Below, piece after piece: positions 1 to 64,000 of a stretch of 64,000 bases of DNA. The position numbers and the translations under genes are program-made. Source of the DNA: Photorhabdus asymbiotica (GTDB lineage: Bacteria > Pseudomonadota > Gammaproteobacteria > Enterobacterales > Enterobacteriaceae); the NCBI RefSeq assembly GCF_003634575.1, contig NZ_RBLJ01000004.1, forward strand, positions 682,001-746,000, read 5' to 3'. The notes beneath the pieces are model-generated. The model saw only the letters and a list, made by a program, of their open reading frames with translations. It was not told the DNA's origin and ran no database searches. Numbering within the stretch: position 1 is the first letter of the stretch; each line of letters starts with the position of its first letter.

Positions 1-2
1 AA

Positions 3-512
3 TGGCTGGAAGAGCGCAACCCAAGTAATCATGTACGGCTCAGAACTACCTTACCCACTAAAACAAAATTATATTTAATTCCATCACTCAACCCTGAAAC
101 AGAAAATAATCTGAAAGAGGCTGGGAATATTCAGAAAAGATTTTTTCAACAAATCAGTGAGGCAGATAAGGCTAAATGGTTTCCGCTGAATGAAAACCCG
201 ACTTTAAAAGATGCACTGGGTTTTCCTGATCACAGTTCGTTGAAATATGCTCGCTATATTGGTGCAAGACTGGCAGAACTGGTTATACCAGAGAAATATC
301 ATTTTTTCCGGGATCAGGAACAATTATTTGAAAAAGTGCTGAATGAAAGGAGCGATATTGTATCGGATATTCGACAACGCGATACCTTATTTTTACAGAT
401 GGACCATCAGTTAAAGCAGGCACTGATTTGTACTCAACAGGATAAACAGGGCTTATTGGCTTTAACGCGCTATGCAGAAAATGCTGTTGGGATTGAGGAC
501 AATCTACCATGA
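3..512 (+). CDS. C-terminal part of a putative T6SS effector (5' end outside window)
   Basis: An open frame enters from the left edge and gives about 169 residues before the stop at 510-512. I see no recognisable catalytic motif in this tail; it is charged and probably helical. Its job is inferred from context: its stop overlaps the start of an immunity-type lipoprotein (TGA within ATGATA), and vgrG plus a DUF4123 adaptor follow. That arrangement is typical of a VgrG-delivered antibacterial effector, for example a Tle-type phospholipase with a lipoprotein immunity partner. The last residues (NAV.IEDNLP) are repeated as a relic in both spacers downstream, showing that effector tail plus immunity gene was the duplicated unit. 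The catalytic class cannot be decided from this fragment. Confidence 0.6.
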   Translation, partial: WLEERNPSNHVRLRTTLPTKTKLYLIPSLNPETENNLKEAGNIQKRFFQQISEADKAKWFPLNENPTLKDALGFPDHSSLKYARYIGARLAELVIPEKYHFFRDQEQLFEKVLNERSDIVSDIRQRDTLFLQMDHQLKQALICTQQDKQGLLALTRYAENAVGIEDNLP

Positions 513-1267
513 TAAATATAAAAAAATACTTACTGATATTATTAGCCATATTCATATCGGGCTGTGCAGATCCGAATGAACCACTTTCGCCCCCGAAGGA
601 TAATCAGTGGATAACAGTGGAAGGAGTTGCGCCGAAATATACAAAACCCTATGTGTCCGCTGTATATACATCAAAAGACTGCCTTAAATCTCAGTGGCAT
701 GCGGATATGTCGTCTTATAAGGTGCCGACCCATCACGGATTGCGTCTGGATGTGAAGGCTGATCCGCAAACCGGTTACTTTCAAGCGAAGTTACCCTTTA
801 ATGGTGGGGGCAGGTGCAAATGGAAAATTGATCGGGCCTTTGTGAACGTGGGTTATACCGATGTTAGCCATTTGATGAAAGATGTTGTGATATATGAAGG
901 AGGGGGAGGAACAGGGTTAACCGCGTTTATCAACGATGCAGTTCAAACGAATCTTAGCGAAACAGCGGCATTGAATACCATTGATTATAGTCCCACTATT
1001 TACCCTGTATTGAAGATGGTTGAAAAATTCCCGAAAAGAATATTCTTGCAGGGGGAATTAAGAGTGCGTCCCTTTCGATTAACGTTGATTCCGGGAGCCG
1101 AATGGAAAATTACCTTTAAACCTAAACTGGATGAAACCAAAATGCCGAAAATTACCGTGACTGACGGTAAGGGCGAGTGGGTTGAATATCCCAATGGGCG
1201 AATTGATCTGAATCGGCAATCAATAGATTACTGGAAAATAACGGCACCAAAACCGCCAGTAAAATAA
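509..1267 (+). CDS. T6SS immunity lipoprotein, Tli3-like (copy 1)
   Basis: A 252-residue lipoprotein: hydrophobic signal peptide ending in a lipobox (FISGC, lipidated Cys19), then a secreted domain with several Cys and a GGGG loop around residue 132. The start overlaps the stop of the upstream effector; GAGGA nine bases before the ATG serves as ribosome site. Lipoprotein immunity proteins of this size guard the periplasm against T6SS lipase effectors (Tli families), and the N-terminal pattern after the lipobox (V.GVAP.YTKPYVSAVYTS.DC) resembles the Tli3 group as I remember it. The second copy downstream is almost identical for the first half. Function is inferred from effector/vgrG context; the lipoprotein call is secure. 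Confidence 0.7.
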   Translation: MINIKKYLLILLAIFISGCADPNEPLSPPKDNQWITVEGVAPKYTKPYVSAVYTSKDCLKSQWHADMSSYKVPTHHGLRLDVKADPQTGYFQAKLPFNGGGRCKWKIDRAFVNVGYTDVSHLMKDVVIYEGGGGTGLTAFINDAVQTNLSETAALNTIDYSPTIYPVLKMVEKFPKRIFLQGELRVRPFRLTLIPGAEWKITFKPKLDETKMPKITVTDGKGEWVEYPNGRIDLNRQSIDYWKITAPKPPVK

Positions 1268-1337
1268 ATGGGGAAGGATGACCTTGACACTTTGACACTC
1301 ATATAGATAACGCTGTAGATATTGAGGACAATCTACC
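1268..1337 (+). repeat. Duplicated spacer with effector-tail relic
   Basis: The 3' part of this spacer reads NAVDIEDNLP-stop in the effector frame, matching the true effector end (NAVGIEDNLP). The same relic precedes the third, broken copy at about 2122-2158. The spacers share the strings gaccttgacactcatatag and ataacgctgtagatattgag (with a small TTTGACAC duplication only here). They show that effector end plus immunity gene was amplified as a unit. Confidence 0.7.
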
Positions 1338-2093
1338 ATGATAAATACAAAAAAATACTTGCCGGTATTGTTAGCCATATTCATATCGGGTTGTGCTGAT
1401 CCGAATGAACCACTTTCGCCCCCGAAGGATAATCAGTGGATAACAGTGGAAGGAGTTGCGCCGAAATATACAAAACCCTATGTGTCCGCTGTATATACAT
1501 CAAAAGACTGCCTTAAATCTCAGTGGCATGCGGATATGTCGTCTTATAAGGTGCCGACCCATCACGGATTGCGTCTGGATGTGAAGGCTGATCCGCAAAC
1601 CGGTTACTTTCAAGCGAAGTTACCCTTTAATGGTGGGGGCAGGTGCAAATGGAAAATTGACCGGGCTTTTGTGTCAGTGAGTTATACCGATGTTAGCCAC
1701 TTGGTGAAAGATGCGGCTCTATATGACGGAGGAGGAGGAACAGGTTTAACCGCATTTATCAACGATGCGATCCAAACAAATCTTAGTGAAACAGCGGCAT
1801 TGAATACCATAGATTATAGCCCGGTTATTTACCCTGTTTTAGAATTATCTGTGAATTTTCCTAAAAGTATATTTTTACAAGGTGAATTGGGTATGCGTCC
1901 TTTTCGGCTGAAGTTAACTCCAGGAGCGGAATGGAAAATTATTTATAAGCCTAAGCTGGATGAAACCAAAATGCCGAAAATCACTATTACTAAAGGGAAG
2001 GAATGGGTTGAATATCCCAATGGGCGAATTGATCTGAATCGGCAATCAATAGATTACTGGAAAATAACGGCACCAAAACCGCCAGTAAAATAA
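1338..2093 (+). CDS. T6SS immunity lipoprotein, Tli3-like (copy 2)
   Basis: A 251-residue paralogue of the preceding gene with the same lipobox and the same GAGGA ribosome site. The coding DNA is identical to copy 1 for about 260 bases (1399-1660 against 569-830) and again over the last 80 or so bases, but differs in the middle and in the first codons. That patchwork is typical of gene conversion between immunity alleles. The middle differences (for example AALYDGGGG for VVIYEGGGG, and LSVNFPKSIF for MVEKFPKRIF) could mark the surface recognising different effector variants. The spacer before it contains a relic of the effector 3' end. It is probably an orphan immunity gene protecting against a related effector. 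Confidence 0.68.
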   Translation: MINTKKYLPVLLAIFISGCADPNEPLSPPKDNQWITVEGVAPKYTKPYVSAVYTSKDCLKSQWHADMSSYKVPTHHGLRLDVKADPQTGYFQAKLPFNGGGRCKWKIDRAFVSVSYTDVSHLVKDAALYDGGGGTGLTAFINDAIQTNLSETAALNTIDYSPVIYPVLELSVNFPKSIFLQGELGMRPFRLKLTPGAEWKIIYKPKLDETKMPKITITKGKEWVEYPNGRIDLNRQSIDYWKITAPKPPVK

Positions 2094-2155
2094 ATGGGGA
2101 AAGATGACCTTGACACTCATATAGATAACGCTGTAGATATTGAGGACAATCTACC

Positions 2156-2245
2156 ATGATAAATACAAAAAAATACTTGCCGGTATTGAAAGATGGCCGG
2201 ATGGATATTAACAGAGATTCTATTGACTATTGGAAAATAAAATAA
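2156..2245 (+). pseudogene. Internally deleted third immunity-lipoprotein copy (29 codons)
   Basis: Starting at the same effector-tail relic and ribosome site, the frame reads MINTKKYLPVL, which matches the start of copy 2. It then jumps directly into KDGRMDINRDSIDYWKIK and a stop, a diverged version of the C-terminus of the two full copies (NGRIDLNRQSIDYWKI). About 220 codons are missing but the frame is kept. It has lost the lipobox Cys and the whole periplasmic domain, so it should not be functional. Its 3' end is a different allele from the other two, so it probably marks the original gene end into which the others were recombined. Confidence 0.75.
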
Positions 2246-2311
2246 TGCTGAAAAGGTCTTATCACTGATTTGTTTAAATATAAATATCAACTTTATAAAT
2301 AAGGAGTCCAT

Positions 2312-4291
2312 ATGAACGATGGATTACATTTTCTCTGTCATGTTACCGATTTGCCAGAGAAAACATTTGCTGTAGCCGAGTTTTCTTTGCAGGAAGAATT
2401 GTCCCAACTGTTTATTCTGAGTTTAACCTTAGTCAGTAAACGGGCAGATATTGATTTGGAATCATTGTTACTCCAGTCGGTGAAATTCCGGGTTGTTTTT
2501 AATGATGTTGAGCAGCGTCAGGTCAGCGGTGTGATTGCACGGGCCGAACGGGGTAATACCGATGCCCATCAAACAACTTACTTTCTTATCGTCCGGCCTG
2601 CACTCTGGCGGCTAACGCTTAATCAGGACAGCCGGATTTACCATCAGCAAAGTATCCCGCAAATCCTTAACAGCCTGTTGCAAAAACACCGTGTTTTGTC
2701 TGATTCTCAACTGGATTCGTCACATCTCACGCGTGAGTATGTGACGCAGAAACGCGAGTCCGATTATGAATTTTTTACCCGGTTAGCAGCAGAAGAAGGG
2801 CTGAGTTTCTGGTTTGAAGATGACAAATTATTTTTTAGTGACAGCCATTTGGGGATGATGGCCACACCACCGCTGGTCTATAACCCTCAGATACGGCAGG
2901 CTACCGAAATGAATGTCATTAATCAGATCCATCTGGGGGTTTCCATGACGCCGCAACGGGTGATTTATAAAGACCGTAATCCCCGCAATCCCGATTACCG
3001 CCTGATGCACCGGGCTGATATCAATCCCGATATTTACGGACAGGAAACGTTGTTCACAATCTTTGAAAGCTATGGCCGTTTTCAGAAAGATGCTGAAGCA
3101 AAACCCTTTGTCCGCCACCGTCAACAGGAATACCAAAATCAACGTCAGACCGGCAGCGGGCAAAGTAACTGTTTTCAATTGATGCCCGGTAAAATCTTTG
3201 AGATGAGCGAACATCCGGTTGATGCGATGAATGATCGCTGGCAAATCATTACCATTCGTCATTATGGCCGGTGTCCACAGGTGTTACAGGAAGCCTATGG
3301 GGAACAAGGAACCTTCTTTTCAAACGAGTTCAGTTTTATTTCCGGCTATGATGACTGGCGACCGCCATATTATTACAAACCGCTGGCCGATGGTAAGGAA
3401 GTGGCGACCGTGGTTGGTCCGGCAGAGGAAGAGATTTATGTCAATGAGGATGGCTGTATCCGTATCCATTTCCACTGGAATCGCTACGATGAGGCCGATG
3501 ACAGCGCATCCTGCTGGGTACGGTTCACACAGGGCTGGAATGGCAGCGGCTACGGTTTTATGGCGATCCCCCGTATTGGTCAGGAAGTCATTGTTTCCTA
3601 TCTAAATGGCGATATTGATCGCCCAATTGTCACCGGCTGTACCTACAATGGTCTGAATCGTCCACCGCTGGATTTACCTGCCGAAAAAACCCGAACCACT
3701 TTTAAAACCCAGACTCACAAAGGGGAGGGTTTTAATGAACTACGGTTTGAGGATGAAAAAGATCGGGAAGAGATTTATCTACACGGGCAAAAAGACCTGA
3801 CCGCGCATATTGAACACGATGCTTACTGGCATATCAAACACGATCATAAGCAGCGGATCGATAACAGTCGTTACAGTGAAATCGGTGCCGATGATCACCA
3901 GAAAATCACCGGTTCAATTAAGCACAGCACTGATGGTAACGTGTCACACCGTATTACCGGTAGTCAGTATTTACAAGCTGGGGATGCACTAGTCGCTGAA
4001 AGTGGTCAGGAGATACATTTAAAAAGCGGGGGCAAAATTGTGCTAGAAGCTGGGTCAGAAATCACGTTAAAAGTAGGTGGTAGTTTTATACGGCTAACTC
4101 CCGGCGGTATTCTGACTTCCGCGAATTTATCTGTCGGGCAGGGTTCTGCCGGTACGGGGCGTGGGCTGTCTCTGCAACTGCCGGACGGTGTAGAGCCGCT
4201 GCTGGATATTAAATTCCCGGCCAAACCGTCTTGTGCTTTGCTGGCTCAACGGGAAGCTAACTGGGTTATCAATCAACAGGAGGATATATGA
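2312..4291 (+). CDS. vgrG: VgrG (TssI) T6SS spike protein
   Basis: 659 residues. The N-terminal two thirds is the phage gpD/gp27-like hub. A gp5-like OB fold follows (about residues 380-460, with VNEDGCIRIHFHWNR, SCWVRFTQGWNG and PRIGQEVIVSYLNGDIDRPI). The C-terminus is a repetitive beta-helix needle (about 490-640) with glycine-rich GGKIVLEAGSEITLKVGGS repeats. There is no extra C-terminal enzymatic domain, so cargo is probably non-covalent and loaded through the adaptor gene that overlaps its stop. A clear ribosome site (AAGGAG) precedes the ATG. It forms the tip of the T6SS puncturing device; no sheath or baseplate genes are present here, so this is an auxiliary vgrG island. Confidence 0.95.
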   Translation: MNDGLHFLCHVTDLPEKTFAVAEFSLQEELSQLFILSLTLVSKRADIDLESLLLQSVKFRVVFNDVEQRQVSGVIARAERGNTDAHQTTYFLIVRPALWRLTLNQDSRIYHQQSIPQILNSLLQKHRVLSDSQLDSSHLTREYVTQKRESDYEFFTRLAAEEGLSFWFEDDKLFFSDSHLGMMATPPLVYNPQIRQATEMNVINQIHLGVSMTPQRVIYKDRNPRNPDYRLMHRADINPDIYGQETLFTIFESYGRFQKDAEAKPFVRHRQQEYQNQRQTGSGQSNCFQLMPGKIFEMSEHPVDAMNDRWQIITIRHYGRCPQVLQEAYGEQGTFFSNEFSFISGYDDWRPPYYYKPLADGKEVATVVGPAEEEIYVNEDGCIRIHFHWNRYDEADDSASCWVRFTQGWNGSGYGFMAIPRIGQEVIVSYLNGDIDRPIVTGCTYNGLNRPPLDLPAEKTRTTFKTQTHKGEGFNELRFEDEKDREEIYLHGQKDLTAHIEHDAYWHIKHDHKQRIDNSRYSEIGADDHQKITGSIKHSTDGNVSHRITGSQYLQAGDALVAESGQEIHLKSGGKIVLEAGSEITLKVGGSFIRLTPGGILTSANLSVGQGSAGTGRGLSLQLPDGVEPLLDIKFPAKPSCALLAQREANWVINQQEDI

Positions 4292-5049
4292 ATATAGCTA
4301 TGAGCTGGCAACAGTGGTTGACTGCCCCCAATAAATCGCCCGTTTTCTTTATGCTGAATTCGCTGGCCCAGCCTGATCCGGTTGATCTCTTTTACACTCA
4401 GGATTGGGTTGAACAGGCGTTTCCTTTATATAGTGATACTCAGATGAATCACCTTTTGGCGCAAAGCCCTTGGCTAGTTCAGCCAAAGTCAGGCTGCTTG
4501 TCAATGATTGCTCATCAGCTTGATCGTCAAGCATTGAGTGATATCAGCTGGGGTTGGGCTTATCGTAGTGATAACTCATGGTCGCAACAGCTTAATCACT
4601 GGCGTTCACGCCAGTTGGTGATCTTACAGGAAAAACAGGTGGTTTTTCGCTTAATGGATGCGCGCATTTTCAGTCCGTTATTACCGGCAATGACCGATAG
4701 CGATTGGTCAGAATTACTGACCCCGGTAAGTGAGTTAATGATAGATACACCTGAACCACACATTTATTACCGCCCTGAAAATTGTGATCAAAGCAGGAGT
4801 GATAAGCCTTTTGTTCTGGGGCATCATTTGATTCAAGCCTGGCATCGTTCTACTTATGCCCTGCAAGGATTGGTATTTGCGCTGAGTAGTGATCTATGGG
4901 AGAACCACGGTGAATTGGCTGAAAAACTGGATACGCCAAAAGGAAAGTTACAGGAACGGATTACTGATTGGTTACGATATCGTTTAGAAAGTGGAGATGA
5001 CATTGGTAAACTGACCAGTGCAGATTATTTACAGGCACTTAATGAGTAA
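4288..5049 (+). CDS. DUF4123 T6SS effector-loading adaptor (Tap/TEC)
   Basis: 253 residues of the DUF4123 family, whose members chaperone a specific effector onto VgrG. The conserved N-terminal half is visible (FFMLNSLAQPDP, LYSDTQ, SPWLVQ, WGWAYRS, HWRSRQLV, FRLMDARIFSPLL). The ATG overlaps the vgrG stop (ATGA) with CAGGAGG just upstream, so the two are translationally coupled. Normally the effector follows the adaptor; here nothing T6SS-like follows and the hexR gene comes next in the opposite direction. The effector is therefore either the one encoded upstream of the immunity genes or has been lost. Cytoplasmic protein. Confidence 0.85.
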   Translation: MNIAMSWQQWLTAPNKSPVFFMLNSLAQPDPVDLFYTQDWVEQAFPLYSDTQMNHLLAQSPWLVQPKSGCLSMIAHQLDRQALSDISWGWAYRSDNSWSQQLNHWRSRQLVILQEKQVVFRLMDARIFSPLLPAMTDSDWSELLTPVSELMIDTPEPHIYYRPENCDQSRSDKPFVLGHHLIQAWHRSTYALQGLVFALSSDLWENHGELAEKLDTPKGKLQERITDWLRYRLESGDDIGKLTSADYLQALNE

Positions 5050-5058
5050 TAAACAATC

Positions 5059-5086
5059 GCTGACTGCGCAATCGTTGCGAGTCAGC
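5059..5086 (-). terminator. Hairpin between the T6SS adaptor and hexR
   Basis: GCTGACT...AGTCAGC with an inner CGCAA-TCG-TTGCG pairing makes a long stem with one bulge. On the minus strand a T-rich stretch (TTGTTTATT) follows, so it probably terminates hexR; it may also serve the converging T6SS transcript. Confidence 0.5.
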
Positions 5087-5100
5087 CTAACAACAAGGCT

Positions 5101-5961
5101 TCAGGCTGGGGGAAAGCCAATCTTATCAAAGCGTGAATTTCGTAGTGCTTCTTTGACTTTTTTTAAGTTATCTCTGAATGCCGTACCTCGGCGCAGGGTA
5201 AATCCGGTAGCCAGAACATCAATGACGGTTAATTGAGCGATTCTTGATACCATTGGCATATAGATATCGGTATCTTCTGGGACATCCAGAAGAATGGAGA
5301 GCGTTGCTTCGCAGGCAAGAGGGGAGTTGCGGGAGGTAATTGCGATGACTGTCGCATCATTCTGACGTGCAAGTTGTGCTGCTTCAACCAGGCTTTTTGT
5401 TCTGCCAGTATGGGATATCAACACGACTACGTCACCTTCGGTACTGTTAATACAGCTCATCCGTTGCATCACAATGTCATCAAAATAGATAACTGGAATA
5501 TTGAACCGGAAGAATTTATTCATGGCATCATGAGCAACTGCGGCAGAAGCCCCTAAGCCAAAAAATGAGATTTTCCGCGCTTGAGTCAATAAATCGACTG
5601 CTCGGTTAATGGCAGTAATATCCAAATTACTTTTTACTGTGTCCAGCGTCGCCATGACTGATTCAAATATCTTATTGGTATAGGCGCTAACGGTGTCGCT
5701 TTCTTCAACATTACGATTTACATAGGGTGTGCCATTGGCAAGGCTTTGGGCCAGATGGAGTTTGAAATCGGGGAAACCTTTGGTTTCGAGACGACGGCAA
5801 AAACGGTTAACGGTTGGCTCACTGACTTGCGCCATTTTTGCTAGTGTTGCGATACTGGAATGAATTGCCGTTTGCGGTGAAGCCAGGATTATCTGCGCCA
5901 CTTTTTTTTCTGATTTACTTAAAAACTCAATACTGTTTTGCACCCGTTCCAGTGTGTTCAT
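5101..5961 (-). CDS. hexR: HexR, RpiR-family transcriptional regulator
   Basis: 286 residues: N-terminal RpiR-type helix-turn-helix (about 1-77; SEPTVNRFCRRL recognition region) and C-terminal SIS sugar-phosphate domain (about 120-260; ARKISFFGLGASAAVAHDAMNKFFR, VVVLISHTGRTKSLVEAAQLAR). In gammaproteobacteria HexR senses 2-keto-3-deoxy-6-phosphogluconate and controls zwf and central carbon genes. It is divergent from zwf, and a good HexR-type palindrome lies just before zwf, so it most likely represses zwf from that site. The edd and eda genes that often follow zwf are not here. Cytoplasmic. Confidence 0.93.
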   Translation of the reverse strand: MNTLERVQNSIEFLSKSEKKVAQIILASPQTAIHSSIATLAKMAQVSEPTVNRFCRRLETKGFPDFKLHLAQSLANGTPYVNRNVEESDTVSAYTNKIFESVMATLDTVKSNLDITAINRAVDLLTQARKISFFGLGASAAVAHDAMNKFFRFNIPVIYFDDIVMQRMSCINSTEGDVVVLISHTGRTKSLVEAAQLARQNDATVIAITSRNSPLACEATLSILLDVPEDTDIYMPMVSRIAQLTVIDVLATGFTLRRGTAFRDNLKKVKEALRNSRFDKIGFPPA

Positions 5962-6303
5962 AAAACGTAATTACCTATGGTTTTAACGATTTCATTCAAA
6001 AAGGAAATCTATGTAAGTTTTATGAAAATATACTACTAGTAAATTGAAGCTGGCAGCAGGAAGTCACAATAATCTAATATTTTTCATAAAAGTATGACAA
6101 GTGTCTAACTTTCACATCGGTAATTCTCTTTCATATAAGTTGTAAAATTACCTAATAATATAATTATTCAGTGGCAGTAGCACCTATTGCTAATAGAAGA
6201 TTAGCGTTATTCGCTATAGCTGTTTACGTGCTATAGCCAAAAGGGTACATTATCGGCTAAAGCTGTAACAAAATTACAATATCCCGCAACAAGGAGATGC
6301 AAT
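5962..6303. promoter_or_regulatory. Divergent hexR-zwf regulatory region
   Basis: A 342-base AT-rich gap between the divergent hexR and zwf genes. It contains the HexR-like palindrome annotated separately and a weaker partial version (TGTAAAATTACC at 6141-6152), plus short repeated GCTATAGC-like motifs at 6212-6240. No small ORF is convincing. Confidence 0.6.
6264..6278. promoter_or_regulatory. HexR operator before zwf
   Basis: TGTAACAAAATTACA is a near-perfect match to the 15-base HexR palindrome (TGTAATNNNATTACA type). It lies 26 bases before the zwf start, where a bound repressor would block transcription or early elongation. Confidence 0.75.
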
Positions 6304-7779
6304 ATGGCGGTTACTTCCACGGCTCAGGCTTGTGATTTAGTAATTTTTGGTGCTAAAGGGGATTTGGCTCGCCGGAAATTATTACCTTCCCTTTATCAGC
6401 TTGAGAAAGCGGGTTATATCCATCCTGAAACCCGAATTATTGGTGTCGGTCGGGCTGATTGGGATAAAAAGGCTTATACCAAAGTGGTTGAAGAAGCTTT
6501 AAATACCTTCTTATCGGAAGAATTAGATCCAGAGTTATGGAAAACACTGAGTGAACGTTTGGCGTTTTGCAATCTGGATGTTAATCAAAAGGAAGACTTT
6601 GCCAAACTGAAAGCAATTCTTAAGCGGGAGAATCGGCCTGCAATTCACTATTTTGCGATGCCACCAAGTACTTTTGGCTCAGTTTGTCATGGATTGGGCC
6701 TTGCAGGACTAAATAAAGAGCCAAACCGGGTTGTGATGGAAAAGCCTTTAGGGATCGATCTTGAATCATCTAAAGCCATTAATGATGAAGTGGCAAAATA
6801 TTTCAATGAGTGTCAGGTTTATCGTATCGATCATTATCTGGGTAAAGAAACGGTATTGAATTTGTTGGCGTTGCGGTTTGCCAATTCTTTGTTCGTGAAT
6901 AACTGGGATCACCGGACAATTGATCATGTACAAATTACGGTAGCGGAAGAAGTCGGTATTGAAGGCCGTTGGGGTTATTTTGATCAGGCCGGGCAGATGC
7001 GCGATATGATTCAGAATCACTTGTTACAAATATTGACTATGATTGCGATGTCTCCTCCGGCAGATTTAACAACAGACCATATCCGTGATGAAAAAGTGAA
7101 AGTATTGCGTTCTCTGCGCCGTATTGATCACACAAATGTACGGGAGAAAACGGTGCGCGGTCAGTACACCGCTGGTTTTGTTCAGGGCAGTAAGGTACCG
7201 GGTTATCTGGAAGAAGAGGGAGCTAACCAGTCTAGTAGAACAGAAACTTTTGTCTCTATCCGTGTCGATATTGATGACTGGCGTTGGGCTGGGGTTCCTT
7301 TTTATTTGAGAACCGGTAAGCGCCTGCCAACTAAATGTTCTGAGGTGGTGGTTTATTTCAAGAAACCGGCACTGAATTTGTTCTCTGAATCTTATCAACA
7401 GTTACCGCAGAACAAACTGACTATTCGTCTGCAACCGGATGAAGGTATTGATATTGAAGTGCTGAACAAAGCACCGGGGCTTGAGCATAAACACCGTTTG
7501 CAAACAACTAAGTTGGATTTGAGTTTCTCTGAAACTTTTAATCATATTCCGCTAGCGGATGCTTATGAGAGGTTATTACTGGAAGCGATGCGTGGTATTC
7601 AGGCGCTATTCGTTCGTCGTGATGAAGTGGAAGAAGCCTGGAAGTGGGTCGATTCTATTATGAATGCATGGGCGGCGGATAATGAAGCGCCTAAGCCTTA
7701 TCAGGCGGGAACGTGGGGACCCGTTGCTTCTGTTGCTATGATCACCCGTGATGGCCGTTCGTGGAATGAATTCGAATAA
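6304..7779 (+). CDS. zwf: Glucose-6-phosphate 1-dehydrogenase
   Basis: 491 residues, the usual length of enterobacterial Zwf. The N-terminal NADP-binding motif GAKGDLARRKLLP, the active-site RIDHYLGKE signature (about residue 178) and the C-terminal domain are all present. It oxidises glucose-6-phosphate to 6-phosphogluconolactone in the cytoplasm, the entry step of the oxidative pentose phosphate pathway and an NADPH source. The start is supported by AAGGAGATGCAAT immediately upstream. It is monocistronic here: two ERIC repeats follow its stop instead of edd-eda. Confidence 0.97.
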   Translation: MAVTSTAQACDLVIFGAKGDLARRKLLPSLYQLEKAGYIHPETRIIGVGRADWDKKAYTKVVEEALNTFLSEELDPELWKTLSERLAFCNLDVNQKEDFAKLKAILKRENRPAIHYFAMPPSTFGSVCHGLGLAGLNKEPNRVVMEKPLGIDLESSKAINDEVAKYFNECQVYRIDHYLGKETVLNLLALRFANSLFVNNWDHRTIDHVQITVAEEVGIEGRWGYFDQAGQMRDMIQNHLLQILTMIAMSPPADLTTDHIRDEKVKVLRSLRRIDHTNVREKTVRGQYTAGFVQGSKVPGYLEEEGANQSSRTETFVSIRVDIDDWRWAGVPFYLRTGKRLPTKCSEVVVYFKKPALNLFSESYQQLPQNKLTIRLQPDEGIDIEVLNKAPGLEHKHRLQTTKLDLSFSETFNHIPLADAYERLLLEAMRGIQALFVRRDEVEEAWKWVDSIMNAWAADNEAPKPYQAGTWGPVASVAMITRDGRSWNEFE

Positions 7780-7801
7780 CTGACGATAAATGAGGGAGAT
7801 A

Positions 7802-7928
7802 TATACCTTATGGATTTCAAGATGCATCGCGACGGCCAGGGAGCGAATCCCCGGGAGCATAGATAACTCTGTGACCGGGGTGAGTGAGTGCAGCCAACAA
7901 AGAGGCAACTTGAAAGATAACGGGTATA
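7802..7928 (+). repeat. ERIC element (127 bp)
   Basis: Full-length enterobacterial repetitive intergenic consensus element from TATACC to GGGTATA with the central GAATCCCCGGGAGC / GACCGGGGTGAGTGA palindrome. It starts 22 bases after zwf and shares its terminal TA with the next copy. Confidence 0.93.
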
Positions 7929-8053
7929 TACCCAATAAATTTCGAGTTGCAGCGCGGCGGCAAGTGAACGAATCCCCAGGAGCATAGATAACTATGTGAC
8001 TGGGGTGAGTGAAAGCAGCCAACAAAGCAGCAACTTGAAGGATGAAGGGTATA
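7927..8053 (+). repeat. ERIC element (127 bp), head-to-tail with previous
   Basis: A second full-length copy in the same orientation, overlapping the first by the terminal TA. It is a different sequence variant (GAGTTGCAGCGCGGCGGCAAG end), so it is an independent insertion at the TA of the first rather than a local duplication. Confidence 0.93.
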
Positions 8054-8071
8054 CATCCCTCCATTGAGGCT

Positions 8072-8094
8072 CAAGCCGTACGATGGGCGGCTTG
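8072..8094 (+). terminator. Possible zwf terminator
   Basis: CAAGCCG - 9-base loop - CGGCTTG, placed after the two ERIC copies. The following tract is only moderately T-rich, so this is a weak call. Confidence 0.35.
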
Positions 8095-8529
8095 GCTTAT
8101 CGGCTCATGTTGATATTTGCTCCGCTTTTTTTATTCATTTGTGATGTCAGACAAGAAAAGAATAAAATTAAGCAGTTGCTTTCTATTATTCAATATGATA
8201 GAAGTATCAAGACAATCAATACCATAACTATGAGGATTCTTAGTATATCGCTCGGAATATCGGTGCGATGAAAGAATGAGATATCATGAACAGCGCCAAA
8301 AGCGTCAAGTTTCAAAGTTCCACCCATGTGCTTTTCCTTTCTACCATTTTATCCAGTGAACATTACTGGTGCGGTGCGTTGTAGCGTCTGACTCCTGTTA
8401 ACCGGTTTTTAACCGGCGTTTCTATTTCGTCAAAACGTTAGCTTATTTTTCTCATCTCATACGTAGGTGATTTGGCTCATTTATGGCTTGCGTCTTGACG
8501 TGCGTATTTGCATGTTCAGGAGAAAGAAA
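8095..8529 (+). promoter_or_regulatory. Long 5' region of mdtJI
   Basis: About 430 bases between the zwf hairpin and mdtJ. It holds the leader-type ORF at 8286-8384, a TTAACCGG direct repeat and a CGTCTTGACG palindrome close to the mdtJ ribosome site. A longer frame at 8083-8271 lacks a ribosome site and looks non-coding. A long leader is consistent with post-transcriptional control of mdtJI by spermidine, as described in E. coli. Confidence 0.45.
8286..8384 (+). CDS. Candidate MdtU-type leader peptide upstream of mdtJI
   Basis: A 32-codon frame with a purine-rich site (GAAAGAATGAGAT) before its ATG, encoding a peptide that ends SSEHYWCGAL. In E. coli a peptide of similar length, MdtU, is encoded in the mdtJI leader and makes expression depend on spermidine by ribosome stalling. 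Position and length fit; I cannot confirm sequence homology from memory. It lies about 145 bases before mdtJ, leaving room for alternative leader structures. It could also be a chance frame. Confidence 0.4.
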   Translation: MNSAKSVKFQSSTHVLFLSTILSSEHYWCGAL

Positions 8530-8946
8530 ATGATTTATTGGTTATTCCTTGCAATGGCAATTGTTACCGAAGTTATCGGTACCTTATCGATGAAACATGC
8601 CAGCGTTTCCGGCGGTTCAGCTGGCATGGCAGTTATGTATATCATGATCGCCACATCCTATATCTTGCTGGCAATGGCAGTGAAAAAAGTTGCACTGGGC
8701 GTTGCGTATGCTTTGTGGGAAGGTGTTGGCATTCTCTTTATTACTGTTTTTAGTGTGATGTGGTTTGATGAATCACTGTCATTGATGAAAGTAGGCGGTT
8801 TGGCTCTGTTGGTGACAGGGATTATGCTGATTAAATCCGGTACTAAAAAAGCCGCGGTCAAAAAATCAGCTGAAGCAGTGAAACAGATGGCAAGTAAGGC
8901 GGTCAGTGCTGCAACCACTAAAAACAGTAAAATAAAGGAGGCATAA
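8530..8946 (+). CDS. mdtJ: MdtJ, spermidine export SMR-family subunit
   Basis: 138 residues from the ATG at 8530, chosen because CAGGAGAAAG lies just upstream and family members start MIYW; earlier in-frame starts would add an unsupported extension. Four transmembrane helices of the small multidrug resistance family are visible, with the conserved N-terminal Glu ([13 protein letters not shown]) and the GVAYALWEG signature. The C-terminal tail is lysine- and alanine-rich and somewhat longer than in E. coli. With MdtI it forms a heteromeric inner-membrane exporter of spermidine. mdtI follows after one base. Confidence 0.93.
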
Positions 8947-8947
8947 C

Positions 8948-9280
8948 ATGTTGCAACAATTTGAATGGTGGCATGCTGCGTTTCTGTTTCTTGCTGTAGT
9001 GTTAGAAATTGTAGCGAATATTTTACTGAAATTTTCTGATGGATTCAGACGCCCTTGGATGGGTATTTTCTCACTTGTTGCCGTCCTTGGGGCGTTTAGT
9101 GCGCTTGCTCAGGCAGTGAAGGGAATTGAGCTTTCCATTGCTTATGCTTTGTGGGGCGCTTTCGGTATTATCGCAACGGTTGCGGCTGGCTGGATTATGT
9201 TTAATCAGCGATTGAATTGTAAAGGCTGGGGTGGCATTGTCTTATTGCTGTTGGGGATGGTGATGATCAAGATGGCTTAA
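8948..9280 (+). CDS. mdtI: MdtI, spermidine export SMR-family subunit
   Basis: 110 residues with four transmembrane segments, the SMR glutamate in the first helix ([17 protein letters not shown]) and the [11 protein letters not shown] signature. It is preceded by AAGGAGG overlapping the end of mdtJ, so the two are co-translated. It partners MdtJ in polyamine export across the inner membrane. Confidence 0.93.
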
Positions 9281-9635
9281 GCCAGTGTAATCTAATCCGG
9301 GGGAGTGTGGTTTACAGAAGTTATTTTAATTTTGTAGTTCTTTATGCAGCTTATAATTATTTCTTATCTGCTGAGATATTTTAATTAAATACTGTAATAT
9401 CGCCTCCCACTTTGATTTTTAAAATTAAAGAAAAAATATATTATTGATATTCTGGTTTTTAAATAAATGATGGGGGTTATTATACTCAATAGATTTCAAT
9501 TTGCAGCTCGGCGGCAAGTGAAAGCAGCCAACAAAGCAGCAGCTTGAAAGATGAAGAGTATATTTATTTTTATATATCTGCTGGCCTGCAATTATTATTT
9601 TGCATAATAGCCAGCAGATATAGATAAGGTAACTT
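9281..9635. other. Intergenic stretch after mdtI
   Basis: About 350 AT-rich bases with one short-form ERIC element (annotated separately). I see no gene and no clear terminator. Confidence 0.5.
9481..9562 (+). repeat. Short-form ERIC element (82 bp)
   Basis: Both ERIC ends are present (TATACTC... and ...GAGTATA), but about 45 central bases between two GTGA repeats are missing, removing the core palindrome arms. The same deletion occurs in the copy at 19294-19375. Confidence 0.85.
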
Positions 9636-9872
9636 TTAGCAGGTAAAACATACATCTGGCGTATGACCATCTTTCGAACAACAACCAGGACAACAAGACT
9701 GAAGGATATGGAAACCATCACCCATATCCCTTATGCCAAAGTCTTCATAGCGATAGAAAACATGTTGACCAATTGAGGCCGAGCAAGATGGGCAACTTTT
9801 GTAGATCTTACCTTCTACTTGCGCAACAATTGAATCATGAAAGGAACAATTACAACTTGAACAAACATCCAT
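9636..9872 (-). CDS. Small cysteine-rich protein, unknown function
   Basis: 78 residues from the ATG at 9872, preferred over a GTG four codons earlier because GTGGAG then serves as ribosome site. It contains many Cys, arranged as CSSCNC near the start, CPSC in the middle and a dense CCPGCC...C..C cluster at the end, which suggests a small zinc-ribbon or other metal-binding protein. There is no signal peptide. I do not recognise the family. It stands alone between two ERIC copies. The density of paired Cys makes a chance frame unlikely. Confidence 0.6.
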   Translation of the reverse strand: MDVCSSCNCSFHDSIVAQVEGKIYKSCPSCSASIGQHVFYRYEDFGIRDMGDGFHILQSCCPGCCSKDGHTPDVCFTC

Positions 9873-10029
9873 AGAATGCTCCACACCAAGTGATAAGAGT
9901 TATTAAAGGTTAGACCACGTTGATATTCATTAAACAATGGCCAGGCACTTGTGCGCCTAGTAGAAAGTATGGATGACTCATAAGTATAATTCAATATTGG
10001 AAGTGTAAATATAGAAAATCCATTTGGTA

Positions 10030-10156
10030 TATACCCTATGGATTTCAAGATGCATCGCGACGGCAAGGGAGCGAATCCCCGGGAGCATAGATAACTATGT
10101 GACTGGGGTGCGTGAACGTAGCCAACAAAGCAGCAACTTGAAAGATGAAGGGTATA
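10030..10156 (+). repeat. ERIC element (127 bp)
   Basis: Full-length copy from TATACCC to GGGTATA, upstream of the Cys-rich gene (minus strand) and downstream of the RidA-family gene. Confidence 0.93.
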
Positions 10157-10245
10157 GATATTATAAGATTTTTTGGGGATATTCTTAATAACTTCCAAGT
10201 AATTAAAATATAAATACGGATAGTAAGAATATCCCGAAATTAATA

Positions 10246-10593
10246 TTAAATTCCCGCGATAATTTTTATCTCGACTTTATATTTGGGGTTCATTAACTTG
10301 GCTTCAATAGTGCAACGCACAGGTGCACTTCCTGCGACAACCCATGCATCCCAGACGGCGTTCATACCAGCAAAGTCTTCTTTGTCAGCCAGAAAAATAG
10401 TGGCATCGATAATTTTACTTTTATCAGATCCAAGGCGCTGTAACGTGATATCAATAGCAGCCAGTGTATCAGCCATTTGCTCAGTAATATCACCATCCAG
10501 CTTTTCTTCTGGCACGCTGGTGTAGTAGATGGTTTTATTGTGGATCACAGCTTCCGACCAGCGATCTTGTGGATCAATACGTTCAATTGTCAT
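10246..10593 (-). CDS. yoaB: RidA/YjgF-family protein YoaB
   Basis: 115 residues matching the RidA/YjgF trimeric fold throughout, with the conserved substrate-binding arginine in APVRCTIEAKL. RidA proteins hydrolyse reactive enamine/imine intermediates; YoaB itself is not well characterised. In E. coli yoaB lies divergent from yoaA, exactly as here, with about 100 bases between. Cytoplasmic. Confidence 0.88.
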   Translation of the reverse strand: MTIERIDPQDRWSEAVIHNKTIYYTSVPEEKLDGDITEQMADTLAAIDITLQRLGSDKSKIIDATIFLADKEDFAGMNAVWDAWVVAGSAPVRCTIEAKLMNPKYKVEIKIIAGI

Positions 10594-10692
10594 GGATACC
10601 TCTTTAGTTAACTGCTATCTGCCTGATTTTGGGTGGTGATCAGAACATAGTATTGGCATAATCTCCATCCATTTTATTAAAAGAGACAGTTT

Positions 10693-12630
10693 GTGTCAGA
10701 CGATTTTGCGAAAAACGGCGCGCTTGCTAAAGCAATAAAAGGTTTTAAACCCCGTGATGCTCAAAGAGAGATGGCTGCTGTTATTGAGTGTGCGATTAAA
10801 AACCATCAGCAACTGGTGGTAGAGGCGGGCACAGGAACAGGTAAGACATTTGCTTATTTGGCTCCTGCATTGCGTTCTGGGCAGAAAGTGATTATTTCCA
10901 CTGGTTCTAAGGCTCTACAGGATCAGCTTTATAATCGTGATTTGCCGACTGTGGCTGAAGCGATTAATTTCACCGGTAAACTGGCGTTGTTAAAAGGCCG
11001 CTCGAATTATCTTTGCTTGGAACGGCTGGAACAACACTCTTTTGGTGGTGGTCAGCTGGAAGCGGAAGTTCTGGCAGATATTGTTCGACTGAGAAGCTGG
11101 TCTTCACAAACTGAAGAGGGGGATATCAGCACTTGCCATCAGATAGCGGAAGACAGTCACGTTTGGCCGTTAGTAACCAGTACTAACGATAATTGTCTTG
11201 GCAGTGATTGTCCGCGTTATCAGGAATGTTTTGTTCTGAAAGCTCGTCGTCGGGCAATGGATGCGGATGTTATCGTTATCAATCATCATCTGTTTATGGC
11301 GGATATGGTGGTGAAAGAAACTGGATTCGGTGAGTTAATTCCGCAAGCAGAAATTAAGATATTTGATGAGGCACATCAAATCCCCGATATCGCTAGTCAA
11401 TATTTTGGTCAGCAATTAAGTAGCCGCCAACTGATAGATCTATCCAGAGACATTATTATGGCGTATCGCACGGAAGTGCGGGATCAAGCTCAGTTACAGA
11501 AGAGCGCGGATCGCCTGAGCCAGAGTACACAGGATTTTCGGCTGGCATTAGGGGAGCAGGGTTATCGTGGTAATTTGCGAGAGTTGTTGCAAAATTCGCA
11601 GGTACAACGGGCACTCCTATTACTTGATGATGCACTTGAGCTTTGCTATGACGTGATGAAGCTATCTTTAGGGCGTTCAGTTATGCTGGATGCGGCATTT
11701 GAAAGAGCGACTGTTTATCGTAATCGTCTTAAGCGTTTGAAAGATGTGACTATCCCCGATTACAGTTATTGGTTTGAAAGTTATGGTCGTCATTTTCTTC
11801 TGGCGTTGACTCCCCTGTCGGTTTCCGACAAGTTCAGTGAAATGATTAATGAACAATCCGGCTGTTGGGTTTTTACCTCAGCCACATTATCTGTTAACGA
11901 ACAGCTTTCACATTTCACCGAACGGCTTGGGCTAAAACAAGCAAAAACTTTATTATTACCGAGTCCATTTGATTATCAGAGTCAGACACTGCTTTGTGTT
12001 CCTCGTTATTTGCCGTCACCGAATCAGGCGGGTGGTGCAAAATGGTTGGCGAAGATGCTTAAACCGCTGATTGAAGCTAATAAAGGCCGTTGTTTCTTTT
12101 TATGCACTTCACATCAGATGATGCGCAGTTTGGCTGAAGAGTTTCGTGCCAGCATGACATTGCCGGTTTTAGTTCAGGGCGAAACGAGTAAAAGTCAGCT
12201 ACTTTCGCAGTTTATTTCTGCCGGCAATGCGTTATTAGTGGCAACCAGCAGTTTTTGGGAAGGTGTAGATGTGCGGGGTGATGCGCTTTCTTGTGTCATT
12301 ATCGATAAGTTGCCATTTACGGCGCCGGATGATCCATTATTAAAAGCGCGTATTGAAGATTGTCAGCTAAAAGGTGGTGATGCATTTAATGAAGTTCAGC
12401 TGCCAGATGCGGTTATCAGCCTGAAACAAGGTGTCGGGCGGCTTATTCGTGATGTTGATGATTATGGTGTGGTCGTGATTTGTGATAACCGCTTGGTAAC
12501 GCGTCCATATGGTGAAGTGTTTCTTAACAGTTTACCCCCTTCGCCACGAACTCGTGATTTAGCAAAAGCTGTCGCTTTCCTTGAAGCTCGGCAATCTTTA
12601 AAGATTCTCGATAAAACAGACCAAGGATAG
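10693..12630 (+). CDS. yoaA: YoaA, DinG/XPD-like Fe-S DNA helicase
   Basis: 645 residues with a GTG start (AAAAGAGACAG upstream). Walker A is EAGTGTGKTFAY (about residue 42), the DEAH box is FDEAHQIPD, and late motifs include TSSFWEGVDVRGD and QGVGRLIRD. Iron-sulphur cluster cysteines lie between Walker A and DEAH (YLCLERL, then NCLGSDCPRYQEC). In E. coli YoaA is a 5'-3' helicase acting with the HolC clamp-loader subunit at damaged forks. Length and neighbours (yoaB, tsaB) match the enterobacterial gene. Confidence 0.93.
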   Translation: MSDDFAKNGALAKAIKGFKPRDAQREMAAVIECAIKNHQQLVVEAGTGTGKTFAYLAPALRSGQKVIISTGSKALQDQLYNRDLPTVAEAINFTGKLALLKGRSNYLCLERLEQHSFGGGQLEAEVLADIVRLRSWSSQTEEGDISTCHQIAEDSHVWPLVTSTNDNCLGSDCPRYQECFVLKARRRAMDADVIVINHHLFMADMVVKETGFGELIPQAEIKIFDEAHQIPDIASQYFGQQLSSRQLIDLSRDIIMAYRTEVRDQAQLQKSADRLSQSTQDFRLALGEQGYRGNLRELLQNSQVQRALLLLDDALELCYDVMKLSLGRSVMLDAAFERATVYRNRLKRLKDVTIPDYSYWFESYGRHFLLALTPLSVSDKFSEMINEQSGCWVFTSATLSVNEQLSHFTERLGLKQAKTLLLPSPFDYQSQTLLCVPRYLPSPNQAGGAKWLAKMLKPLIEANKGRCFFLCTSHQMMRSLAEEFRASMTLPVLVQGETSKSQLLSQFISAGNALLVATSSFWEGVDVRGDALSCVIIDKLPFTAPDDPLLKARIEDCQLKGGDAFNEVQLPDAVISLKQGVGRLIRDVDDYGVVVICDNRLVTRPYGEVFLNSLPPSPRTRDLAKAVAFLEARQSLKILDKTDQG

Positions 12631-12636
12631 GAAAAT

Positions 12637-12714
12637 ATGATTTATTGGTTATATATACCTAATAGATTTCGAGCCGCAGCGTGGCGGCAAGTGAGCGAAT
12701 CCCCGGGAGCATAG
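12637..12714 (+). pseudogene. Short ORF start interrupted by an ERIC element
   Basis: Directly after yoaA a good ribosome site (AAGGATAGG) precedes ATGATTTATTGGTTAT, after which the frame runs into the ERIC at 12654 and stops after 25 codons. The first 16 bases are identical to the start of mdtJ in this window. It may be the stub of a gene displaced by the repeat. Weak call. Confidence 0.3.
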
Positions 12715-12780
12715 CGAACTATGTGACTGGGGTGAGTGAGTGCAGCCAACAAAGAGGCAACTTGAAAGATAACGGGTATA
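12654..12780 (+). repeat. ERIC element (127 bp)
   Basis: Full-length copy, 23 bases after the yoaA stop. Confidence 0.93.
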
Positions 12781-12864
12781 AATAGTTATGGAATTATATA
12801 GCATCATATAGTATCAAAATATAAATTTAATAAAGTACCTGTCTTATAATCAGCTAATGAAGAT

Positions 12865-12888
12865 AATTCTGGCTTTTTAGCCAGAATT
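12865..12888 (+). terminator. Probable terminator after yoaA/ERIC
   Basis: AATTCTGGCT - TTTT - AGCCAGAATT, a perfect 10-bp stem followed by TTATAT. It would end transcripts from yoaA before the CHAP-domain gene. Confidence 0.5.
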
Positions 12889-13041
12889 TATATCCAAGCG
12901 GAATAGTATAAAAAACAAACTCATATATCATATCACTCAAGACACTTAATATTTTTTGCTGTATTATCCTGCTGCGCTTTATAACCGGATTTCAGACTTA
13001 AAAAATTAAAGGATTTTAACCGCAGTAATAAAGGTCTATAC

Positions 13042-13650
13042 ATGAAAAAGAAGTTAATTACAGGGTTAGTTATTATCGGTTTATTATGTTGTTTAGCTTT
13101 TTCGGTGACAACAAAAACTAATTTAAATCCAGCACATAAAGTAGGGGATGTCATTGATAACTATCAGAATGTTGCAGTCTATTATAATGGTGGGGTTGAT
13201 ACGTCATTGGGGCGCAATTTGTCGGAAGATGGCTATAATTTGGGAATAAAATATCAGTGTGTTGAATTCATAAAACGTTTTTATTTTCAGTTCTATCACC
13301 ATAAAATGCCAGATACCTATGGGCATGCAAAAGATTTCTTTGATCATTCTGTTGCTGATGGTGGAATAAATAAAAAACGGGCATTGTTACAATTCACCAA
13401 TGGCAGTATTTCTGCACCAGAAACTGGCGATATTATTGTTTTTTCCCCAACATTGTTTAATCGCTATGGTCATGTTGCGATTGTTTCTGCTGTTGAGCCA
13501 ACGTCAATTGAAATTATTCAGCAAAATCCAGGGCCATTTAGCTCATCACGTGAACGTTTCGAACTGCAACAAACTGAGGGAATATGGAGAGTGAAAAATC
13601 AGCGAATATATGGTTGGTTAAGAATGTTAAATGAGGGAGAAAAAAAATAG
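13042..13650 (+). CDS. CHAP-domain amidase/peptidase-like exported protein
   Basis: 202 residues. An N-terminal hydrophobic segment (residues 5-22) acts as signal peptide or membrane anchor. The rest is a CHAP (NlpC/P60-like) domain: catalytic Cys in GIKYQCVEFIKRFY (about residue 73), His in YGHVAIVSAV (about 149) and a polar residue in IEIIQQNPG. The closest general resemblance is the amidase half of glutathionylspermidine synthase/amidase. Such enzymes cleave peptidoglycan peptides or spermidine conjugates; the substrate cannot be told here. It is inserted between yoaA and tsaB, which are neighbours in E. coli. About 260 AT-rich bases precede it. Confidence 0.78.
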   Translation: MKKKLITGLVIIGLLCCLAFSVTTKTNLNPAHKVGDVIDNYQNVAVYYNGGVDTSLGRNLSEDGYNLGIKYQCVEFIKRFYFQFYHHKMPDTYGHAKDFFDHSVADGGINKKRALLQFTNGSISAPETGDIIVFSPTLFNRYGHVAIVSAVEPTSIEIIQQNPGPFSSSRERFELQQTEGIWRVKNQRIYGWLRMLNEGEKK

Positions 13651-13812
13651 CAGTCAAAGGTATTGTTTATTAGGTGGGCTAAGATATTACAGAACGGAAA
13701 TCCGGTTTATTATCTGTCTGTGATAATCTCCGGCAGCGATTTGGATAAAATAGACAAGGCTATGATAACATAGCGCCTTATTTCGAATCATATTGCTTGC
13801 CGAGGTTAAGGC

Positions 13813-14508
13813 ATGTCCACACGAATTCTGGCTATTGATACTGCAACGGAAGCCTGTTCAGTTGCTCTTTGGAATGATGGTGCCGTTTTGGCACAGTTTG
13901 AAATTTCTCCACGTGAACACACACAACGTATTTTACCTATGGTTCAATCTGTTCTGACAGAAGCGGGTATCAGTTTACAGCAACTCGATGCTCTGGCTTT
14001 TGGCCGTGGGCCGGGTAGTTTTACTGGTGTACGTATTGGTGTTGGTATTGCTCAGGGGTTGGCTCTGGGAGCTGAATTGCCAGTCATTGGTGTTTCAACG
14101 CTCAATACGATGGCGCAAGGGGTTTTTCGCCTGACAGGATCAACTCAGGTATTAACCGCTATTGATGCCCGGATGGGAGAGATTTATTGGGGACAATATA
14201 TTCGTAATCAGAAGGGTGAATGGCAGGGAAGTGAAACAGAAGCAGTACTGAAACCAGAGCGGATACAAGAGATCATGGCTTCATTGAATGGCGATTGGAT
14301 GGTTGCTGGTACTGGCTGGCAGGCTTATCCCCAATTGAGGACAAGTCATTTAACGCTGAATGATAGTGATATTACATTACCTCATGCTGAAGATATGTTA
14401 CCTCTGGCTGTACAGATGTGGCAAAACGGTGAAGTCACCTCTGTAGAACATGCGGAGCCGGTGTACTTACGTAATGAAGTTACTTGGAAAAAATTACCGG
14501 GCCGTTAA
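13813..14508 (+). CDS. tsaB: TsaB, tRNA t6A37 synthesis subunit
   Basis: 231 residues with the ASKHA-type N-terminal motif ([15 protein letters not shown]) and the conserved [24 protein letters not shown] segment. TsaB is the inactive TsaD paralogue that bridges TsaD and TsaE in threonylcarbamoyladenosine synthesis at position 37 of ANN-decoding tRNAs; essential in E. coli. The order tsaB-yeaY-fadD-rnd matches E. coli, with an ERIC and a GNAT gene added. Confidence 0.95.
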
Positions 14509-14552
14509 GCATTGATTGATGAAACTTGTAGTAAAACAAAGCATCAAATAGA

Positions 14553-14679
14553 TATACCTTTCATCTTTCAAATTGCTGCTTTGTTGGCTGCTTTCACTCA
14601 CCCCAGTCACATAGTTATCTATGCTCCTGGGGATTCGTTCACTTGCCGCCGCGCTGCAACTCGAAATTTATTGGGTATA
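14553..14679 (-). repeat. ERIC element (127 bp)
   Basis: Full-length copy in reverse orientation between tsaB and the Slp-family lipoprotein gene. Confidence 0.93.
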
Positions 14680-14727
14680 GAGTTATTTTAAACATATTAT
14701 TGGGTCAATTTTCAGGAGAAGGTAGTT

Positions 14728-15309
14728 ATGTTGAAAGTAATAAACTGCCGGACGAGTATTCAAGCACTAATCGTATTAGTTGTTGTCATGCTCACAGGTT
14801 GTATCTCCGTTCCTGATTCAGTAAAGGGAACGTCACCATCGCCAGTGCAAGATCTGCTTTCTGTTAAGAATGCACCTGAGTTATTTATTGGTCAGGAAGG
14901 GCGATTTGGCGGTAAGGTACTTGATGTAGTGAATGAAAATCAGCGTACCCGTCTGGAGATATCGTCATTACCATTAGCATCAGATGCTAGTCCAGAACTG
15001 AATGAACCTTCTCTTGGTCGTGTCTATGCTTATGTTAATAGTTTTCTTGAGCCTAACGATTTTAAAGGAAATTACGTCACTGTGGTTGGTCCGATAATGG
15101 GTCTGGAAAAGGATAAAATTGGTCATGCGGATTACTCTTATGTTGTGATTAATGCAACGGGCTATCAGCGTTGGAGGGCCGTTCAGCGGGTATTGATGCC
15201 TTATGGGCCGGGGTCCTGGAATTATTATGGTTATCCATATTATTCAGGTTGGGGATGGAATTGGTATTATCCTGACCCAGCACCTGTTGAGACTATTTTG
15301 ACCAGGTAA
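14728..15309 (+). CDS. yeaY: Slp-family outer membrane lipoprotein (YeaY)
   Basis: 193 residues with a signal peptide and lipobox MLTGC (Cys25), followed by an Slp-type domain (LFIGQEGRFGGKVLDVVNE.....LEISSLPL, then VTVVGPIMG). The C-terminus is rich in Tyr, Trp, Gly and Pro (about 165-185). AGGAGAAGG precedes the start. Slp/YeaY proteins are outer-membrane lipoproteins; the precise role is unknown. Position between tsaB and fadD supports YeaY. Confidence 0.88.
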   Translation: MLKVINCRTSIQALIVLVVVMLTGCISVPDSVKGTSPSPVQDLLSVKNAPELFIGQEGRFGGKVLDVVNENQRTRLEISSLPLASDASPELNEPSLGRVYAYVNSFLEPNDFKGNYVTVVGPIMGLEKDKIGHADYSYVVINATGYQRWRAVQRVLMPYGPGSWNYYGYPYYSGWGWNWYYPDPAPVETILTR

Positions 15310-15363
15310 GCTAATTTCAATAACTGGAACTGCTTAGGCATTCTAATCTAAATTTAGTTGGAA

Positions 15364-15383
15364 CCGCCGCATTTATGTGGCGG
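15364..15383 (+). terminator. Probable yeaY terminator
   Basis: CCGCC-GCAT-TT-ATGT-GGCGG hairpin between the convergent yeaY and GNAT genes. It has one wobble pair and a weak T tract, so it could act in either direction. Confidence 0.4.
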
Positions 15384-15399
15384 AATCATATTACTGTTT

Positions 15400-15918
15400 C
15401 TATGGTTTTATCGTTAACTTCATTGCAATCCTTGTACCTAAGCCAATGATTGCCTCCTTAGCCAAAATTCTCTGTAATTCATCAGGAATATCATCTGATG
15501 CTAGTACGACAAAACCAAACTTGTCATATAATCTCCGGCTTGGTATAAAATCGCGGAAAGTTGTGAGATAAAGTGCTGTTTTGTTGTGCTGTTTTAACTT
15601 TTCGATGATTAAATTAAGAAGGGCACTGGCAATGCCTTTACCATTATATTCCGGTAGTACATCAATCTCAGCTAACAGAGTTAATTGATTTAAAGAACGG
15701 ATTAGCGCGAATCCGACCAGTTTTTGATCACTCTCTGCGACCCAAAGTCGTTTTTCTTGAATACTTGATTTAATTTCACATACAGGTAGGGTTTGACTAC
15801 AGAGTGCTTTCGGCAGTAGTTCATCTGGAAAAAGAGAAGCAGCTTGTAGTTCTATATCGCTGATGGCAGCACTATCTTCGTAGCTCGCCGTTCTTATCGT
15901 AACGTTGTTCATAATCAT
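15400..15918 (-). CDS. GNAT-family N-acetyltransferase
   Basis: 172 residues (or 170 from the second ATG). The GNAT fold is clear: IRTASYEDSAAISDIEL at the N-terminus, LAEIDVLPEYNGKGIASALLN as the acetyl-CoA pyrophosphate loop (about 85-105) and YLTTFRDFIPSRRLYDKFGFVVL as the last strands. The acceptor substrate is unknown. It lies between yeaY and fadD, where E. coli has no such gene, so it is an insertion relative to the ancestral order. Confidence 0.82.
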   Translation of the reverse strand: MIMNNVTIRTASYEDSAAISDIELQAASLFPDELLPKALCSQTLPVCEIKSSIQEKRLWVAESDQKLVGFALIRSLNQLTLLAEIDVLPEYNGKGIASALLNLIIEKLKQHNKTALYLTTFRDFIPSRRLYDKFGFVVLASDDIPDELQRILAKEAIIGLGTRIAMKLTIKP

Positions 15919-16135
15919 ATTTTATTAGTTTTGGTTTTTTAATAATGTATTGGAATAGATGAAAGCAATAAATGCTATTCTAAAAATGCTATCTTAAGCG
16001 AAAATGTATCGGTCAATGTGTAATCAATAGCTACCAAGTTAAATATTAACTATGGCAATAATATACTGATAATTAAAAATAATTTATAGACGACACAATT
16101 CCTTTGTTTTTGTGTATAAGGATTAACATGAAATT

Positions 16136-16151
16136 AGTGATGTGCATCTCA
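16136..16151 (+). promoter_or_regulatory. CRP-like site before fadD
   Basis: AGTGATGTGCATCTCA matches the CRP palindrome (TGTGAT-N4-ATCACA) at most informative positions. E. coli fadD is CRP-activated. Confidence 0.55.
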
Positions 16152-16173
16152 ACCTGAGCAATGTTTCTTTTTT

Positions 16174-16191
16174 AAACTGGTATGCTGAGTT
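16174..16191 (+). promoter_or_regulatory. FadR-like operator before fadD
   Basis: AAACTGGTATGCTGAGTT fits the FadR pattern CTGGTNNNANNNGTT. It sits about 80 bases before the start codon, as expected for a fatty-acid-responsive repressor site. Confidence 0.5.
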
Positions 16192-16269
16192 AATAATTTG
16201 TTAAAACAAGGCGTGCGTTATTTATTGGGCGAGTGATAACATAGCAATTAAAATTTCAGGAGTATTACC

Positions 16270-17958
16270 TTGGAGAAAGTCTGGCTAAAACATTATCCGG
16301 CAGATATCCCTGTGGAAATTGACCCGGATCGTTATGCATCATTGGTTGAAATGTTTGAAAATGCCGTAGCGCACTATGCAGATCAACCTGCGTATATAAA
16401 TATGGGTGAGGTTATGACCTTCCGTAAGTTGGAGGAGCGTAGCCGGGCGTTTGCTGCTTATTTGCAAAATGGTTTGGGATTAAGCAAAGGGGATCGTATT
16501 GCATTGATGATGCCAAACTTGTTGCAATACCCTGTTGCTTTGTTTGGTTCTTTGCGCGCAGGTTTGGTTGTCGTAAACGTAAATCCTTTGTATACGCCAC
16601 GCGAACTTGAACATCAGCTTAATGACAGCGGCGCTTCAGCCATTGTGATCGTTTCTAACTTTGCTCATACGCTGGAGAAGATCGTTTTTAATACCAGAGT
16701 TAAGCATGTTATTTTGACGCGTATGGGTGATCAGTTATCTCGTCCTAAAGGTACATTGGTTGATTTTGCTGTGAAATATATCAAACGGTTGGTACCGAAA
16801 TATCACCTGCCTGATGCTATTTCATTTCGTTGTGCGATACATAAAGGTTATCGCATGCAATATGTGAAACCGGATATTAACGGTGATGATTTGGCCTTCC
16901 TGCAATATACTGGTGGCACTACCGGCGTCGCTAAAGGGGCGATGCTGAGTCATCGTAATATGCTAGCAAATCTTGAGCAGGCAAAAGCGGTTTATTCGCC
17001 ATTACTGCGGGTGGGTCAGGAACTAATAGTTACTGCGCTACCGCTTTATCATATATTTGCGTTAATGGTGAACTGTTTGCTACTTATTTACGTGGGTGGA
17101 TGTAATCTTCTGATCACTAATCCGCGTGATATTACAGGGACAGCTAAGGAATTGAGTCGTTATCAGTTCACTTCAGTGACTGGTGTGAATACGTTGTTTA
17201 ACGCTTGGTTAAATAATGAAGAATTTAAGAAGCTTGATTTTTCCGCATTGCGTCTTGTTGTTGGTGGTGGTATGCCAGTTCAGAAAACAGTTGCTGAGAA
17301 GTGGGCTAAAGTGACGGGAAGGACTCTTCTTGAGGGATATGGTTTGACAGAGTGCTCACCATTGGTTTCCTGTAATCCTTATAACGTGAAAAATTACACT
17401 GGTAGTATAGGCTTTCCAGTGTCTTCAACGGACATCAAACTTACCGATGATGATGGTAATGAGGTACCAATAGGCCAGCAGGGAGAACTGTGGGTCCGCG
17501 GCCCACAGGTTATGGTGGGTTATTGGAATCGCCCTGATGCGACAGACGAAGTATTGAAAGATGGCTGGGTAGCAACGGGTGATATTGCGAATATCAATGA
17601 ACAAGGTTTTATTCATATCGTAGATCGTAAGAAAGATATGATTTTGGTTTCTGGTTTCAATGTGTATCCTAATGAAGTTGAAGATGTTGTATCAGCTCAC
17701 CCGAAAGTGCTAGAGTCAGCAGCAATAGGTGTACCAAGTGAAAGCTCCGGTGAAACCGTTAAAGTATTTGTGGTTCGGATAGATTCCAGTTTGACCGAGG
17801 ATGAACTTAAAACGCATTGTCGTCGTTATCTGACAGGTTATAAGGTACCTAAAATCATTGAGTTCCGGGATGAATTACCTAAATCTAATGTAGGTAAAAT
17901 TCTTCGAAGGGAACTGCGAGGTGAAGAGGAAAAAGTAAGGAATGCAGTTGTAGCCTGA
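16270..17958 (+). CDS. fadD: FadD acyl-CoA ligase; probable StlB (cinnamoyl-CoA ligase) of the stilbene pathway
   Basis: 562 residues closely following E. coli FadD along the whole length, including the TTG start (AGGAG upstream). AMP-binding signatures are [16 protein letters not shown] (about 214-229), [11 protein letters not shown] and the C-terminal lysine motif [12 protein letters not shown]. It activates fatty acids as acyl-CoA for beta-oxidation at the inner membrane. From memory, the gene at this chromosomal place in P. luminescens was named stlB for activating cinnamate in isopropylstilbene synthesis; stlCDE lie about 31 kb downstream in this window. A double role in fat breakdown and stilbene starter supply is therefore plausible. 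The order fadD-rnd matches E. coli. Confidence 0.93.
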
Positions 17959-17975
17959 CCCTTTTCATAATACTT

Positions 17976-18019
17976 ATAAGCACGACAACGCCGGTTTCAT
18001 CCGGCGTTGTCGTGCTTAT
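17976..18019 (+). terminator. Strong fadD terminator hairpin
   Basis: A perfect 19-bp stem (ATAAGCACGACAACGCCGG and its complement) with the six-base loop TTTCAT, directly after fadD and about 28 bases before rnd. The tail is TTCC, so it may slow or partly end transcription. Confidence 0.75.
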
Positions 18020-18046
18020 TCCATGAATGGCTAAGAGAACTATGTT

Positions 18047-19174
18047 TTGAATTATCAGTTGATCACCACAGATGCTCAGTTGCAACAAGTCTGCGAAAGA
18101 GCGAAAGAATACGCAAAAATAGCATTGGATACTGAATTTGTACGCACACGGACGTATTACCCCCAATTAGGTTTGATACAACTGTATGATGGCGAACAAC
18201 TTTCTCTGATAGATCCGCTTAATATCACTAACTGGCAACCTTTTCGTGAATTAATTACCAATCCTCAGATATTGAAGTTTCTGCATGCTGGTAGTGAAGA
18301 TTTAGAAGTCTTTTTGAATGCTTTTCAATGTCTGCCGGAACCGATGATTGATACTCAAGTCCTTGCTGCTTTTATCGGGCATCCTCTTTCATGTGGTTTT
18401 GCCGCATTAGTGGCTGAATATATCCATGTCGAATTGGATAAAAGCGAATCTCGTACTGATTGGCTTGCTCGTCCATTAAGTGAAAAGCAGTGCGAATATG
18501 CGGCAGCGGATGTTTATTATCTGCTGCCCTTGGCTGATATCTTGATAACTGCGACAACCCAGGCCGGATATATGGAAGCGGCGATAGGGGAGTGTGAGCT
18601 TATTAGTCAACGCCGCAGGGAGATATTAGCCCCGGAATGTGCTTATAAACAGATAGGTAATATCTGTCAATTACGACCCCAACAGCTGGCGTGTTTGAAA
18701 ATGCTGGCGGCATGGCGTTTGAATCAGGCCAGAGAGCGTAATTTGGCGGTGAACTTTGTTATTCGTGAAGAAAACTTATGGCAGGTAGCACGTTATATGC
18801 CAACCTCTTTAGCAGAATTGGATGCGTTGGGATTGAGTGGACAGGAGATTCGTTGTCATGGGCGTCGTTTGTTGGCAATGGTGGCTGAAAGTGAAAATAT
18901 TCCAGAAAGCGAATGTCCTCCACCAGTGACAAACTTGATTGATCAACCTGGTTATCGCAAAGCGTTTAAGGATATTAAGGCACTGATCAGTCAGGTAAGT
19001 GAACAGCATAAATTTAATTCAGAGTTACTGGCGTCTCGTCGTCAGATTAATCAGTTACTCAGTGCTCACTGGAAGTTGAAGCAATTAAATGGCAAACCTG
19101 AATTGCTCAGTGGATGGCGAGGAGGATTGCTGGCTGAACCAGTCGCAGAGATTCTGGCGAATTATCCTAATTAA
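18047..19174 (+). CDS. rnd: Ribonuclease D
   Basis: 375 residues with a TTG start, as in E. coli. The DEDD exonuclease motifs are ALDTEFVRTRTYYPQLGLIQL (about 25-45), FLHAGSEDLEVF and the Tyr-containing CEYAAADVYYLLPL. Two HRDC domains follow in the C-terminal half. It is a 3'-5' exoribonuclease trimming tRNA and other small RNA precursors in the cytoplasm. Confidence 0.95.
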   Translation: MNYQLITTDAQLQQVCERAKEYAKIALDTEFVRTRTYYPQLGLIQLYDGEQLSLIDPLNITNWQPFRELITNPQILKFLHAGSEDLEVFLNAFQCLPEPMIDTQVLAAFIGHPLSCGFAALVAEYIHVELDKSESRTDWLARPLSEKQCEYAAADVYYLLPLADILITATTQAGYMEAAIGECELISQRRREILAPECAYKQIGNICQLRPQQLACLKMLAAWRLNQARERNLAVNFVIREENLWQVARYMPTSLAELDALGLSGQEIRCHGRRLLAMVAESENIPESECPPPVTNLIDQPGYRKAFKDIKALISQVSEQHKFNSELLASRRQINQLLSAHWKLKQLNGKPELLSGWRGGLLAEPVAEILANYPN

Positions 19175-19194
19175 TGCATCAGATGAGAGTAATT

Positions 19195-19224
19195 GCTTTA
19201 GCCTGCGCGATATCAGGCTAAAGC
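19195..19224 (+). terminator. rnd terminator
   Basis: GCTTTAGCCTG - CGCGATAT - CAGGCTAAAGC, an 11-bp stem about 20 bases after the rnd stop. The T tract is poor. Confidence 0.5.
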
Positions 19225-19293
19225 GTGCGGGTGGGGTTCTCATTTAGAGTTACCCCATCTCAAGCTGTTACATAATCGACTTGGTGATTTTGA

Positions 19294-19375
19294 TATACCC
19301 AATAGATTTCAATTTGCAGCGCGGCGGCAAGTGAACGCAGCCAACAAAGCAACAACTTGAAAGATGAAGGGTATA
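19294..19375 (+). repeat. Short-form ERIC element (82 bp)
   Basis: ERIC ends retained, central palindrome of about 45 bases missing, same deletion boundary as the copy at 9481-9562. It lies between the convergent rnd and minE. Confidence 0.85.
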
Positions 19376-19409
19376 ACAGTTGATGATAAAACAACCTTAT
19401 TCACCCACG

Positions 19410-19679
19410 TTATTTCTGAACTTCTTCTGCCTCAGGTAATGTTATATTAAGCTCCAGTACGGAGATGTCATCACCTTTCTGTTCAAATTGCACAGAGAGC
19501 ATTTCAGGGTCTACTTGTATATATTTACAGATTACGGCTAGGATATCCCGTTTCATATCAGGCAGATAGGCTGGTTCAGAATCACCACGGCGACGTTCTG
19601 CTACGATAATTTGCAGCCGCTCCTTAGCAATATTCGCTGTCGTCTTTTTCCTCGACAGAAAGAAATCTAGTAAAGCCAT
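19410..19679 (-). CDS. minE: MinE, division topological specificity factor
   Basis: 89 residues. The N-terminal membrane-targeting and anti-MinCD helix ([28 protein letters not shown]) and the C-terminal dimerisation domain (LEL.ITLPE) are intact. MinE drives MinD pole-to-pole oscillation so that FtsZ rings form at midcell. It is last in the minCDE operon, three bases after minD. Confidence 0.97.
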
Positions 19680-19682
19680 GTT

Positions 19683-20495
19683 TTACCCCCCAAACAGGCG
19701 CTTTAAGAAGCCCTTTTTCTCTTCTTCAATGAAACGGAAAGGCCGCTCTTCGCCCAATAAACGTTCAACAGTATCTGCATACGCTTTTCCTGCATCGGAT
19801 TCCGTATCTAAAATAACCGGCTCTCCTTGGTTGGATGAACGCAGCACAGATTGATCTTCAGGAATAACACCAATTAAAGGAATACATAAAATTTCCAGAA
19901 CATCTTCCATACTGAGCATATCACCACGGCTTACACGTCCGGGATTATAACGGGTCAGTAGTAGATGCTCTTTAATTGGATCTTCACCGCGTTCAGCGCG
20001 TCGTGATTTAGAGGCCAAAATACCCAGAATGCGGTCTGAATCGCGTACTGAAGAGACTTCAGGGTTAGTTGTGATGATGGCTTCATCGGCAAAATAGAGC
20101 GCGATTAATGCTCCACTTTCAATTCCGGCTGGAGAATCACAGATAATAAAATCAAAACCTTGTTTATCTAGATCGAGTAGAACTTGCTCAACGCCTTCAG
20201 TAGTGAGAGCGTCTTTATCGCGAGTTTGTGATGCGGGCAAGATATAAAGATTTTCAGTACGTTTATCCTTGATTAATGCTTGATTAAGGGACACATCGCC
20301 TTGAATAACATTTACGAAGTCGTAAACTACGCGTCGTTCACACCCCATAATCAGATCGAGATTGCGCAGACCGATATCAAAATCGATAACAACGGTTTTT
20401 TTTCCTCTTTGGGCAAGGCCAGTAGCAATGGCCGCGCTTGAAGTGGTTTTGCCAACGCCACCTTTACCTGATGTAACAACAATAATGCGTGCCAT
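19683..20495 (-). CDS. minD: MinD, septum-site-determining ATPase
   Basis: 270 residues with the deviant Walker A GKGGVGKTT at the N-terminus, DSPAGIESGA in the middle and a C-terminal amphipathic membrane-targeting helix (KKGFLKRLFGG). It binds membrane as an ATP dimer and recruits MinC. Middle gene of minCDE. Confidence 0.98.
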   Translation of the reverse strand: MARIIVVTSGKGGVGKTTSSAAIATGLAQRGKKTVVIDFDIGLRNLDLIMGCERRVVYDFVNVIQGDVSLNQALIKDKRTENLYILPASQTRDKDALTTEGVEQVLLDLDKQGFDFIICDSPAGIESGALIALYFADEAIITTNPEVSSVRDSDRILGILASKSRRAERGEDPIKEHLLLTRYNPGRVSRGDMLSMEDVLEILCIPLIGVIPEDQSVLRSSNQGEPVILDTESDAGKAYADTVERLLGEERPFRFIEEEKKGFLKRLFGG

Positions 20496-20518
20496 GAAGT
20501 AATTCCTTATTAAAAGGG

Positions 20519-21202
20519 CTAGATTAAAGGTTCGATAGTTAATTCATTATTTACCAGGCTAAGTTTTGCGGCTTTTCCTGCTAATTCAGTTGGAATATTA
20601 TCGCCGAGCCAATATTGTCCTGCTATAGAGACTAGCTCAGCGTTTAAATGGGTACAAAAAACTTGACATTCCTGATCACCAGATGCACCAGCTAATGCTC
20701 GGCCACGCATCATGCCATAAATATGAATGTTGCCGTCTGCAATCAATTCTGCACCGGTGCTCACATTACTCGTGACAATAAGATCACTTCCTTGAGCATA
20801 AATTCTTTGGCCTGAACGAACTGGTAAATTAATTATGCGGGTCTTTTTGGCAGAAGGTTCTGTCGGTTTATTTTCCTGTGCCAGAACTCTTTGTTTTTTG
20901 CCCTCATTCAACAGCGGTAAGGATGCTTGTATTACCGCCCGGCGTTGCTTCTCATCACGGCAACCGCTAATTCCGACAACACGGAGCCCTGCTGAACCAA
21001 TAGCATGATGCAAAGCTTTTAAATCAGCTTCTGCCGGCAGAGCGGAGATATTAATGACAACAGGCGCATTTTTCAGGAAATCCGGTGCTTGTTCCACCTT
21101 TTCCTGTAGGGCCTGTAGGATAATTTCAGGTTGGTCATTGTATAAATGAACGACTGAAAGTGTAAAATTACTGCCTTTTAGCTCAATTGGCGACTGTGAC
21201 AT
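20519..21202 (-). CDS. minC: MinC, FtsZ inhibitor
   Basis: 227 residues: N-terminal FtsZ-inhibiting domain (about 1-110), a linker rich in Lys/Thr/Pro, and the C-terminal beta-helix that binds MinD ([36 protein letters not shown] region, about 125-227). First gene of the operon; ycgL is divergent upstream, as in E. coli. Confidence 0.97.
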
Positions 21203-21341
21203 CTATCCTGACTCAGATTCAGCAAATTTGAGATCCCCAGAAACAACATCTGGGATGCGATATTTTGAAATACAATAAACATGTTATAATTACTGAATTA
21301 CTCAAGCAAGTCGCGGCCTTAATTTAAAAGAGTTTATTATA

Positions 21342-21614
21342 ATGATTTGTGTGATTTACAGAAGTCCGAACCGAGAGCAAACATACCTTTATATTGAAAA
21401 AAGAGATGATTTCTCTCGTGTTCCTGAAGAGTTACTAAAAAGCTTTGGTCGGCCCCAATATGCAATGACTATCTCCTTGGCAGCTAGAAAAAAACTGGCA
21501 GGCGCTGATATAGAAAAAGTAAAAATATCGTTAGTTGAACAGGGTTTTTACCTACAAATCCCCCCTCCGGTCGAAAATTTAATGAATCAACATCTGGATC
21601 AGATGAAAAAATAA
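21342..21614 (+). CDS. ycgL: YcgL family protein
   Basis: 90 residues starting [28 protein letters not shown], characteristic of the conserved YcgL family of unknown function. It is divergent from minC and followed by ycgM and ycgN, the standard enterobacterial order. Cytoplasmic. Confidence 0.9.
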
Positions 21615-21854
21615 GAAAATCTGAGAATTTGATGAGTAAAATTAACTTTCATTGCGGTTTTATTGACCACTAAAATATTAACTGGGTGCAGTGTTTTCAA
21701 GGGAAAACAGCGTAGAATTGTACCTGTCTGGCCATCGAGTAATCCGGAGGATAGATTTCCTCTGAATGCCGCGAGTGCGTTATTCCTAATGATGTAGTGC
21801 AGCAAATGCTATAATCAGAGGTACCTGATAGACCAGACAGAGTGAGAAATGAGT

Positions 21855-22511
21855 ATGTATCAGCACAGAGACTGGCAGGGCGCATTACTGGATCTTCCAG
21901 TTAACAAAGTTGTTTGTGTTGGCAGTAATTACGCTAAACATATTAAAGAGATGGGTTTTCAGCCGGCGGAGGAGCCGGTCATTTTCATTAAACCGGAAAC
22001 TGCATTGTGTGATATACATCAGCCAATTGCAATTCCAAAAGATTTTGGTGTTGTTCATCACGAAGTTGAACTGGCTGTGTTGATAGGCACACAATTGAAA
22101 CAAGCAAATGAGGAGCGTGTTGGTATAGCAATTGCCGGTTTTGCTGTCGCATTAGATCTTACCTTGCGTGATTTGCAGTCTAAATTCAAGAAAGCAGGTC
22201 AGCCGTGGGAAAAAAGTAAAGCGTTTGATGGTTCTTGCCCGATATCCGGGTTTATTCGGATGAGTAGTTTTGGTGATCCGCAGAATGCTCGGCTTTCACT
22301 GACTGTTAATGACGAACTGCGGCAGAATGGTAATACCAACGATATGCTGACACCCATCATTCCCCTGATCAGCTATATATCGCGTTTTTTCACTTTGCGG
22401 CCAGGAGATGTGATTCTCACCGGTACACCGGAAGGTGTTGGATCATTGGAGTCCGGAGATATGTTAAAGGTTACTCTGAATGATAATTCACTCACCACAA
22501 GAGTGATTTGA
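21855..22511 (+). CDS. ycgM: Fumarylacetoacetate hydrolase family protein YcgM
   Basis: 218 residues from the ATG at 21855, preferred over one two codons upstream because GAGAAATGAG is then spaced properly and E. coli YcgM also starts MYQH. Metal ligands of the FAH fold are visible in VHHEVELAVLIG. Other core motifs are VCVGSNYAKHIKEMG, AFDGSCPISGFI and VILTGTPEGVG. FAH-family enzymes cleave or decarboxylate acyl-pyruvates and oxaloacetate; the substrate here is not known. Confidence 0.9.
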   Translation: MYQHRDWQGALLDLPVNKVVCVGSNYAKHIKEMGFQPAEEPVIFIKPETALCDIHQPIAIPKDFGVVHHEVELAVLIGTQLKQANEERVGIAIAGFAVALDLTLRDLQSKFKKAGQPWEKSKAFDGSCPISGFIRMSSFGDPQNARLSLTVNDELRQNGNTNDMLTPIIPLISYISRFFTLRPGDVILTGTPEGVGSLESGDMLKVTLNDNSLTTRVI

Positions 22512-22536
22512 ATAATATTAAGGAATAGTAGAAGTT

Positions 22537-22971
22537 ATGTCTCAGCCTTTCTGGCAGGTAAAAACTCTGGATCAGATGACGGATGAAGAATGGGAATCAT
22601 TATGTGATGGATGTGGGCAGTGCTGTCTGCATAAGTTGATGGATGATGATACCGATGAAATTTATTTCACTAATGTTGCCTGTAATCAGCTCAATATAAA
22701 AACTTGTCAGTGTAAAAATTATGAAGACCGTTTTAGATATGAGCCAGATTGTATCAAACTGACCCGTTATAATTTGCCGACTTTTGAGTGGTTGCCACTG
22801 ACTTGTGCGTATCGTTTGCTTGCAGAAGGGAAGACATTGTTACCCTGGCATCCACTGATTAAAGGGTCTAAATCCGCAATGCATAGTGAAAGAATCTCGG
22901 TCAGGCATATTGCAGTACGGGAAATTGATGTTGTGGAATGGGAAGACCACATTTTGAATAAGCCGAAATAA
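22537..22971 (+). CDS. ycgN: UPF0260 Cys-cluster protein YcgN
   Basis: 144 residues with the family Cys pattern [12 protein letters not shown] (about 23-34) and [14 protein letters not shown], the YkgJ-type putative Fe-S or zinc-binding motif. Function unknown. It follows ycgM by 25 bases and is probably co-transcribed. Confidence 0.92.
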
Positions 22972-23166
22972 TGGTTTAATTAACTGTAATTTAATAAATT
23001 ATTTTTCTATGTTTCCCTCGTTGGGATAGTTGTGATTTTGCTCTGGAGCTAAGTTATCCAATGGGTGTATCTATCGAAATTAACTAAAGGTTGATTGTAT
23101 ATAATTGCATCTATACTATTACCATTAGGTAATTAAACCTGTGGTTTATTAGAGGAAGCATAAAAT

Positions 23167-23805
23167 ATGCCAAGATATTCGGAAAACATAGAAAAAATTA
23201 CCAATGATTTCAGTTGTTTGAATGAGCCAGAGCTCAACCGCGCTCTTTATAGTATCCTTGATTCCTCTGGTACTGATATTGTGCATGATGTGAATGAGCT
23301 CATTCTTCCACCGGGCTACCGATTGGTCAGGGTTGATAGCAGGTTAGATTTGGATATAGATGAACCTCACTTTGAATTGGCGTTACTGAGTGACGATGCA
23401 AAAGAAGTTGTTTACTACAACAAAGTCATTGTGATGAATGATTTGGTGCTTAATTGCAGCCCTGTATCGCAAACGCTTGTGTGGCGAACGAAAAAACCAA
23501 AACATAAAGCGGCGTTAAGTGATTTAGCAGCTAAAATTTTTTTCCACTACCTAATTAAAACATATGATGTAGTTGCTTCAAACGTCAACCAAATAATAGA
23601 CGATATCTCTTTTTGGCAAGCGCGAATGTATGAAGCATTACAGTTTGGGCTTTATGTTTACGGTTATGATGTTATGACTTGTGAATTAAGAAATATCTTA
23701 GCTGAGGATGATGTTGGTAAAGAGCAGAGTTGGTTATGGGGTGATGCAGAATATTATATGGATAGATTAGCGATTATTTCCAAGATCACATTGCCTAATA
23801 AGTAA
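23167..23805 (+). CDS. Hypothetical protein, no recognised family
   Basis: 212 residues, acidic, without signal peptide or transmembrane segments. AGAGGAAGC precedes the ATG. A compact alpha/beta segment (about 45-110, ending in LVWRTKKPKHKAAL) is followed by a helical part rich in aromatic residues. It sits convergent to another unrecognised gene at a break in synteny: ycgN and hslJ-ldhA are far apart in E. coli. Codon use is more AT-rich than the neighbours, in keeping with acquisition. It and the facing gene could form a functional pair, but nothing in the sequence proves it. Confidence 0.6.
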   Translation: MPRYSENIEKITNDFSCLNEPELNRALYSILDSSGTDIVHDVNELILPPGYRLVRVDSRLDLDIDEPHFELALLSDDAKEVVYYNKVIVMNDLVLNCSPVSQTLVWRTKKPKHKAALSDLAAKIFFHYLIKTYDVVASNVNQIIDDISFWQARMYEALQFGLYVYGYDVMTCELRNILAEDDVGKEQSWLWGDAEYYMDRLAIISKITLPNK

Positions 23806-23836
23806 TTAATTGTATCAGGTTATATCTGAGGTTAAT

Positions 23837-23866
23837 ATAATGGTTCGAACTAACTCGAACCATTAT
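23837..23866. terminator. Bidirectional terminator between two hypothetical genes
   Basis: ATAATGGTTCGA - 6-base loop - TCGAACCATTAT, a perfect 12-bp stem midway between the convergent stops at 23805 and 23874, with AT-rich tails on both sides. Confidence 0.7.
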
Positions 23867-23873
23867 CAATTAA

Positions 23874-24494
23874 TTAGAAAGCATTGGAAATCCAAGAATT
23901 AATTCTCTCAAAGAAGGATTTAATTGTCTCCCATGCTCTATTTAGCCACTCAGTAAGTTGTCTGGCTGCATCAAGTATGAAGCTGGAAAGTCTACCAAAT
24001 AAGTTAGAAAAAAAAGTTCCAGTTTTCTCCATGAAGCTTTGTATTGCTGCTCTGGCGTTAGGAAATTGTAACCCGTATTGAATAGCTTTATCGTAGCTTG
24101 TATCAATTTGTCTGTTGTTCTCATCTTTGGTTCTTTGACGAGATTTATTCATGTTATCGATCCAGTCTTGGTCTGCATTGTCTGGATCAGAGATAATCGC
24201 ATTTTGATATTTCTGAGTGCTGTCAATTACACTTGTCTTAGAAACTTGTGATATTGAATTAGCACCAGATTTCACTGAATCTTTTAATTCATTAATAATA
24301 CCGTCTATTTTCTCATTTTCGGTAATATTTACATTTTCATATTGTTCCGCAAGCATATTTGCATATGCCTGGAGTTCAGATGTCGATGGCACAAATGGTT
24401 CAATTTTAGCATCATTTAACATACGTTTTGCGTGTTGACGCATTTCGTTCATTAGGTCGATAAATTGGATATCAGTAAGTGCAATATTTGACAT
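23874..24494 (-). CDS. Hypothetical protein with amphipathic C-terminal helices
   Basis: 206 residues. AAGGAGATAATAC gives a strong ribosome site. The N-terminal 140 residues are polar and helical, rich in Asn, Asp, Gln and Lys. The last 55 residues form several amphipathic helices studded with Phe and Trp (FFSNLFGRLSSFIL, LTEWLNRAWETIKSFF, RINSWISNAF), a pattern seen in membrane-active or pore-forming proteins. There is no classical signal peptide. I do not recognise the family. It could be a secreted membrane-active effector or a surface-binding protein, but this is only an inference from composition. Confidence 0.6.
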   Translation of the reverse strand: MSNIALTDIQFIDLMNEMRQHAKRMLNDAKIEPFVPSTSELQAYANMLAEQYENVNITENEKIDGIINELKDSVKSGANSISQVSKTSVIDSTQKYQNAIISDPDNADQDWIDNMNKSRQRTKDENNRQIDTSYDKAIQYGLQFPNARAAIQSFMEKTGTFFSNLFGRLSSFILDAARQLTEWLNRAWETIKSFFERINSWISNAF

Positions 24495-24773
24495 GTATTA
24501 TCTCCTTGTATTTATTAATAAATTATTTTAAATATAAAAAGTGTAGAACTCTTTATTAGAGTTGGTGGAAATAAGTTAAAAATAAGACGCATTATCTATA
24601 TCTATTTTAATCGATTTTGGTTCGATATATCCATAAATGAATATGATGTAACTTAGATATTGATTTTGAGGTGCCAGAAAATGTTTTCCGGCACCTGCAA
24701 CATAAAACACTTAAATAAAGAGAATTTCACTCTGCAAATGTTTAATGCTAACACTTATAACTGAGCTTTTTGA

Positions 24774-25199
24774 TTACTGAACATAATCCTTTAACTTATA
24801 AACCAGCGTATTATTGTCGTGGGATAGCGTCAGTTTTTGATTTTTCAATGTGACTTTAACACCGTCGGCTAATACTTGACCAATCAGGTAATCCCATTTA
24901 TTTAATTTATCATCAGCGCAAAGCATCTGAGTACTAGCCAGATTCTTAACGGTTAATACACCATTTTTCAGTTTGCCTTGCCCCATAAATAGATTGCACA
25001 TGGAGCCAGAGATATGCATTTTTTCACCGAATTCAATAGTTGGTACGCGGCCATCTTGATTTTTCGCATTTTCACCATTAACACTTACCAGGACAAATCT
25101 GTGATGTTGTAAATCCTCGACTGACACGTTTTCTACCGCTGAGGCTTGGAATGTGGCTAACAATAAAGTTGCTGTTGCCAAAGGTAGTATTTTTTTCAT
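24774..25199 (-). CDS. hslJ: HslJ, META-domain heat-inducible protein
   Basis: 141 residues with an N-terminal signal peptide and a META/HslJ domain (RFVLVSVNGENA, PTIEFGEKMHISGSMCNLFMG, LASTQMLC). In E. coli HslJ is an envelope protein linked to novobiocin tolerance and lies next to ldhA, as here. It follows ldhA by 22 bases with AGGAGATAAAT before its ATG, so the two are probably co-transcribed. Confidence 0.9.
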   Translation of the reverse strand: MKKILPLATATLLLATFQASAVENVSVEDLQHHRFVLVSVNGENAKNQDGRVPTIEFGEKMHISGSMCNLFMGQGKLKNGVLTVKNLASTQMLCADDKLNKWDYLIGQVLADGVKVTLKNQKLTLSHDNNTLVYKLKDYVQ

Positions 25200-25221
25200 A
25201 TTTATCTCCTAATATATTATT

Positions 25222-26226
25222 TTAAGGGTACTTACTAACAATATTCGGGCAATTTTTCCCGTTGATTAATTGCTGGATATTTCTCAGCGTAGTTTCACTG
25301 ATACTGGTCAGGGCTTCTTCTGTCAGGAATGCCTGATGACCGGTAAACAGCACGTTATGACATGAAGACAAACGACGAAAAATATCATCCTGAATCACGT
25401 CATTAGATTTGTCTTCAAAGAAGAGATCGCGTTCATTTTCGTAAACGTCCATACCTAAAGCGCCAATCTTTTGTTGCTTTAATGCAGTAATAGCCGCAGC
25501 GGAATCAATCAAGGCTCCTCGGCTGGTATTGATAATCATTACGCCGTTTTTCATTTTGTTGAAAGCAACTTCATTCAACAGATGATAGTTTTCTGATGTC
25601 AGCGGACAATGAAGAGATATGATATCGGCTTGTGCATATAGAGTATCCAGATCGACATATTCAGCACCGAGATTTAAAACAGTTTGATTGGGGTATGGAT
25701 CATAAGCCAACAAGCGCATACCAAACCCTTTAAGAATACGTAAAGTTGCGACACCAATTTTACCGGTTCCGATAATTCCTGCTGTGCGGTTGTGCATATT
25801 GAAGCCAATCAATCCTTCGAGAGAGAAATTGGCATCACGAGTGCGTTGATAAGCTCGGTGAATACGGCGATTTAAGCACAGTATTAATCCAATGGTATGT
25901 TCAGCAACCGCTTCAGGAGAGTAGGCTGGAACTCGTACAACCTGAATACCAAATTCTTCAGCCGCATCTAGATCGACATTATTAAAACCGGCACAACGCA
26001 ACGCGAGGATTTTGACATTCATTTCAGCCAATTCTTTGAGCACTTCGCGGTCAGCATTGTCGTTAACGAAAATACAAACAGCATCTGCACCAATAGCGTT
26101 TTTGGCAGTTTGTGAACTGAGAGGAAAATCAAAAAACTCAAAATCATAATCAAACCCGAGCTTTTGATTAACCAGCTCCAGATGCTTATAGTCATACTGT
26201 TTGGTACTGTAAACGACTAATTTCAT
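25222..26226 (-). CDS. ldhA: D-lactate dehydrogenase, fermentative
   Basis: 334 residues from the ATG at 26226. A longer frame adds 28 codons, but E. coli LdhA starts MKLAVYSTKQYD, matching MKLVVYSTKQYD here. The D-2-hydroxyacid dehydrogenase fold is complete: substrate-binding ALRCAGFNNVDLD, NAD loop GIIGTGKIGVAT (about 150), catalytic Arg in INTSRGALIDS and His in TGHQAFLTEEAL (about 295). It reduces pyruvate to D-lactate during anaerobic growth. Confidence 0.96.
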   Translation of the reverse strand: MKLVVYSTKQYDYKHLELVNQKLGFDYDFEFFDFPLSSQTAKNAIGADAVCIFVNDNADREVLKELAEMNVKILALRCAGFNNVDLDAAEEFGIQVVRVPAYSPEAVAEHTIGLILCLNRRIHRAYQRTRDANFSLEGLIGFNMHNRTAGIIGTGKIGVATLRILKGFGMRLLAYDPYPNQTVLNLGAEYVDLDTLYAQADIISLHCPLTSENYHLLNEVAFNKMKNGVMIINTSRGALIDSAAAITALKQQKIGALGMDVYENERDLFFEDKSNDVIQDDIFRRLSSCHNVLFTGHQAFLTEEALTSISETTLRNIQQLINGKNCPNIVSKYP

Positions 26227-26467
26227 GGAATTATCTCCGCTATAATTTAAGTAGCTAATAAATTGTTTAGAGCTTAAATTATTGCTGACGTAAAGGGTTA
26301 AATAAACCAATAAATTAAGTAACTCTATGGGTGTATTGCTTGCTGCTTCCCTATATGTTCAACATAATTCTCTTAGTAATCAATGTCTTAGTTTAAGGCG
26401 TGTCTACTAAATTATGGAATAATAATAGAAGTAACCGATCTAAGGCTTAATAAGAAGAGGCAGTGAT

Positions 26468-29095
26468 TTGATAATTAAAGGGTTAAAAATATGCATTATC
26501 GTACTGATATTGTTGATATTACTGGCATTAACTGTATGGTTTTCCGTCCCTTATTGGTTTCCTAAGGTTGCGGGTTATTGGTTACCTCAGGGAATGACAG
26601 TTTCATTGCAACAGCCAGAATGGAAAAATGGGGCTTTGCAACTAGACGATATTTCATTTCAAGTGAACGATTGTAAGCTTATTCGCATATCACAATTGTC
26701 CGCCAGTTACCCATATTCAGCCATAGACCAAGGTCATAACTGGAAATTAAATGCTTCAGCCATTAGCGGGGATATCAATTGCCTGAATCAGTTACCTAAA
26801 TCTGCGGAAAGTGTTTCTTCACTTTCCATCGCTGATGTTTTGTCTGCTATTCCACGGATGAGTTTGTCTGTGGATAATTTTTCTTTTAATCCATGGTCGG
26901 ATTTTGCTGGAAAACTCATATTCGATTCTTCTTCTCAGGAACAAAAACTGAGTTATCAGGGGAAGAATGTTAAATTGTTAGCTCATATTGATGATCAGGA
27001 AATGCTGATAGTTGATCAGTTGACAATTAAGTTACCAGAACAGGAAATCAGCCTTAACGGTGAAATGAGTTTACCCCTTGATTTAGACAAATTACCGGCT
27101 CAAGGCAAGGTTGACGGTGAAATTATTACCAATCAATATCCACGTCCGTTAAATATGACGTTAGGTTGGCAAAGTCAATCTGGCAAACTGACTATTAGAG
27201 AAAAAGGGACAGTAGTGCCTTTGGCTGAATTACCTTGGCAATTTAGCAAGCAACAGTTTTCTATCATTGATGGCAAATGGCAGTGGCTGAATGCGGAACA
27301 GCCTCTTGCTGGTGGAATTAATATTAAGATTGATCGTTGGCAACAAGGGTTAGATAACCTGCGGATTAGTGGCCGAATGAATCTGGTTACTCGGGGCAAA
27401 CATGGTAAAGCTAATATGGTGTTGACGGTAAGACCGAGTCGGATAAGTCCATTAAATATGGAACTTCCTTTTCAATTAACAGGTCAGATCAATGTGCAGG
27501 ATATGAGTATGGCAATGTCACTGCCTGCGGTAATTAATGGTTCGTTGGTTAATCCGAAAATTAATTTCCAGTCAGGCTCATTGCTCCGGGCTTGGGGACG
27601 TTTGTCTGATGAATTTATAGTTAAAGATATCCGATCACCACTAGCAGGTTCTTATCTGACACGCGAAGGTTTTACTGGGCGATTACAGGCAATTGTTAAT
27701 GCACAGCACGGTTACTGGGGAAAATTTCGTCTGCATCTTGACGGTCATGCAGAGAATTTTATGCCAGATAAAGGCCATTGGCACTGGCGCTACTGGGGGA
27801 ATGGCGATTTGCCACCACTACAGGCTAAATGGGATATCGCCGGAAAAGGGCACTGGAGTGATACACTGATTAGTGTCAATGAGCTGACAAGTGGTTTTGA
27901 TATTGTTAAATATGGCATGCTCCGAATGGATACACCGCGCCTGCAATTAACAAAACCACTACAATGGCAACGCTCAAAAAAATCTCCTGTTTTTGAGGGT
28001 AATTTGCAATTGACAGCGAAAGAAACTGCGTTTCGGTCTGGTGGTTTTTTACCGCCTTCTAAACTGGCAATAAAATTAACAGGGGAAAGCCCTAACAACT
28101 TTAGGCTTAATGGCGAGCTTTCATCAAAAAATATTGGACCGATTCCTTTTTATGGTCGCTGGGATGGAACAAGATTGCGCGGTGAAGCGCGTTGGCCAAC
28201 CCAATCCTTATTAGCATTTCAGTCATTGATACCTGAGAATTTAGGGATAAACCTGCGGCAAGGCGATCTTTATGCTCAGGCGGCTTTTTCTGCCGCACGG
28301 GGACAAGGTTTTGTTGCTGGCGGTCACTGGGTTGTAAAAAATGGGAGTATGTGGCTTAAAGATGGTGAGATCAGTGGCCTTGATTTTGTTTTACCGTGGC
28401 GGTTAAGAGACAGTATCTGGCAACTTGGCGTGAAATCGCCGGTTCAGCTAAGAGTGAAAACATTCAATAATCTGTTTGAAATGCATAACCTGACCGCTGA
28501 TTTACAGGGATTTTATCCTCCAACGGAACAAAAACCGCTGGAACTGAACAATGTCAGTGTGGATATATTGGATGGCCGTATCAGTCTGAATAAATTGAGG
28601 ATTCCTCAGCATAATGCGGCTATTCTGACACTTGATCGGCTGGAATTGAGCCGCCTTTTTACTGTGTTGAAAGTTAAACAGTTTGCTATGTCCGGCAAGA
28701 TTAGTGGAAAATTGCCATTGTTTCTTAATAATGAACGTTGGATAGTTGAGCAAGGCCGGATTACCAACACTGATTATATGACCTTACGTCTGGATAAAGA
28801 CACGATAGATTCCATTAATAAAGATAACATTTCCGCTGGTGCAGCAATGGATTGGTTACGTTATTTGGAAATCAATCGCTTATGGGCGCGAGCCAGTCTT
28901 AATAATTTAGGTATATTGACACTTAGCGCTGAGATTCATGGTGTGAATTCATTGATAGATAAAAAACGGCAAGTGAAGCTGAATTACAATCATGAAGAAA
29001 ATATCTTCCATTTATGGCGTAGTTTGCGGTTTGGTAATAATCTTGAGGATTGGCTACAGCAGAATATATCGATATTAAACGGGAGTGATAAATGA
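26468..29095 (+). CDS. ydbH: YdbH, AsmA-like intermembrane phospholipid transport protein
   Basis: 875 residues with a TTG start. A single N-terminal transmembrane helix (about 8-27) anchors a very long beta-rich AsmA-like periplasmic body. YdbH, TamB and YhdP redundantly carry phospholipids to the outer membrane in E. coli; YdbH works with the lipoprotein YnbE at the outer-membrane end and with YdbL. All three genes are here in order, with ynbE overlapping the ydbH stop. It is divergent from ldhA, as in E. coli. Confidence 0.92.
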   Translation: MIIKGLKICIIVLILLILLALTVWFSVPYWFPKVAGYWLPQGMTVSLQQPEWKNGALQLDDISFQVNDCKLIRISQLSASYPYSAIDQGHNWKLNASAISGDINCLNQLPKSAESVSSLSIADVLSAIPRMSLSVDNFSFNPWSDFAGKLIFDSSSQEQKLSYQGKNVKLLAHIDDQEMLIVDQLTIKLPEQEISLNGEMSLPLDLDKLPAQGKVDGEIITNQYPRPLNMTLGWQSQSGKLTIREKGTVVPLAELPWQFSKQQFSIIDGKWQWLNAEQPLAGGINIKIDRWQQGLDNLRISGRMNLVTRGKHGKANMVLTVRPSRISPLNMELPFQLTGQINVQDMSMAMSLPAVINGSLVNPKINFQSGSLLRAWGRLSDEFIVKDIRSPLAGSYLTREGFTGRLQAIVNAQHGYWGKFRLHLDGHAENFMPDKGHWHWRYWGNGDLPPLQAKWDIAGKGHWSDTLISVNELTSGFDIVKYGMLRMDTPRLQLTKPLQWQRSKKSPVFEGNLQLTAKETAFRSGGFLPPSKLAIKLTGESPNNFRLNGELSSKNIGPIPFYGRWDGTRLRGEARWPTQSLLAFQSLIPENLGINLRQGDLYAQAAFSAARGQGFVAGGHWVVKNGSMWLKDGEISGLDFVLPWRLRDSIWQLGVKSPVQLRVKTFNNLFEMHNLTADLQGFYPPTEQKPLELNNVSVDILDGRISLNKLRIPQHNAAILTLDRLELSRLFTVLKVKQFAMSGKISGKLPLFLNNERWIVEQGRITNTDYMTLRLDKDTIDSINKDNISAGAAMDWLRYLEINRLWARASLNNLGILTLSAEIHGVNSLIDKKRQVKLNYNHEENIFHLWRSLRFGNNLEDWLQQNISILNGSDK

Positions 29096-29289
29096 CAAAA
29101 CAAACCGGAGTAGGGTTGCTACTACTATCGATGAGTTCTCTGATACTGTCAGGTTGTGTGCGCCTTGAAGTAGCAACGCCTGAGAAGCCGATCAATATTA
29201 ATATGAATGTCAAAATTGAGCATGAAATTCATGTAAAGATAGACAAACAGATTGAAGAGATGCTCAAGAGTAATACAGGTTTATTCTAG
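29092..29289 (+). CDS. ynbE: YnbE lipoprotein, partner of YdbH
   Basis: 65 residues: signal peptide, lipobox LILSGC (Cys22), then a short segment with beta-strand character (INMNVKIEHEIHVKIDKQIE). The ATG overlaps the ydbH stop (ATGA), indicating translational coupling. In E. coli YnbE forms a stacked beta-strand assembly that joins YdbH to the outer membrane. Confidence 0.92.
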   Translation: MTKQTGVGLLLLSMSSLILSGCVRLEVATPEKPININMNVKIEHEIHVKIDKQIEEMLKSNTGLF

Positions 29290-29300
29290 GAGCTTAGCAT

Positions 29301-29633
29301 ATGAATATGAAAAAGAAATGTGCGGGCATATTACTGTTGGCTGGTGTATTGTTCAGCCCGTTCTCTGTAGGAATGACTCTGAATGAGGCAAAACAGCAAG
29401 GGCTGGTAGGTGAAACTTTCAGTGGTTATCTGGCTGTAGTGAAAACAGATATTCAGGCACAGGCTTTGGTGATAAAAATAAATCAGGCGCGTGAGAAAAA
29501 ATACGCAGAGGTTGCTACCAGTAATAACATTTCTACAGAACAAGTCGCTAAACTGGCGGGTGAAAAACTGGTAAATAGAGCAGAACCTGGAGAGTATGTA
29601 CAGGGTATTAATGGCCAATGGTTGAAAAAATAA
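29301..29633 (+). CDS. ydbL: YdbL (DUF1318), periplasmic regulator of the YdbH-YnbE bridge
   Basis: 110 residues with a signal peptide and the DUF1318 pattern MTLNEAKQQGLVGETFSGYLAVV and INQAREKKYAEVA. AGGAG lies nine bases before the start. YdbL is thought to act as a chaperone limiting YnbE multimerisation. Last gene of ydbH-ynbE-ydbL. Confidence 0.92.
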   Translation: MNMKKKCAGILLLAGVLFSPFSVGMTLNEAKQQGLVGETFSGYLAVVKTDIQAQALVIKINQAREKKYAEVATSNNISTEQVAKLAGEKLVNRAEPGEYVQGINGQWLKK

Positions 29634-29635
29634 AA

Positions 29636-29652
29636 GCGCGCCAGGTAGCGCG
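29636..29652 (+). terminator. Possible ydbL terminator
   Basis: Short GC-rich hairpin (GCGCG - CCAGGTA - CGCGC) three bases after the stop, followed by AAAATAC; no T tract. Confidence 0.35.
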
Positions 29653-29672
29653 CAAAATACAGCCAATATTAA

Positions 29673-29798
29673 TATACCCTTCATCCTTCAAGTTGCTGCT
29701 TTGTTGGCTGCTTTCACTCACCCCAGTCACATAGTTATCTATGCTCCTGGGGATTCGTTCACTTGCCGCCGCGCTGCAACTCGAAATCTATTGATATA
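29673..29798 (-). repeat. ERIC element (126 bp)
   Basis: Reverse-orientation copy, full length apart from one missing base near the right end (TTGATATA instead of TTGGGTATA). Confidence 0.9.
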
Positions 29799-29832
29799 GA
29801 TGAAGTAATGTGTGAATTATGAATAAAAATGA

Positions 29833-30447
<615 letters not shown>

Positions 30448-30705
30448 TTAAATTAACTTTTGAAGTTCACTTGTTAATCACGACGTCGTCATTCTATGAG
30501 TTATTACATTCTGGTAACAGATCAATATTTAGAGATTAGAATTCAAATTTATTGAATGACTTTACCCGTACCAATATCCATTCAATGAGTGCCGGCTGAA
30601 ATTATCTCCAATAAATAGGATGTGCTACTATGTTGCCAATAAAAACTGAGCCATCAATAAACACAGGCTAATCAGCAAAATAAGAAATAAAAGGACTAAT
30701 GTAAG

Positions 30706-33700
30706 GTGAAAGAATTTCAGAAAATCATTAATCGTCAGGCTGTCTGTCCAACAATTAAATATCCAGAAAACCTGCCTGTCAGCCAGAAGAAAGATGATAT
30801 TTATAAAGCTATCCGTGACCATCAGGTTGTGATTATCGCCGGCGAAACTGGTTCAGGTAAAACAACGCAGATTCCGAAAATCTGTCTTGAACTGGGAAGG
30901 GGAATAAAAGGATTAATTGGTCATACTCAACCCCGGCGACTGGCAGCTCGTGCAGTTGCTAATCGTTTGGCGGAGGAATTAGAAACTTCAGTAGGTTCAG
31001 CTGTAGGTTATAAAGTTCGTTTCAGTGACCATGTAGGCGATAATACATTGGTTAAGCTGATGACCGATGGTATTTTGTTGGCGGAACTGCAAAATGACAA
31101 ACTGCTTAAACAGTATGACACTCTGATTATTGATGAAGCACATGAACGTAGTTTGAATATTGATTTTATTCTGGGTTATTTGCGTCAGTTACTGCCAAAG
31201 CGTCCTGATTTGAAAGTCATCATCACTTCAGCGACTATCGATCCTGAGCGTTTTTCTCGCCATTTTAATCATGCGCCGATTATTGAAGTTTCCGGTCGAA
31301 CCTATCCGGTAGAAGTGCGTTATCGGCCTGTGATGGGGGATGATAATGATGGAGAACGGGATCAACTTGAAGCAATTATTGATGCTGTTGATGAGTTAGG
31401 GCATGAAGGACCTGGGGATATCCTGATATTTATGAGTGGTGAGCGGGAGATTCGCGATACCTCGGATGCTTTGAATAAACTGAATCTGCGTCATACCGAA
31501 GTATTGCCGCTGTTTGCGCGTCTTTCTAACAGTGATCAGAACCGGATTTTCCAGTCACACTCTGGCCGGAGGATTGTATTGGCAACTAACGTGGCAGAGA
31601 CATCTTTGACGGTACCGGGAATTAAGTATGTGATTGATACCGGCTATGCACGTATCAGTCGTTACAGTTATCGGACGAAAGTACAGAGATTGCCGATTGA
31701 ACCAATATCTCAGGCATCGGCAAATCAGCGAAAAGGGCGCTGCGGACGCGTATCTGATGGAATTTGTATCCGCCTGTATTCAGAAGATGATTTCCTTTCA
31801 CGGCCAGAATTTACTGATCCAGAAATCCTGCGTACTAATCTGGCATCGGTTATTTTGCAAATGACATCAATTGGTCTTGGGGACGTCAGTGCGTTCCCGT
31901 TTGTACAACCCCCTGATAAACGTAACATTCAGGATGGTGTACGACTTCTTGAGGAACTTGGTGCTATTGACCAGAAAACCACTGTTCAGGGTAATTACCG
32001 TCTTACCTCAATAGGACGCCAGCTTGCTCTGCTTCCCGTTGATCCTCGGTTGGCGCGTATGGTATTGGAAGCGCGCAATCATGGTTGTGTGCGTGAAGTG
32101 ATGGTTATTACTGCTGCGCTGTCTATTCAAGACCCAAGAGAAAGGCCGCTGGAGAAACAGCAGGCTTCCGACGAGAAGCATCGCCGATTTGCTGATAAAG
32201 ACTCAGATTTTATTGCATTCTTGAAATTATGGGATTTTTTGAAAGAGCAACAAAAGGCGCTATCTTCTACGCAATTCCGTAAATTGTGTCGTCAGGATTA
32301 TCTTAACTATCTGAGAGTCAGAGAATGGCAGGATATATATACCCAGCTCCGGCAAGTGGTGAAAGAAATTGGTTTACCGGTAAATAGCCAGGATGCAGAT
32401 TACCGCAGTATTCATGTTTCGTTACTTTCAGGATTGTTATCGCATATTGGCCAGAAAGATACAGATAAGCAGGAATATACAGGTGCCCGTAATGCGCGTT
32501 TTTCTATTTTTCCTGGCTCCGGTTTATTTAAAAAACCGCCTAAATGGGCAATGGTAGCGGAACTGGTTGAAACTAGTCGTTTGTGGGGGCGTATTGCTGC
32601 CAGAGTAGAGCCTGAGTGGGTTGAGCCGTTAGCGGTACATTTGGTGAAATATCATTACAGCGAGCCGCACTGGCAGAAATCGCAGGGTGCTGTAATGGCT
32701 AAGGAAAAAGTCACTTTATATGGTCTGCCAATTGTGGCTAGCCGTCAGGTTAATTACAGCAAAATAGACCCAATGCTTTGCCGTGAATTATTCATTCGTC
32801 ATGCGTTAGTGGAAGGAGATTGGCAAACCCGGCATGCATTTTTCCGCGCGAATTTAAAATTACGTGAAGAGGTTGAAGCGCTGGAACATAAATCCCGCCG
32901 TCGTGACATTCTGGTGGATGATGAAACCCTGTTCAGTTTTTATGATCAACGTATACCTCAGAGTGTAGTTTCTGCTCGCCATTTTGATCGCTGGTGGCAG
33001 AAGTCAGGGAAAGAACAGCCGGAGCTGCTCAACTTTGAAAAAAATATGTTGATCAGAGGTGATGCAGATAAAATCAGCGCATTAGATTATCCTAATTACT
33101 GGTACCAGAATTCACTGAAATTGCGGTTAAGCTACCAATTTGAACCGGGTACCGAAGCCGATGGTGTGACGGTTCATATTCCGTTGCCAGTGCTGAATCA
33201 GATTAAAGATGATGGATTTGACTGGCAGATCCCAGGTATTCGTTACGATCTCGTCGTTGCTCTCATTAAATCGTTGCCGAAACCGGTTCGTCGTAATTTT
33301 GTGCCTGCGCCAAACTATGCTCAGGCATTTATGGAGCGAGTATCTCAGCCACAATCTAGTTTACTGGATAGTCTTGAGAAAGAATTAAGGCGCATGACGG
33401 GTGTGACGGTGTCGCGTGATGATTGGCAGTTAGGACAAGTACCGGACCACCTTAAAATGACGTTCCGAATTGTAGGCGAGAAAAACCGAACTATTGCTGA
33501 AGGCAAAGATTTATCTGCACTGAAATTCCGCTTGAAAGACAAAGTTCAGCAGACACTTTCAGCTGTAGCTGATGATGGTATTGAACAGAGTGGGTTACAT
33601 ATCTGGAGCTTTGGTGAATTACCGGAACGGTATGAGCAAAAGCGTGGGGGCTATTCCGTCAAAGCCTTTCCGGCATTAGTGGATGAGAAGGAGAGTATTG

Positions 33701-34449
33701 GTATCAAATTGTTTGAAACTGAACTGGAACAACAGATTGCCATGTGGGAAGGTACTCGCCGTTTGCTGTTACTAAATATTCCTTCACCAATTAAATACTT
33801 ACATGAGAAATTGCCGAATAAATCCAAATTGGGTCTCTATTTTAATCCTTATGGCAAAGTGCTGGATCTCATCGACGATTGTATCTCTTGTGGTGTGGAT
33901 AAATTGATGGCAGGGCATGGTGGGCTAGTTTGGAATGAGCAGGCTTTTATTCAGTTACAGGATAAGGTTCGGGCTGAGTTGAACGATACGGTTGTGGAAA
34001 TTGCTAAGCAGGTAGAACAGGTACTCACTACCGTTTTTGCGATTAACAAACGTCTTAAAGGCCGAGTCGATATCTCACTGGCGCTGGCGTTATCTGATAT
34101 TAAAGCACAGATTTCTGGTTTGGTTTTCAGAGGATTTGTCACCGCTAATGGCTGGAAGCGTTTGCCAGATATTTTGCGTTATTTGCATGGTATTGAGCGT
34201 CGTTTGGAAAAATTGGCGATTGACCCACATCGGGACCGGGCGCAAATGGGGCGTGTTGAGAATGTTCAGCAACAATGGCAGCAATGGTTGGTGAAATTAT
34301 CGCTGCAACAGAAACAGCAGACTGAGGTACAAGAAATTCGTTGGATGATAGAAGAGTTGCGAATTAGTTTGTTTGCTCAGCAACTGGGTACACCCTATCC
34401 GGTATCAGATAAACGAATTTTGCAAACAATGGAGCAAATTGCTTCCTGA
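30706..34449 (+). CDS. hrpA: HrpA, ATP-dependent RNA helicase
   Basis: 1247 residues, GTG start. DEAH-box motifs: Walker A GETGSGKTTQ (about residue 47), DEAHERS, TSATIDPERFS, and QRKGRCGRVSDG in motif VI, followed by the HA2/OB-like regions and the long HrpA-specific C-terminus. E. coli HrpA is about 1300 residues; the first 50 or so are absent here. An in-frame stop at 30697 excludes a longer start. Alignment resumes at YPENLPVSQKKDDI. HrpA unwinds RNA and rescues stalled or collided ribosomes, with a role in daa fimbrial mRNA processing reported in E. coli. Confidence 0.95.
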   Translation: MKEFQKIINRQAVCPTIKYPENLPVSQKKDDIYKAIRDHQVVIIAGETGSGKTTQIPKICLELGRGIKGLIGHTQPRRLAARAVANRLAEELETSVGSAVGYKVRFSDHVGDNTLVKLMTDGILLAELQNDKLLKQYDTLIIDEAHERSLNIDFILGYLRQLLPKRPDLKVIITSATIDPERFSRHFNHAPIIEVSGRTYPVEVRYRPVMGDDNDGERDQLEAIIDAVDELGHEGPGDILIFMSGEREIRDTSDALNKLNLRHTEVLPLFARLSNSDQNRIFQSHSGRRIVLATNVAETSLTVPGIKYVIDTGYARISRYSYRTKVQRLPIEPISQASANQRKGRCGRVSDGICIRLYSEDDFLSRPEFTDPEILRTNLASVILQMTSIGLGDVSAFPFVQPPDKRNIQDGVRLLEELGAIDQKTTVQGNYRLTSIGRQLALLPVDPRLARMVLEARNHGCVREVMVITAALSIQDPRERPLEKQQASDEKHRRFADKDSDFIAFLKLWDFLKEQQKALSSTQFRKLCRQDYLNYLRVREWQDIYTQLRQVVKEIGLPVNSQDADYRSIHVSLLSGLLSHIGQKDTDKQEYTGARNARFSIFPGSGLFKKPPKWAMVAELVETSRLWGRIAARVEPEWVEPLAVHLVKYHYSEPHWQKSQGAVMAKEKVTLYGLPIVASRQVNYSKIDPMLCRELFIRHALVEGDWQTRHAFFRANLKLREEVEALEHKSRRRDILVDDETLFSFYDQRIPQSVVSARHFDRWWQKSGKEQPELLNFEKNMLIRGDADKISALDYPNYWYQNSLKLRLSYQFEPGTEADGVTVHIPLPVLNQIKDDGFDWQIPGIRYDLVVALIKSLPKPVRRNFVPAPNYAQAFMERVSQPQSSLLDSLEKELRRMTGVTVSRDDWQLGQVPDHLKMTFRIVGEKNRTIAEGKDLSALKFRLKDKVQQTLSAVADDGIEQSGLHIWSFGELPERYEQKRGGYSVKAFPALVDEKESIGIKLFETELEQQIAMWEGTRRLLLLNIPSPIKYLHEKLPNKSKLGLYFNPYGKVLDLIDDCISCGVDKLMAGHGGLVWNEQAFIQLQDKVRAELNDTVVEIAKQVEQVLTTVFAINKRLKGRVDISLALALSDIKAQISGLVFRGFVTANGWKRLPDILRYLHGIERRLEKLAIDPHRDRAQMGRVENVQQQWQQWLVKLSLQQKQQTEVQEIRWMIEELRISLFAQQLGTPYPVSDKRILQTMEQIAS

Positions 34450-34473
34450 GGAAAAGAAAAGCCAGAGACTGCT

Positions 34474-34600
34474 TATACCCTTTATCTTTCAAGTTGCAGC
34501 TTTGTTGGCTGCATTCACTCACCCCGGTCACAGAGTTATCTATGCTCCCGGGGATTCGCTCCCTTGCCGCCGCGCTGCAATTTGAAATCTATTGGGTATA
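34474..34600 (-). repeat. ERIC element (127 bp)
   Basis: Full-length reverse-orientation copy 24 bases after hrpA. By eye it is the same sequence base for base as the copy at 34976-35102. Confidence 0.93.
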
Positions 34601-34975
34601 TAACTACTAAAATACAGATAATGAGTCTCAGATTCTTCAATGTAATTTAACGGTTTTTTATTATACTCATGGCCCACGATTTTTTCATTTGTCTAACATG
34701 TAATATGGGAACCGGCTCCAAATTTTATGTAACTGTATCATTATAATGCCTGAATTTATTAGAGTCTTTAATAGCAATTTTTTGAGTCAGATATCTCTAC
34801 CTATTATATTGACTTGAATTCACTACAATGAGGGGATGATAGAAGAAATAGTCATTATCATATTAATAGTGATGATGACGAAATATAATCAATAAGTTAT
34901 TGTTGTTGATTTCGTGATATGTAAAAAGTTATTTCTTGATAATTTAATTATATCAATGACATACCTGATATGATA

Positions 34976-35102
34976 TATACCCTTTATCTTTCAAGTTGCA
35001 GCTTTGTTGGCTGCATTCACTCACCCCGGTCACAGAGTTATCTATGCTCCCGGGGATTCGCTCCCTTGCCGCCGCGCTGCAATTTGAAATCTATTGGGTA
35101 TA
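34976..35102 (-). repeat. ERIC element (127 bp), identical to previous copy
   Basis: Full-length, same orientation and, by eye, identical sequence to the element about 500 bases to the left; other copies in the window differ at several positions. Confidence 0.93.
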
Positions 35103-35241
35103 GAATTATCTGAACTATTATAGCAACCACCAATTAGTAGTCTATTTTAACCTTAAGTTAAGGGTGGCTCAAATAATACCTTTTCTTACATTATTGTGTG
35201 GGCTATTATTACCAAATGGTAGTAAGTGATAAGGGGGAGTT

Positions 35242-35460
35242 ATGAACACAGTTTATAAAGCGCATTTCGGTGATCGGCAAACTAGTTTTGTTGTAAAAGT
35301 CACTCATGATGACGTCTGGATTGCTGAATGTGATGAATTAGGGTTAGTAACCGAAGCCAAAACCTATGATGAATTGACAGCACGAGTATGGGAGATAGTT
35401 CCAGAGTTATACGAGATGAATGGGCTTGGTAATAATCCTGATGCGATGAAAATTATGTAA
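35242..35460 (+). CDS. DUF1902 (HicB-like) small protein
   Basis: 72 residues matching the DUF1902 pattern (FVVKVTHDDVWIAECDELGLVTEAKTYDELTARVWEIVPELYEMN), the partial RNase-H-like fold shared with HicB antitoxins. AAGGGGGAG precedes the ATG. No HicA-type toxin is next to it, so it is either an orphan antitoxin or a stand-alone regulator. Confidence 0.75.
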   Translation: MNTVYKAHFGDRQTSFVVKVTHDDVWIAECDELGLVTEAKTYDELTARVWEIVPELYEMNGLGNNPDAMKIM

Positions 35461-35574
35461 AAATAACTATAGCCACCCAAGTATATATAATAAATCTCGA
35501 ATTTTTCAATGTAATTAATAAATTATTATTGTTGATTTATTGATATGTAAAAGGTTATTTCCTAATAATAATGA

Positions 35575-35599
35575 AAGGCCATTTTCTTGGCCTTCTTTT
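35575..35599. terminator. Bidirectional terminator between DUF1902 gene and hcp
   Basis: AAGGCCA - TTTTCT - TGGCCTT with CTTTTC after it on the plus strand and TCATTATTATT on the minus strand, between convergent genes. Confidence 0.65.
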
Positions 35600-35608
35600 C
35601 TATGTGAT

Positions 35609-36094
35609 TTAAACTCTCTCATTCCAGCTATCAGAATGAATTATATTTCCAGTATTATACTTCCAGATGATTTTTTCGTAGCGAAGTTCAACGATTTCCA
35701 TATGATTGAATTTTTCTTTTGATGCATACTTTATATCGAACATAACAGGAACAATATTAACCACTTTTACATTTTCCATGAAAGTATTGAAATACTCTTT
35801 TTCTTGTCCATGTTCATTTATTTTATACCATTTTAACTCTGCTGATTTTAATGTTTGCCCTGTGGTTAGTGCCTTATAAAGATAGGGTGATGACGAGTCA
35901 ATTTCTTTTTCAATCATAAATGGGAGATGTTTCCTCGTTCCAGTCAATTTTCCCGTATTATCATCATTGGCGATACTGACACTATGATGAAGACCCAAAA
36001 CCTCAATACTGCCTTCTCTACCATAGACATCAACAGAACCTTTAATATCTGATCCGCCATCGTCTTTTATGTACATATAGAGAGGAATAGCCAT
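35609..36094 (-). CDS. hcp: Hcp, T6SS tube protein
   Basis: 161 residues of the Hcp1 family: MAIPLYMYIKDDGGSDIKGSVDV at the start, then HSVSIANDD...GKLTGTRKHLPFMIEKEIDSSSPYLYKAL and LRYEKIIWKYNTGN near the end. Hexameric rings stack into the T6SS tube and also carry small effectors in the lumen. It is last in a four-gene minus-strand cassette behind a Tlde1-like effector and two immunity candidates (2-base gap to the preceding gene; GGAG ribosome site). Confidence 0.93.
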   Translation of the reverse strand: MAIPLYMYIKDDGGSDIKGSVDVYGREGSIEVLGLHHSVSIANDDNTGKLTGTRKHLPFMIEKEIDSSSPYLYKALTTGQTLKSAELKWYKINEHGQEKEYFNTFMENVKVVNIVPVMFDIKYASKEKFNHMEIVELRYEKIIWKYNTGNIIHSDSWNERV

Positions 36095-36096
36095 CG

Positions 36097-36624
36097 TTAA
36101 TCTCCTTCAGAAAATGATTTTGAATTACCAGTAGTAGAAATAAGTTTTTGTAAGCATTTTTCACCGCCTTTGTTTTTATACAGTGCACGAATACTGTCAA
36201 CGACATATTGATTTAATTCTGCTTCTGTTCCTTGATAAAAGGGTAGTGAACATACAGAGTCAGTGCTAATTGAAATACTAGAGTCATCAAGAATAGATAA
36301 TACTCCGTTTACGTTTTTCGGTAATGCAGTAGCTAACGCTGTTGATAACGTTTCTGATGAATGGGCGTCGCTGCCTTTTACAAGTAGAGGAGCTACTTTG
36401 AGCCACACTATATCTCCACTTGCAATATGATCTGTTATATAATCCCATTCTCCGTTGTCTCCTTCTGGCATATTTGCAATTACTGCTCTTGCACCTTGCT
36501 GTTTTATTTTCAATGTCAATTGCTCTGGTGTTAAATTCGGATATGGATTTTTAGCTATAATATGGCGATCTACGGCTAGTGAATAGAATGATGCCAGCAT
36601 TAAAAGCAAAATCAGTTTTTTCAT
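36097..36624 (-). CDS. Periplasmic immunity candidate, copy 2 of a paralogous pair
   Basis: 175 residues with an N-terminal signal peptide and an exported domain starting RHIIAKNPYPNLTPEQLTLKIKQQGARAV. It is clearly paralogous to the next upstream gene: shared SVCSLPFYQGTEAELNQY and the spacing of WDYI..HI.SG...WLK and ALPKN....LS.L.D. Two conserved Cys (in SVCSLPF and near the C-terminus) probably form a disulphide. Position between a peptidoglycan-targeting effector and Hcp makes immunity against that effector, or an allele of it, the likely role. I do not recognise a named family with certainty. Confidence 0.7.
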   Translation of the reverse strand: MKKLILLLMLASFYSLAVDRHIIAKNPYPNLTPEQLTLKIKQQGARAVIANMPEGDNGEWDYITDHIASGDIVWLKVAPLLVKGSDAHSSETLSTALATALPKNVNGVLSILDDSSISISTDSVCSLPFYQGTEAELNQYVVDSIRALYKNKGGEKCLQKLISTTGNSKSFSEGD

Positions 36625-36672
36625 TTGACCACCAGAATTGTATCTTGAAAAGGGAATGTCTAAATACCATGA

Positions 36673-37203
36673 TTAGTGCTCCTGAAATGTTTTTGATTTA
36701 CCGACAGTATTAACAAGCGTTTTTAAACAATTTGCGCCTTTTTTTGATTTATACAGTGCTCTGATACTTTCGATGATATATTGATTTAATTCTGCTTCGG
36801 TACCTGAATAAAATGGCAGTGAACATACAGAGCCGGTGCTAATTGAAACGTTAGCATCATTAAGGACCGACAAAACAACTGCGGCATTCTTTGGTATAGC
36901 TGTTGCAACAGCTATTGTTAGATCTTCTGCTGAACCTGCATCGACTCCAGTTGATAATATCGGAACAATTTTCAACCATTCAGAATTACCACTTGATATA
37001 TGAGATAAAATGTAATCCCATGTGCTGTCATCAGTATTAGGCAAGGTTGATATTACGAATTTTCTTGCTCCCATTGAATTTACTTTTTCAGTAACTTGTT
37101 TTGGTGTCAGGTTAGGGTAGGGATTATTTGTTCTAAATGATCCTGCTGCATAGGCATTAAAAGCTAAAAGGCTTAAAGCTATTGTTGGAAGTAATTTTTT
37201 CAT
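36673..37203 (-). CDS. Periplasmic immunity candidate for the Tlde1-like effector, copy 1
   Basis: 176 residues with a signal peptide (cleavage after about NAYA) and the same domain as the downstream paralogue. Its ATG overlaps the stop of the transpeptidase-like effector gene (coordinates overlap by four bases), so effector and immunity would be made together. The location matches the periplasm, where the effector acts. The later paralogue could protect against a different effector variant. Confidence 0.75.
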   Translation of the reverse strand: MKKLLPTIALSLLAFNAYAAGSFRTNNPYPNLTPKQVTEKVNSMGARKFVISTLPNTDDSTWDYILSHISSGNSEWLKIVPILSTGVDAGSAEDLTIAVATAIPKNAAVVLSVLNDANVSISTGSVCSLPFYSGTEAELNQYIIESIRALYKSKKGANCLKTLVNTVGKSKTFQEH

Positions 37204-37565
37204 GGTACTACAACTAATATATCATCACTGGATGAAGCAATATTTTTCCTCAATGCTGCCCCGTTTATAACGATACAACCCTCAGAAGCTTGATGATATG
37301 AACCGTCATTTCTATCTCCGTGGATTCTAAAAGCATCCCGTCCATAAGTGTTTGTACCTAAAATTGGAACGAGTTTTACGGTATATGGGCCTTTATGATT
37401 ATTGTATCCGTTAATTCTATAATGGCCTTGCGGAATAGGGCCTGTTAAATATACGTCCTGCATAGATGGGTTATTTATCCCAGCTCCATGACCACTATAA
37501 CCTTTTGCAATAAAAGAGCCGTTATGTGTTAGCTCGCCAGTGCTTTGTGAATATTTCCACGTCAT
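37200..37565 (-). CDS. Tlde1-like T6SS L,D-transpeptidase effector (DUF2778)
   Basis: 121 residues from the ATG at 37565, preferred over one four codons earlier because AATGGAAAC gives the better ribosome site and the family starts MTW. Hallmarks are TWKYSQSTGELTHNG, the repeated Gly-rich loops and the catalytic pair His82 (FRIHGD) and Cys97 (ASEGCIVI). Tlde1 effectors, first described in Salmonella, exchange D-amino acids on or cleave peptidoglycan stems of competitor cells. It has no signal peptide and is probably carried by Hcp, encoded at the end of the same cassette. The immunity candidate overlaps its stop. Confidence 0.85.
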   Translation of the reverse strand: MTWKYSQSTGELTHNGSFIAKGYSGHGAGINNPSMQDVYLTGPIPQGHYRINGYNNHKGPYTVKLVPILGTNTYGRDAFRIHGDRNDGSYHQASEGCIVINGAALRKNIASSSDDILVVVP

Positions 37566-37847
37566 ACTTGTTTCCATTAGTAAATATTAAGAAATTTAAC
37601 TTTAAACTTAATAAACATTTTTAAAAGCATAATTTTGTAAAAAAAAGAAATTTTTTGTAAATTAATTTATGAAAGGCAGATTCGAATAATAGTGATAACC
37701 ACGTCACGTTGGTTTTTATAGACTCCTTTAAGCTGAGTTAAATTATCAGTAATTGTCATTATTTTGACATAGCGTATTCAGATATTGTACGGGTAATATC
37801 TAAGCGATGTTAGGCAAGGTTAATTTAATATAAATAAGGGAATTGCT

Positions 37848-38213
37848 ATGATAAATAGAAAAGTGAGTGTTCTTGCAGGATTGTTTTTATCTTTGATTGC
37901 TGGAACAGGGATAGCAGCTGAAAAAACATCGGCTGATAAAATAGGGCAGGGAGTTTTTCCGGGTGATTTTACTTGTTCAAGATATTTCCCTGCCGACGGT
38001 GAGTATATAGGAAAATTTGTTTATTCTTTTTCTGTAGATAGCTGGGGATATAATTGGTATTGGTTTACAAGCTTAAACTCGGATGATGCGGGATGTGTAG
38101 GGATTGAGAAAACAGTTGCGAGACATGATAAAATCGCTTATGACGCCTTTGCTCAAAGTAAGATTGTAAAAATTAGACTCGATAAAAATCGTATAACAGG
38201 AATAATCCAGTAA
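37848..38213 (+). CDS. Small exported protein, unknown function
   Basis: 121 residues with a signal peptide (cleavage near GIAA-EK) and a mature part with two Cys (FTCSRYF and AGCVGIEK) and a WGYNWYW aromatic stretch. A ribosome site (AAGGGAATTGCT) is present. It is divergent from the Tlde1 cassette across a 280-base gap and has its own terminator. No family recognised. It could be another periplasmic inhibitor or immunity protein, but nothing proves that. Confidence 0.6.
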   Translation: MINRKVSVLAGLFLSLIAGTGIAAEKTSADKIGQGVFPGDFTCSRYFPADGEYIGKFVYSFSVDSWGYNWYWFTSLNSDDAGCVGIEKTVARHDKIAYDAFAQSKIVKIRLDKNRITGIIQ

Positions 38214-38259
38214 TTCTATTCATTATTCTTGATGATTTTATTTAAAATACTTTATTGCT

Positions 38260-38290
38260 AAACCAGTGCTTTAATTGTGCTGGTTTTTTC
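38260..38290 (+). terminator. Terminator after the small exported protein
   Basis: AACCAG ... CTGGTT stem followed by TTTTTTC about 45 bases after the stop. Confidence 0.6.
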
Positions 38291-38439
38291 TTTATATCTC
38301 AATAATCATTACATAGAGATTATTACAATGTGGAAAATGTTAAAAGCTGATTGACAGTTTAGATATCCATAAGTCTTAATTTCTCCTGAAAGGCATCAGC
38401 CAAAAAATAAATTTTCTATAACTGATGCAGATAAATTTA

Positions 38440-39432
38440 TTACTGATAAGTTAATGTCATTGTCGCGGTCACATTTGCCTGCCCGGGGGTAATATTGCGA
38501 TCGGTTTGGAAATAGCGGGCATGTAAAGGAATAGAGAACTTCCTGCCTGAATAGCTGTTGCCGATATTGATTTGTGAATGGATAATTATGGGTTGATTGT
38601 TGTAAAGGATTTGCATACCGACACCAGAAGCTGTTATGTGATTATTATCCTGATCGAGTGCCCAAACATGATATAAATTATTCTTTGCTTTCTTTCCATC
38701 AAGCATTAATTGAATATTAACATCATCATCACAAGCTAAAATAACCTCAAAATCTTTTCCGCCTGCGGTACTATTAACACCAGAAAAATCGCTTTTCTTG
38801 ATATCACCCATAGGAACAACAATATTGGTATCTTTCAGCGAACAGCTCTTTGTAATAATCCGGGTATTTCCCAAGTGGTAGGTATGAACGACGTTATCAT
38901 TTATTCGAGCTTGAATTAACTGATCGTTTCTAACAAAACCAGAACCTGTCGTTGGTGCTATTTTTATCAGTTGAATTGTCAGATATCCCCATGTATTTCC
39001 ACAATACCAACGACTTGAATTGTCACAGCTTACAGGGTCATGAGCAATACGAGGTAACCAGTCTAAACCATAGCCGGGACCCCAGGTATTTATTCTTATA
39101 CCAACACCGGGAACACCAGATTCATAAATAGCGTCTTTGTTGTAGTCTGCACTTTTATAGGATGTATATCCCCATGATGTTTTAACGTTTTTATCGCAAT
39201 AAAAGATATTGCCTTTATTGGCTAATTCATCAGCACGATATTCATAAATGGTTGTGCCAATAGCGTGATCTCTTGGCACATATAAAGTGCCAAAAGACAG
39301 GTGAGTAATTTCCGGTTTAAATGCTTTGTCAAACTGGCAGTTAGCGGCAAAACTATAGGGACTGATTGCTAAACCAGTAAATAAATGAGCGATAATGAGT
39401 AACTGCTTAATTCTATTGTAAATATTGAGCAT
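38440..39432 (-). CDS. Fimbrial tip adhesin / minor pilin
   Basis: 330 residues: signal peptide, an N-terminal receptor-binding-like domain with several Cys (about 30-190), then a pilin domain (about 200-330) beginning after KSCSLKDTNIVVPMG and ending in the usual alternating hydrophobic strand (VTATMTLTYQ). The two-domain build is that of chaperone-usher tip adhesins. It is the last gene of the four-gene operon, 19 bases after the usher. Confidence 0.85.
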   Translation of the reverse strand: MLNIYNRIKQLLIIAHLFTGLAISPYSFAANCQFDKAFKPEITHLSFGTLYVPRDHAIGTTIYEYRADELANKGNIFYCDKNVKTSWGYTSYKSADYNKDAIYESGVPGVGIRINTWGPGYGLDWLPRIAHDPVSCDNSSRWYCGNTWGYLTIQLIKIAPTTGSGFVRNDQLIQARINDNVVHTYHLGNTRIITKSCSLKDTNIVVPMGDIKKSDFSGVNSTAGGKDFEVILACDDDVNIQLMLDGKKAKNNLYHVWALDQDNNHITASGVGMQILYNNQPIIIHSQINIGNSYSGRKFSIPLHARYFQTDRNITPGQANVTATMTLTYQ

Positions 39433-39451
39433 CGTATTTTCCTGAAAATAG

Positions 39452-42010
39452 TTATTTGCAGTGAGCTTCTATTATATAGATGCCAGATAAAGGTTTTTCT
39501 TCTGATAACTTGTAATCGACATTACATTCCTGAATATCCTGATAACCCCACTTAACCAATAATCGTCCACTATCGGGTAAACCCGTGAGGTAAACTTGTC
39601 CTTCATGACTGACAATCGCACTGTTTGTTTCATCAATTTCATGGTATTTTTCTAACGTGACAATTGCCCCAAAAGGAATAGGATTACCTTGATAATATAG
39701 GTTTATCAGAACCCTATGACCTATTCTGGTTTGGAAATTAGCTAAAACTAAAGCACCTTGAGTCGGAATAACCGTCTGGGCATTAACATCAATATCAACA
39801 TTATCGGCTAATGAATGGGTATCCAGTGCAATGCGGTTTTTTCGGTAGCTGCTAACATAAGGAATAATCGCGAGGCCGTTCCAATCGGTAGCAATACCGA
39901 CATTATTATGGATCTTTATTCCTTTAGCACCATCGGTCCGGACTAATGCCAAGGTATCACCTAAATGTTGTGAAAGAGTGATGCCATATGGGTGGGCAAC
40001 AATTCCGCCTTGAAGTCCGTAATTCAGTTGGCGAGAATGGCGGTCATAACTATAACCAGCACTAATCTGACTATAAGATCCTTTATATTCTGCATGAGCA
40101 TAACCGCCAACGCCAGTACCGTGATTTGCGTAACTCTGTTGCAAGCTATAAGTTAAATTATTGTCTTCAAGTGCCGTACCACTTAAACCTGTTTGGTGAG
40201 AAATATCCTTATTTTTATTTGTGTTCAGGTTATAGTAGGCCCAGTTATTTTTCAACCAGCGATCTAATGGAACTTGTATGCTAAATGAAAAAAGTTGCTC
40301 GTTTTTATTCGTATTGGGGAGTTGGTTATAAGTGTAATTAAGATTGTAATTAATGTTGTTATAACTGGTGCTATAACCGGCATTGATACTGCGCTCATAG
40401 CCATTTTGTTGCCAATAGTTTTGCTGAAAAGCAGATAGATATAAACTGCCCCAATTTCCCAGAGACTGATTAATATGCAATTGTAGCTTACTTCTCTTAT
40501 TGGTGCGATAACGCCAGTCACTATTATTAGAATTATCTATATCATTGGCTTCTTTAAAGTCATAAAAGCCACGTGTTGAATAACGATAACCTGCCAGAGT
40601 AAAATTAGTCCCTGTTAATGAAAGATCTTTTGCATATTGAAAACGGTAAGATTGCCCTTCGGCACTTGTATTTGATTGTAAATCAGTATTTGCGTGGGTT
40701 ATATCAAAGGAGAGAGAGCCTAATGTACCTAAATTATAGCCTGATCCTAAAGCCATTGATTGATAATCTTTTGATAAAATAGTACCGCCATAGATGGTGA
40801 TATTATTAGAAAGGCCATAGATTAATGTACTTTGGACAAAATTAGGTTCTCTTCCTCGATTATTTGATGATTGATATTGACCCAGTGCCATCGAATATTG
40901 AATCCGACCTTCCCGTAGCATGATGGGAACAGTCGAAAATGATTGAATAGATTGGCGCTCCTGACCATCTGCCTCTTTAATAATAACTTCCAGATTTCCG
41001 CTTGATGTGGTTGAAAAAAGGTCATTAATGACAAATGGACCAGGTGCGACATAAGTCTGATAAATGATATAGCCATTTTGCCTGATCGTAACTTGCGCAT
41101 GACTTTGAGCAATTCCGCGGATAGTAGGAGCAAACCCTTTTAAGCTGTCTGGTAACATATTATCGTCAGAAGTTAACTGTAGGCCACGAAATTGATTACC
41201 ATCGAAAATATGAGAGGATGTAAAGCTATCACCTAAGGTTAATTGTCCTTTCAATGAATGAATATCCCGTTGTAAATAGGTGTTAATACTTTTCCAACTC
41301 TTATTACGGCTGGTATAGGTGGAATAATTACGCAAGCGCCATGCTTGCCAATTAGCACCTGTTCGCAGATTCAGATAATTGGTTTGTTTAGAGCCAGATT
41401 TATTGTCTTGCCAACTGTTTGATCCACTATAACTGTAATTAATTAACAATGAAGTTAATCCTTGCTGCCATAGTTCAGGTGAAACATAACCTCTTGCCTG
41501 GTTGTTTAATGCCGCTTGTGGAATGCTGATATCCAGCCTTTGCTGACTAAAATTAAAGGTTGTATTTGCTGATGGGATATATTGGCCTAAATCAGACAGT
41601 TCTGTTTCTGGTGGTAAACTGACTAATTCTGGAAATGTATCAATTTTTACTCCCATGTCCTGTAATTGTTGAATTGTCAGTTTAGGGAGTAATTTATTGT
41701 TTATCATAACAAAGGTTACGTTTCTAGTATTGACCTTATCTTTGTTAAGATAAATATCTACCCAGTAAACACCAGGGGGGTAGTCATCTTGTGTGAAAAT
41801 AGAGAGATCAATATCTTCGGGTGAATCAGTACCTGTTTCTAAGGCATGAATGTTGAAATAATCTTCAGAATAAGCGAGAGTAGAACAAAAGAGTACTCCG
41901 ATTGTTATAAATAGCGGTAATAAGCGCCACGGGTATTCAATATGATATGGATTTTTATTAATTTTATGCCGTGAGTACTTTTCCATAATTAATTTTCTAA
42001 CATAGAACAC
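39452..42010 (-). CDS. Fimbrial outer-membrane usher
   Basis: 852 residues, or 844 from the MEKYS start at 41986; neither start has a strong ribosome site. Signal peptide, N-terminal chaperone-binding domain (FNIHALE...), a 24-strand pore with plug domain (GFAPTIRGIAQSHAQVTIRQNGYIIYQTYVAPGPF) and C-terminal domains ending with paired Cys (ECNVDY...AHCK) are all present. It exports and assembles the pilus subunits. Complete, with no frameshift. Confidence 0.95.
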   Translation of the reverse strand: MFYVRKLIMEKYSRHKINKNPYHIEYPWRLLPLFITIGVLFCSTLAYSEDYFNIHALETGTDSPEDIDLSIFTQDDYPPGVYWVDIYLNKDKVNTRNVTFVMINNKLLPKLTIQQLQDMGVKIDTFPELVSLPPETELSDLGQYIPSANTTFNFSQQRLDISIPQAALNNQARGYVSPELWQQGLTSLLINYSYSGSNSWQDNKSGSKQTNYLNLRTGANWQAWRLRNYSTYTSRNKSWKSINTYLQRDIHSLKGQLTLGDSFTSSHIFDGNQFRGLQLTSDDNMLPDSLKGFAPTIRGIAQSHAQVTIRQNGYIIYQTYVAPGPFVINDLFSTTSSGNLEVIIKEADGQERQSIQSFSTVPIMLREGRIQYSMALGQYQSSNNRGREPNFVQSTLIYGLSNNITIYGGTILSKDYQSMALGSGYNLGTLGSLSFDITHANTDLQSNTSAEGQSYRFQYAKDLSLTGTNFTLAGYRYSTRGFYDFKEANDIDNSNNSDWRYRTNKRSKLQLHINQSLGNWGSLYLSAFQQNYWQQNGYERSINAGYSTSYNNINYNLNYTYNQLPNTNKNEQLFSFSIQVPLDRWLKNNWAYYNLNTNKNKDISHQTGLSGTALEDNNLTYSLQQSYANHGTGVGGYAHAEYKGSYSQISAGYSYDRHSRQLNYGLQGGIVAHPYGITLSQHLGDTLALVRTDGAKGIKIHNNVGIATDWNGLAIIPYVSSYRKNRIALDTHSLADNVDIDVNAQTVIPTQGALVLANFQTRIGHRVLINLYYQGNPIPFGAIVTLEKYHEIDETNSAIVSHEGQVYLTGLPDSGRLLVKWGYQDIQECNVDYKLSEEKPLSGIYIIEAHCK

Positions 42011-42028
42011 ATTAATGTAACTTTTTTG

Positions 42029-42703
42029 TTAAATAATTGTTTTTTCTTCGGCAGTCACACCACCAAAATCATTAATCGCTTTCCAACTAACTTGTTTTAT
42101 GTTTTTTACCGGTAGGGACCAACTCAGTTGACTAAAAGGTTTAATCATTCCTGCTGGTTTTATTTCATGTTGATCAGCCTTTAAATATGAAAGTGAAATA
42201 AAGTAAGGGGTGGGATTTTCAGCAACTAATACATTATTTTCTGCTCGGAATTTGAGCTGCTTATAGGCGACACTGGATTTTTCTGCTAAATTTACAGGCC
42301 GGTAAAATAATTTAAACTTTGATTTAACTGTAATTTGTAATTGATTTTGATCTGATTTTACCGAGGCGGGAATAGACTTCACATTGAGCCAAAAAAGTGA
42401 CTCCCGATCGTCAGGCAGGTTAGTTCCTGTTTTCACAATGCGTACGATATTTTCATTACCGGCTGTGAGCTTAAAAATCGGTGGGGTAACAATAAAGGGC
42501 GTTTTGGTATTATCGTTTTCATCCTGAATCCAGGACTGGATCAGATAAGGTGCATCTTTTTCTGGGTTATGTATAGAAATGGAGGCTTCTTTTTTATCAC
42601 TGACATAGATAACGCGGGTTCCGCCAATGACGACGCCTGCGATAGCAAAATTTATGCTGATCATATATAGAAATATCATTGCCAATAAGCGTTGGTATTG
42701 CAC
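42029..42703 (-). CDS. Periplasmic fimbrial chaperone
   Basis: 224 residues: signal peptide, then the PapD-type two-domain chaperone with GTRVIYVSDKKEASISIHN (G1 region), FWLNVKSIPA and KLFYRPVNL (subunit-carboxylate pocket Arg/Lys residues), and a C-terminal domain ending KAINDFGGVTAEE. Donates its G1 strand to pilins and delivers them to the usher. Confidence 0.95.
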   Translation of the reverse strand: MQYQRLLAMIFLYMISINFAIAGVVIGGTRVIYVSDKKEASISIHNPEKDAPYLIQSWIQDENDNTKTPFIVTPPIFKLTAGNENIVRIVKTGTNLPDDRESLFWLNVKSIPASVKSDQNQLQITVKSKFKLFYRPVNLAEKSSVAYKQLKFRAENNVLVAENPTPYFISLSYLKADQHEIKPAGMIKPFSQLSWSLPVKNIKQVSWKAINDFGGVTAEEKTII

Positions 42704-42753
42704 GGTAAGTTCTCCGTTTTATCGTATTTTTATACGTTATTTTGTGGGATGAG

Positions 42754-42769
42754 TGGGCATCCGTGCCCA
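42754..42769 (-). terminator. Hairpin between major pilin and chaperone genes
   Basis: TGGGCA - TCCG - TGCCCA. Hairpins after the first gene commonly reduce downstream expression or protect the pilin mRNA; no T tract follows, so attenuation or processing is more likely than full termination. Confidence 0.4.
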
Positions 42770-42797
42770 TATTTCTTAGTTACTCAGTTTGGTTGTC

Positions 42798-43328
42798 TTA
42801 ATTATAAACAATAGTAAAGTTGGCAACTGCGTCACCAGAGCCAGGACTAATTGTTTGAGCTGTTGCAATATACTTGGCAATAAACTTCAATTCTGCCGTT
42901 TTTTGATCAGTAAACGCTTGGAATTTGGATGCCTTGATTAAAGGAATCAATGTTGAGCTATCTTCTTCATAAATGCCAATAGCAACACCATCAGCGACGG
43001 CTTGACCTTTATCGTTGGATAGGGCTAGAAGATTGCTATTTTTACCATCTGTTTGTCCATCAAATTTAACTTGTGCATTACTGTATTCTGGTGGGCAATC
43101 ACTCAGTTTAATGCTGAAAGGTGTTGCGGCAGCGGTGCTGTCTACACCATTAAATGCACTTGAGCTAATTGTGCCCATATTCACGTTTTGGTTTGCAGAA
43201 TTGGTATCGATTTTACAAGCATTAGCGATGATATTACCTGTAAAGTTGATTTTTCCATCAGCTGCATTTGCTACGGAAATAAATACAGAAGATGCAAGTA
43301 AGGATGAAATAATCAGTTTAGCTTTCAT
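42798..43328 (-). CDS. Major fimbrial subunit (type 1-like pilin)
   Basis: 176 residues: signal peptide ending SVANA, then mature pilin with GKINFTGNIIANACKID (first Cys and N-terminal extension), DCPPEYSNAQVKFDG (second Cys) and a C-terminal strand ending AVANFTIVYN with the penultimate Tyr. First gene of the operon, so probably the shaft subunit. Confidence 0.92.
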   Translation of the reverse strand: MKAKLIISSLLASSVFISVANAADGKINFTGNIIANACKIDTNSANQNVNMGTISSSAFNGVDSTAAATPFSIKLSDCPPEYSNAQVKFDGQTDGKNSNLLALSNDKGQAVADGVAIGIYEEDSSTLIPLIKASKFQAFTDQKTAELKFIAKYIATAQTISPGSGDAVANFTIVYN

Positions 43329-43398
43329 TTTAAATAGATCCCAACCCTGACGAGTATTACGTCAGGAAAATAGAAATGTTGATTTAATCGAAACTGTA

Positions 43399-43525
43399 TA
43401 TCCCCTTTATCCTTCAAGTTGCTGCTTTGTTGGCTGATTTCACTTACCCCAGTTACAGAGTTATCTATGTTTCTGGGGATGCGTTTACTTGTCGCCGCGC
43501 TGCAACTTGAAATCTATTGGGTATA
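43399..43525 (-). repeat. ERIC element (127 bp, diverged)
   Basis: Reverse-orientation copy with more substitutions than most here (CTGATTTCACTTACCCCAG, GTCGCCGCGC), lying between the pilin start and its likely upstream promoter. Confidence 0.88.
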
Positions 43526-44168
43526 AATGTCAATACAGTATATAAAGATCTAAAGTTCTTATCCGATAATAAGAATCATATCCCAGACAGTGTTTGCTTT
43601 GGAGTTTCTTATTTAGGATAAGATTTGGCTGATAATAGCGATTTATTCGTAAGAATCCAAAGAATGACTCGATAATATTCTGTATTTGAGATTTTTATCT
43701 ATAATTAAAGACTAAACAGGATTTTTTTCATGGTTTATTGTAATTTATCATATGGAATAAACTATTGTGCTAGCTAATCAGAATATTTATTAATTAATAA
43801 TTAGTTATAAAATCAATTGTGATTTTCATCACAATTAATGTATTGGTCTGAAAAGTTTATTCTTTTTTTGTCTGTTTTATTAGCTTGGCCTTATTGTTTC
43901 ATGTGGTTATTTTTTCTTTTGGGAATGTGTATACATGATAAAGTAAGTTCTTTAGATTGTATTAAATATAGCTTAATCAAGTTTATATTTCTCATCTGAT
44001 CTTCTGTTTACTTCTCACTAGACTAATAATTTTTTGCAGATATAAGCTTTGAACTGCAATATCTTTCGAACGTGTTCTATTCAATACAAGCAGGATTTTC
44101 AGCATTATCTTTCCAGCAGTATGTATAATATTGGAGTCCTATGGTTGTATTCTCCTGCTAAGAGAATT

Positions 44169-44234
44169 ATGTCAGAACCGGATTCAAGAATTATCGAATT
44201 AGCTGAAAAACTACCTCATGAATGGGGAGGATAA
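44169..44234 (+). pseudogene. Short ORF, possible 5' remnant at a composition boundary
   Basis: 21 codons (MSEPDSRIIELAEKLPHEWGG) that read like the start of a regulator or enzyme but stop at once, immediately before the GC-rich segment. It may be a gene start cut off by the insertion. It has only a weak ribosome site and I cannot name the parent family. Confidence 0.25.
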
Positions 44235-44324
44235 GGCTTAGCCGCGAACATCGGGCTTGGGCGGATCTATAGCGCGTGTCCGGATAATCTTTAACGTATA
44301 CGTCAACGCAGTAAGGGAGGAAAA

Positions 44325-45170
44325 ATGAAACAGTTCGTCTTTGCATTGGGCTTATTGGCCAGTGCGTTTGCGGTTGCACAGCCCGTTTCGGCCATGGAAG
44401 CAGAGCAGAAAACCGTCACTAATGGCGCGGCATCAATCGAATATTCAGTGCGCGGTAAGGGACCTCTGATTATGATGATCGCTTCAACCGGGCGGGGAAC
44501 GGCGGAATTCGCGCCGCTTGCGGATCGACTAGCGGCGCGCGGTTATCGAGTTGCTCTGCCCGAGCCGCGCGGAATCCTAGGGTCGACCGGTCCGATGGAG
44601 AACGTGACCTTCCACGATTTTGCCGACGATTTTGCGGCGGTGGTTACGGCGGAAGGTGGCAAGGCAATTGTGGTGGGTCACGCTTATGGTCACTGGATCG
44701 CCAAGACAATCGCTTCGGATTATCCCGAAATGACGCGTGGCATAGTGCTTCTGGCAGGAGCCGCGAAATCTTGGCCCGCAGAACTCTCGGATGCGATTAC
44801 TGTGATTAGCGATCCGAAATCTACCCGTGAAGCGCGATTAGCGGGGCTTCGGCTTGCCTTTTTCGCAGAAGGCCATGATCCGACGCCTTGGCTTGAGGGT
44901 TGGCATGCCGATGTCATAAAAAGCCAGTCCGCGGCGCATAAGCTGACCGATAGTCAGGATTGGTGGGCGGGTGGAACGGCGCCTATCTTCGATCTTCAGG
45001 CGGGGTCTGACCCGTTTCGACCTGAAAAGTCGCGTATGGAGGCAAAGGACGAGTTTGGCAACCGCGTTACTGTTGTAGTGATCAAAGGGGCTAGCCATGC
45101 GTTGCCTGCCGAGAAGCCGATCGAGACAGCAGATGCAATTGCAGATTGGGCCGACAAACTGAACAAATAA
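44325..45170 (+). CDS. Exported alpha/beta-hydrolase-fold protein lacking the nucleophile Ser
   Basis: 281 residues with a signal peptide (cleavage near VSA-ME) and an alpha/beta hydrolase core: oxyanion region MIASTGRG, PEPRGILGST, nucleophile elbow VVGHAYGHW and a late GASHALP with the acid/base His. The elbow has Ala120 where Ser is expected (GHAYG instead of GHSYG), so classical hydrolase activity is doubtful. I recall related bacterial proteins with GHAFG elbows, so the change may be a family trait. GGAGG precedes the ATG. The gene is strikingly GC-rich with codon use unlike its AT-rich neighbours, pointing to transfer from a high-GC donor. Confidence 0.85.
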   Translation: MKQFVFALGLLASAFAVAQPVSAMEAEQKTVTNGAASIEYSVRGKGPLIMMIASTGRGTAEFAPLADRLAARGYRVALPEPRGILGSTGPMENVTFHDFADDFAAVVTAEGGKAIVVGHAYGHWIAKTIASDYPEMTRGIVLLAGAAKSWPAELSDAITVISDPKSTREARLAGLRLAFFAEGHDPTPWLEGWHADVIKSQSAAHKLTDSQDWWAGGTAPIFDLQAGSDPFRPEKSRMEAKDEFGNRVTVVVIKGASHALPAEKPIETADAIADWADKLNK

Positions 45171-45458
45171 CTAAGTGTAATCCAGTCTCTGTCAGGGCAT
45201 TCGAACCGAGCTTGCTTTGGTGCGAATTTTCTTGGCAGGGACGGCGCTAATTACCAGCCTTAAGAGCTGGCAGCCTTGTTTCTCCTACATCGGATTCGAG
45301 TAGAAGACTTAAGAAACCTGAACTTCTCTTAAGAAGGAAATTAAAGTATCTGAAATACGATCAAAGTTTTTGTCAAAGAAAATTCAAGACATCTCAGTCC
45401 GCTTGGTTTCTTGCTTAATATTCCTTCAATATAAAAGAAAGTATGCTACCATTCACCG

Positions 45459-46361
45459 ATGAAGAGAAAAAATACACCAACGCCACATGACGCTGTTTTT
45501 AAACAGTTTTTAAGTCATATTGATACTGCCAGAGACTTCCTGGAGATTCATTTGCCTGCGACATTACGGGCAGTTTGTGATCTGGATACATTACGGTTGG
45601 AATCAGGGTCGTTTATTGAAGACAATCTGCGTGCGCATTATTCCGACATTTTGTATTCATTGAAAACAGCGCAGGGTGAAGGTTATGTGTATTGCGTGAT
45701 CGAGCACCAAAGTTCCCCGGACAAAATGATAGCATTCCGATTAATGCGCTACAGTATTTCAGCAATGCAACGGCATCTGGAGCAGGGACATGAAAAATTG
45801 CCGTTGGTCATTCCGGTGTTGTTCTATCACGGGAAAATACAGCCGTATCCCTGGAGTACCAATTGGCTCGACTGTTTCGATGCTTCGGCCCTGGCGAAGG
45901 AAATCTATTCCGGCGCATTCCCGCTGGTAGATGTGACGATAATCCCGGATGATGAAATCTTGACGCACAAACGGGTCGCGCTACTGGAAATAGTGCAAAA
46001 ACATATCCGACAGCGTGATATGGCGGAATTACTACAAGAGCTGGTTATACTGCTGGCGTATGATTACTATACGGATGAACAGCTAAAAAGCGTGCTAAAC
46101 TACTTATTACAGGCGGGAGATACCGCCGATCCAGAGGGTTTTATCCGGCGGCTGGCAGAACAGTCCCCGAAGTATGAGGAGGTATTGATGACTATAGCGC
46201 AGAAATTGGAGCAGAAAGGACGTCAGGAAGGATTGCAGGAAGGCGAAAAACGGGGGATTATGAAAGTCGCGTGGGCGATGATCGACATGGGTATCGATCG
46301 TGAAACAATAATGAAAACTACTGGGTTGAGCCAGAAAGAACTTGAGCAAATACGCCACTAA
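45459..46361 (+). CDS. rpn: Rpn-family PD-(D/E)XK nuclease (PF04754, recombination-promoting nuclease)
   Basis: 300 residues. The N-terminal two thirds is the Transposase_31/Rpn nuclease domain with the start motif TPHDAVFKQFLS, Asp63 in HYSDILYS, and Glu82/Gln84 in CVIEHQSS as the metal-binding catalytic set. The C-terminal tail has repeated QEG units (KGRQEGLQEGEKRG) and a helical end (MIDMGIDRETIMKTTGLSQKELEQI). E. coli RpnA is a DNA endonuclease, and Rpn proteins were shown to be toxic anti-phage defence proteins inhibited by a short product made from an internal start in the same gene. Such a start is present here (next entry). Intact and full-length. Confidence 0.9.
   Translation: MKRKNTPTPHDAVFKQFLSHIDTARDFLEIHLPATLRAVCDLDTLRLESGSFIEDNLRAHYSDILYSLKTAQGEGYVYCVIEHQSSPDKMIAFRLMRYSISAMQRHLEQGHEKLPLVIPVLFYHGKIQPYPWSTNWLDCFDASALAKEIYSGAFPLVDVTIIPDDEILTHKRVALLEIVQKHIRQRDMAELLQELVILLAYDYYTDEQLKSVLNYLLQAGDTADPEGFIRRLAEQSPKYEEVLMTIAQKLEQKGRQEGLQEGEKRGIMKVAWAMIDMGIDRETIMKTTGLSQKELEQIRH
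46188..46361 (+). CDS. Candidate intragenic RpnS-type short product (C-terminal 57 residues of Rpn)
   Basis: Within rpn, in the same frame, TGAGGAGGT lies four bases before an ATG at 46188. It is the strongest Shine-Dalgarno in the locus and better than that of the full gene. Translation from it gives 57 residues, MTIAQKLEQKG to QIRH, covering the QEG repeats and the helical end. In E. coli the C-terminal product of rpn genes neutralises the full-length nuclease; by analogy this would be the antitoxin. Confidence 0.6.
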   Translation: MTIAQKLEQKGRQEGLQEGEKRGIMKVAWAMIDMGIDRETIMKTTGLSQKELEQIRH

Positions 46362-46424
46362 CTTGTATTGAGAGTTCTTAATCAGCATTCAACGATTCGT
46401 GTTAAAAGAGGATCTTACGGCGAC

Positions 46425-46540
46425 GGGCAGAACAGCCCCCGAAGTATGAGGAGGTACTGATGATAATAGCGCAGAAATTGGAGCAGAAAGGATGCCAGGA
46501 GGGACGTTAGGAAGGATTGCAAGAAGGCCGATGATTGAGT
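46425..46540 (+). pseudogene. Decayed duplicate of the rpn 3' end, including the internal start
   Basis: From GGCAGAACAGCCCCCGAAG onward the DNA repeats the region around 46154-46250 of rpn, including GAGGAGGT and its ATG (46460). The copy reads MIIAQKLEQKGCQEGR and stops at TAG (46508-46510), where intact units have CAG. After that stop the QEG-type repeat continues (GAAGGATTGCAAGAAGGC) before similarity ends. It looks like the end of a second rpn gene or a duplicated RpnS tail broken by a nonsense change. Confidence 0.7.
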
Positions 46541-46803
46541 CAATGCACGAAACGCATAGAAGCGGCACATTTACATTCCAAGCGATAAGACCGAGTCTGA
46601 ATCTACGTGCTTCTGAAATCTCTGTTCTTAAGCAGAACTGAGGTTAAGAACCATTCGACCCGGTGACTCTAACAATATTAGTTACAACATACATTTAAAT
46701 ACACTACCAAAAAATATGTCAGAACAGCTCAAAAACGAAACAAATTGCTATATGAAAACATAGCAAGCCATTACAGGAAAGTAATGGCCTGAATTTGATG
46801 GGA
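46511..46803. other. Intergenic stretch between rpn relic and ydgI
   Basis: About 290 bases. Apart from the tail of the rpn relic and the ydgI terminator hairpin I see nothing. Confidence 0.5.
46767..46788 (-). terminator. ydgI terminator
   Basis: GCCATTAC - AGGAAA - GTAATGGC about 15 bases after the ydgI stop. On the minus strand a T-rich tract follows (TTGCTATGTTTTC). Confidence 0.65.
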
Positions 46804-48195
46804 TTACTTAATTAACAGCCAGATTGCAGGGATTGATGTTATCAGCAATGTGACAATAGCGAGCTTTTCAACCAGATAAAGGTTGTTTTTCTGCGAATTT
46901 TGACTGCGTGCATACAAGAAAACAATAAAACCTGGGGCATAGAGAACGACGGATAATAGTAAATTCATTAAACCAGATGCATAGAGCAGCCATATGCCAT
47001 AAATACAGGCACCAACGGCAACCAGTAATAATCCTTTATTACCACGACGAAAAGCGATCTTTAATAAAAATGCACCAACTAGGAAATAGGGCACTAAAAT
47101 CATCTCTGATGCAATTGCCAGTAATGAATTGTAGTTGCTTCCGTTTAACCAGATAAAAATGAGGGAGAGTTGTACTGCACCATTCGTCAACCACAGGGAA
47201 GATGATGGTGCGTTATTGCTGTTTTGCTGACCAAAAACTTTTGGAAAAGAGCCATGTTGGGAAGCGATAAATGGAACTTCAGCCGCCATGATTGTCCAAC
47301 TCAAATAAGCGCCGCAAACGGAAATAATTAATCCAGCAGCAATAATTATTTCGCCTAAAGGACCAACAAGTCCTACCATCAGATTCGCCATTGATGGATT
47401 ACGTATTTCTGCCAGCTCAGGCCGTGGCATTAACCCAAGAGAGAGTAGGGTAACTAATATGTATATTCCCAATGCAGTGATGACGGCTAGCATGGTGGCA
47501 ATACCAACATCGGCGCGTTTTTTCGCTCTGGCTGAAACTACAACTGCACCTTCGATCCCAATAAACACCCAAAGGGTGATTAACATAGTGTCTTTTACTT
47601 GTTGCCAGACAGGAACACCCAGATCAATACCTTTAAAGTCAAGATTAAAGACATCCATCTTAAATGCTATCGCAGCAAGAATGATGAAAGCACCTAAAGG
47701 GAGTAATTTTGCCATTGTTGCTAGTTTATTGATTCCTGCTGCGGTTTGAACACCACGAAGTACCAGCCAGTGTACAAACCAGAGTAGAATAGATTCTCCT
47801 AACAGGGACTGCCAGGTATTACCGTCACCAAAAACGACTACCCCCTCTTTATCAGTAAAAAAGCTCAGTGCGGCAAAAACGATGACCAGATAGGAAACAT
47901 TGGCAACTACGGCACATAGCCAATATCCCCAGGCAGAACAGAAACCTATTAATTCACCAAAGCCTTCTTTGGCATAAGTGAAAATTCCGCCATCAAGATC
48001 TGGGCGAAGGCGGGAGAGAAGTAACAATGTGGTAGCCAGAAATAGGATACCGACACCTGTTATTCCCCAACCGATTATTAACGCTGCTGGGCTGGCAACT
48101 TCGGCCATATTCTGCGGTAGGCTGAAAACACCAGCACCGACCATAGAGCTGAGTACCAGGGCAGTAAGCGCTGTGAGACCTAGTTTTTTTTCCAA
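46804..48195 (-). CDS. ydgI: YdgI, putative arginine/ornithine-type APC antiporter
   Basis: 463 residues from a TTG at 48195, chosen because AGGAACATATC then serves as ribosome site and E. coli YdgI begins EKKLGLSALTALVLSSM at the same point. About twelve transmembrane helices of the APC superfamily, with the first-helix signature SSMVGAGVFSLPQNMAEVASPAAL and GGIFTYAKEGFGELIGF. It is predicted to exchange basic amino acids across the inner membrane. In E. coli ydgI lies directly next to ydgH and pntAB; here stlCDE separate them. Confidence 0.92.
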   Translation of the reverse strand: MEKKLGLTALTALVLSSMVGAGVFSLPQNMAEVASPAALIIGWGITGVGILFLATTLLLLSRLRPDLDGGIFTYAKEGFGELIGFCSAWGYWLCAVVANVSYLVIVFAALSFFTDKEGVVVFGDGNTWQSLLGESILLWFVHWLVLRGVQTAAGINKLATMAKLLPLGAFIILAAIAFKMDVFNLDFKGIDLGVPVWQQVKDTMLITLWVFIGIEGAVVVSARAKKRADVGIATMLAVITALGIYILVTLLSLGLMPRPELAEIRNPSMANLMVGLVGPLGEIIIAAGLIISVCGAYLSWTIMAAEVPFIASQHGSFPKVFGQQNSNNAPSSSLWLTNGAVQLSLIFIWLNGSNYNSLLAIASEMILVPYFLVGAFLLKIAFRRGNKGLLLVAVGACIYGIWLLYASGLMNLLLSVVLYAPGFIVFLYARSQNSQKNNLYLVEKLAIVTLLITSIPAIWLLIK

Positions 48196-49208
48196 AGATA
48201 TGTTCCTAAAATGACACAAACTGCATTGTTAGCCAGTTCATTACCCTGATCAAACAGATGAATTGGGTATTGGGTTTTCATCGCGTCCAAGCTGTACAGA
48301 ACGGAAAAACAGACTGGTTAAACCTAGAATAGAGGGCGATTCTACGGAGGGTGTGGGTTAGATGCAATGGTTTTCTATGCAAATTACCATAAAATTTATG
48401 CACTGATTGATGATGGTTAAAGAGCAATGCTATCTAGATAATTTACTCTTATACCCAATAGATTTTGAGTTGCAGTGCGGCGGCAAGTGAACGCATCCTC
48501 AAACTTGAAGGATGAAGGGGATATAAACTTATATGAATAATTTTTGTAATGTTGATTATTGTGTCAAGAGAAATAAATGATAAGTGTAAAGAATATTGAT
48601 TATTATTACTAATAAAGTATTTTTTATTTTAATTTTTCAATCGATATCAAAGTTTAATGAAAATGATTGAGGCGGACATAGTTTTCCTCTTTGATTTTTA
48701 TTTTGTTATGTAATATTTCTATTGAGAAATAATAATTTCAAGTTTATATATCAATTTGTCAAATTAATTCATTGAACATTGCCAGGTAATAATATTTTAA
48801 TTTTGATTAAATAAAAAACAATTTTATTTATTATCTTGTTGATTTTATTGGTGAGTTTTTTTTGATTTTAATTGATTTTGTTAATTTTAGACTGAAGTTA
48901 ATATATTTTTATCAACTATTTTTAGAGGTGACAAATTAATTTTCGTCAATGTGACATAAAACTATTATTATATAAAAATAAAAAAATCATGTTGACAACG
49001 ACCACTTTGATTTATATTGTTTGTGAAAATATTAATCTGTCATTTATTATCCCATTTTCTTGTATATGTTTTTAATTTTCAGGAATGATTATATGTACAT
49101 ATGCCAAAAAAAAATTCCGGGTAGTTAGGGGATATTTGCTATTAAAATGATTGTCTTTTAGGTGCCGATAAGTGGCTCAGTATTAAATACCCATAAAGGT
49201 TAGAACAT
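48196..49208. promoter_or_regulatory. AT-rich stl upstream region
   Basis: About 1 kb between the divergent ydgI and stlC. It includes one short ERIC (48450-48525) and then nearly 680 bases of very AT-rich DNA (48526-49208) without a supported ORF. Such DNA is typical for H-NS-silenced or LysR-regulated secondary-metabolite promoters; the stilbene genes should be driven from here. Confidence 0.5.
48450..48525 (+). repeat. Short, degraded ERIC element (76 bp)
   Basis: Both ERIC ends are recognisable (TATACCCAATAGATTTTGAG, CTTGAAGGATGAAGGGGATA); the central palindrome and part of the right arm are missing. Confidence 0.78.
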
Positions 49209-50153
49209 ATGAAACGTGTTCTGGTGGTGTCATATTCTCAAAGTGGTCAATTGAACGAGGTGATAAAAAACTTAATTGCACCTCTGCATGAATCGGATGA
49301 AATATACATTCGTGAAGTTATTGTGAAACCGATTCCAGAATTCCCATTTCCCTGGTCGTTTTCTGAATTTGTTGATGCTTTTCCAGAAACAGTGCAGTTG
49401 CATTCACCTGAAATAGCTCCTTTACATCTGGAAGACGAAGAACCTTTTGACTTAGTGATATTAGGCTATCAGGTTTGGTTTTCATCTCCATCTCCTCCAA
49501 TAGTCGCGTTCCTTAAGAGTAAAGAGGGAAAACGGCTACTTAATGGCAAACCGGTAGTAACGGTTGTTGCTTGCCGAAACCTGTGGTTGATGGCTCAAGA
49601 AACGGTCAAAAAACTCTTGCATGAAAATGGCGCGTATTTACGCGACAACGTGGCCTTTATTGATAAAGTGAATTTTTTTATCACATTGTTCACAACCCCT
49701 ATGTGGTTAATGACAGGAAAAAAACAACCGATTTCTAGTTTGCCGCCAGCAGGAGTGTCAAAGGAAGATATTCAAGGAGCTAAACGTTTTGGGGATGCGT
49801 TGCTAATAGCACTTAAAGAGGATAAAGAGAAAGTTGATGCCCCAATGTTGAAAGGCTTAGGGGCGGTGTCTGTCGACCAATCTTTGATTTTCGGTGAACA
49901 TGCTATACATCGGGGATTTGGATTTTGGTCCGGGTTTATTTACCGTGTAGGCAAGAGGGGAAAATGGGTAAGGCGTTCTTTATTGACTTTGTTTGTGATC
50001 TATTTGGTATTAATGGTGTTGGTTGTTTTGCCCATTTCAATGGTTATTCGCCGTTTACTTACAGTATTGCTTAAAAAACGTCTTAATGAATTACAAAAAT
50101 ACTATGAACAACCATCTGGTTCTGCCCGCTATGATAATAAAGGAGATAGATAA
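49209..50153 (+). CDS. stlC: StlC/DarA-type flavodoxin-like aromatase of stilbene synthesis
   Basis: 314 residues. The N-terminal part is a flavodoxin-like domain (KRVLVVSYSQSGQLNEVIKNL with the FMN phosphate loop SYSQSGQ; LVILGYQVWFSSPSPPIVAFL; VVTVVACRNLW). The C-terminal part has one strong transmembrane helix (about 258-280) and a basic tail. This is the family annotated as dialkylresorcinol condensing enzyme DarA, proposed to oxidise or aromatise the ring intermediate. In Photorhabdus its homologue is part of stlCDE, making isopropylstilbene from cinnamoyl-CoA and a branched beta-ketoacyl-ACP. First gene of the set, five bases before stlD. Confidence 0.85.
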   Translation: MKRVLVVSYSQSGQLNEVIKNLIAPLHESDEIYIREVIVKPIPEFPFPWSFSEFVDAFPETVQLHSPEIAPLHLEDEEPFDLVILGYQVWFSSPSPPIVAFLKSKEGKRLLNGKPVVTVVACRNLWLMAQETVKKLLHENGAYLRDNVAFIDKVNFFITLFTTPMWLMTGKKQPISSLPPAGVSKEDIQGAKRFGDALLIALKEDKEKVDAPMLKGLGAVSVDQSLIFGEHAIHRGFGFWSGFIYRVGKRGKWVRRSLLTLFVIYLVLMVLVVLPISMVIRRLLTVLLKKRLNELQKYYEQPSGSARYDNKGDR

Positions 50154-50157
50154 GTAA

Positions 50158-51306
50158 ATGAGTAATAACGTTTATATCACTAAAGTTTCCGCTTTTATGC
50201 CGGGAAACCCAATAGATAATGATACAATGGAATCTGTCCTTGGTTTTGTTAATAACAAACCATCAAGATCTCGTCATATAGTACTGCGTAATAATGGTAT
50301 CAAGTATCGCCATTATGCACTGGACCCGGAAACGGGTGAGGCAACCTACTCAAGTGCCCAATTAGCGGCTGAAGCAGTAAAAGGTTTGGTTGATGAACAC
50401 TTTTCTTTAGATGATATGCAAAGTCTGGCAGCAGGTTCTGCTATCCCAGATCAGATCATACCGGGTCATGCCGTTATGGTTCATGGTGAACTGAAGAATG
50501 AACCTTGTGAAATTGTTTCAACTTCAGGCTCTTGTCTTGTGGGCATGACAGCGATGAAATATGCTTATTTGTCTGTTCTCTCGGGAACGACAAGTAATGC
50601 GGTGGCCGCAGCATCGGAAATAAGTTCATCTGTACTGCATGCGCGTAACTTCCAAAATGAAAGTGAAACTCGGGTTGCAGAATTGGAACTGCGTCCTGAA
50701 ATTGCTTTTGAGAAAGATTTTCTGCGTTGGATGCTTTCTGATGGCGCTGGTGCTGTTTTGCTTGAAAATAAACCACGGGCTGATGGTATTTCGTTACGAA
50801 TTGATTGGATAGACACGTACTCTTTTGCAAATGAGCTAGATACATGTATGTATGCTGGTGCAGAAAAATTAGCGGATGGCAGTTTAAAAGGTTGGGCACA
50901 AATGAATCCGGCTGATTGGCTTGCCTATTCTGTTTTCTGTATCAAACAAGATGTTAGACACTTAAATGAGCGGGTTGTTAAATATACGCTTAGTGAACCT
51001 TTGAGAAGAAGTGTAGAGAAGCGTAATTTATCAGCAGATTCCATTGATTGGTTCTTACCTCATATATCATCTGAATATTTCCGCATGAAAATGTCAGCAG
51101 GTCTTGATGATATTAATTTCAGTATTGATCAGGACCGTTGGTTTACTAACTTAACGACTAAAGGGAATACTGGATCGGTTTCTATTTATATCATGCTGGA
51201 TGAACTTATTAATTCGGGTAAACTGAAAAAAGATCAGCGTCTTTTATGTTATATCCCTGAAAGTGCCCGATTCTCCGGGGCGTTCATGCACCTAACTGTT
51301 GTGTAA
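50158..51306 (+). CDS. stlD: StlD/DarB-type ketosynthase (KAS III-like) forming the stilbene ring
   Basis: 382 residues of the thiolase fold, KAS III-like. The active-site Cys126 lies in [16 protein letters not shown], the His in [10 protein letters not shown] (about 300) and the Asn in [14 protein letters not shown] (about 340), completing the Cys-His-Asn triad. DarB/StlD enzymes condense an aromatic or polyene thioester with a beta-ketoacyl thioester and cyclise it to a cyclohexanedione. Starts five bases after stlC with AAAGGAGATAG overlapping. Two ERIC copies follow before stlE. Confidence 0.9.
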
Positions 51307-51326
51307 ATATATAATATTATCAATGA

Positions 51327-51453
51327 CATACTAAATGGATTTCAAGGTGCATCGCGACGGCAAGGGAGCGAATCCCCGGGAGCATAAATAACTCTGTAAC
51401 CGGGGTGAGTGAGTGCAGCCAACAAAGAGGCAACTTGAAAGATAACGGGTATA
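51327..51453 (+). repeat. ERIC element (127 bp, left end diverged)
   Basis: Left end reads CATACTAAATGG instead of TATACCCTATGG; otherwise complete. Shares TA with the next copy. Confidence 0.9.
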
Positions 51454-51578
51454 TACCCCATGGATTTCAAGATGCATCGCGACGGCAAGGGAGCGAATCC
51501 CCAGGAGCATAGATGACTATGTGACTGGGGTGAGTAAGTGCAGCCAACAAAGAGGCAACTTGAAAGATAACGGGTATA
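51452..51578 (+). repeat. ERIC element (127 bp), head-to-tail with previous
   Basis: Full-length copy in the same orientation, joined at the terminal TA like the tandem pair after zwf. Confidence 0.93.
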
Positions 51579-51630
51579 AATGGGGAAACAATAAGTTTCC
51601 CCGTGTATTAGTACATTAGGAAAATATAGC

Positions 51631-51873
51631 GTGGAAAATTTAGAGAATCATGTTAAAAGCGTTGTTGCAGAACAACTTGGAATACCCGAAGCCCAGATTC
51701 TTACCACACAGACATTTGAGGAATTGGGAGCCGATTCGTTAGACAATGTTGAGCTGATCATGGCTCTGGAAGAGCGTTTCGGGATAACTATTGATGATTC
51801 AGAAGCGGAAGAAATGGTGACGATACAAAACGCCATTGATTGTATTCGTATGAAGCTAGAATCTGCTAGCTAA
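51631..51873 (+). CDS. stlE: StlE/DarC-type acyl carrier protein
   Basis: 80 residues, GTG start (AGGAAAATATAGC upstream). Acyl carrier protein fold with the phosphopantetheine site Ser36 in ELGADSLDNVELIMALEERF. It carries the branched beta-ketoacyl chain supplied to the StlD ketosynthase. The acidic helix II is typical for ACPs. Confidence 0.92.
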   Translation: MENLENHVKSVVAEQLGIPEAQILTTQTFEELGADSLDNVELIMALEERFGITIDDSEAEEMVTIQNAIDCIRMKLESAS

Positions 51874-51894
51874 GAATTTGATTATCCTTCAGTA

Positions 51895-51929
51895 AAAAAG
51901 GCACATATAATTACCATGTGTGCCTTTTT
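51895..51929. terminator. Bidirectional terminator between stlE and ydgH
   Basis: AAAAAGGCACA ... TGTGCCTTTTT, an 11-bp stem with A and T tracts on either side, between two convergent genes. Confidence 0.85.
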
Positions 51930-51944
51930 CTCAGGTTGAATGGG

Positions 51945-52898
51945 TTATTTGAATAGATCTGCACTAATAGTAGAAGTTCCACCACTAGATTGCCATTCAC
52001 GAGTGATGTGATAATACTTAGCGCCTTTAGCTGCCGCACGTTTGGCAACTTCATAGGAAACATCAGTCATGCTGTTGTAGTAACCTGAAAAAGTGATGGA
52101 ATCGAAAGGTACCATCTGAGCAGCACTGATTTTATTTAATTCCTGGATTTTCGTACCATCGGGAAGAGTGACGGTGTAACGCTCACCTTTAGAATATTGA
52201 GTTTCAAAGAAACGACCAACAGAATTACTGGTTGATGTTGAAGAGGCTAAACCTGGAATTTCCACCTTTTTAGCCACGTCGCCGCCAGCAGCCAGTGCAG
52301 CACGTCCTGAGTCTGAATCAGCCGGGATAACTGCTTCATCAGCCTGAATTTGGCGTTTGGGGGCATCTGCTTTGTAAACATAAGCTGTCACTGTTTGATT
52401 GCCACCGTCATTGGTTGAAAACTGACGCACAATAAAGAAAGAATCAGCACTTTTTTTCTTTGCTGCTTTTGCAATAGCTTCATTCAAATCTGGTTCACTG
52501 GAATAAAAGCCACTGACGGTCACAGTATCGAATGGTTCCAGTGTAACGGCTTCTGTTTTGGGTAATTCTTTAATACCACGGAATAGGCGATATTTAGTTA
52601 AGTTGTCAGATTTCTCTGCATCTTTGTGATACAAGTCGGCTACAACGCGTAGGTTGCCGCTATTATTCAGATCGTCAAGGCTCTGGATATAGAACCCATC
52701 TGCTCCCATTTTATCTGCTCGACGGGAAACGGCATCGGCAGCTTCATAAATAGCATTAAAGGGACCTGTCACTGTAATACGTTTAAACGGTTTCAGTTCT
52801 GCTGCTTTCTCCGGGGATAATTCCTGAGCTGCTTGAGCAGTGGTAATACTAGTTAATGAGAGCACCGCGACTGCGATGATCGTTGTTTTCAGCTTCAT
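51945..52898 (-). CDS. ydgH: YdgH, triple DUF1471 (YdgH/BhsA/McbA) periplasmic protein
   Basis: 317 residues: signal peptide (cleavage after AQAA) and three repeated DUF1471 domains, each starting with a FKRITVTGPFNA / FDTVTVSGFYSS / FDSITFSGYYNS motif followed by an ADKMGADGFYI-type helix and strand. Length and the three repeats match E. coli YdgH. Envelope stress-associated; precise role unclear. It is divergent from pntA, as in E. coli. Confidence 0.93.
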   Translation of the reverse strand: MKLKTTIIAVAVLSLTSITTAQAAQELSPEKAAELKPFKRITVTGPFNAIYEAADAVSRRADKMGADGFYIQSLDDLNNSGNLRVVADLYHKDAEKSDNLTKYRLFRGIKELPKTEAVTLEPFDTVTVSGFYSSEPDLNEAIAKAAKKKSADSFFIVRQFSTNDGGNQTVTAYVYKADAPKRQIQADEAVIPADSDSGRAALAAGGDVAKKVEIPGLASSTSTSNSVGRFFETQYSKGERYTVTLPDGTKIQELNKISAAQMVPFDSITFSGYYNSMTDVSYEVAKRAAAKGAKYYHITREWQSSGGTSTISADLFK

Positions 52899-54818
<1,920 letters not shown>

Positions 54819-54828
54819 GGGGTAATTT

Positions 54829-56217
54829 ATGTCGAGTGGAGTAGTTACAGCGGCATATATTGTTGCCGCTATCTTATTTATTTTTAGTCTTGCAGGCTTG
54901 TCTCGTCATGAAAGCTCCAAGCGTGGGAATATTTTTGGTATTACCGGGATGGCAATTGCATTGATTGCGACTATCTTCGGGCCAGATACCGGAAGTGTTG
55001 TTTGGGTTATTCTAGCGATGGTGGTCGGTGCGGTTATTGGTATTCGCTTGGCAAATAAAGTTGAAATGACTGAAATGCCAGAGTTAGTCGCAATCTTGCA
55101 CAGCTTTGTTGGTTTAGCCGCCGTATTAGTCGGTTTTAATAGCTTTATTGCTCACGATAGTTTTGTTGAACCGGTGATGGAAAATATCCATTTGACAGAA
55201 GTATTCCTGGGGGTTTTCATCGGTGCAGTCACCTTCACCGGTTCTGTTGTCGCATTTGGTAAGTTGTGTGGAAAAATTTCTTCTAAGCCGTTGATGTTGC
55301 CAAATCGTCATAAATTGAACCTTGCGGCGTTAGTTATCTCTTTTGTATTGCTAATTACCTTTGTGAAAACGGAAAGTACCGGTTTACAAGTGTTCACACT
55401 GTTGATCATGACGGCAATTGCCCTGGCATTTGGTTGGCATTTGGTGGCTTCTATCGGTGGTGCAGATATGCCGGTGGTAGTTTCAATGTTGAACTCTTAT
55501 TCAGGTTGGGCAGCGGCAGCAGCCGGTTTCATGCTGAGCAATGATTTACTGATTGTCACCGGTGCGTTGGTAGGTTCTTCGGGGGCGATTCTGTCTTACA
55601 TCATGTGTAAGGCAATGAATCGCTCTTTTGTCAGTGTTATCGCCGGTGGGTTTGGTACTGATGGTTCTTCAACCGGTGATGATCAGGAGATGGGAGAATA
55701 CCGCGAAACCACGGCTGAAGAAGTTGCTGAGCTACTGAAAAATTCAACTTCTGTCATTATCACACCGGGGTATGGTATGGCTGTTGCGCAGGCACAGTAC
55801 CCGGTACATGACATTACCGCCAAACTACGTGAAAAGGGGATTAAGGTCCGTTTTGGTATCCATCCCGTTGCGGGACGTCTGCCGGGACATATGAATGTGC
55901 TGTTGGCTGAAGCAAAAGTTCCTTACGACGTTGTTCTGGAAATGGATGAAATCAATGATGATTTCTCTGATACCGATATCGTACTGGTCATTGGAGCCAA
56001 CGACACCGTTAACCCAGCGGCACAAGAAGATCCGAACAGCCCAATTGCTGGTATGCCCGTTCTGGAAGTCTGGAAAGCACAAAATGTTGTTGTGTTCAAA
56101 CGCTCTATGAACACAGGTTACGCCGGTGTGCAAAACCCATTGTTCTTTAAAGACAATAGCCAGATGTTGTTCGGTGATGCGAAGGCAAGTGTAGAAGCAA
56201 TCTTGCGTGCATTGTGA
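54829..56217 (+). CDS. pntB: NAD(P) transhydrogenase subunit beta
   Basis: 462 residues. About nine N-terminal transmembrane helices (including [15 protein letters not shown]) and the C-terminal NADP(H)-binding domain III with [38 protein letters not shown] and [13 protein letters not shown]. It follows pntA by ten bases; together they form the proton-translocating transhydrogenase. Confidence 0.97.
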
Positions 56218-56239
56218 TTTCTTATCATTAATAGCTTAT

Positions 56240-56272
56240 AAACCCCACGTAAATATTTTGTGGGGTTTTAAT
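56240..56272 (+). terminator. pntAB terminator
   Basis: AAACCCCAC - GTAAATATTTT region - GTGGGGTTT followed by TTAATTT, 23 bases after the pntB stop; a typical rho-independent terminator. Confidence 0.85.
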
Positions 56273-56443
56273 TTAGCAAAATAATAAATTTCCACATGCA
56301 TGGTCGAAAACACCATAGTTATTACCCAATATTTCATAAGAAAGTAAAATATATGTCACATAAATGATGACAGCATGTGGAAAATATTTTTATTTCATCA
56401 TAATTTAATGAATGGCAATAGAAGTACTTGGATGATAATAAGT

Positions 56444-56570
56444 TATACCCAATAGATTTCAAGATGCATCGCGACGGCAGGGGAGCGAATCCCCGGGAGC
56501 ATAGATAACTCTGTGACCGGGGTGAGTGAGTGTAGCCAACAAAGAGGCAACTTGAAAGATAACAGGTATA
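56444..56570 (+). repeat. ERIC element (127 bp)
   Basis: Full-length copy between pntB and the biosynthetic cluster. Confidence 0.93.
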
Positions 56571-56752
56571 AAGGAATTAACCAATATATTCAGTCAGAGC
56601 GCATTTAGGCTTATTTATGGCTTATATATTAAATTCGGATTTTTAATAATATTGGTATTAATTTGGTTTGTTTATTTTGGTTTTAGGTTGCCGATAACCT
56701 AATGGCGGTAGCGTACTTTTTTATATAATTCCCCAATGTCATATATACCCAA

Positions 56753-56879
56753 TATACCCTATGGATTTCAAGATGCATCGCGACGGCAAGGGAGCGAATC
56801 CCCGGGAGCATAGCGAACTATGTGACCGTGGTGAGTGAGTGCAGCCAACAAAGAGGCAACTTGAAAGATGACGGGTATA
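56753..56879 (+). repeat. ERIC element (127 bp) next to an ERIC end fragment
   Basis: Full-length copy 39 bases before the inositol phosphate synthase gene. It is immediately preceded by TATACCCAA (56745-56753), an ERIC left-end fragment, as if inserted into an older element whose remainder was lost. Confidence 0.9.
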
Positions 56880-56918
56880 TCTATCTAGCAAAACAATGAG
56901 TGAAGCAAAGAGGTTAGT

Positions 56919-58013
56919 GTGAAAAGCCAAAAGAAGATACGGGTAGCTATTGCTGGAGTAGGAAATTGTGCTTCAAGTTTAGTTCAATTAGTCATTCAGA
57001 GCTATGGAAAGCGTGATAAAGTCAATGGGGTAATGAACAAACTAATTGGTGGTTATGCTGTCGAAGATATAGAATTTGTGGCGGCATTTGACGTGAATAA
57101 ATTGAAAATTGGTAAGGACTTAGCTGAGGCTATTGTAACATACCCGAATATGACAACAGTTTATCAGGAAGTTCCTCAGATGAATGTTAAGGTTTCTCAA
57201 GGTGTTTTCCGTGATGGAATAGGAGAAAACTTACTTGGGAAGATTGAGATTGAACCAGATTGTAAGACACGTACATACGAGGACATTTCTAAAGTTCTGG
57301 TCGAATCTAAAACAGAAGTTCTTATTAATTATTTGCCTGTGGGCTCTGCCAAAGACACAGAAGCATATGTAAAAGCCGCGTTAGATGCTAAATGTGCATT
57401 TGTAAATTGCAACCCTGAATTAGTGGCTACGAGGGAAGAATGGGCTAAACAATTCGAGGAAGCAGGAGTACCGTTATTGGGCGACGATATTAAGAGTCAA
57501 CTTGGTGCAACAATGTTACATCGTTCAATATGTCAAACATTAGTTGATCGGGGAGCTGTAATTACTAAAACATATCAGCTAAATGTTGGTGGTAATACTG
57601 ATTTTGAAAACATGGTAGATCGTACCAGATCAAAAACTAAAAAGTTCACAAAAACGGATGCAATTAGAGATGTGCTAGGTGATAACGTGGAAATCAATGT
57701 TGGTCCATCAGATCACATCTCCATGTTAAATGATCGAAAAGTTGCATATATAAGAATTGAAGGTACCTCTTGTTTAGGAATGAACTTCTCTGTCGAAACA
57801 AGATTGGATGTTGAGGATAGCCCAAATTCTGCTGGAGTGGCGATTGACGCAATTCGAGCTGCGGGATTTGCGCGGGACAAAAAAATTTATGGTGCAGTTT
57901 TGGAGCCGTCTGCATTCTTATTTAAGTATCCTCCGAAGAAATATCATGAAAATGAAATTTTAAATACAATGGAAAAATGGTTACGTTCAGAACTCATTCA
58001 TGAGGCTAATTAA
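56919..58013 (+). CDS. myo-Inositol-1-phosphate synthase (actinobacterial/archaeal-size type)
   Basis: 364 residues, GTG start with AAAGAGGTT upstream. It follows the short MIPS type known from Mycobacterium Ino1: NAD-binding IRVAIAGVGNCASSLVQLV, FVAAFDVNKLKIGKDLAEAI, LINYLPVGS, GDDIKSQLGATMLHR (catalytic Asp/Lys region), TYQLNVGGNTDFENM, VGPSDHISMLNDRKVAYIRIEG and the late Lys in SAFLFKYPPKK. The known reaction converts glucose-6-phosphate to 1D-myo-inositol-3-phosphate (L-1-phosphate) with bound NAD. Gammaproteobacteria rarely carry it; in secondary metabolism it feeds aminocyclitol or carbocyclic pathways. First gene of the accessory operon. Confidence 0.93.
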   Translation: MKSQKKIRVAIAGVGNCASSLVQLVIQSYGKRDKVNGVMNKLIGGYAVEDIEFVAAFDVNKLKIGKDLAEAIVTYPNMTTVYQEVPQMNVKVSQGVFRDGIGENLLGKIEIEPDCKTRTYEDISKVLVESKTEVLINYLPVGSAKDTEAYVKAALDAKCAFVNCNPELVATREEWAKQFEEAGVPLLGDDIKSQLGATMLHRSICQTLVDRGAVITKTYQLNVGGNTDFENMVDRTRSKTKKFTKTDAIRDVLGDNVEINVGPSDHISMLNDRKVAYIRIEGTSCLGMNFSVETRLDVEDSPNSAGVAIDAIRAAGFARDKKIYGAVLEPSAFLFKYPPKKYHENEILNTMEKWLRSELIHEAN

Positions 58014-58170
58014 ATTAGTGAGGGATTAACTAGAGTCCAAGTTATTTAGTAAAATCGGATTGGAGTTTGCTTATATTTTAGAGACACCGAATAATTTGTT
58101 ACAGCTATAATAAATAGATTGCCTCTGAAAATATCATTAACTTTATTGATTTACGTAATTAAGATTGGAT

Positions 58171-58902
58171 ATGAAAATAGTTATTGTTAATGACGACGGA
58201 TACGAAGAACCATTTCATCATGATTTTGTCGACCATTTAAAAAAACTTGCTTTTGATGTGATCTCGGTTACACCTAGTAAAAATATGTCTGGGTTTGCTT
58301 CAGCTATTAATATACGAAATTATGTACAGTTTACAGAATATGAATCACAAATGTATAAAGTTGATGGTACATCTGTTGATTGTGCCCTAATTGGGATTGG
58401 ACTAGCTAATTATTTTTGGGGTAAACCTGATTTACTTGTGAGTGGAATCAACAGGGGAATGAACTACGGACCCTGCGTTATTTACAGCGGTACCTATGCC
58501 GCAGCACGCGAATCATCACGGCAAGGAATTCTTGCGGTATCTTTTTCTGCAAATGAAACGAATTCAAAGCTTAACCGAAGAATATTAGATAGTGCAACTT
58601 TGATTTTAGAAAAAATACTATCTGATAAATTTGACAATAAGAATGCTGTATTAAATGTAAATTTTAATTCTGTCTTGAGTGATAAACTTCTCATTGAAAA
58701 TGAAGTAATAGATAAATCTTATAATCTTTTTAACGTGCCTAATATAAAAAGTGTTGATAAAGGTATAGTAAAATATAATTTTAATAAAGAATTCGAACGA
58801 CTTGATTTCTTTACTATGATTGGATTAATTCATAATTTAAATAATTTTTCAATAAGTAGTTATGATTATAGAGAATTCAAAGACTGGTTAAATAAATTGT
58901 AA
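58171..58902 (+). CDS. SurE-like phosphatase in the biosynthetic cluster
   Basis: 243 residues from the ATG at 58171. All SurE metal ligands are kept: Asp8/Asp9 in VNDDGY, Ser in SKNMSGFAS and Asn in LVSGINRGMNYG; VIYSGTYAAARESSRQGILAVSFS and GTSVDCALIGI are further core motifs. The C-terminal third is diverged, Asn/Lys-rich and shorter in its swapped tail than housekeeping SurE. SurE enzymes remove phosphate from nucleotides and other phosphate esters; here the likely substrate is the cyclitol phosphate or a later phosphorylated intermediate. It lies 157 bases after the inositol phosphate synthase and is AT-rich like its neighbours. A housekeeping surE elsewhere (beside pcm) would be expected. 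Confidence 0.85.
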   Translation: MKIVIVNDDGYEEPFHHDFVDHLKKLAFDVISVTPSKNMSGFASAINIRNYVQFTEYESQMYKVDGTSVDCALIGIGLANYFWGKPDLLVSGINRGMNYGPCVIYSGTYAAARESSRQGILAVSFSANETNSKLNRRILDSATLILEKILSDKFDNKNAVLNVNFNSVLSDKLLIENEVIDKSYNLFNVPNIKSVDKGIVKYNFNKEFERLDFFTMIGLIHNLNNFSISSYDYREFKDWLNKL

Positions 58903-58923
58903 TTTTATAGTCATAGCCATGCT

Positions 58924-58944
58924 ACTTGAAAGATAACGGGTATA
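58924..58944 (+). repeat. ERIC right-end fragment (21 bp)
   Basis: ACTTGAAAGATAACGGGTAT plus A is exactly the right end of the ERIC elements in this window, left in the gap between the SurE-like and carbamoyltransferase genes. The rest of the element is gone. Confidence 0.75.
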
Positions 58945-58970
58945 GAAATATATTGAGGTTATAGATCTAT

Positions 58971-60941
58971 ATGTTACCGGATGGTTTTTATTTATCTGCA
59001 TATATTCATATTGATAGTTTATCCAATGAGATAAGATGGTGGCATAGGCATGACCAAAACATTTCTCTATGGGAATTGGAAGGTGAAAGTGTCAAACTTG
59101 TTGAATATTGGGAGTTAGAACGGCTTACAGGCCAGAAACAGCACTATCAATCCTTCGCTTCCGTAAACGCTGCCAAAGAATTTATTTCGAAGCTATTAGC
59201 AACTTATAATCTTTGTCTCGATGATATAATTGAAGTAATCGGTTGTCCGGGGCTTGGTAATTGGACTTATGAAAATAATTTCATTAAAAATATTCCTTAC
59301 CATACTTTATGTCATCTATTTTCTGGGTTATTTTTAGATTCAGATAAGTTTAATAATGAAAATATAGTTGCTTTGGTTTTAGATGGCGGTCCTGATCGTG
59401 TGGTAGATAATGAAATTCCATTTGAGTATGAATATTTAGCTTGTTATTTTGAAAAAGGGGAAGTTAAAGGTGTAATGCCGTTAAGATTTTCTCCGGGACG
59501 ACTTTGGTTCAATGCCCGGGAAAAGTTTGGTCTAAGAGAGGGATCATTAATGGCCTTGCAGACTGCGATGGATGTTAGGTCGACTATCAAAGTACCAGAA
59601 ATATTATTTGAAGGCTCTCATGATGTTTATGAATCGGCTATATCTTTTTTAAACGAATCTTGGGACAAAATATTTGCATCAGATAACATTACAGTTGCAC
59701 GAATAAATGGTGATCTCTTTAAGGATTTCAGTGAGCAAGAAGTGAAGATCAGTATGTGTATCAAACTTCTTGACGAGGTTTGTACCATGATGATGAATTC
59801 AATTATCAGAAAATTATTACAAACTGCTGCTATTGATCCACGTAAATCGATTCTCTCAATCACGGGTGGTTTTGCACTAAATTGTCCAACAAATAGTTAC
59901 TTAATGAAGAAATATAACTTCAAGGAATTTTGTTCTCCTCCCTGTGTTAATGATTCTGGTATTAGTTTTGGTGCGGCACTAATGGAATTTTATAGCCGTA
60001 GGAAAAAGATCCGTTTTTCTCTAAATAGTTCTTATCATGGTCCTATTTTGAATGTAACTCAGGCAAGGAATAGTGAATTATTTAAAAGTTTTGTTGTGGA
60101 TGAATCAAATTTAGATTTTTCACAAGTAGTCAGTGATATTAAATCTGGGCCTATTGTTTGGCTACAAGGTAGATCTGAAATTGGACCTAGAGCACTTGGT
60201 CATCGAAGTATTTTGGTAGACCCTCGTTTTATGCATGGAAAATATATTTTAAATGATATTAAGCAACGAGAATGGTGGAGACCTGTTGCGCCGATCGTTT
60301 TGCAGGAAGATATTTGTGATTGGTTTGATGATGCATATCCATCTCCATATATGTTGCACGCATTTAAGGTTAAAGAAGAAAAGCGTGATTTAATCCCGGT
60401 GATCAAGCATTTGAATGATACTGCTAGAGTGCAAACAATTAGTGAACAACAGAACCATCTGCTTTATCAAGTATTGCATATGTTTAAGCAAGCAACAGGA
60501 ATCCCAATGGTTGGAAATACGTCCCTTAATGATAAAGGAGAGCCGATAATTGAAACCGTTGAGCAAGCTATTAACTTTGCGCTCAGAAAAGGTATTAACG
60601 TGCTATATATGGATGGCACACGCATTAAACTCGATCTCAATCGACATTATACTGAGAGCCGTCCGTTAGCTAGAGAGCATTGTGAGATATTGGGGGCAGC
60701 AAATAGCCATAAGATTGCTCAGCGCTTCTATGATGCAGGTGCTTCTAGAGAAATGATCTCGTTGCTTTGCCGAATGCCATTTTTGAGAAGACATTTTAAT
60801 TTGAATACTGTTGAAGGTGTTGACAGATTTATCCAATTTGGGATGTTTGCCGAACGATCAAGGAGAAAATACATAGCCACAAGTGCGCATACAGAATATT
60901 TGAGACTTTTCAATCAATGGAAATCGAAATTAGAGGATTGA
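58971..60941 (+). CDS. NodU/CmcH/TobZ-family O-carbamoyltransferase
   Basis: 656 residues. The N-terminal Kae1-like half has His111/His115 (HTLCH) for metal binding, VLDGGPDRV and GGFALNCPTNSYL (about 300) with VNDSGISFGAAL. The C-terminal half has the YrdC-like carbamoyl-adenylate site (IVWLQGRSEIGPRALGHRSILVDPR, about 395-420; REWWRPVAPIVLQ; NTSLNDKGEPIIET). These enzymes use carbamoyl phosphate and ATP to carbamoylate hydroxyl groups of antibiotics and Nod factors (tobramycin, cephamycin, novobiocin). An extra C-terminal extension of about 90 residues follows the usual end. It lies three bases before the next gene, so it is in an operon with it. Confidence 0.93.
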   Translation: MLPDGFYLSAYIHIDSLSNEIRWWHRHDQNISLWELEGESVKLVEYWELERLTGQKQHYQSFASVNAAKEFISKLLATYNLCLDDIIEVIGCPGLGNWTYENNFIKNIPYHTLCHLFSGLFLDSDKFNNENIVALVLDGGPDRVVDNEIPFEYEYLACYFEKGEVKGVMPLRFSPGRLWFNAREKFGLREGSLMALQTAMDVRSTIKVPEILFEGSHDVYESAISFLNESWDKIFASDNITVARINGDLFKDFSEQEVKISMCIKLLDEVCTMMMNSIIRKLLQTAAIDPRKSILSITGGFALNCPTNSYLMKKYNFKEFCSPPCVNDSGISFGAALMEFYSRRKKIRFSLNSSYHGPILNVTQARNSELFKSFVVDESNLDFSQVVSDIKSGPIVWLQGRSEIGPRALGHRSILVDPRFMHGKYILNDIKQREWWRPVAPIVLQEDICDWFDDAYPSPYMLHAFKVKEEKRDLIPVIKHLNDTARVQTISEQQNHLLYQVLHMFKQATGIPMVGNTSLNDKGEPIIETVEQAINFALRKGINVLYMDGTRIKLDLNRHYTESRPLAREHCEILGAANSHKIAQRFYDAGASREMISLLCRMPFLRRHFNLNTVEGVDRFIQFGMFAERSRRKYIATSAHTEYLRLFNQWKSKLED

Positions 60942-60944
60942 TTA

Positions 60945-62144
60945 ATGGAAATTTTTTTTGAACAAAAAAATTCTAATCTACAATTCGAACATGTAGAACG
61001 AAAAGGAGCAGGTCATCCAGATACAATGTGTGATGCTATTGCGGAAAAAGCATCAGCAATGTATGCAAATTATTGTCTTAATAAATTTGGCAAGGTGGCT
61101 CACCACTGGTTTGATAAAACAATGTTAATTGGTGGGGAGTCTAATATTTGTTTTGGTGTCGGTGAGGTCATTAAACCTTATATATTAATATTTGCTGGTA
61201 AGGTGAGTTATTGTGTCGGCAAACACCAGATACCAGTTGACAGTATTTTAAAAAGCGCCGTCAAAGATGTGCTGGATAATTGCTTGACGGGTTTCGATAT
61301 TGAGCGACATGTTGTTATTGAAAATAAGTTAGTTGATTATCAAGGCGCTGGCCGTTCAGAATCAAGATACCGGCCTGACAGTGTAGATCAATTGCCATCT
61401 TTGGAAGATTATTATAAATTTACCTCTAATGACTGTAATTTAGTTTCAGGCTATGCCCCATTGACTACATTAGAAAATATGGTGCTGAAAATTGAGAGGT
61501 TTATCAATTCAGTTGATTTTAAATCTATTCATCCTTATACCGGTTGGGATATTAAGGTATTTGGCACCAGAGAAAATGAGCAGTACTCGATCATTGTTAA
61601 TATGCCTATTTTAGGTAAGTTTTGTAGCTCGGTTGCTGACTATAAGGTCAAGATTGAATTGGCAAGATTGTCAGTTGAATCGTTCATAGCAGATATTTTT
61701 GGAAGCATCGATCTCTGTCTGGAATTAAATCCACAAGATCGTCGAGGAAAACCCTATATTACGGCTATTGGGAGTGCTGCGGATACGGGTGATGTGGGTG
61801 TGGTTGGCCGAGGTAATCGGTTAAACGGACTTATTACACCGATGAGACCGATGAGTATTGAAGCCCCTGCGGGTAAGAACCCTATGGATCATACCGGTAA
61901 AATTTATGGCTTATTTGCCAATCAACTAGCGCAATATTTATATGAAAAGTATAACAAATACTTTGAAATACATATTTATACCCTGAAAGAGTCCTATTTG
62001 GTTGATCCTGATAAAGTTTTAATATCGAGTGATTATCTGAATGGAGATGAGATGATAGAAGTTGAGAAAATTGTTCGAGAAAAATTGGGGAAAATCAATA
62101 CCGTTATCTCCGATTTGATTTCGGAAAAGGTTCAATTATGGTAA
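60945..62144 (+). CDS. Archaeal-type S-adenosylmethionine synthetase (PF01941-like)
   Basis: 399 residues. It does not follow bacterial MetK but the archaeal AdoMet synthetase family: [21 protein letters not shown] (about 18-38), [86 protein letters not shown] (about 277-320) and a late SYLVDPDKV. It makes SAM from ATP and methionine. Embedded between the carbamoyltransferase and aminotransferase with gaps of only a few bases, it probably supplies SAM to this pathway rather than to the cell. Its end overlaps the aminotransferase start by seven bases. Confidence 0.9.
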
Positions 62145-63373
62145 GTAATATCTTTAAATCATTGCGAACTATTAGAGACGATTTTTCAAATATGAACCCA
62201 TGGCCTATTATATCTGAACCTGAAAAAGAGGAGATATTGAGATGCTTGACTTCAGGTGAGATTTCTTATTATGCATCTGGAAAAAAGATTCATGAATTAG
62301 AAAATAAATTTAAACATTTTCTAGGCCGTAAATACGCAGTGGCTTTGAATTCAGGGACTTCTGCATTATATCTGGCCTTTTTGTGTTGTGGACTTTCAAG
62401 AGAAGATGAAATACTGGTTCAAAGTTATACATTCCCTGCGACTGTTATGCCGTTACTTCATATCAATTGTACACCGTTATTAGTCGATAATGCGCCAGGT
62501 AAATCATATCCTACTGTAGCTGAATTTCAGGAAAGACTAAGTTTGAAAACTAAAGCGATTGTGATTACTCATATGGACGGTATACCCGCGCAAATGGATG
62601 AGATAAAGGCTTTTGCGGAGAAATATAATCTGATAATAATTGAAGATTGCGCGCAGGCATTAGGTGCTTCTAGAGATGGATCTTTGGTGGGTACCATGGG
62701 AGATATTTCAATATTTTCTATTACAGATAAGAAGATCGTCGTAGGTGGTGAGGGCGGTATTTTACTTACCGATGATGATACTATTTATGAGAAAGTTATT
62801 TTACTTGGCTATCTTCAGAAAAGATCATTTGAAGATGTGGCTTCGCCTGAACTTTCAAAATTCTGTTACACCGGGTTAGGTTTTAATTTTAGGATGCATC
62901 CATTTGCTGCTGCTATGGCGTGTGTACAATTTGATTCTTTTAAGAAGCACTTAGAGAACAGAAGAAAATTTGAAAAATGGTTGGATGAGCTGTTGCAGCC
63001 TTTTAACTTTGTTTATCCTATAGAGTCAGGAAAGAATATAGTTAAGTCCCAATACAGCATAAAATATTTGATCGATAGTAGTAGATGTGACATTAACGAG
63101 TTGGTTAAAGTGGGAAAACGGTACGGTCTGCCGATTGAAAAGACGACTACGATTCCATTACACCGTGCTGCGATCTTTTCTAATGAAAGCTTGGCGTTTG
63201 TGCAAGAACATGGTTTTAATGAACGGTTTTCAAGAAATTCTGATTTTTCTTTTCCTAATAGTGAGGAATATGTCAATAATTCTATTAGGTTTCCCGCTTT
63301 ATATACCAACGACCCTAAATATAGAGATTGGTTTAGTATGAATATTCGATCTTTATTTGGAGGATTCATGTAA
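62138..63373 (+). CDS. DegT/DnrJ/EryC1 (StsC-like) PLP-dependent aminotransferase
   Basis: 411 residues. Fold-type I sugar/cyclitol aminotransferase: ALNSGTSALYLAFLCCG, VQSYTFPATVMPLLHINCTPLLVD, IIEDCAQALGAS (Asp170 to the PLP ring nitrogen) and FSITDKKIVVGGEGGILLT, in which Lys199 aligns with the Schiff-base lysine. The GEGG motif is that of the L-glutamine:scyllo-inosose/2-deoxy-scyllo-inosose group (StsC, BtrR), whereas most nucleotide-sugar members have GDGG. Together with the inositol phosphate synthase this points to amination of a keto-cyclitol. The start overlaps the upstream gene; ATG at 62192 is a shorter alternative. Confidence 0.9.
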   Translation: MVSNIFKSLRTIRDDFSNMNPWPIISEPEKEEILRCLTSGEISYYASGKKIHELENKFKHFLGRKYAVALNSGTSALYLAFLCCGLSREDEILVQSYTFPATVMPLLHINCTPLLVDNAPGKSYPTVAEFQERLSLKTKAIVITHMDGIPAQMDEIKAFAEKYNLIIIEDCAQALGASRDGSLVGTMGDISIFSITDKKIVVGGEGGILLTDDDTIYEKVILLGYLQKRSFEDVASPELSKFCYTGLGFNFRMHPFAAAMACVQFDSFKKHLENRRKFEKWLDELLQPFNFVYPIESGKNIVKSQYSIKYLIDSSRCDINELVKVGKRYGLPIEKTTTIPLHRAAIFSNESLAFVQEHGFNERFSRNSDFSFPNSEEYVNNSIRFPALYTNDPKYRDWFSMNIRSLFGGFM

Positions 63374-63376
63374 AAA

Positions 63377-64000
63377 ATGAATTTATATAAGTATATTCGA
63401 CATTTCTTAACTGATTATTCTTTTCAGGATCTGACCGTTGGTGAGATTGAATTGTCGAGCATAAACAGATGTTGGAAAATAAGCCATGTAGAAGGCTGTT
63501 GGTTATTAAAACAATGTAATAACGATTATACGGACGATTGGTTAGCGCTTGTAAATAAACTTATCCCAGAACTTAAGCGTTATGGATTGGAAAATTTACT
63601 TGAATGTAGTGAATTAGGATATTTTATCGGAGGTGACGGAGTTTATTGGACTTTGTCAAAATATTTAGAGAATGCGACCTCACCAAGTTTAAATTGTGCT
63701 GAAACTGTTCAGAAGGCCACTACCTATTTGAAGAATATGCAAGCTATTAATATCAGCAACTATTCTGATTATTTATCGCTTGAAATAGGAAGAAATGATC
63801 TGCGCACTGTGTTACAAAATGGGCAAAACCTAATTCATTTCTATAGTTCATTGGATGATGAATATTTTATTCGGTCTTCTGTTTACAAGTGTGAGTTTAT
63901 TTCCGCCTTAAAAAATATCGATTTTGCAGGAACTTTGGCAGCATATAACAGTCTTGATTTATTCATTTCGCATGGTGAATATCAAATCCAGAATATACTT
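63377..64000 (+). CDS. Phosphotransferase of the APH/choline-kinase fold (3' end outside window)
   Basis: 208 residues up to the window edge with no stop. ATG lies three bases after the aminotransferase stop. The N-lobe is weakly conserved (ELSSINRCWKISHVEGCWLLKQC, with a Lys at the expected beta-3 position). The end reads ISHGEYQIQNIL, the APH catalytic loop HG[D]xxxxN with Glu in place of the catalytic Asp. It may phosphorylate a cyclitol intermediate (as StrN does in streptomycin synthesis), inactivate the product for self-protection, or be a divergent pseudo-kinase. The DFG-like part lies beyond the window. Confidence 0.7.
   Translation, partial: MNLYKYIRHFLTDYSFQDLTVGEIELSSINRCWKISHVEGCWLLKQCNNDYTDDWLALVNKLIPELKRYGLENLLECSELGYFIGGDGVYWTLSKYLENATSPSLNCAETVQKATTYLKNMQAINISNYSDYLSLEIGRNDLRTVLQNGQNLIHFYSSLDDEYFIRSSVYKCEFISALKNIDFAGTLAAYNSLDLFISHGEYQIQNIL

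Follow-up and report, generated by a model that had tools for sequence, protein, structure and literature searches.

The 64,000-nt stretch of the Photorhabdus asymbiotica contig NZ_RBLJ01000004.1 analysed here (positions 682,001–746,000, hereafter the window) ends inside a run of genes, one of which codes for an archaeal-type methionine adenosyltransferase (MAT). What do these genes make together, and does the MAT serve this pathway by supplying SAM, as a first-pass annotation of the locus had proposed, or in another way?

An acquired operon of eleven genes

The six genes described in that annotation, AT-rich and tightly packed on one strand, were recovered with the families it had given them. 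Extending the gene calls to the right of the window added five same-strand genes, up to 68306, coding for HprK-like, Nudix, SDR, adenylate-kinase-like P-loop and NDK-like proteins, after which come nicO and urease. The eleven genes (56919 to ca. 68306, window numbering throughout) are separated by −8 to +151 bp, a packing that points to a single operon and not to separately transcribed housekeeping paralogues. The features of the locus are the following:

56230..64000, continuing to about 68272 outside the window, no strand: left end of the insertion of ca. 12.0 kb and the portion of it inside the window (blastn against genus loci)
56444..56573, no strand: ERIC-like interspersed repeat, left edge of the insertion
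56752..56880, no strand: second ERIC-like repeat, directly upstream of the operon
56919..58013, +: MIPS-family cyclase (cyclitol phosphate synthase); PF01658, 5.4e-27
58165..58902, +: SurE-family phosphatase/nucleotidase; PF01975, 1.2e-34
58971..60941, +: NodU/CmcH/TobZ-type O-carbamoyltransferase (CarbT); PF16861, 2.5e-55, and PF02543, 1.8e-07
60945..62144, +: archaeal-type MAT, remodelled (HHW type), proposed pathway enzyme; PF01941, and NF003362 with 610.8 bits (cut-off 481)
62138..63373, +: DegT-family PLP aminotransferase; PF01041, 2.7e-65
63377..64351, cut by the window at 64000, +: APH-fold small-molecule kinase; homologue profile
64344–65351, outside the window, +: HprK-like (HPr-kinase-like) protein; homologue profile
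65348–65836, outside the window, +: Nudix protein
65876–66646, outside the window, +: SDR
66677–67216, outside the window, +: adenylate-kinase-like P-loop protein; homologue profile
67296–68306, outside the window, +: NDK-like protein; homologue profile

Single-sequence searches of Pfam and NCBIfam gave zero matches for the APH protein and none, or sub-threshold ones, for the HprK-like, P-loop (Pfam alone) and NDK-like proteins, whose identities needed profiles built from homologues. The APH-fold assignment is based on a profile of 19 homologues, whose PDB matches include YtaA (E 1.5e-13) and amicoumacin kinase (1.4e-8).

In blastn comparisons with loci of other members of the genus, homology ends at 56220–56229 (five loci) and restarts at 68271–68311 (six loci). 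The distance from pntB to nicO is 12.75 kb here versus 0.4–1.8 kb in all ten other genus genomes examined, in every one of which the insertion site is empty. The GC content per kb is 30–39 % within the insertion versus 38–47 % outside, with one flanking kb (L009:17001–18000) at 38 %. Judged by these comparisons, the operon is a horizontally acquired, AT-rich island of ca. 12.0 kb, situated after pntB. The ERIC-like repeat at its left edge recurs many times in the rest of the genome, most copies being 93–98 % identical, and another ERIC-like repeat covers the final ca. 20 codons of the P-loop gene. A search of plasmid DNA returned six records, in all of which the best-matching places are only short pieces (up to 90 bases) of the repeat region.

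Conservation of the gene set

Ten of the eleven genes (MIPS, SurE, MAT, DegT, APH, HprK, Nudix, SDR, P-loop and NDK-like) occur together on a plasmid of Parageobacillus caldoxylosilyticus ER4B (NZ_CP040554.1), so that chance assembly of the set is not an issue. The plasmid cluster differs in lacking a carbamoyltransferase and in having extra MFS, PqqD, HAD and nucleotidyltransferase-like genes; its DegT is present as two ORFs, the ORF of its P-loop protein, at 141 aa, is short, and the P-loop and NDK-like genes are separated by an IS256-family transposase gene. The plasmid itself was typed as conjugative.

Nine core families co-occur in five Streptomyces loci, and the cluster family is present in Proteobacteria, Firmicutes and Actinobacteria. 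Among 33 related loci, with MAT as bait (33), we counted NDK-like (29), SDR (27), MIPS (25), APH (22), HprK-like (20), P-loop (19), Nudix (12), DegT (7), SurE (3) and CarbT (1, the window copy), figures limited by the length of the stretches examined around the MAT. In the genome of L031, genes for MIPS, APH, HprK, P-loop, DegT, Nudix and an SDR lie ca. 10–17 kb upstream of the MAT. Neither a product for the cluster family nor an identical cluster with a known product was found in the open-licence PMC literature, a report outside it being possible.

A likely aminocyclitol-type product

The operon contains the enzymes by which aminocyclitol clusters are recognised, namely a MIPS-family cyclase, an SDR dehydrogenase and a DegT PLP aminotransferase, and an aminocyclitol-type product is likely. 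Pathways of the streptomycin/spectinomycin type likewise start from MIPS or inositol and use a dehydrogenase, a DegT aminotransferase and an APH-fold kinase. The operon differs from them in that no amidinotransferase or glycosyltransferase was recognised in it, and in its extra MAT, NDK-like, HprK-like, P-loop kinase, Nudix and SurE genes, which to our knowledge have no counterpart in those pathways.

Both modifications claimed earlier, amination and carbamoylation, agree with the catalytic motifs retained: in DegT, Lys precedes GEGG, and CarbT carries HxxxH, NDSG and GRxExGPRALG, the first of which, with Asp, presumably forms the metal site. PDB matches of CarbT include TobZ and GdmN; it shares these motifs and the C-terminal domain (PF16861) with the TobZ/CmcH/NodU enzymes but has a divergent N-terminus. 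Its nearest plasmid relatives are Streptomyces genes (36–39 % identity), and the three examined have cupin plus DinB, peptidase, methyltransferase or YcaO genes in their vicinity; annotated cyclitol genes are absent there.

Glycan pathways, too, employ DegT aminotransferases and NodU-type carbamoyltransferases, and the best NCBIfam matches of DegT are LegC and PseC, all below cut-off, so the operon might instead build a surface polysaccharide or another part of the cell envelope. We regard this as very improbable, because no glycosyltransferase, flippase or polymerase was recognised in the eleven genes and the related loci have carrier proteins, exporters and phosphatases as neighbours; nor is the right flank one of polysaccharide genes, none of which lie between the operon and nicO/urease.

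The window MIPS is 46 % identical to INO1 of M. tuberculosis (1gr0), a true inositol-phosphate synthase, and thus slightly nearer to it than to the five-membered-cyclitol-phosphate synthase 6k96 (41 %), which is Ari2 of the aristeromycin pathway; it scores 340 bits with TIGR03450, below the cut-off of 638. A quick FastTree tree, read without regard to supports, places 21 of the 25 cluster MIPS nearer 6k96 than INO1. This would fit an aristeromycin-like route with a cyclopentane phosphate from MIPS and a carbocyclic nucleotide from the kinases, and a CH2-O-triphosphate would suit MAT chemistry. Such a carbocyclic route is nevertheless improbable, since the cluster MIPS are about equally like 6k96 (34–46 %) and INO1 (38–46 %), those of L018, L019 and L028 group elsewhere in the tree, and neither a base-attaching enzyme nor other nucleobase chemistry was seen in the operon.

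A remodelled MAT

The MATs of the 33 loci belong to the same family as the archaeal enzymes TkMAT, SsMAT and MjMAT, and share with them the catalytic His (33/33), the adenosine-side residues and the GRGNR and GKNP..H.GK motifs, to which we ascribe a role with the triphosphate. Unlike them, they have Trp at the Asn64 site, and Asn165, Asp280 and Thr317 where the archaeal enzymes have Ser, Glu and Val; the flexible loop is different as well. Overall, seven columns have diverged and 65 residue columns are shared. The Trp is present in 33/33 cluster MATs versus Asn in 7/7 reference MATs, a count partly biased by one of the two search patterns, which included Trp; it also occurs in 10/10 loci found with the NDK-like protein as bait, and thus is not only a search artefact.

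In TkMAT, Asn64 contacts the methionine carboxylate together with His62 and Asn161 (PMC3853416). Asp144 and Leu145 of the flexible loop contact the adenine amino group and the methionine side chain. The carboxylate contact set of the cluster MATs is thus incomplete, with Trp for Asn64 and His62 and Asn161 retained. By alignment, the Asp-Leu loop is absent, a QGxGRxxSRYxP-type loop stands in its place, and the Asp144 position is Arg or Gln in the aligned rows shown. The equivalents of His33 and of the adenosine-binding Asp201, Tyr271 and Asp283 are retained in 33/33. The AlphaFold2 model of the window MAT has a pLDDT of 83.9.

The retained residues, and a score above the methionine adenosyltransferase cut-off of NF003362, would fit an enzyme that makes ordinary SAM for methyltransferases encoded elsewhere, its odd residues being neutral drift. 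We consider this unlikely, given that the Trp and the loop motif are common to cluster MATs from Firmicutes, Actinobacteria and Proteobacteria and that a SAM user is not apparent. The annotation had expected a dehydrogenase and a SAM consumer to the right: the former is there (the SDR), whereas no SAM-consuming enzyme was recognised among the eleven genes with Pfam, NCBIfam and profiles, and no methyltransferase or radical-SAM family is found in the commonest 25 of the 94 Pfam families of 121 neighbouring proteins of the related loci (the other 69 have at most two proteins each). The idea of a dedicated SAM supply is thus the part of the earlier interpretation that finds no support, its cyclitol, amination, carbamoylation and dehydrogenase elements being supported.

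Alternatively, the MAT might use ATP with another nucleophile, such as an aminocyclitol amine or thioether, to give a 5′-deoxyadenosyl-cyclitol. Retention of the ATP-side residues and loss of Asn64, which binds the methionine carboxylate in TkMAT (PMC3853416), argue for this reading; His62 and Asn161 remain, however, the adenine-contacting Asp144 is lost too in our alignment, and nothing would be left for the P-loop and NDK-like kinases to do, which makes it rather unlikely. We tentatively take the MAT-like enzyme to be a committed step of the pathway and not a source of SAM.

Linkage to an NDK-like protein and a proposed pathway

The NDK-like gene starts within 150 bp after the MAT in 26 of 29 loci, the two being non-adjacent in the window, Parageobacillus and Paraburkholderia copies. 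As independent bait in 394 Streptomycetaceae genomes, all ten full-length matches adjoin a MAT with HHWFDK, four of these loci being known beforehand; the weak, partial matches (up to 60 bits; 7 of 17 matching genomes) were not counted as NDK-like and have no MAT at their loci. The protein retains Lys-Pro-Glu and N-x-x-H-x-S, presumably the NDK catalytic features of a KPxx lysine and a phosphohistidine site. With a PF00334 score of 17.9 bits (gathering cut-off 27) it is, on sequence grounds, a remote and longer relative of NDK; its structure model has a pLDDT of 92.1.

For the structure of the product, its ring size and the MAT substrate, we offer what we infer. Tentatively, the acquired operon would make a carbamoylated aminocyclitol-type molecule, with the MAT-like enzyme acting as the committed step on a cyclitol triphosphate. 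MIPS would cyclise a hexose phosphate, SurE take off the phosphate, the SDR oxidise the ring and DegT aminate it, and the APH and HprK-like kinases would re-phosphorylate it. The P-loop and NDK-like proteins could raise one phosphate to a di- and then a triphosphate, copying the AMP-ADP-ATP ladder, and in the MAT-like step methionine or a related nucleophile would displace the triphosphate of this cyclitol, in place of that of ATP. CarbT would add an O-carbamoyl group and Nudix clear side products.

Several observations speak against this scheme. Four loci (L018, L019, L021 and L047) keep MIPS, MAT, HprK and APH and lack both NDK-like and P-loop genes, and a search run without a positive control found no NDK-like gene in their whole genomes; there, the cell's own NDK would be needed, or the phosphate ladder would be unnecessary. 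The retained adenosine-holding Tyr271, Asp201 and Asp283 fit ATP. The window MIPS is slightly nearer a true inositol-phosphate synthase, and on a ring that has no exocyclic CH2 the triphosphate would have to be displaced from a secondary carbon, a harder reaction than the one at C5′ in ATP. The ERIC-like repeat over the end of the P-loop gene in the window copy, and the NDK-like genes lying apart from MAT in the copies named above, also weigh against it.

A complete parallel to the route from nucleoside to SAM is conceivable, if doubtful: a kinase, a monophosphate kinase, the NDK-like kinase and the MAT-like enzyme would carry a cyclitol alcohol through its triphosphate to a sulfonium cyclitol, or to a methylthio one once this is cleaved, and the product might mimic SAM. 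MAT and NDK-like would then be a portable module for C-S bond formation in natural products, carried between phyla by plasmids and islands. A mannostatin-like product, a methylthio aminocyclopentitol, was considered as a candidate. If the MAT-like enzyme does act on a cyclitol triphosphate, SAM-synthetase chemistry would have found a new use, and the HHW motif with an NDK-like neighbour would provide a genome-mining handle for as yet undescribed sulfur-containing metabolites.

Operon structure and right-hand extension

The window maps to C4:682001–746000 in its genome. The six genes described in the first-pass annotation were all recovered in place on the + strand, and the rightward extension that it had called for was productive: an ORF listing of the next stretch completes APH and adds five genes (window numbering).

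63377–64351, + strand, APH
64344–65351, + strand, HprK-like
65348–65836, + strand, Nudix
65876–66646, + strand, SDR
66677–67216, + strand, P-loop
67296–68306, + strand, NDK-like

Beyond the NDK-like gene, there is a small RHH-like gene on the opposite strand (by eye), a nickel transporter gene (PF03824) and urease genes (by eye). Intergenic gaps range from −8 to +151 bp, so the 11 genes are likely to form a single operon; scans for consensus promoters and terminators gave no excess over shuffled sequences. Elsewhere in the window, visual inspection identified a minus-strand chaperone-usher fimbrial operon (38440–43328) and a flavodoxin-like oxidoreductase gene followed by a ketosynthase-III-like gene (49209–51306), a pair that we take to resemble part of a dialkylresorcinol-type pathway.

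The operon lies in a genomic island

The operon MAT is encoded in only one of 12 genus genomes, that of the window, and a match of any kind occurs in 3/394 genomes of the order, including the same one; the other two matches are 35 % identical, and the one read (L013) keeps the ordinary Asn. Genes pntB and nicO are present in all 11 genus genomes sampled (G002 left out), spaced by 12.75 kb in the source genome versus 0.4–1.8 kb in the 10 others. In blastn comparisons with relatives' loci, homology stops at window positions 56220–56229 (five loci) and restarts at 68271–68311 (six loci). The GC content per kb is 30–39 % within the insertion and 42–47 % outside, except for one kb at 38 %. Two copies of a repeat, presumably of the ERIC family, occur at the left edge of the insertion, and a third (67133–67278, window numbering) extends into the 3′-terminal part of the P-loop gene, whose last ca. 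20 codons are therefore repeat-derived. By eye, a similar terminal peptide occurs in a methyltransferase-like ORF of locus L010 (3523–4062), which also encodes (11768–15622) an NRPS-like protein with adenylation domain, oxidoreductase-like insertion, carrier and thioesterase.

Enzyme assignments

MIPS, SurE, CarbT, MAT, DegT, Nudix and SDR were named by Pfam and NCBIfam; several operon proteins score under the NCBIfam equivalog cut-offs, and MAT exceeds its own. The remaining four were placed by comparing homologue profiles with the PDB. The NDK-like profile matched nucleoside diphosphate kinases (E 4.6e-6), with N-x-x-H-x-S aligned; that of HprK-like matched HPr kinase (E 0.0019) over the P-loop region only; that of APH, YtaA (E 1.5e-13) and amicoumacin kinase (E 1.4e-8); and that of P-loop, adenylate and shikimate kinases amid many P-loop proteins. 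CarbT retains HxxxH, NDSG and GRxExGPRALG, and DegT the Lys preceding GEGG.

Related clusters

Using the MAT protein as query, we found matches on a Parageobacillus and a Paraburkholderia plasmid, and a MAT-fragment scan of genome contigs (84,980 species per the database description) yielded 54 pattern matches and 30 loci. Across 33 loci, the families were represented by MAT (33, the bait), NDK-like (29), SDR (27), MIPS (25), APH (22), HprK-like (20), P-loop (19), Nudix (12), DegT (7), SurE (3) and CarbT (1). These counts are lower bounds, because MIPS and partner genes also lie outside the examined stretches: all eight actinobacterial loci lacking MIPS there have a MIPS of 49–52 % identity elsewhere in the genome, and in the complete chromosome of L031 it is ca. 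14 kb from MAT, alongside APH, HprK, P-loop, DegT, Nudix and an SDR. The full core set of nine families (MIPS, MAT, DegT, APH, HprK-like, Nudix, SDR, P-loop and NDK-like) is present in the window, in the copy from Parageobacillus and in five loci of Streptomyces (L020, L023, L025, L038 and L046); two Bacillus loci (L022 and L024) have seven each. Recurrent neighbours, within the set scanned, include PHP and HAD phosphatases, carrier proteins, ABC exporters, NTP_transf_5 and aaRS-like proteins. The recurring gene sets and neighbours mark a family of biosynthetic clusters, and the copy in the window is a compact, carbamoylating member of it.

In the Parageobacillus plasmid cluster (L014:11621–12870 and 15382–16548), DegT is split into two ORFs and an IS256-family transposase gene separates P-loop and NDK-like. 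Two Streptomyces plasmids (L017:7956–14117 and L051:6950–13117) carry a different MAT cluster, a second MAT-plus-carbamoyl context, with the ordinary Asn at site 64 and genes for a carbamoyltransferase, a sugar isomerase, a Gfo/Idh oxidoreductase and a Nudix protein.

MAT active site and linkage to the NDK-like gene

MAT proteins were compared at the TkMAT contact residues taken from PMC3853416. Among these, the equivalents of His33, His62, Asn161, Asp201, Tyr271 and Asp283 are retained in 33/33 cluster MATs. The Asn64 site holds Trp in all 33 versus Asn in 7/7 references, a count that is biased because one of the two scan patterns included Trp. Outside the scan patterns, cluster MATs have Asn165 in place of Ser, Asp280 in place of Glu, Thr317 in place of Val and Tyr142 in place of Phe, and a QGxGRxxSRYxP-type loop replaces the flexible loop with Asp144-Leu145. 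The MAT model had a pLDDT of 83.9, being poor in parts of 279–305, a stretch holding active-site residues; that of the NDK-like protein reached 92.1.

The NDK-like gene starts less than 150 bp from the end of MAT in 26/29 loci; the copies in the window, Parageobacillus and Paraburkholderia are the exceptions. When the NDK-like profile served as an independent bait, 17/394 Streptomycetaceae genomes matched: the 10 with full-length matches (four already known) all have it adjoining a MAT with HHWFDK, and the other seven gave weak partial matches, with no MAT found there.

Mechanism and ring size

Gene set, island, motifs and linkage are established from sequence. The order of steps, the ladder of kinases leading to a cyclitol triphosphate and the use of this compound by a remodelled MAT are all putative. 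Against this mechanism stand the chemistry of secondary carbons, the retention of adenosine-side residues in cluster MATs, and four loci (L018, L019, L021 and L047) lacking both the NDK-like and P-loop genes; a search without positive control did not find the NDK-like gene elsewhere in those four genomes either. In a quick tree, 21/25 cluster MIPS were nearer 6k96, a five-membered-cyclitol-phosphate synthase, whereas percent identities to 6k96 and INO1 (1gr0) were alike and the window MIPS was nearer INO1; the MIPS sequences thus do not fix the ring size. No such cluster with a known product was found in the literature searched. The cluster is probably of the aminocyclitol kind, and its MAT/NDK-like module could prove to be more than a variation on it.
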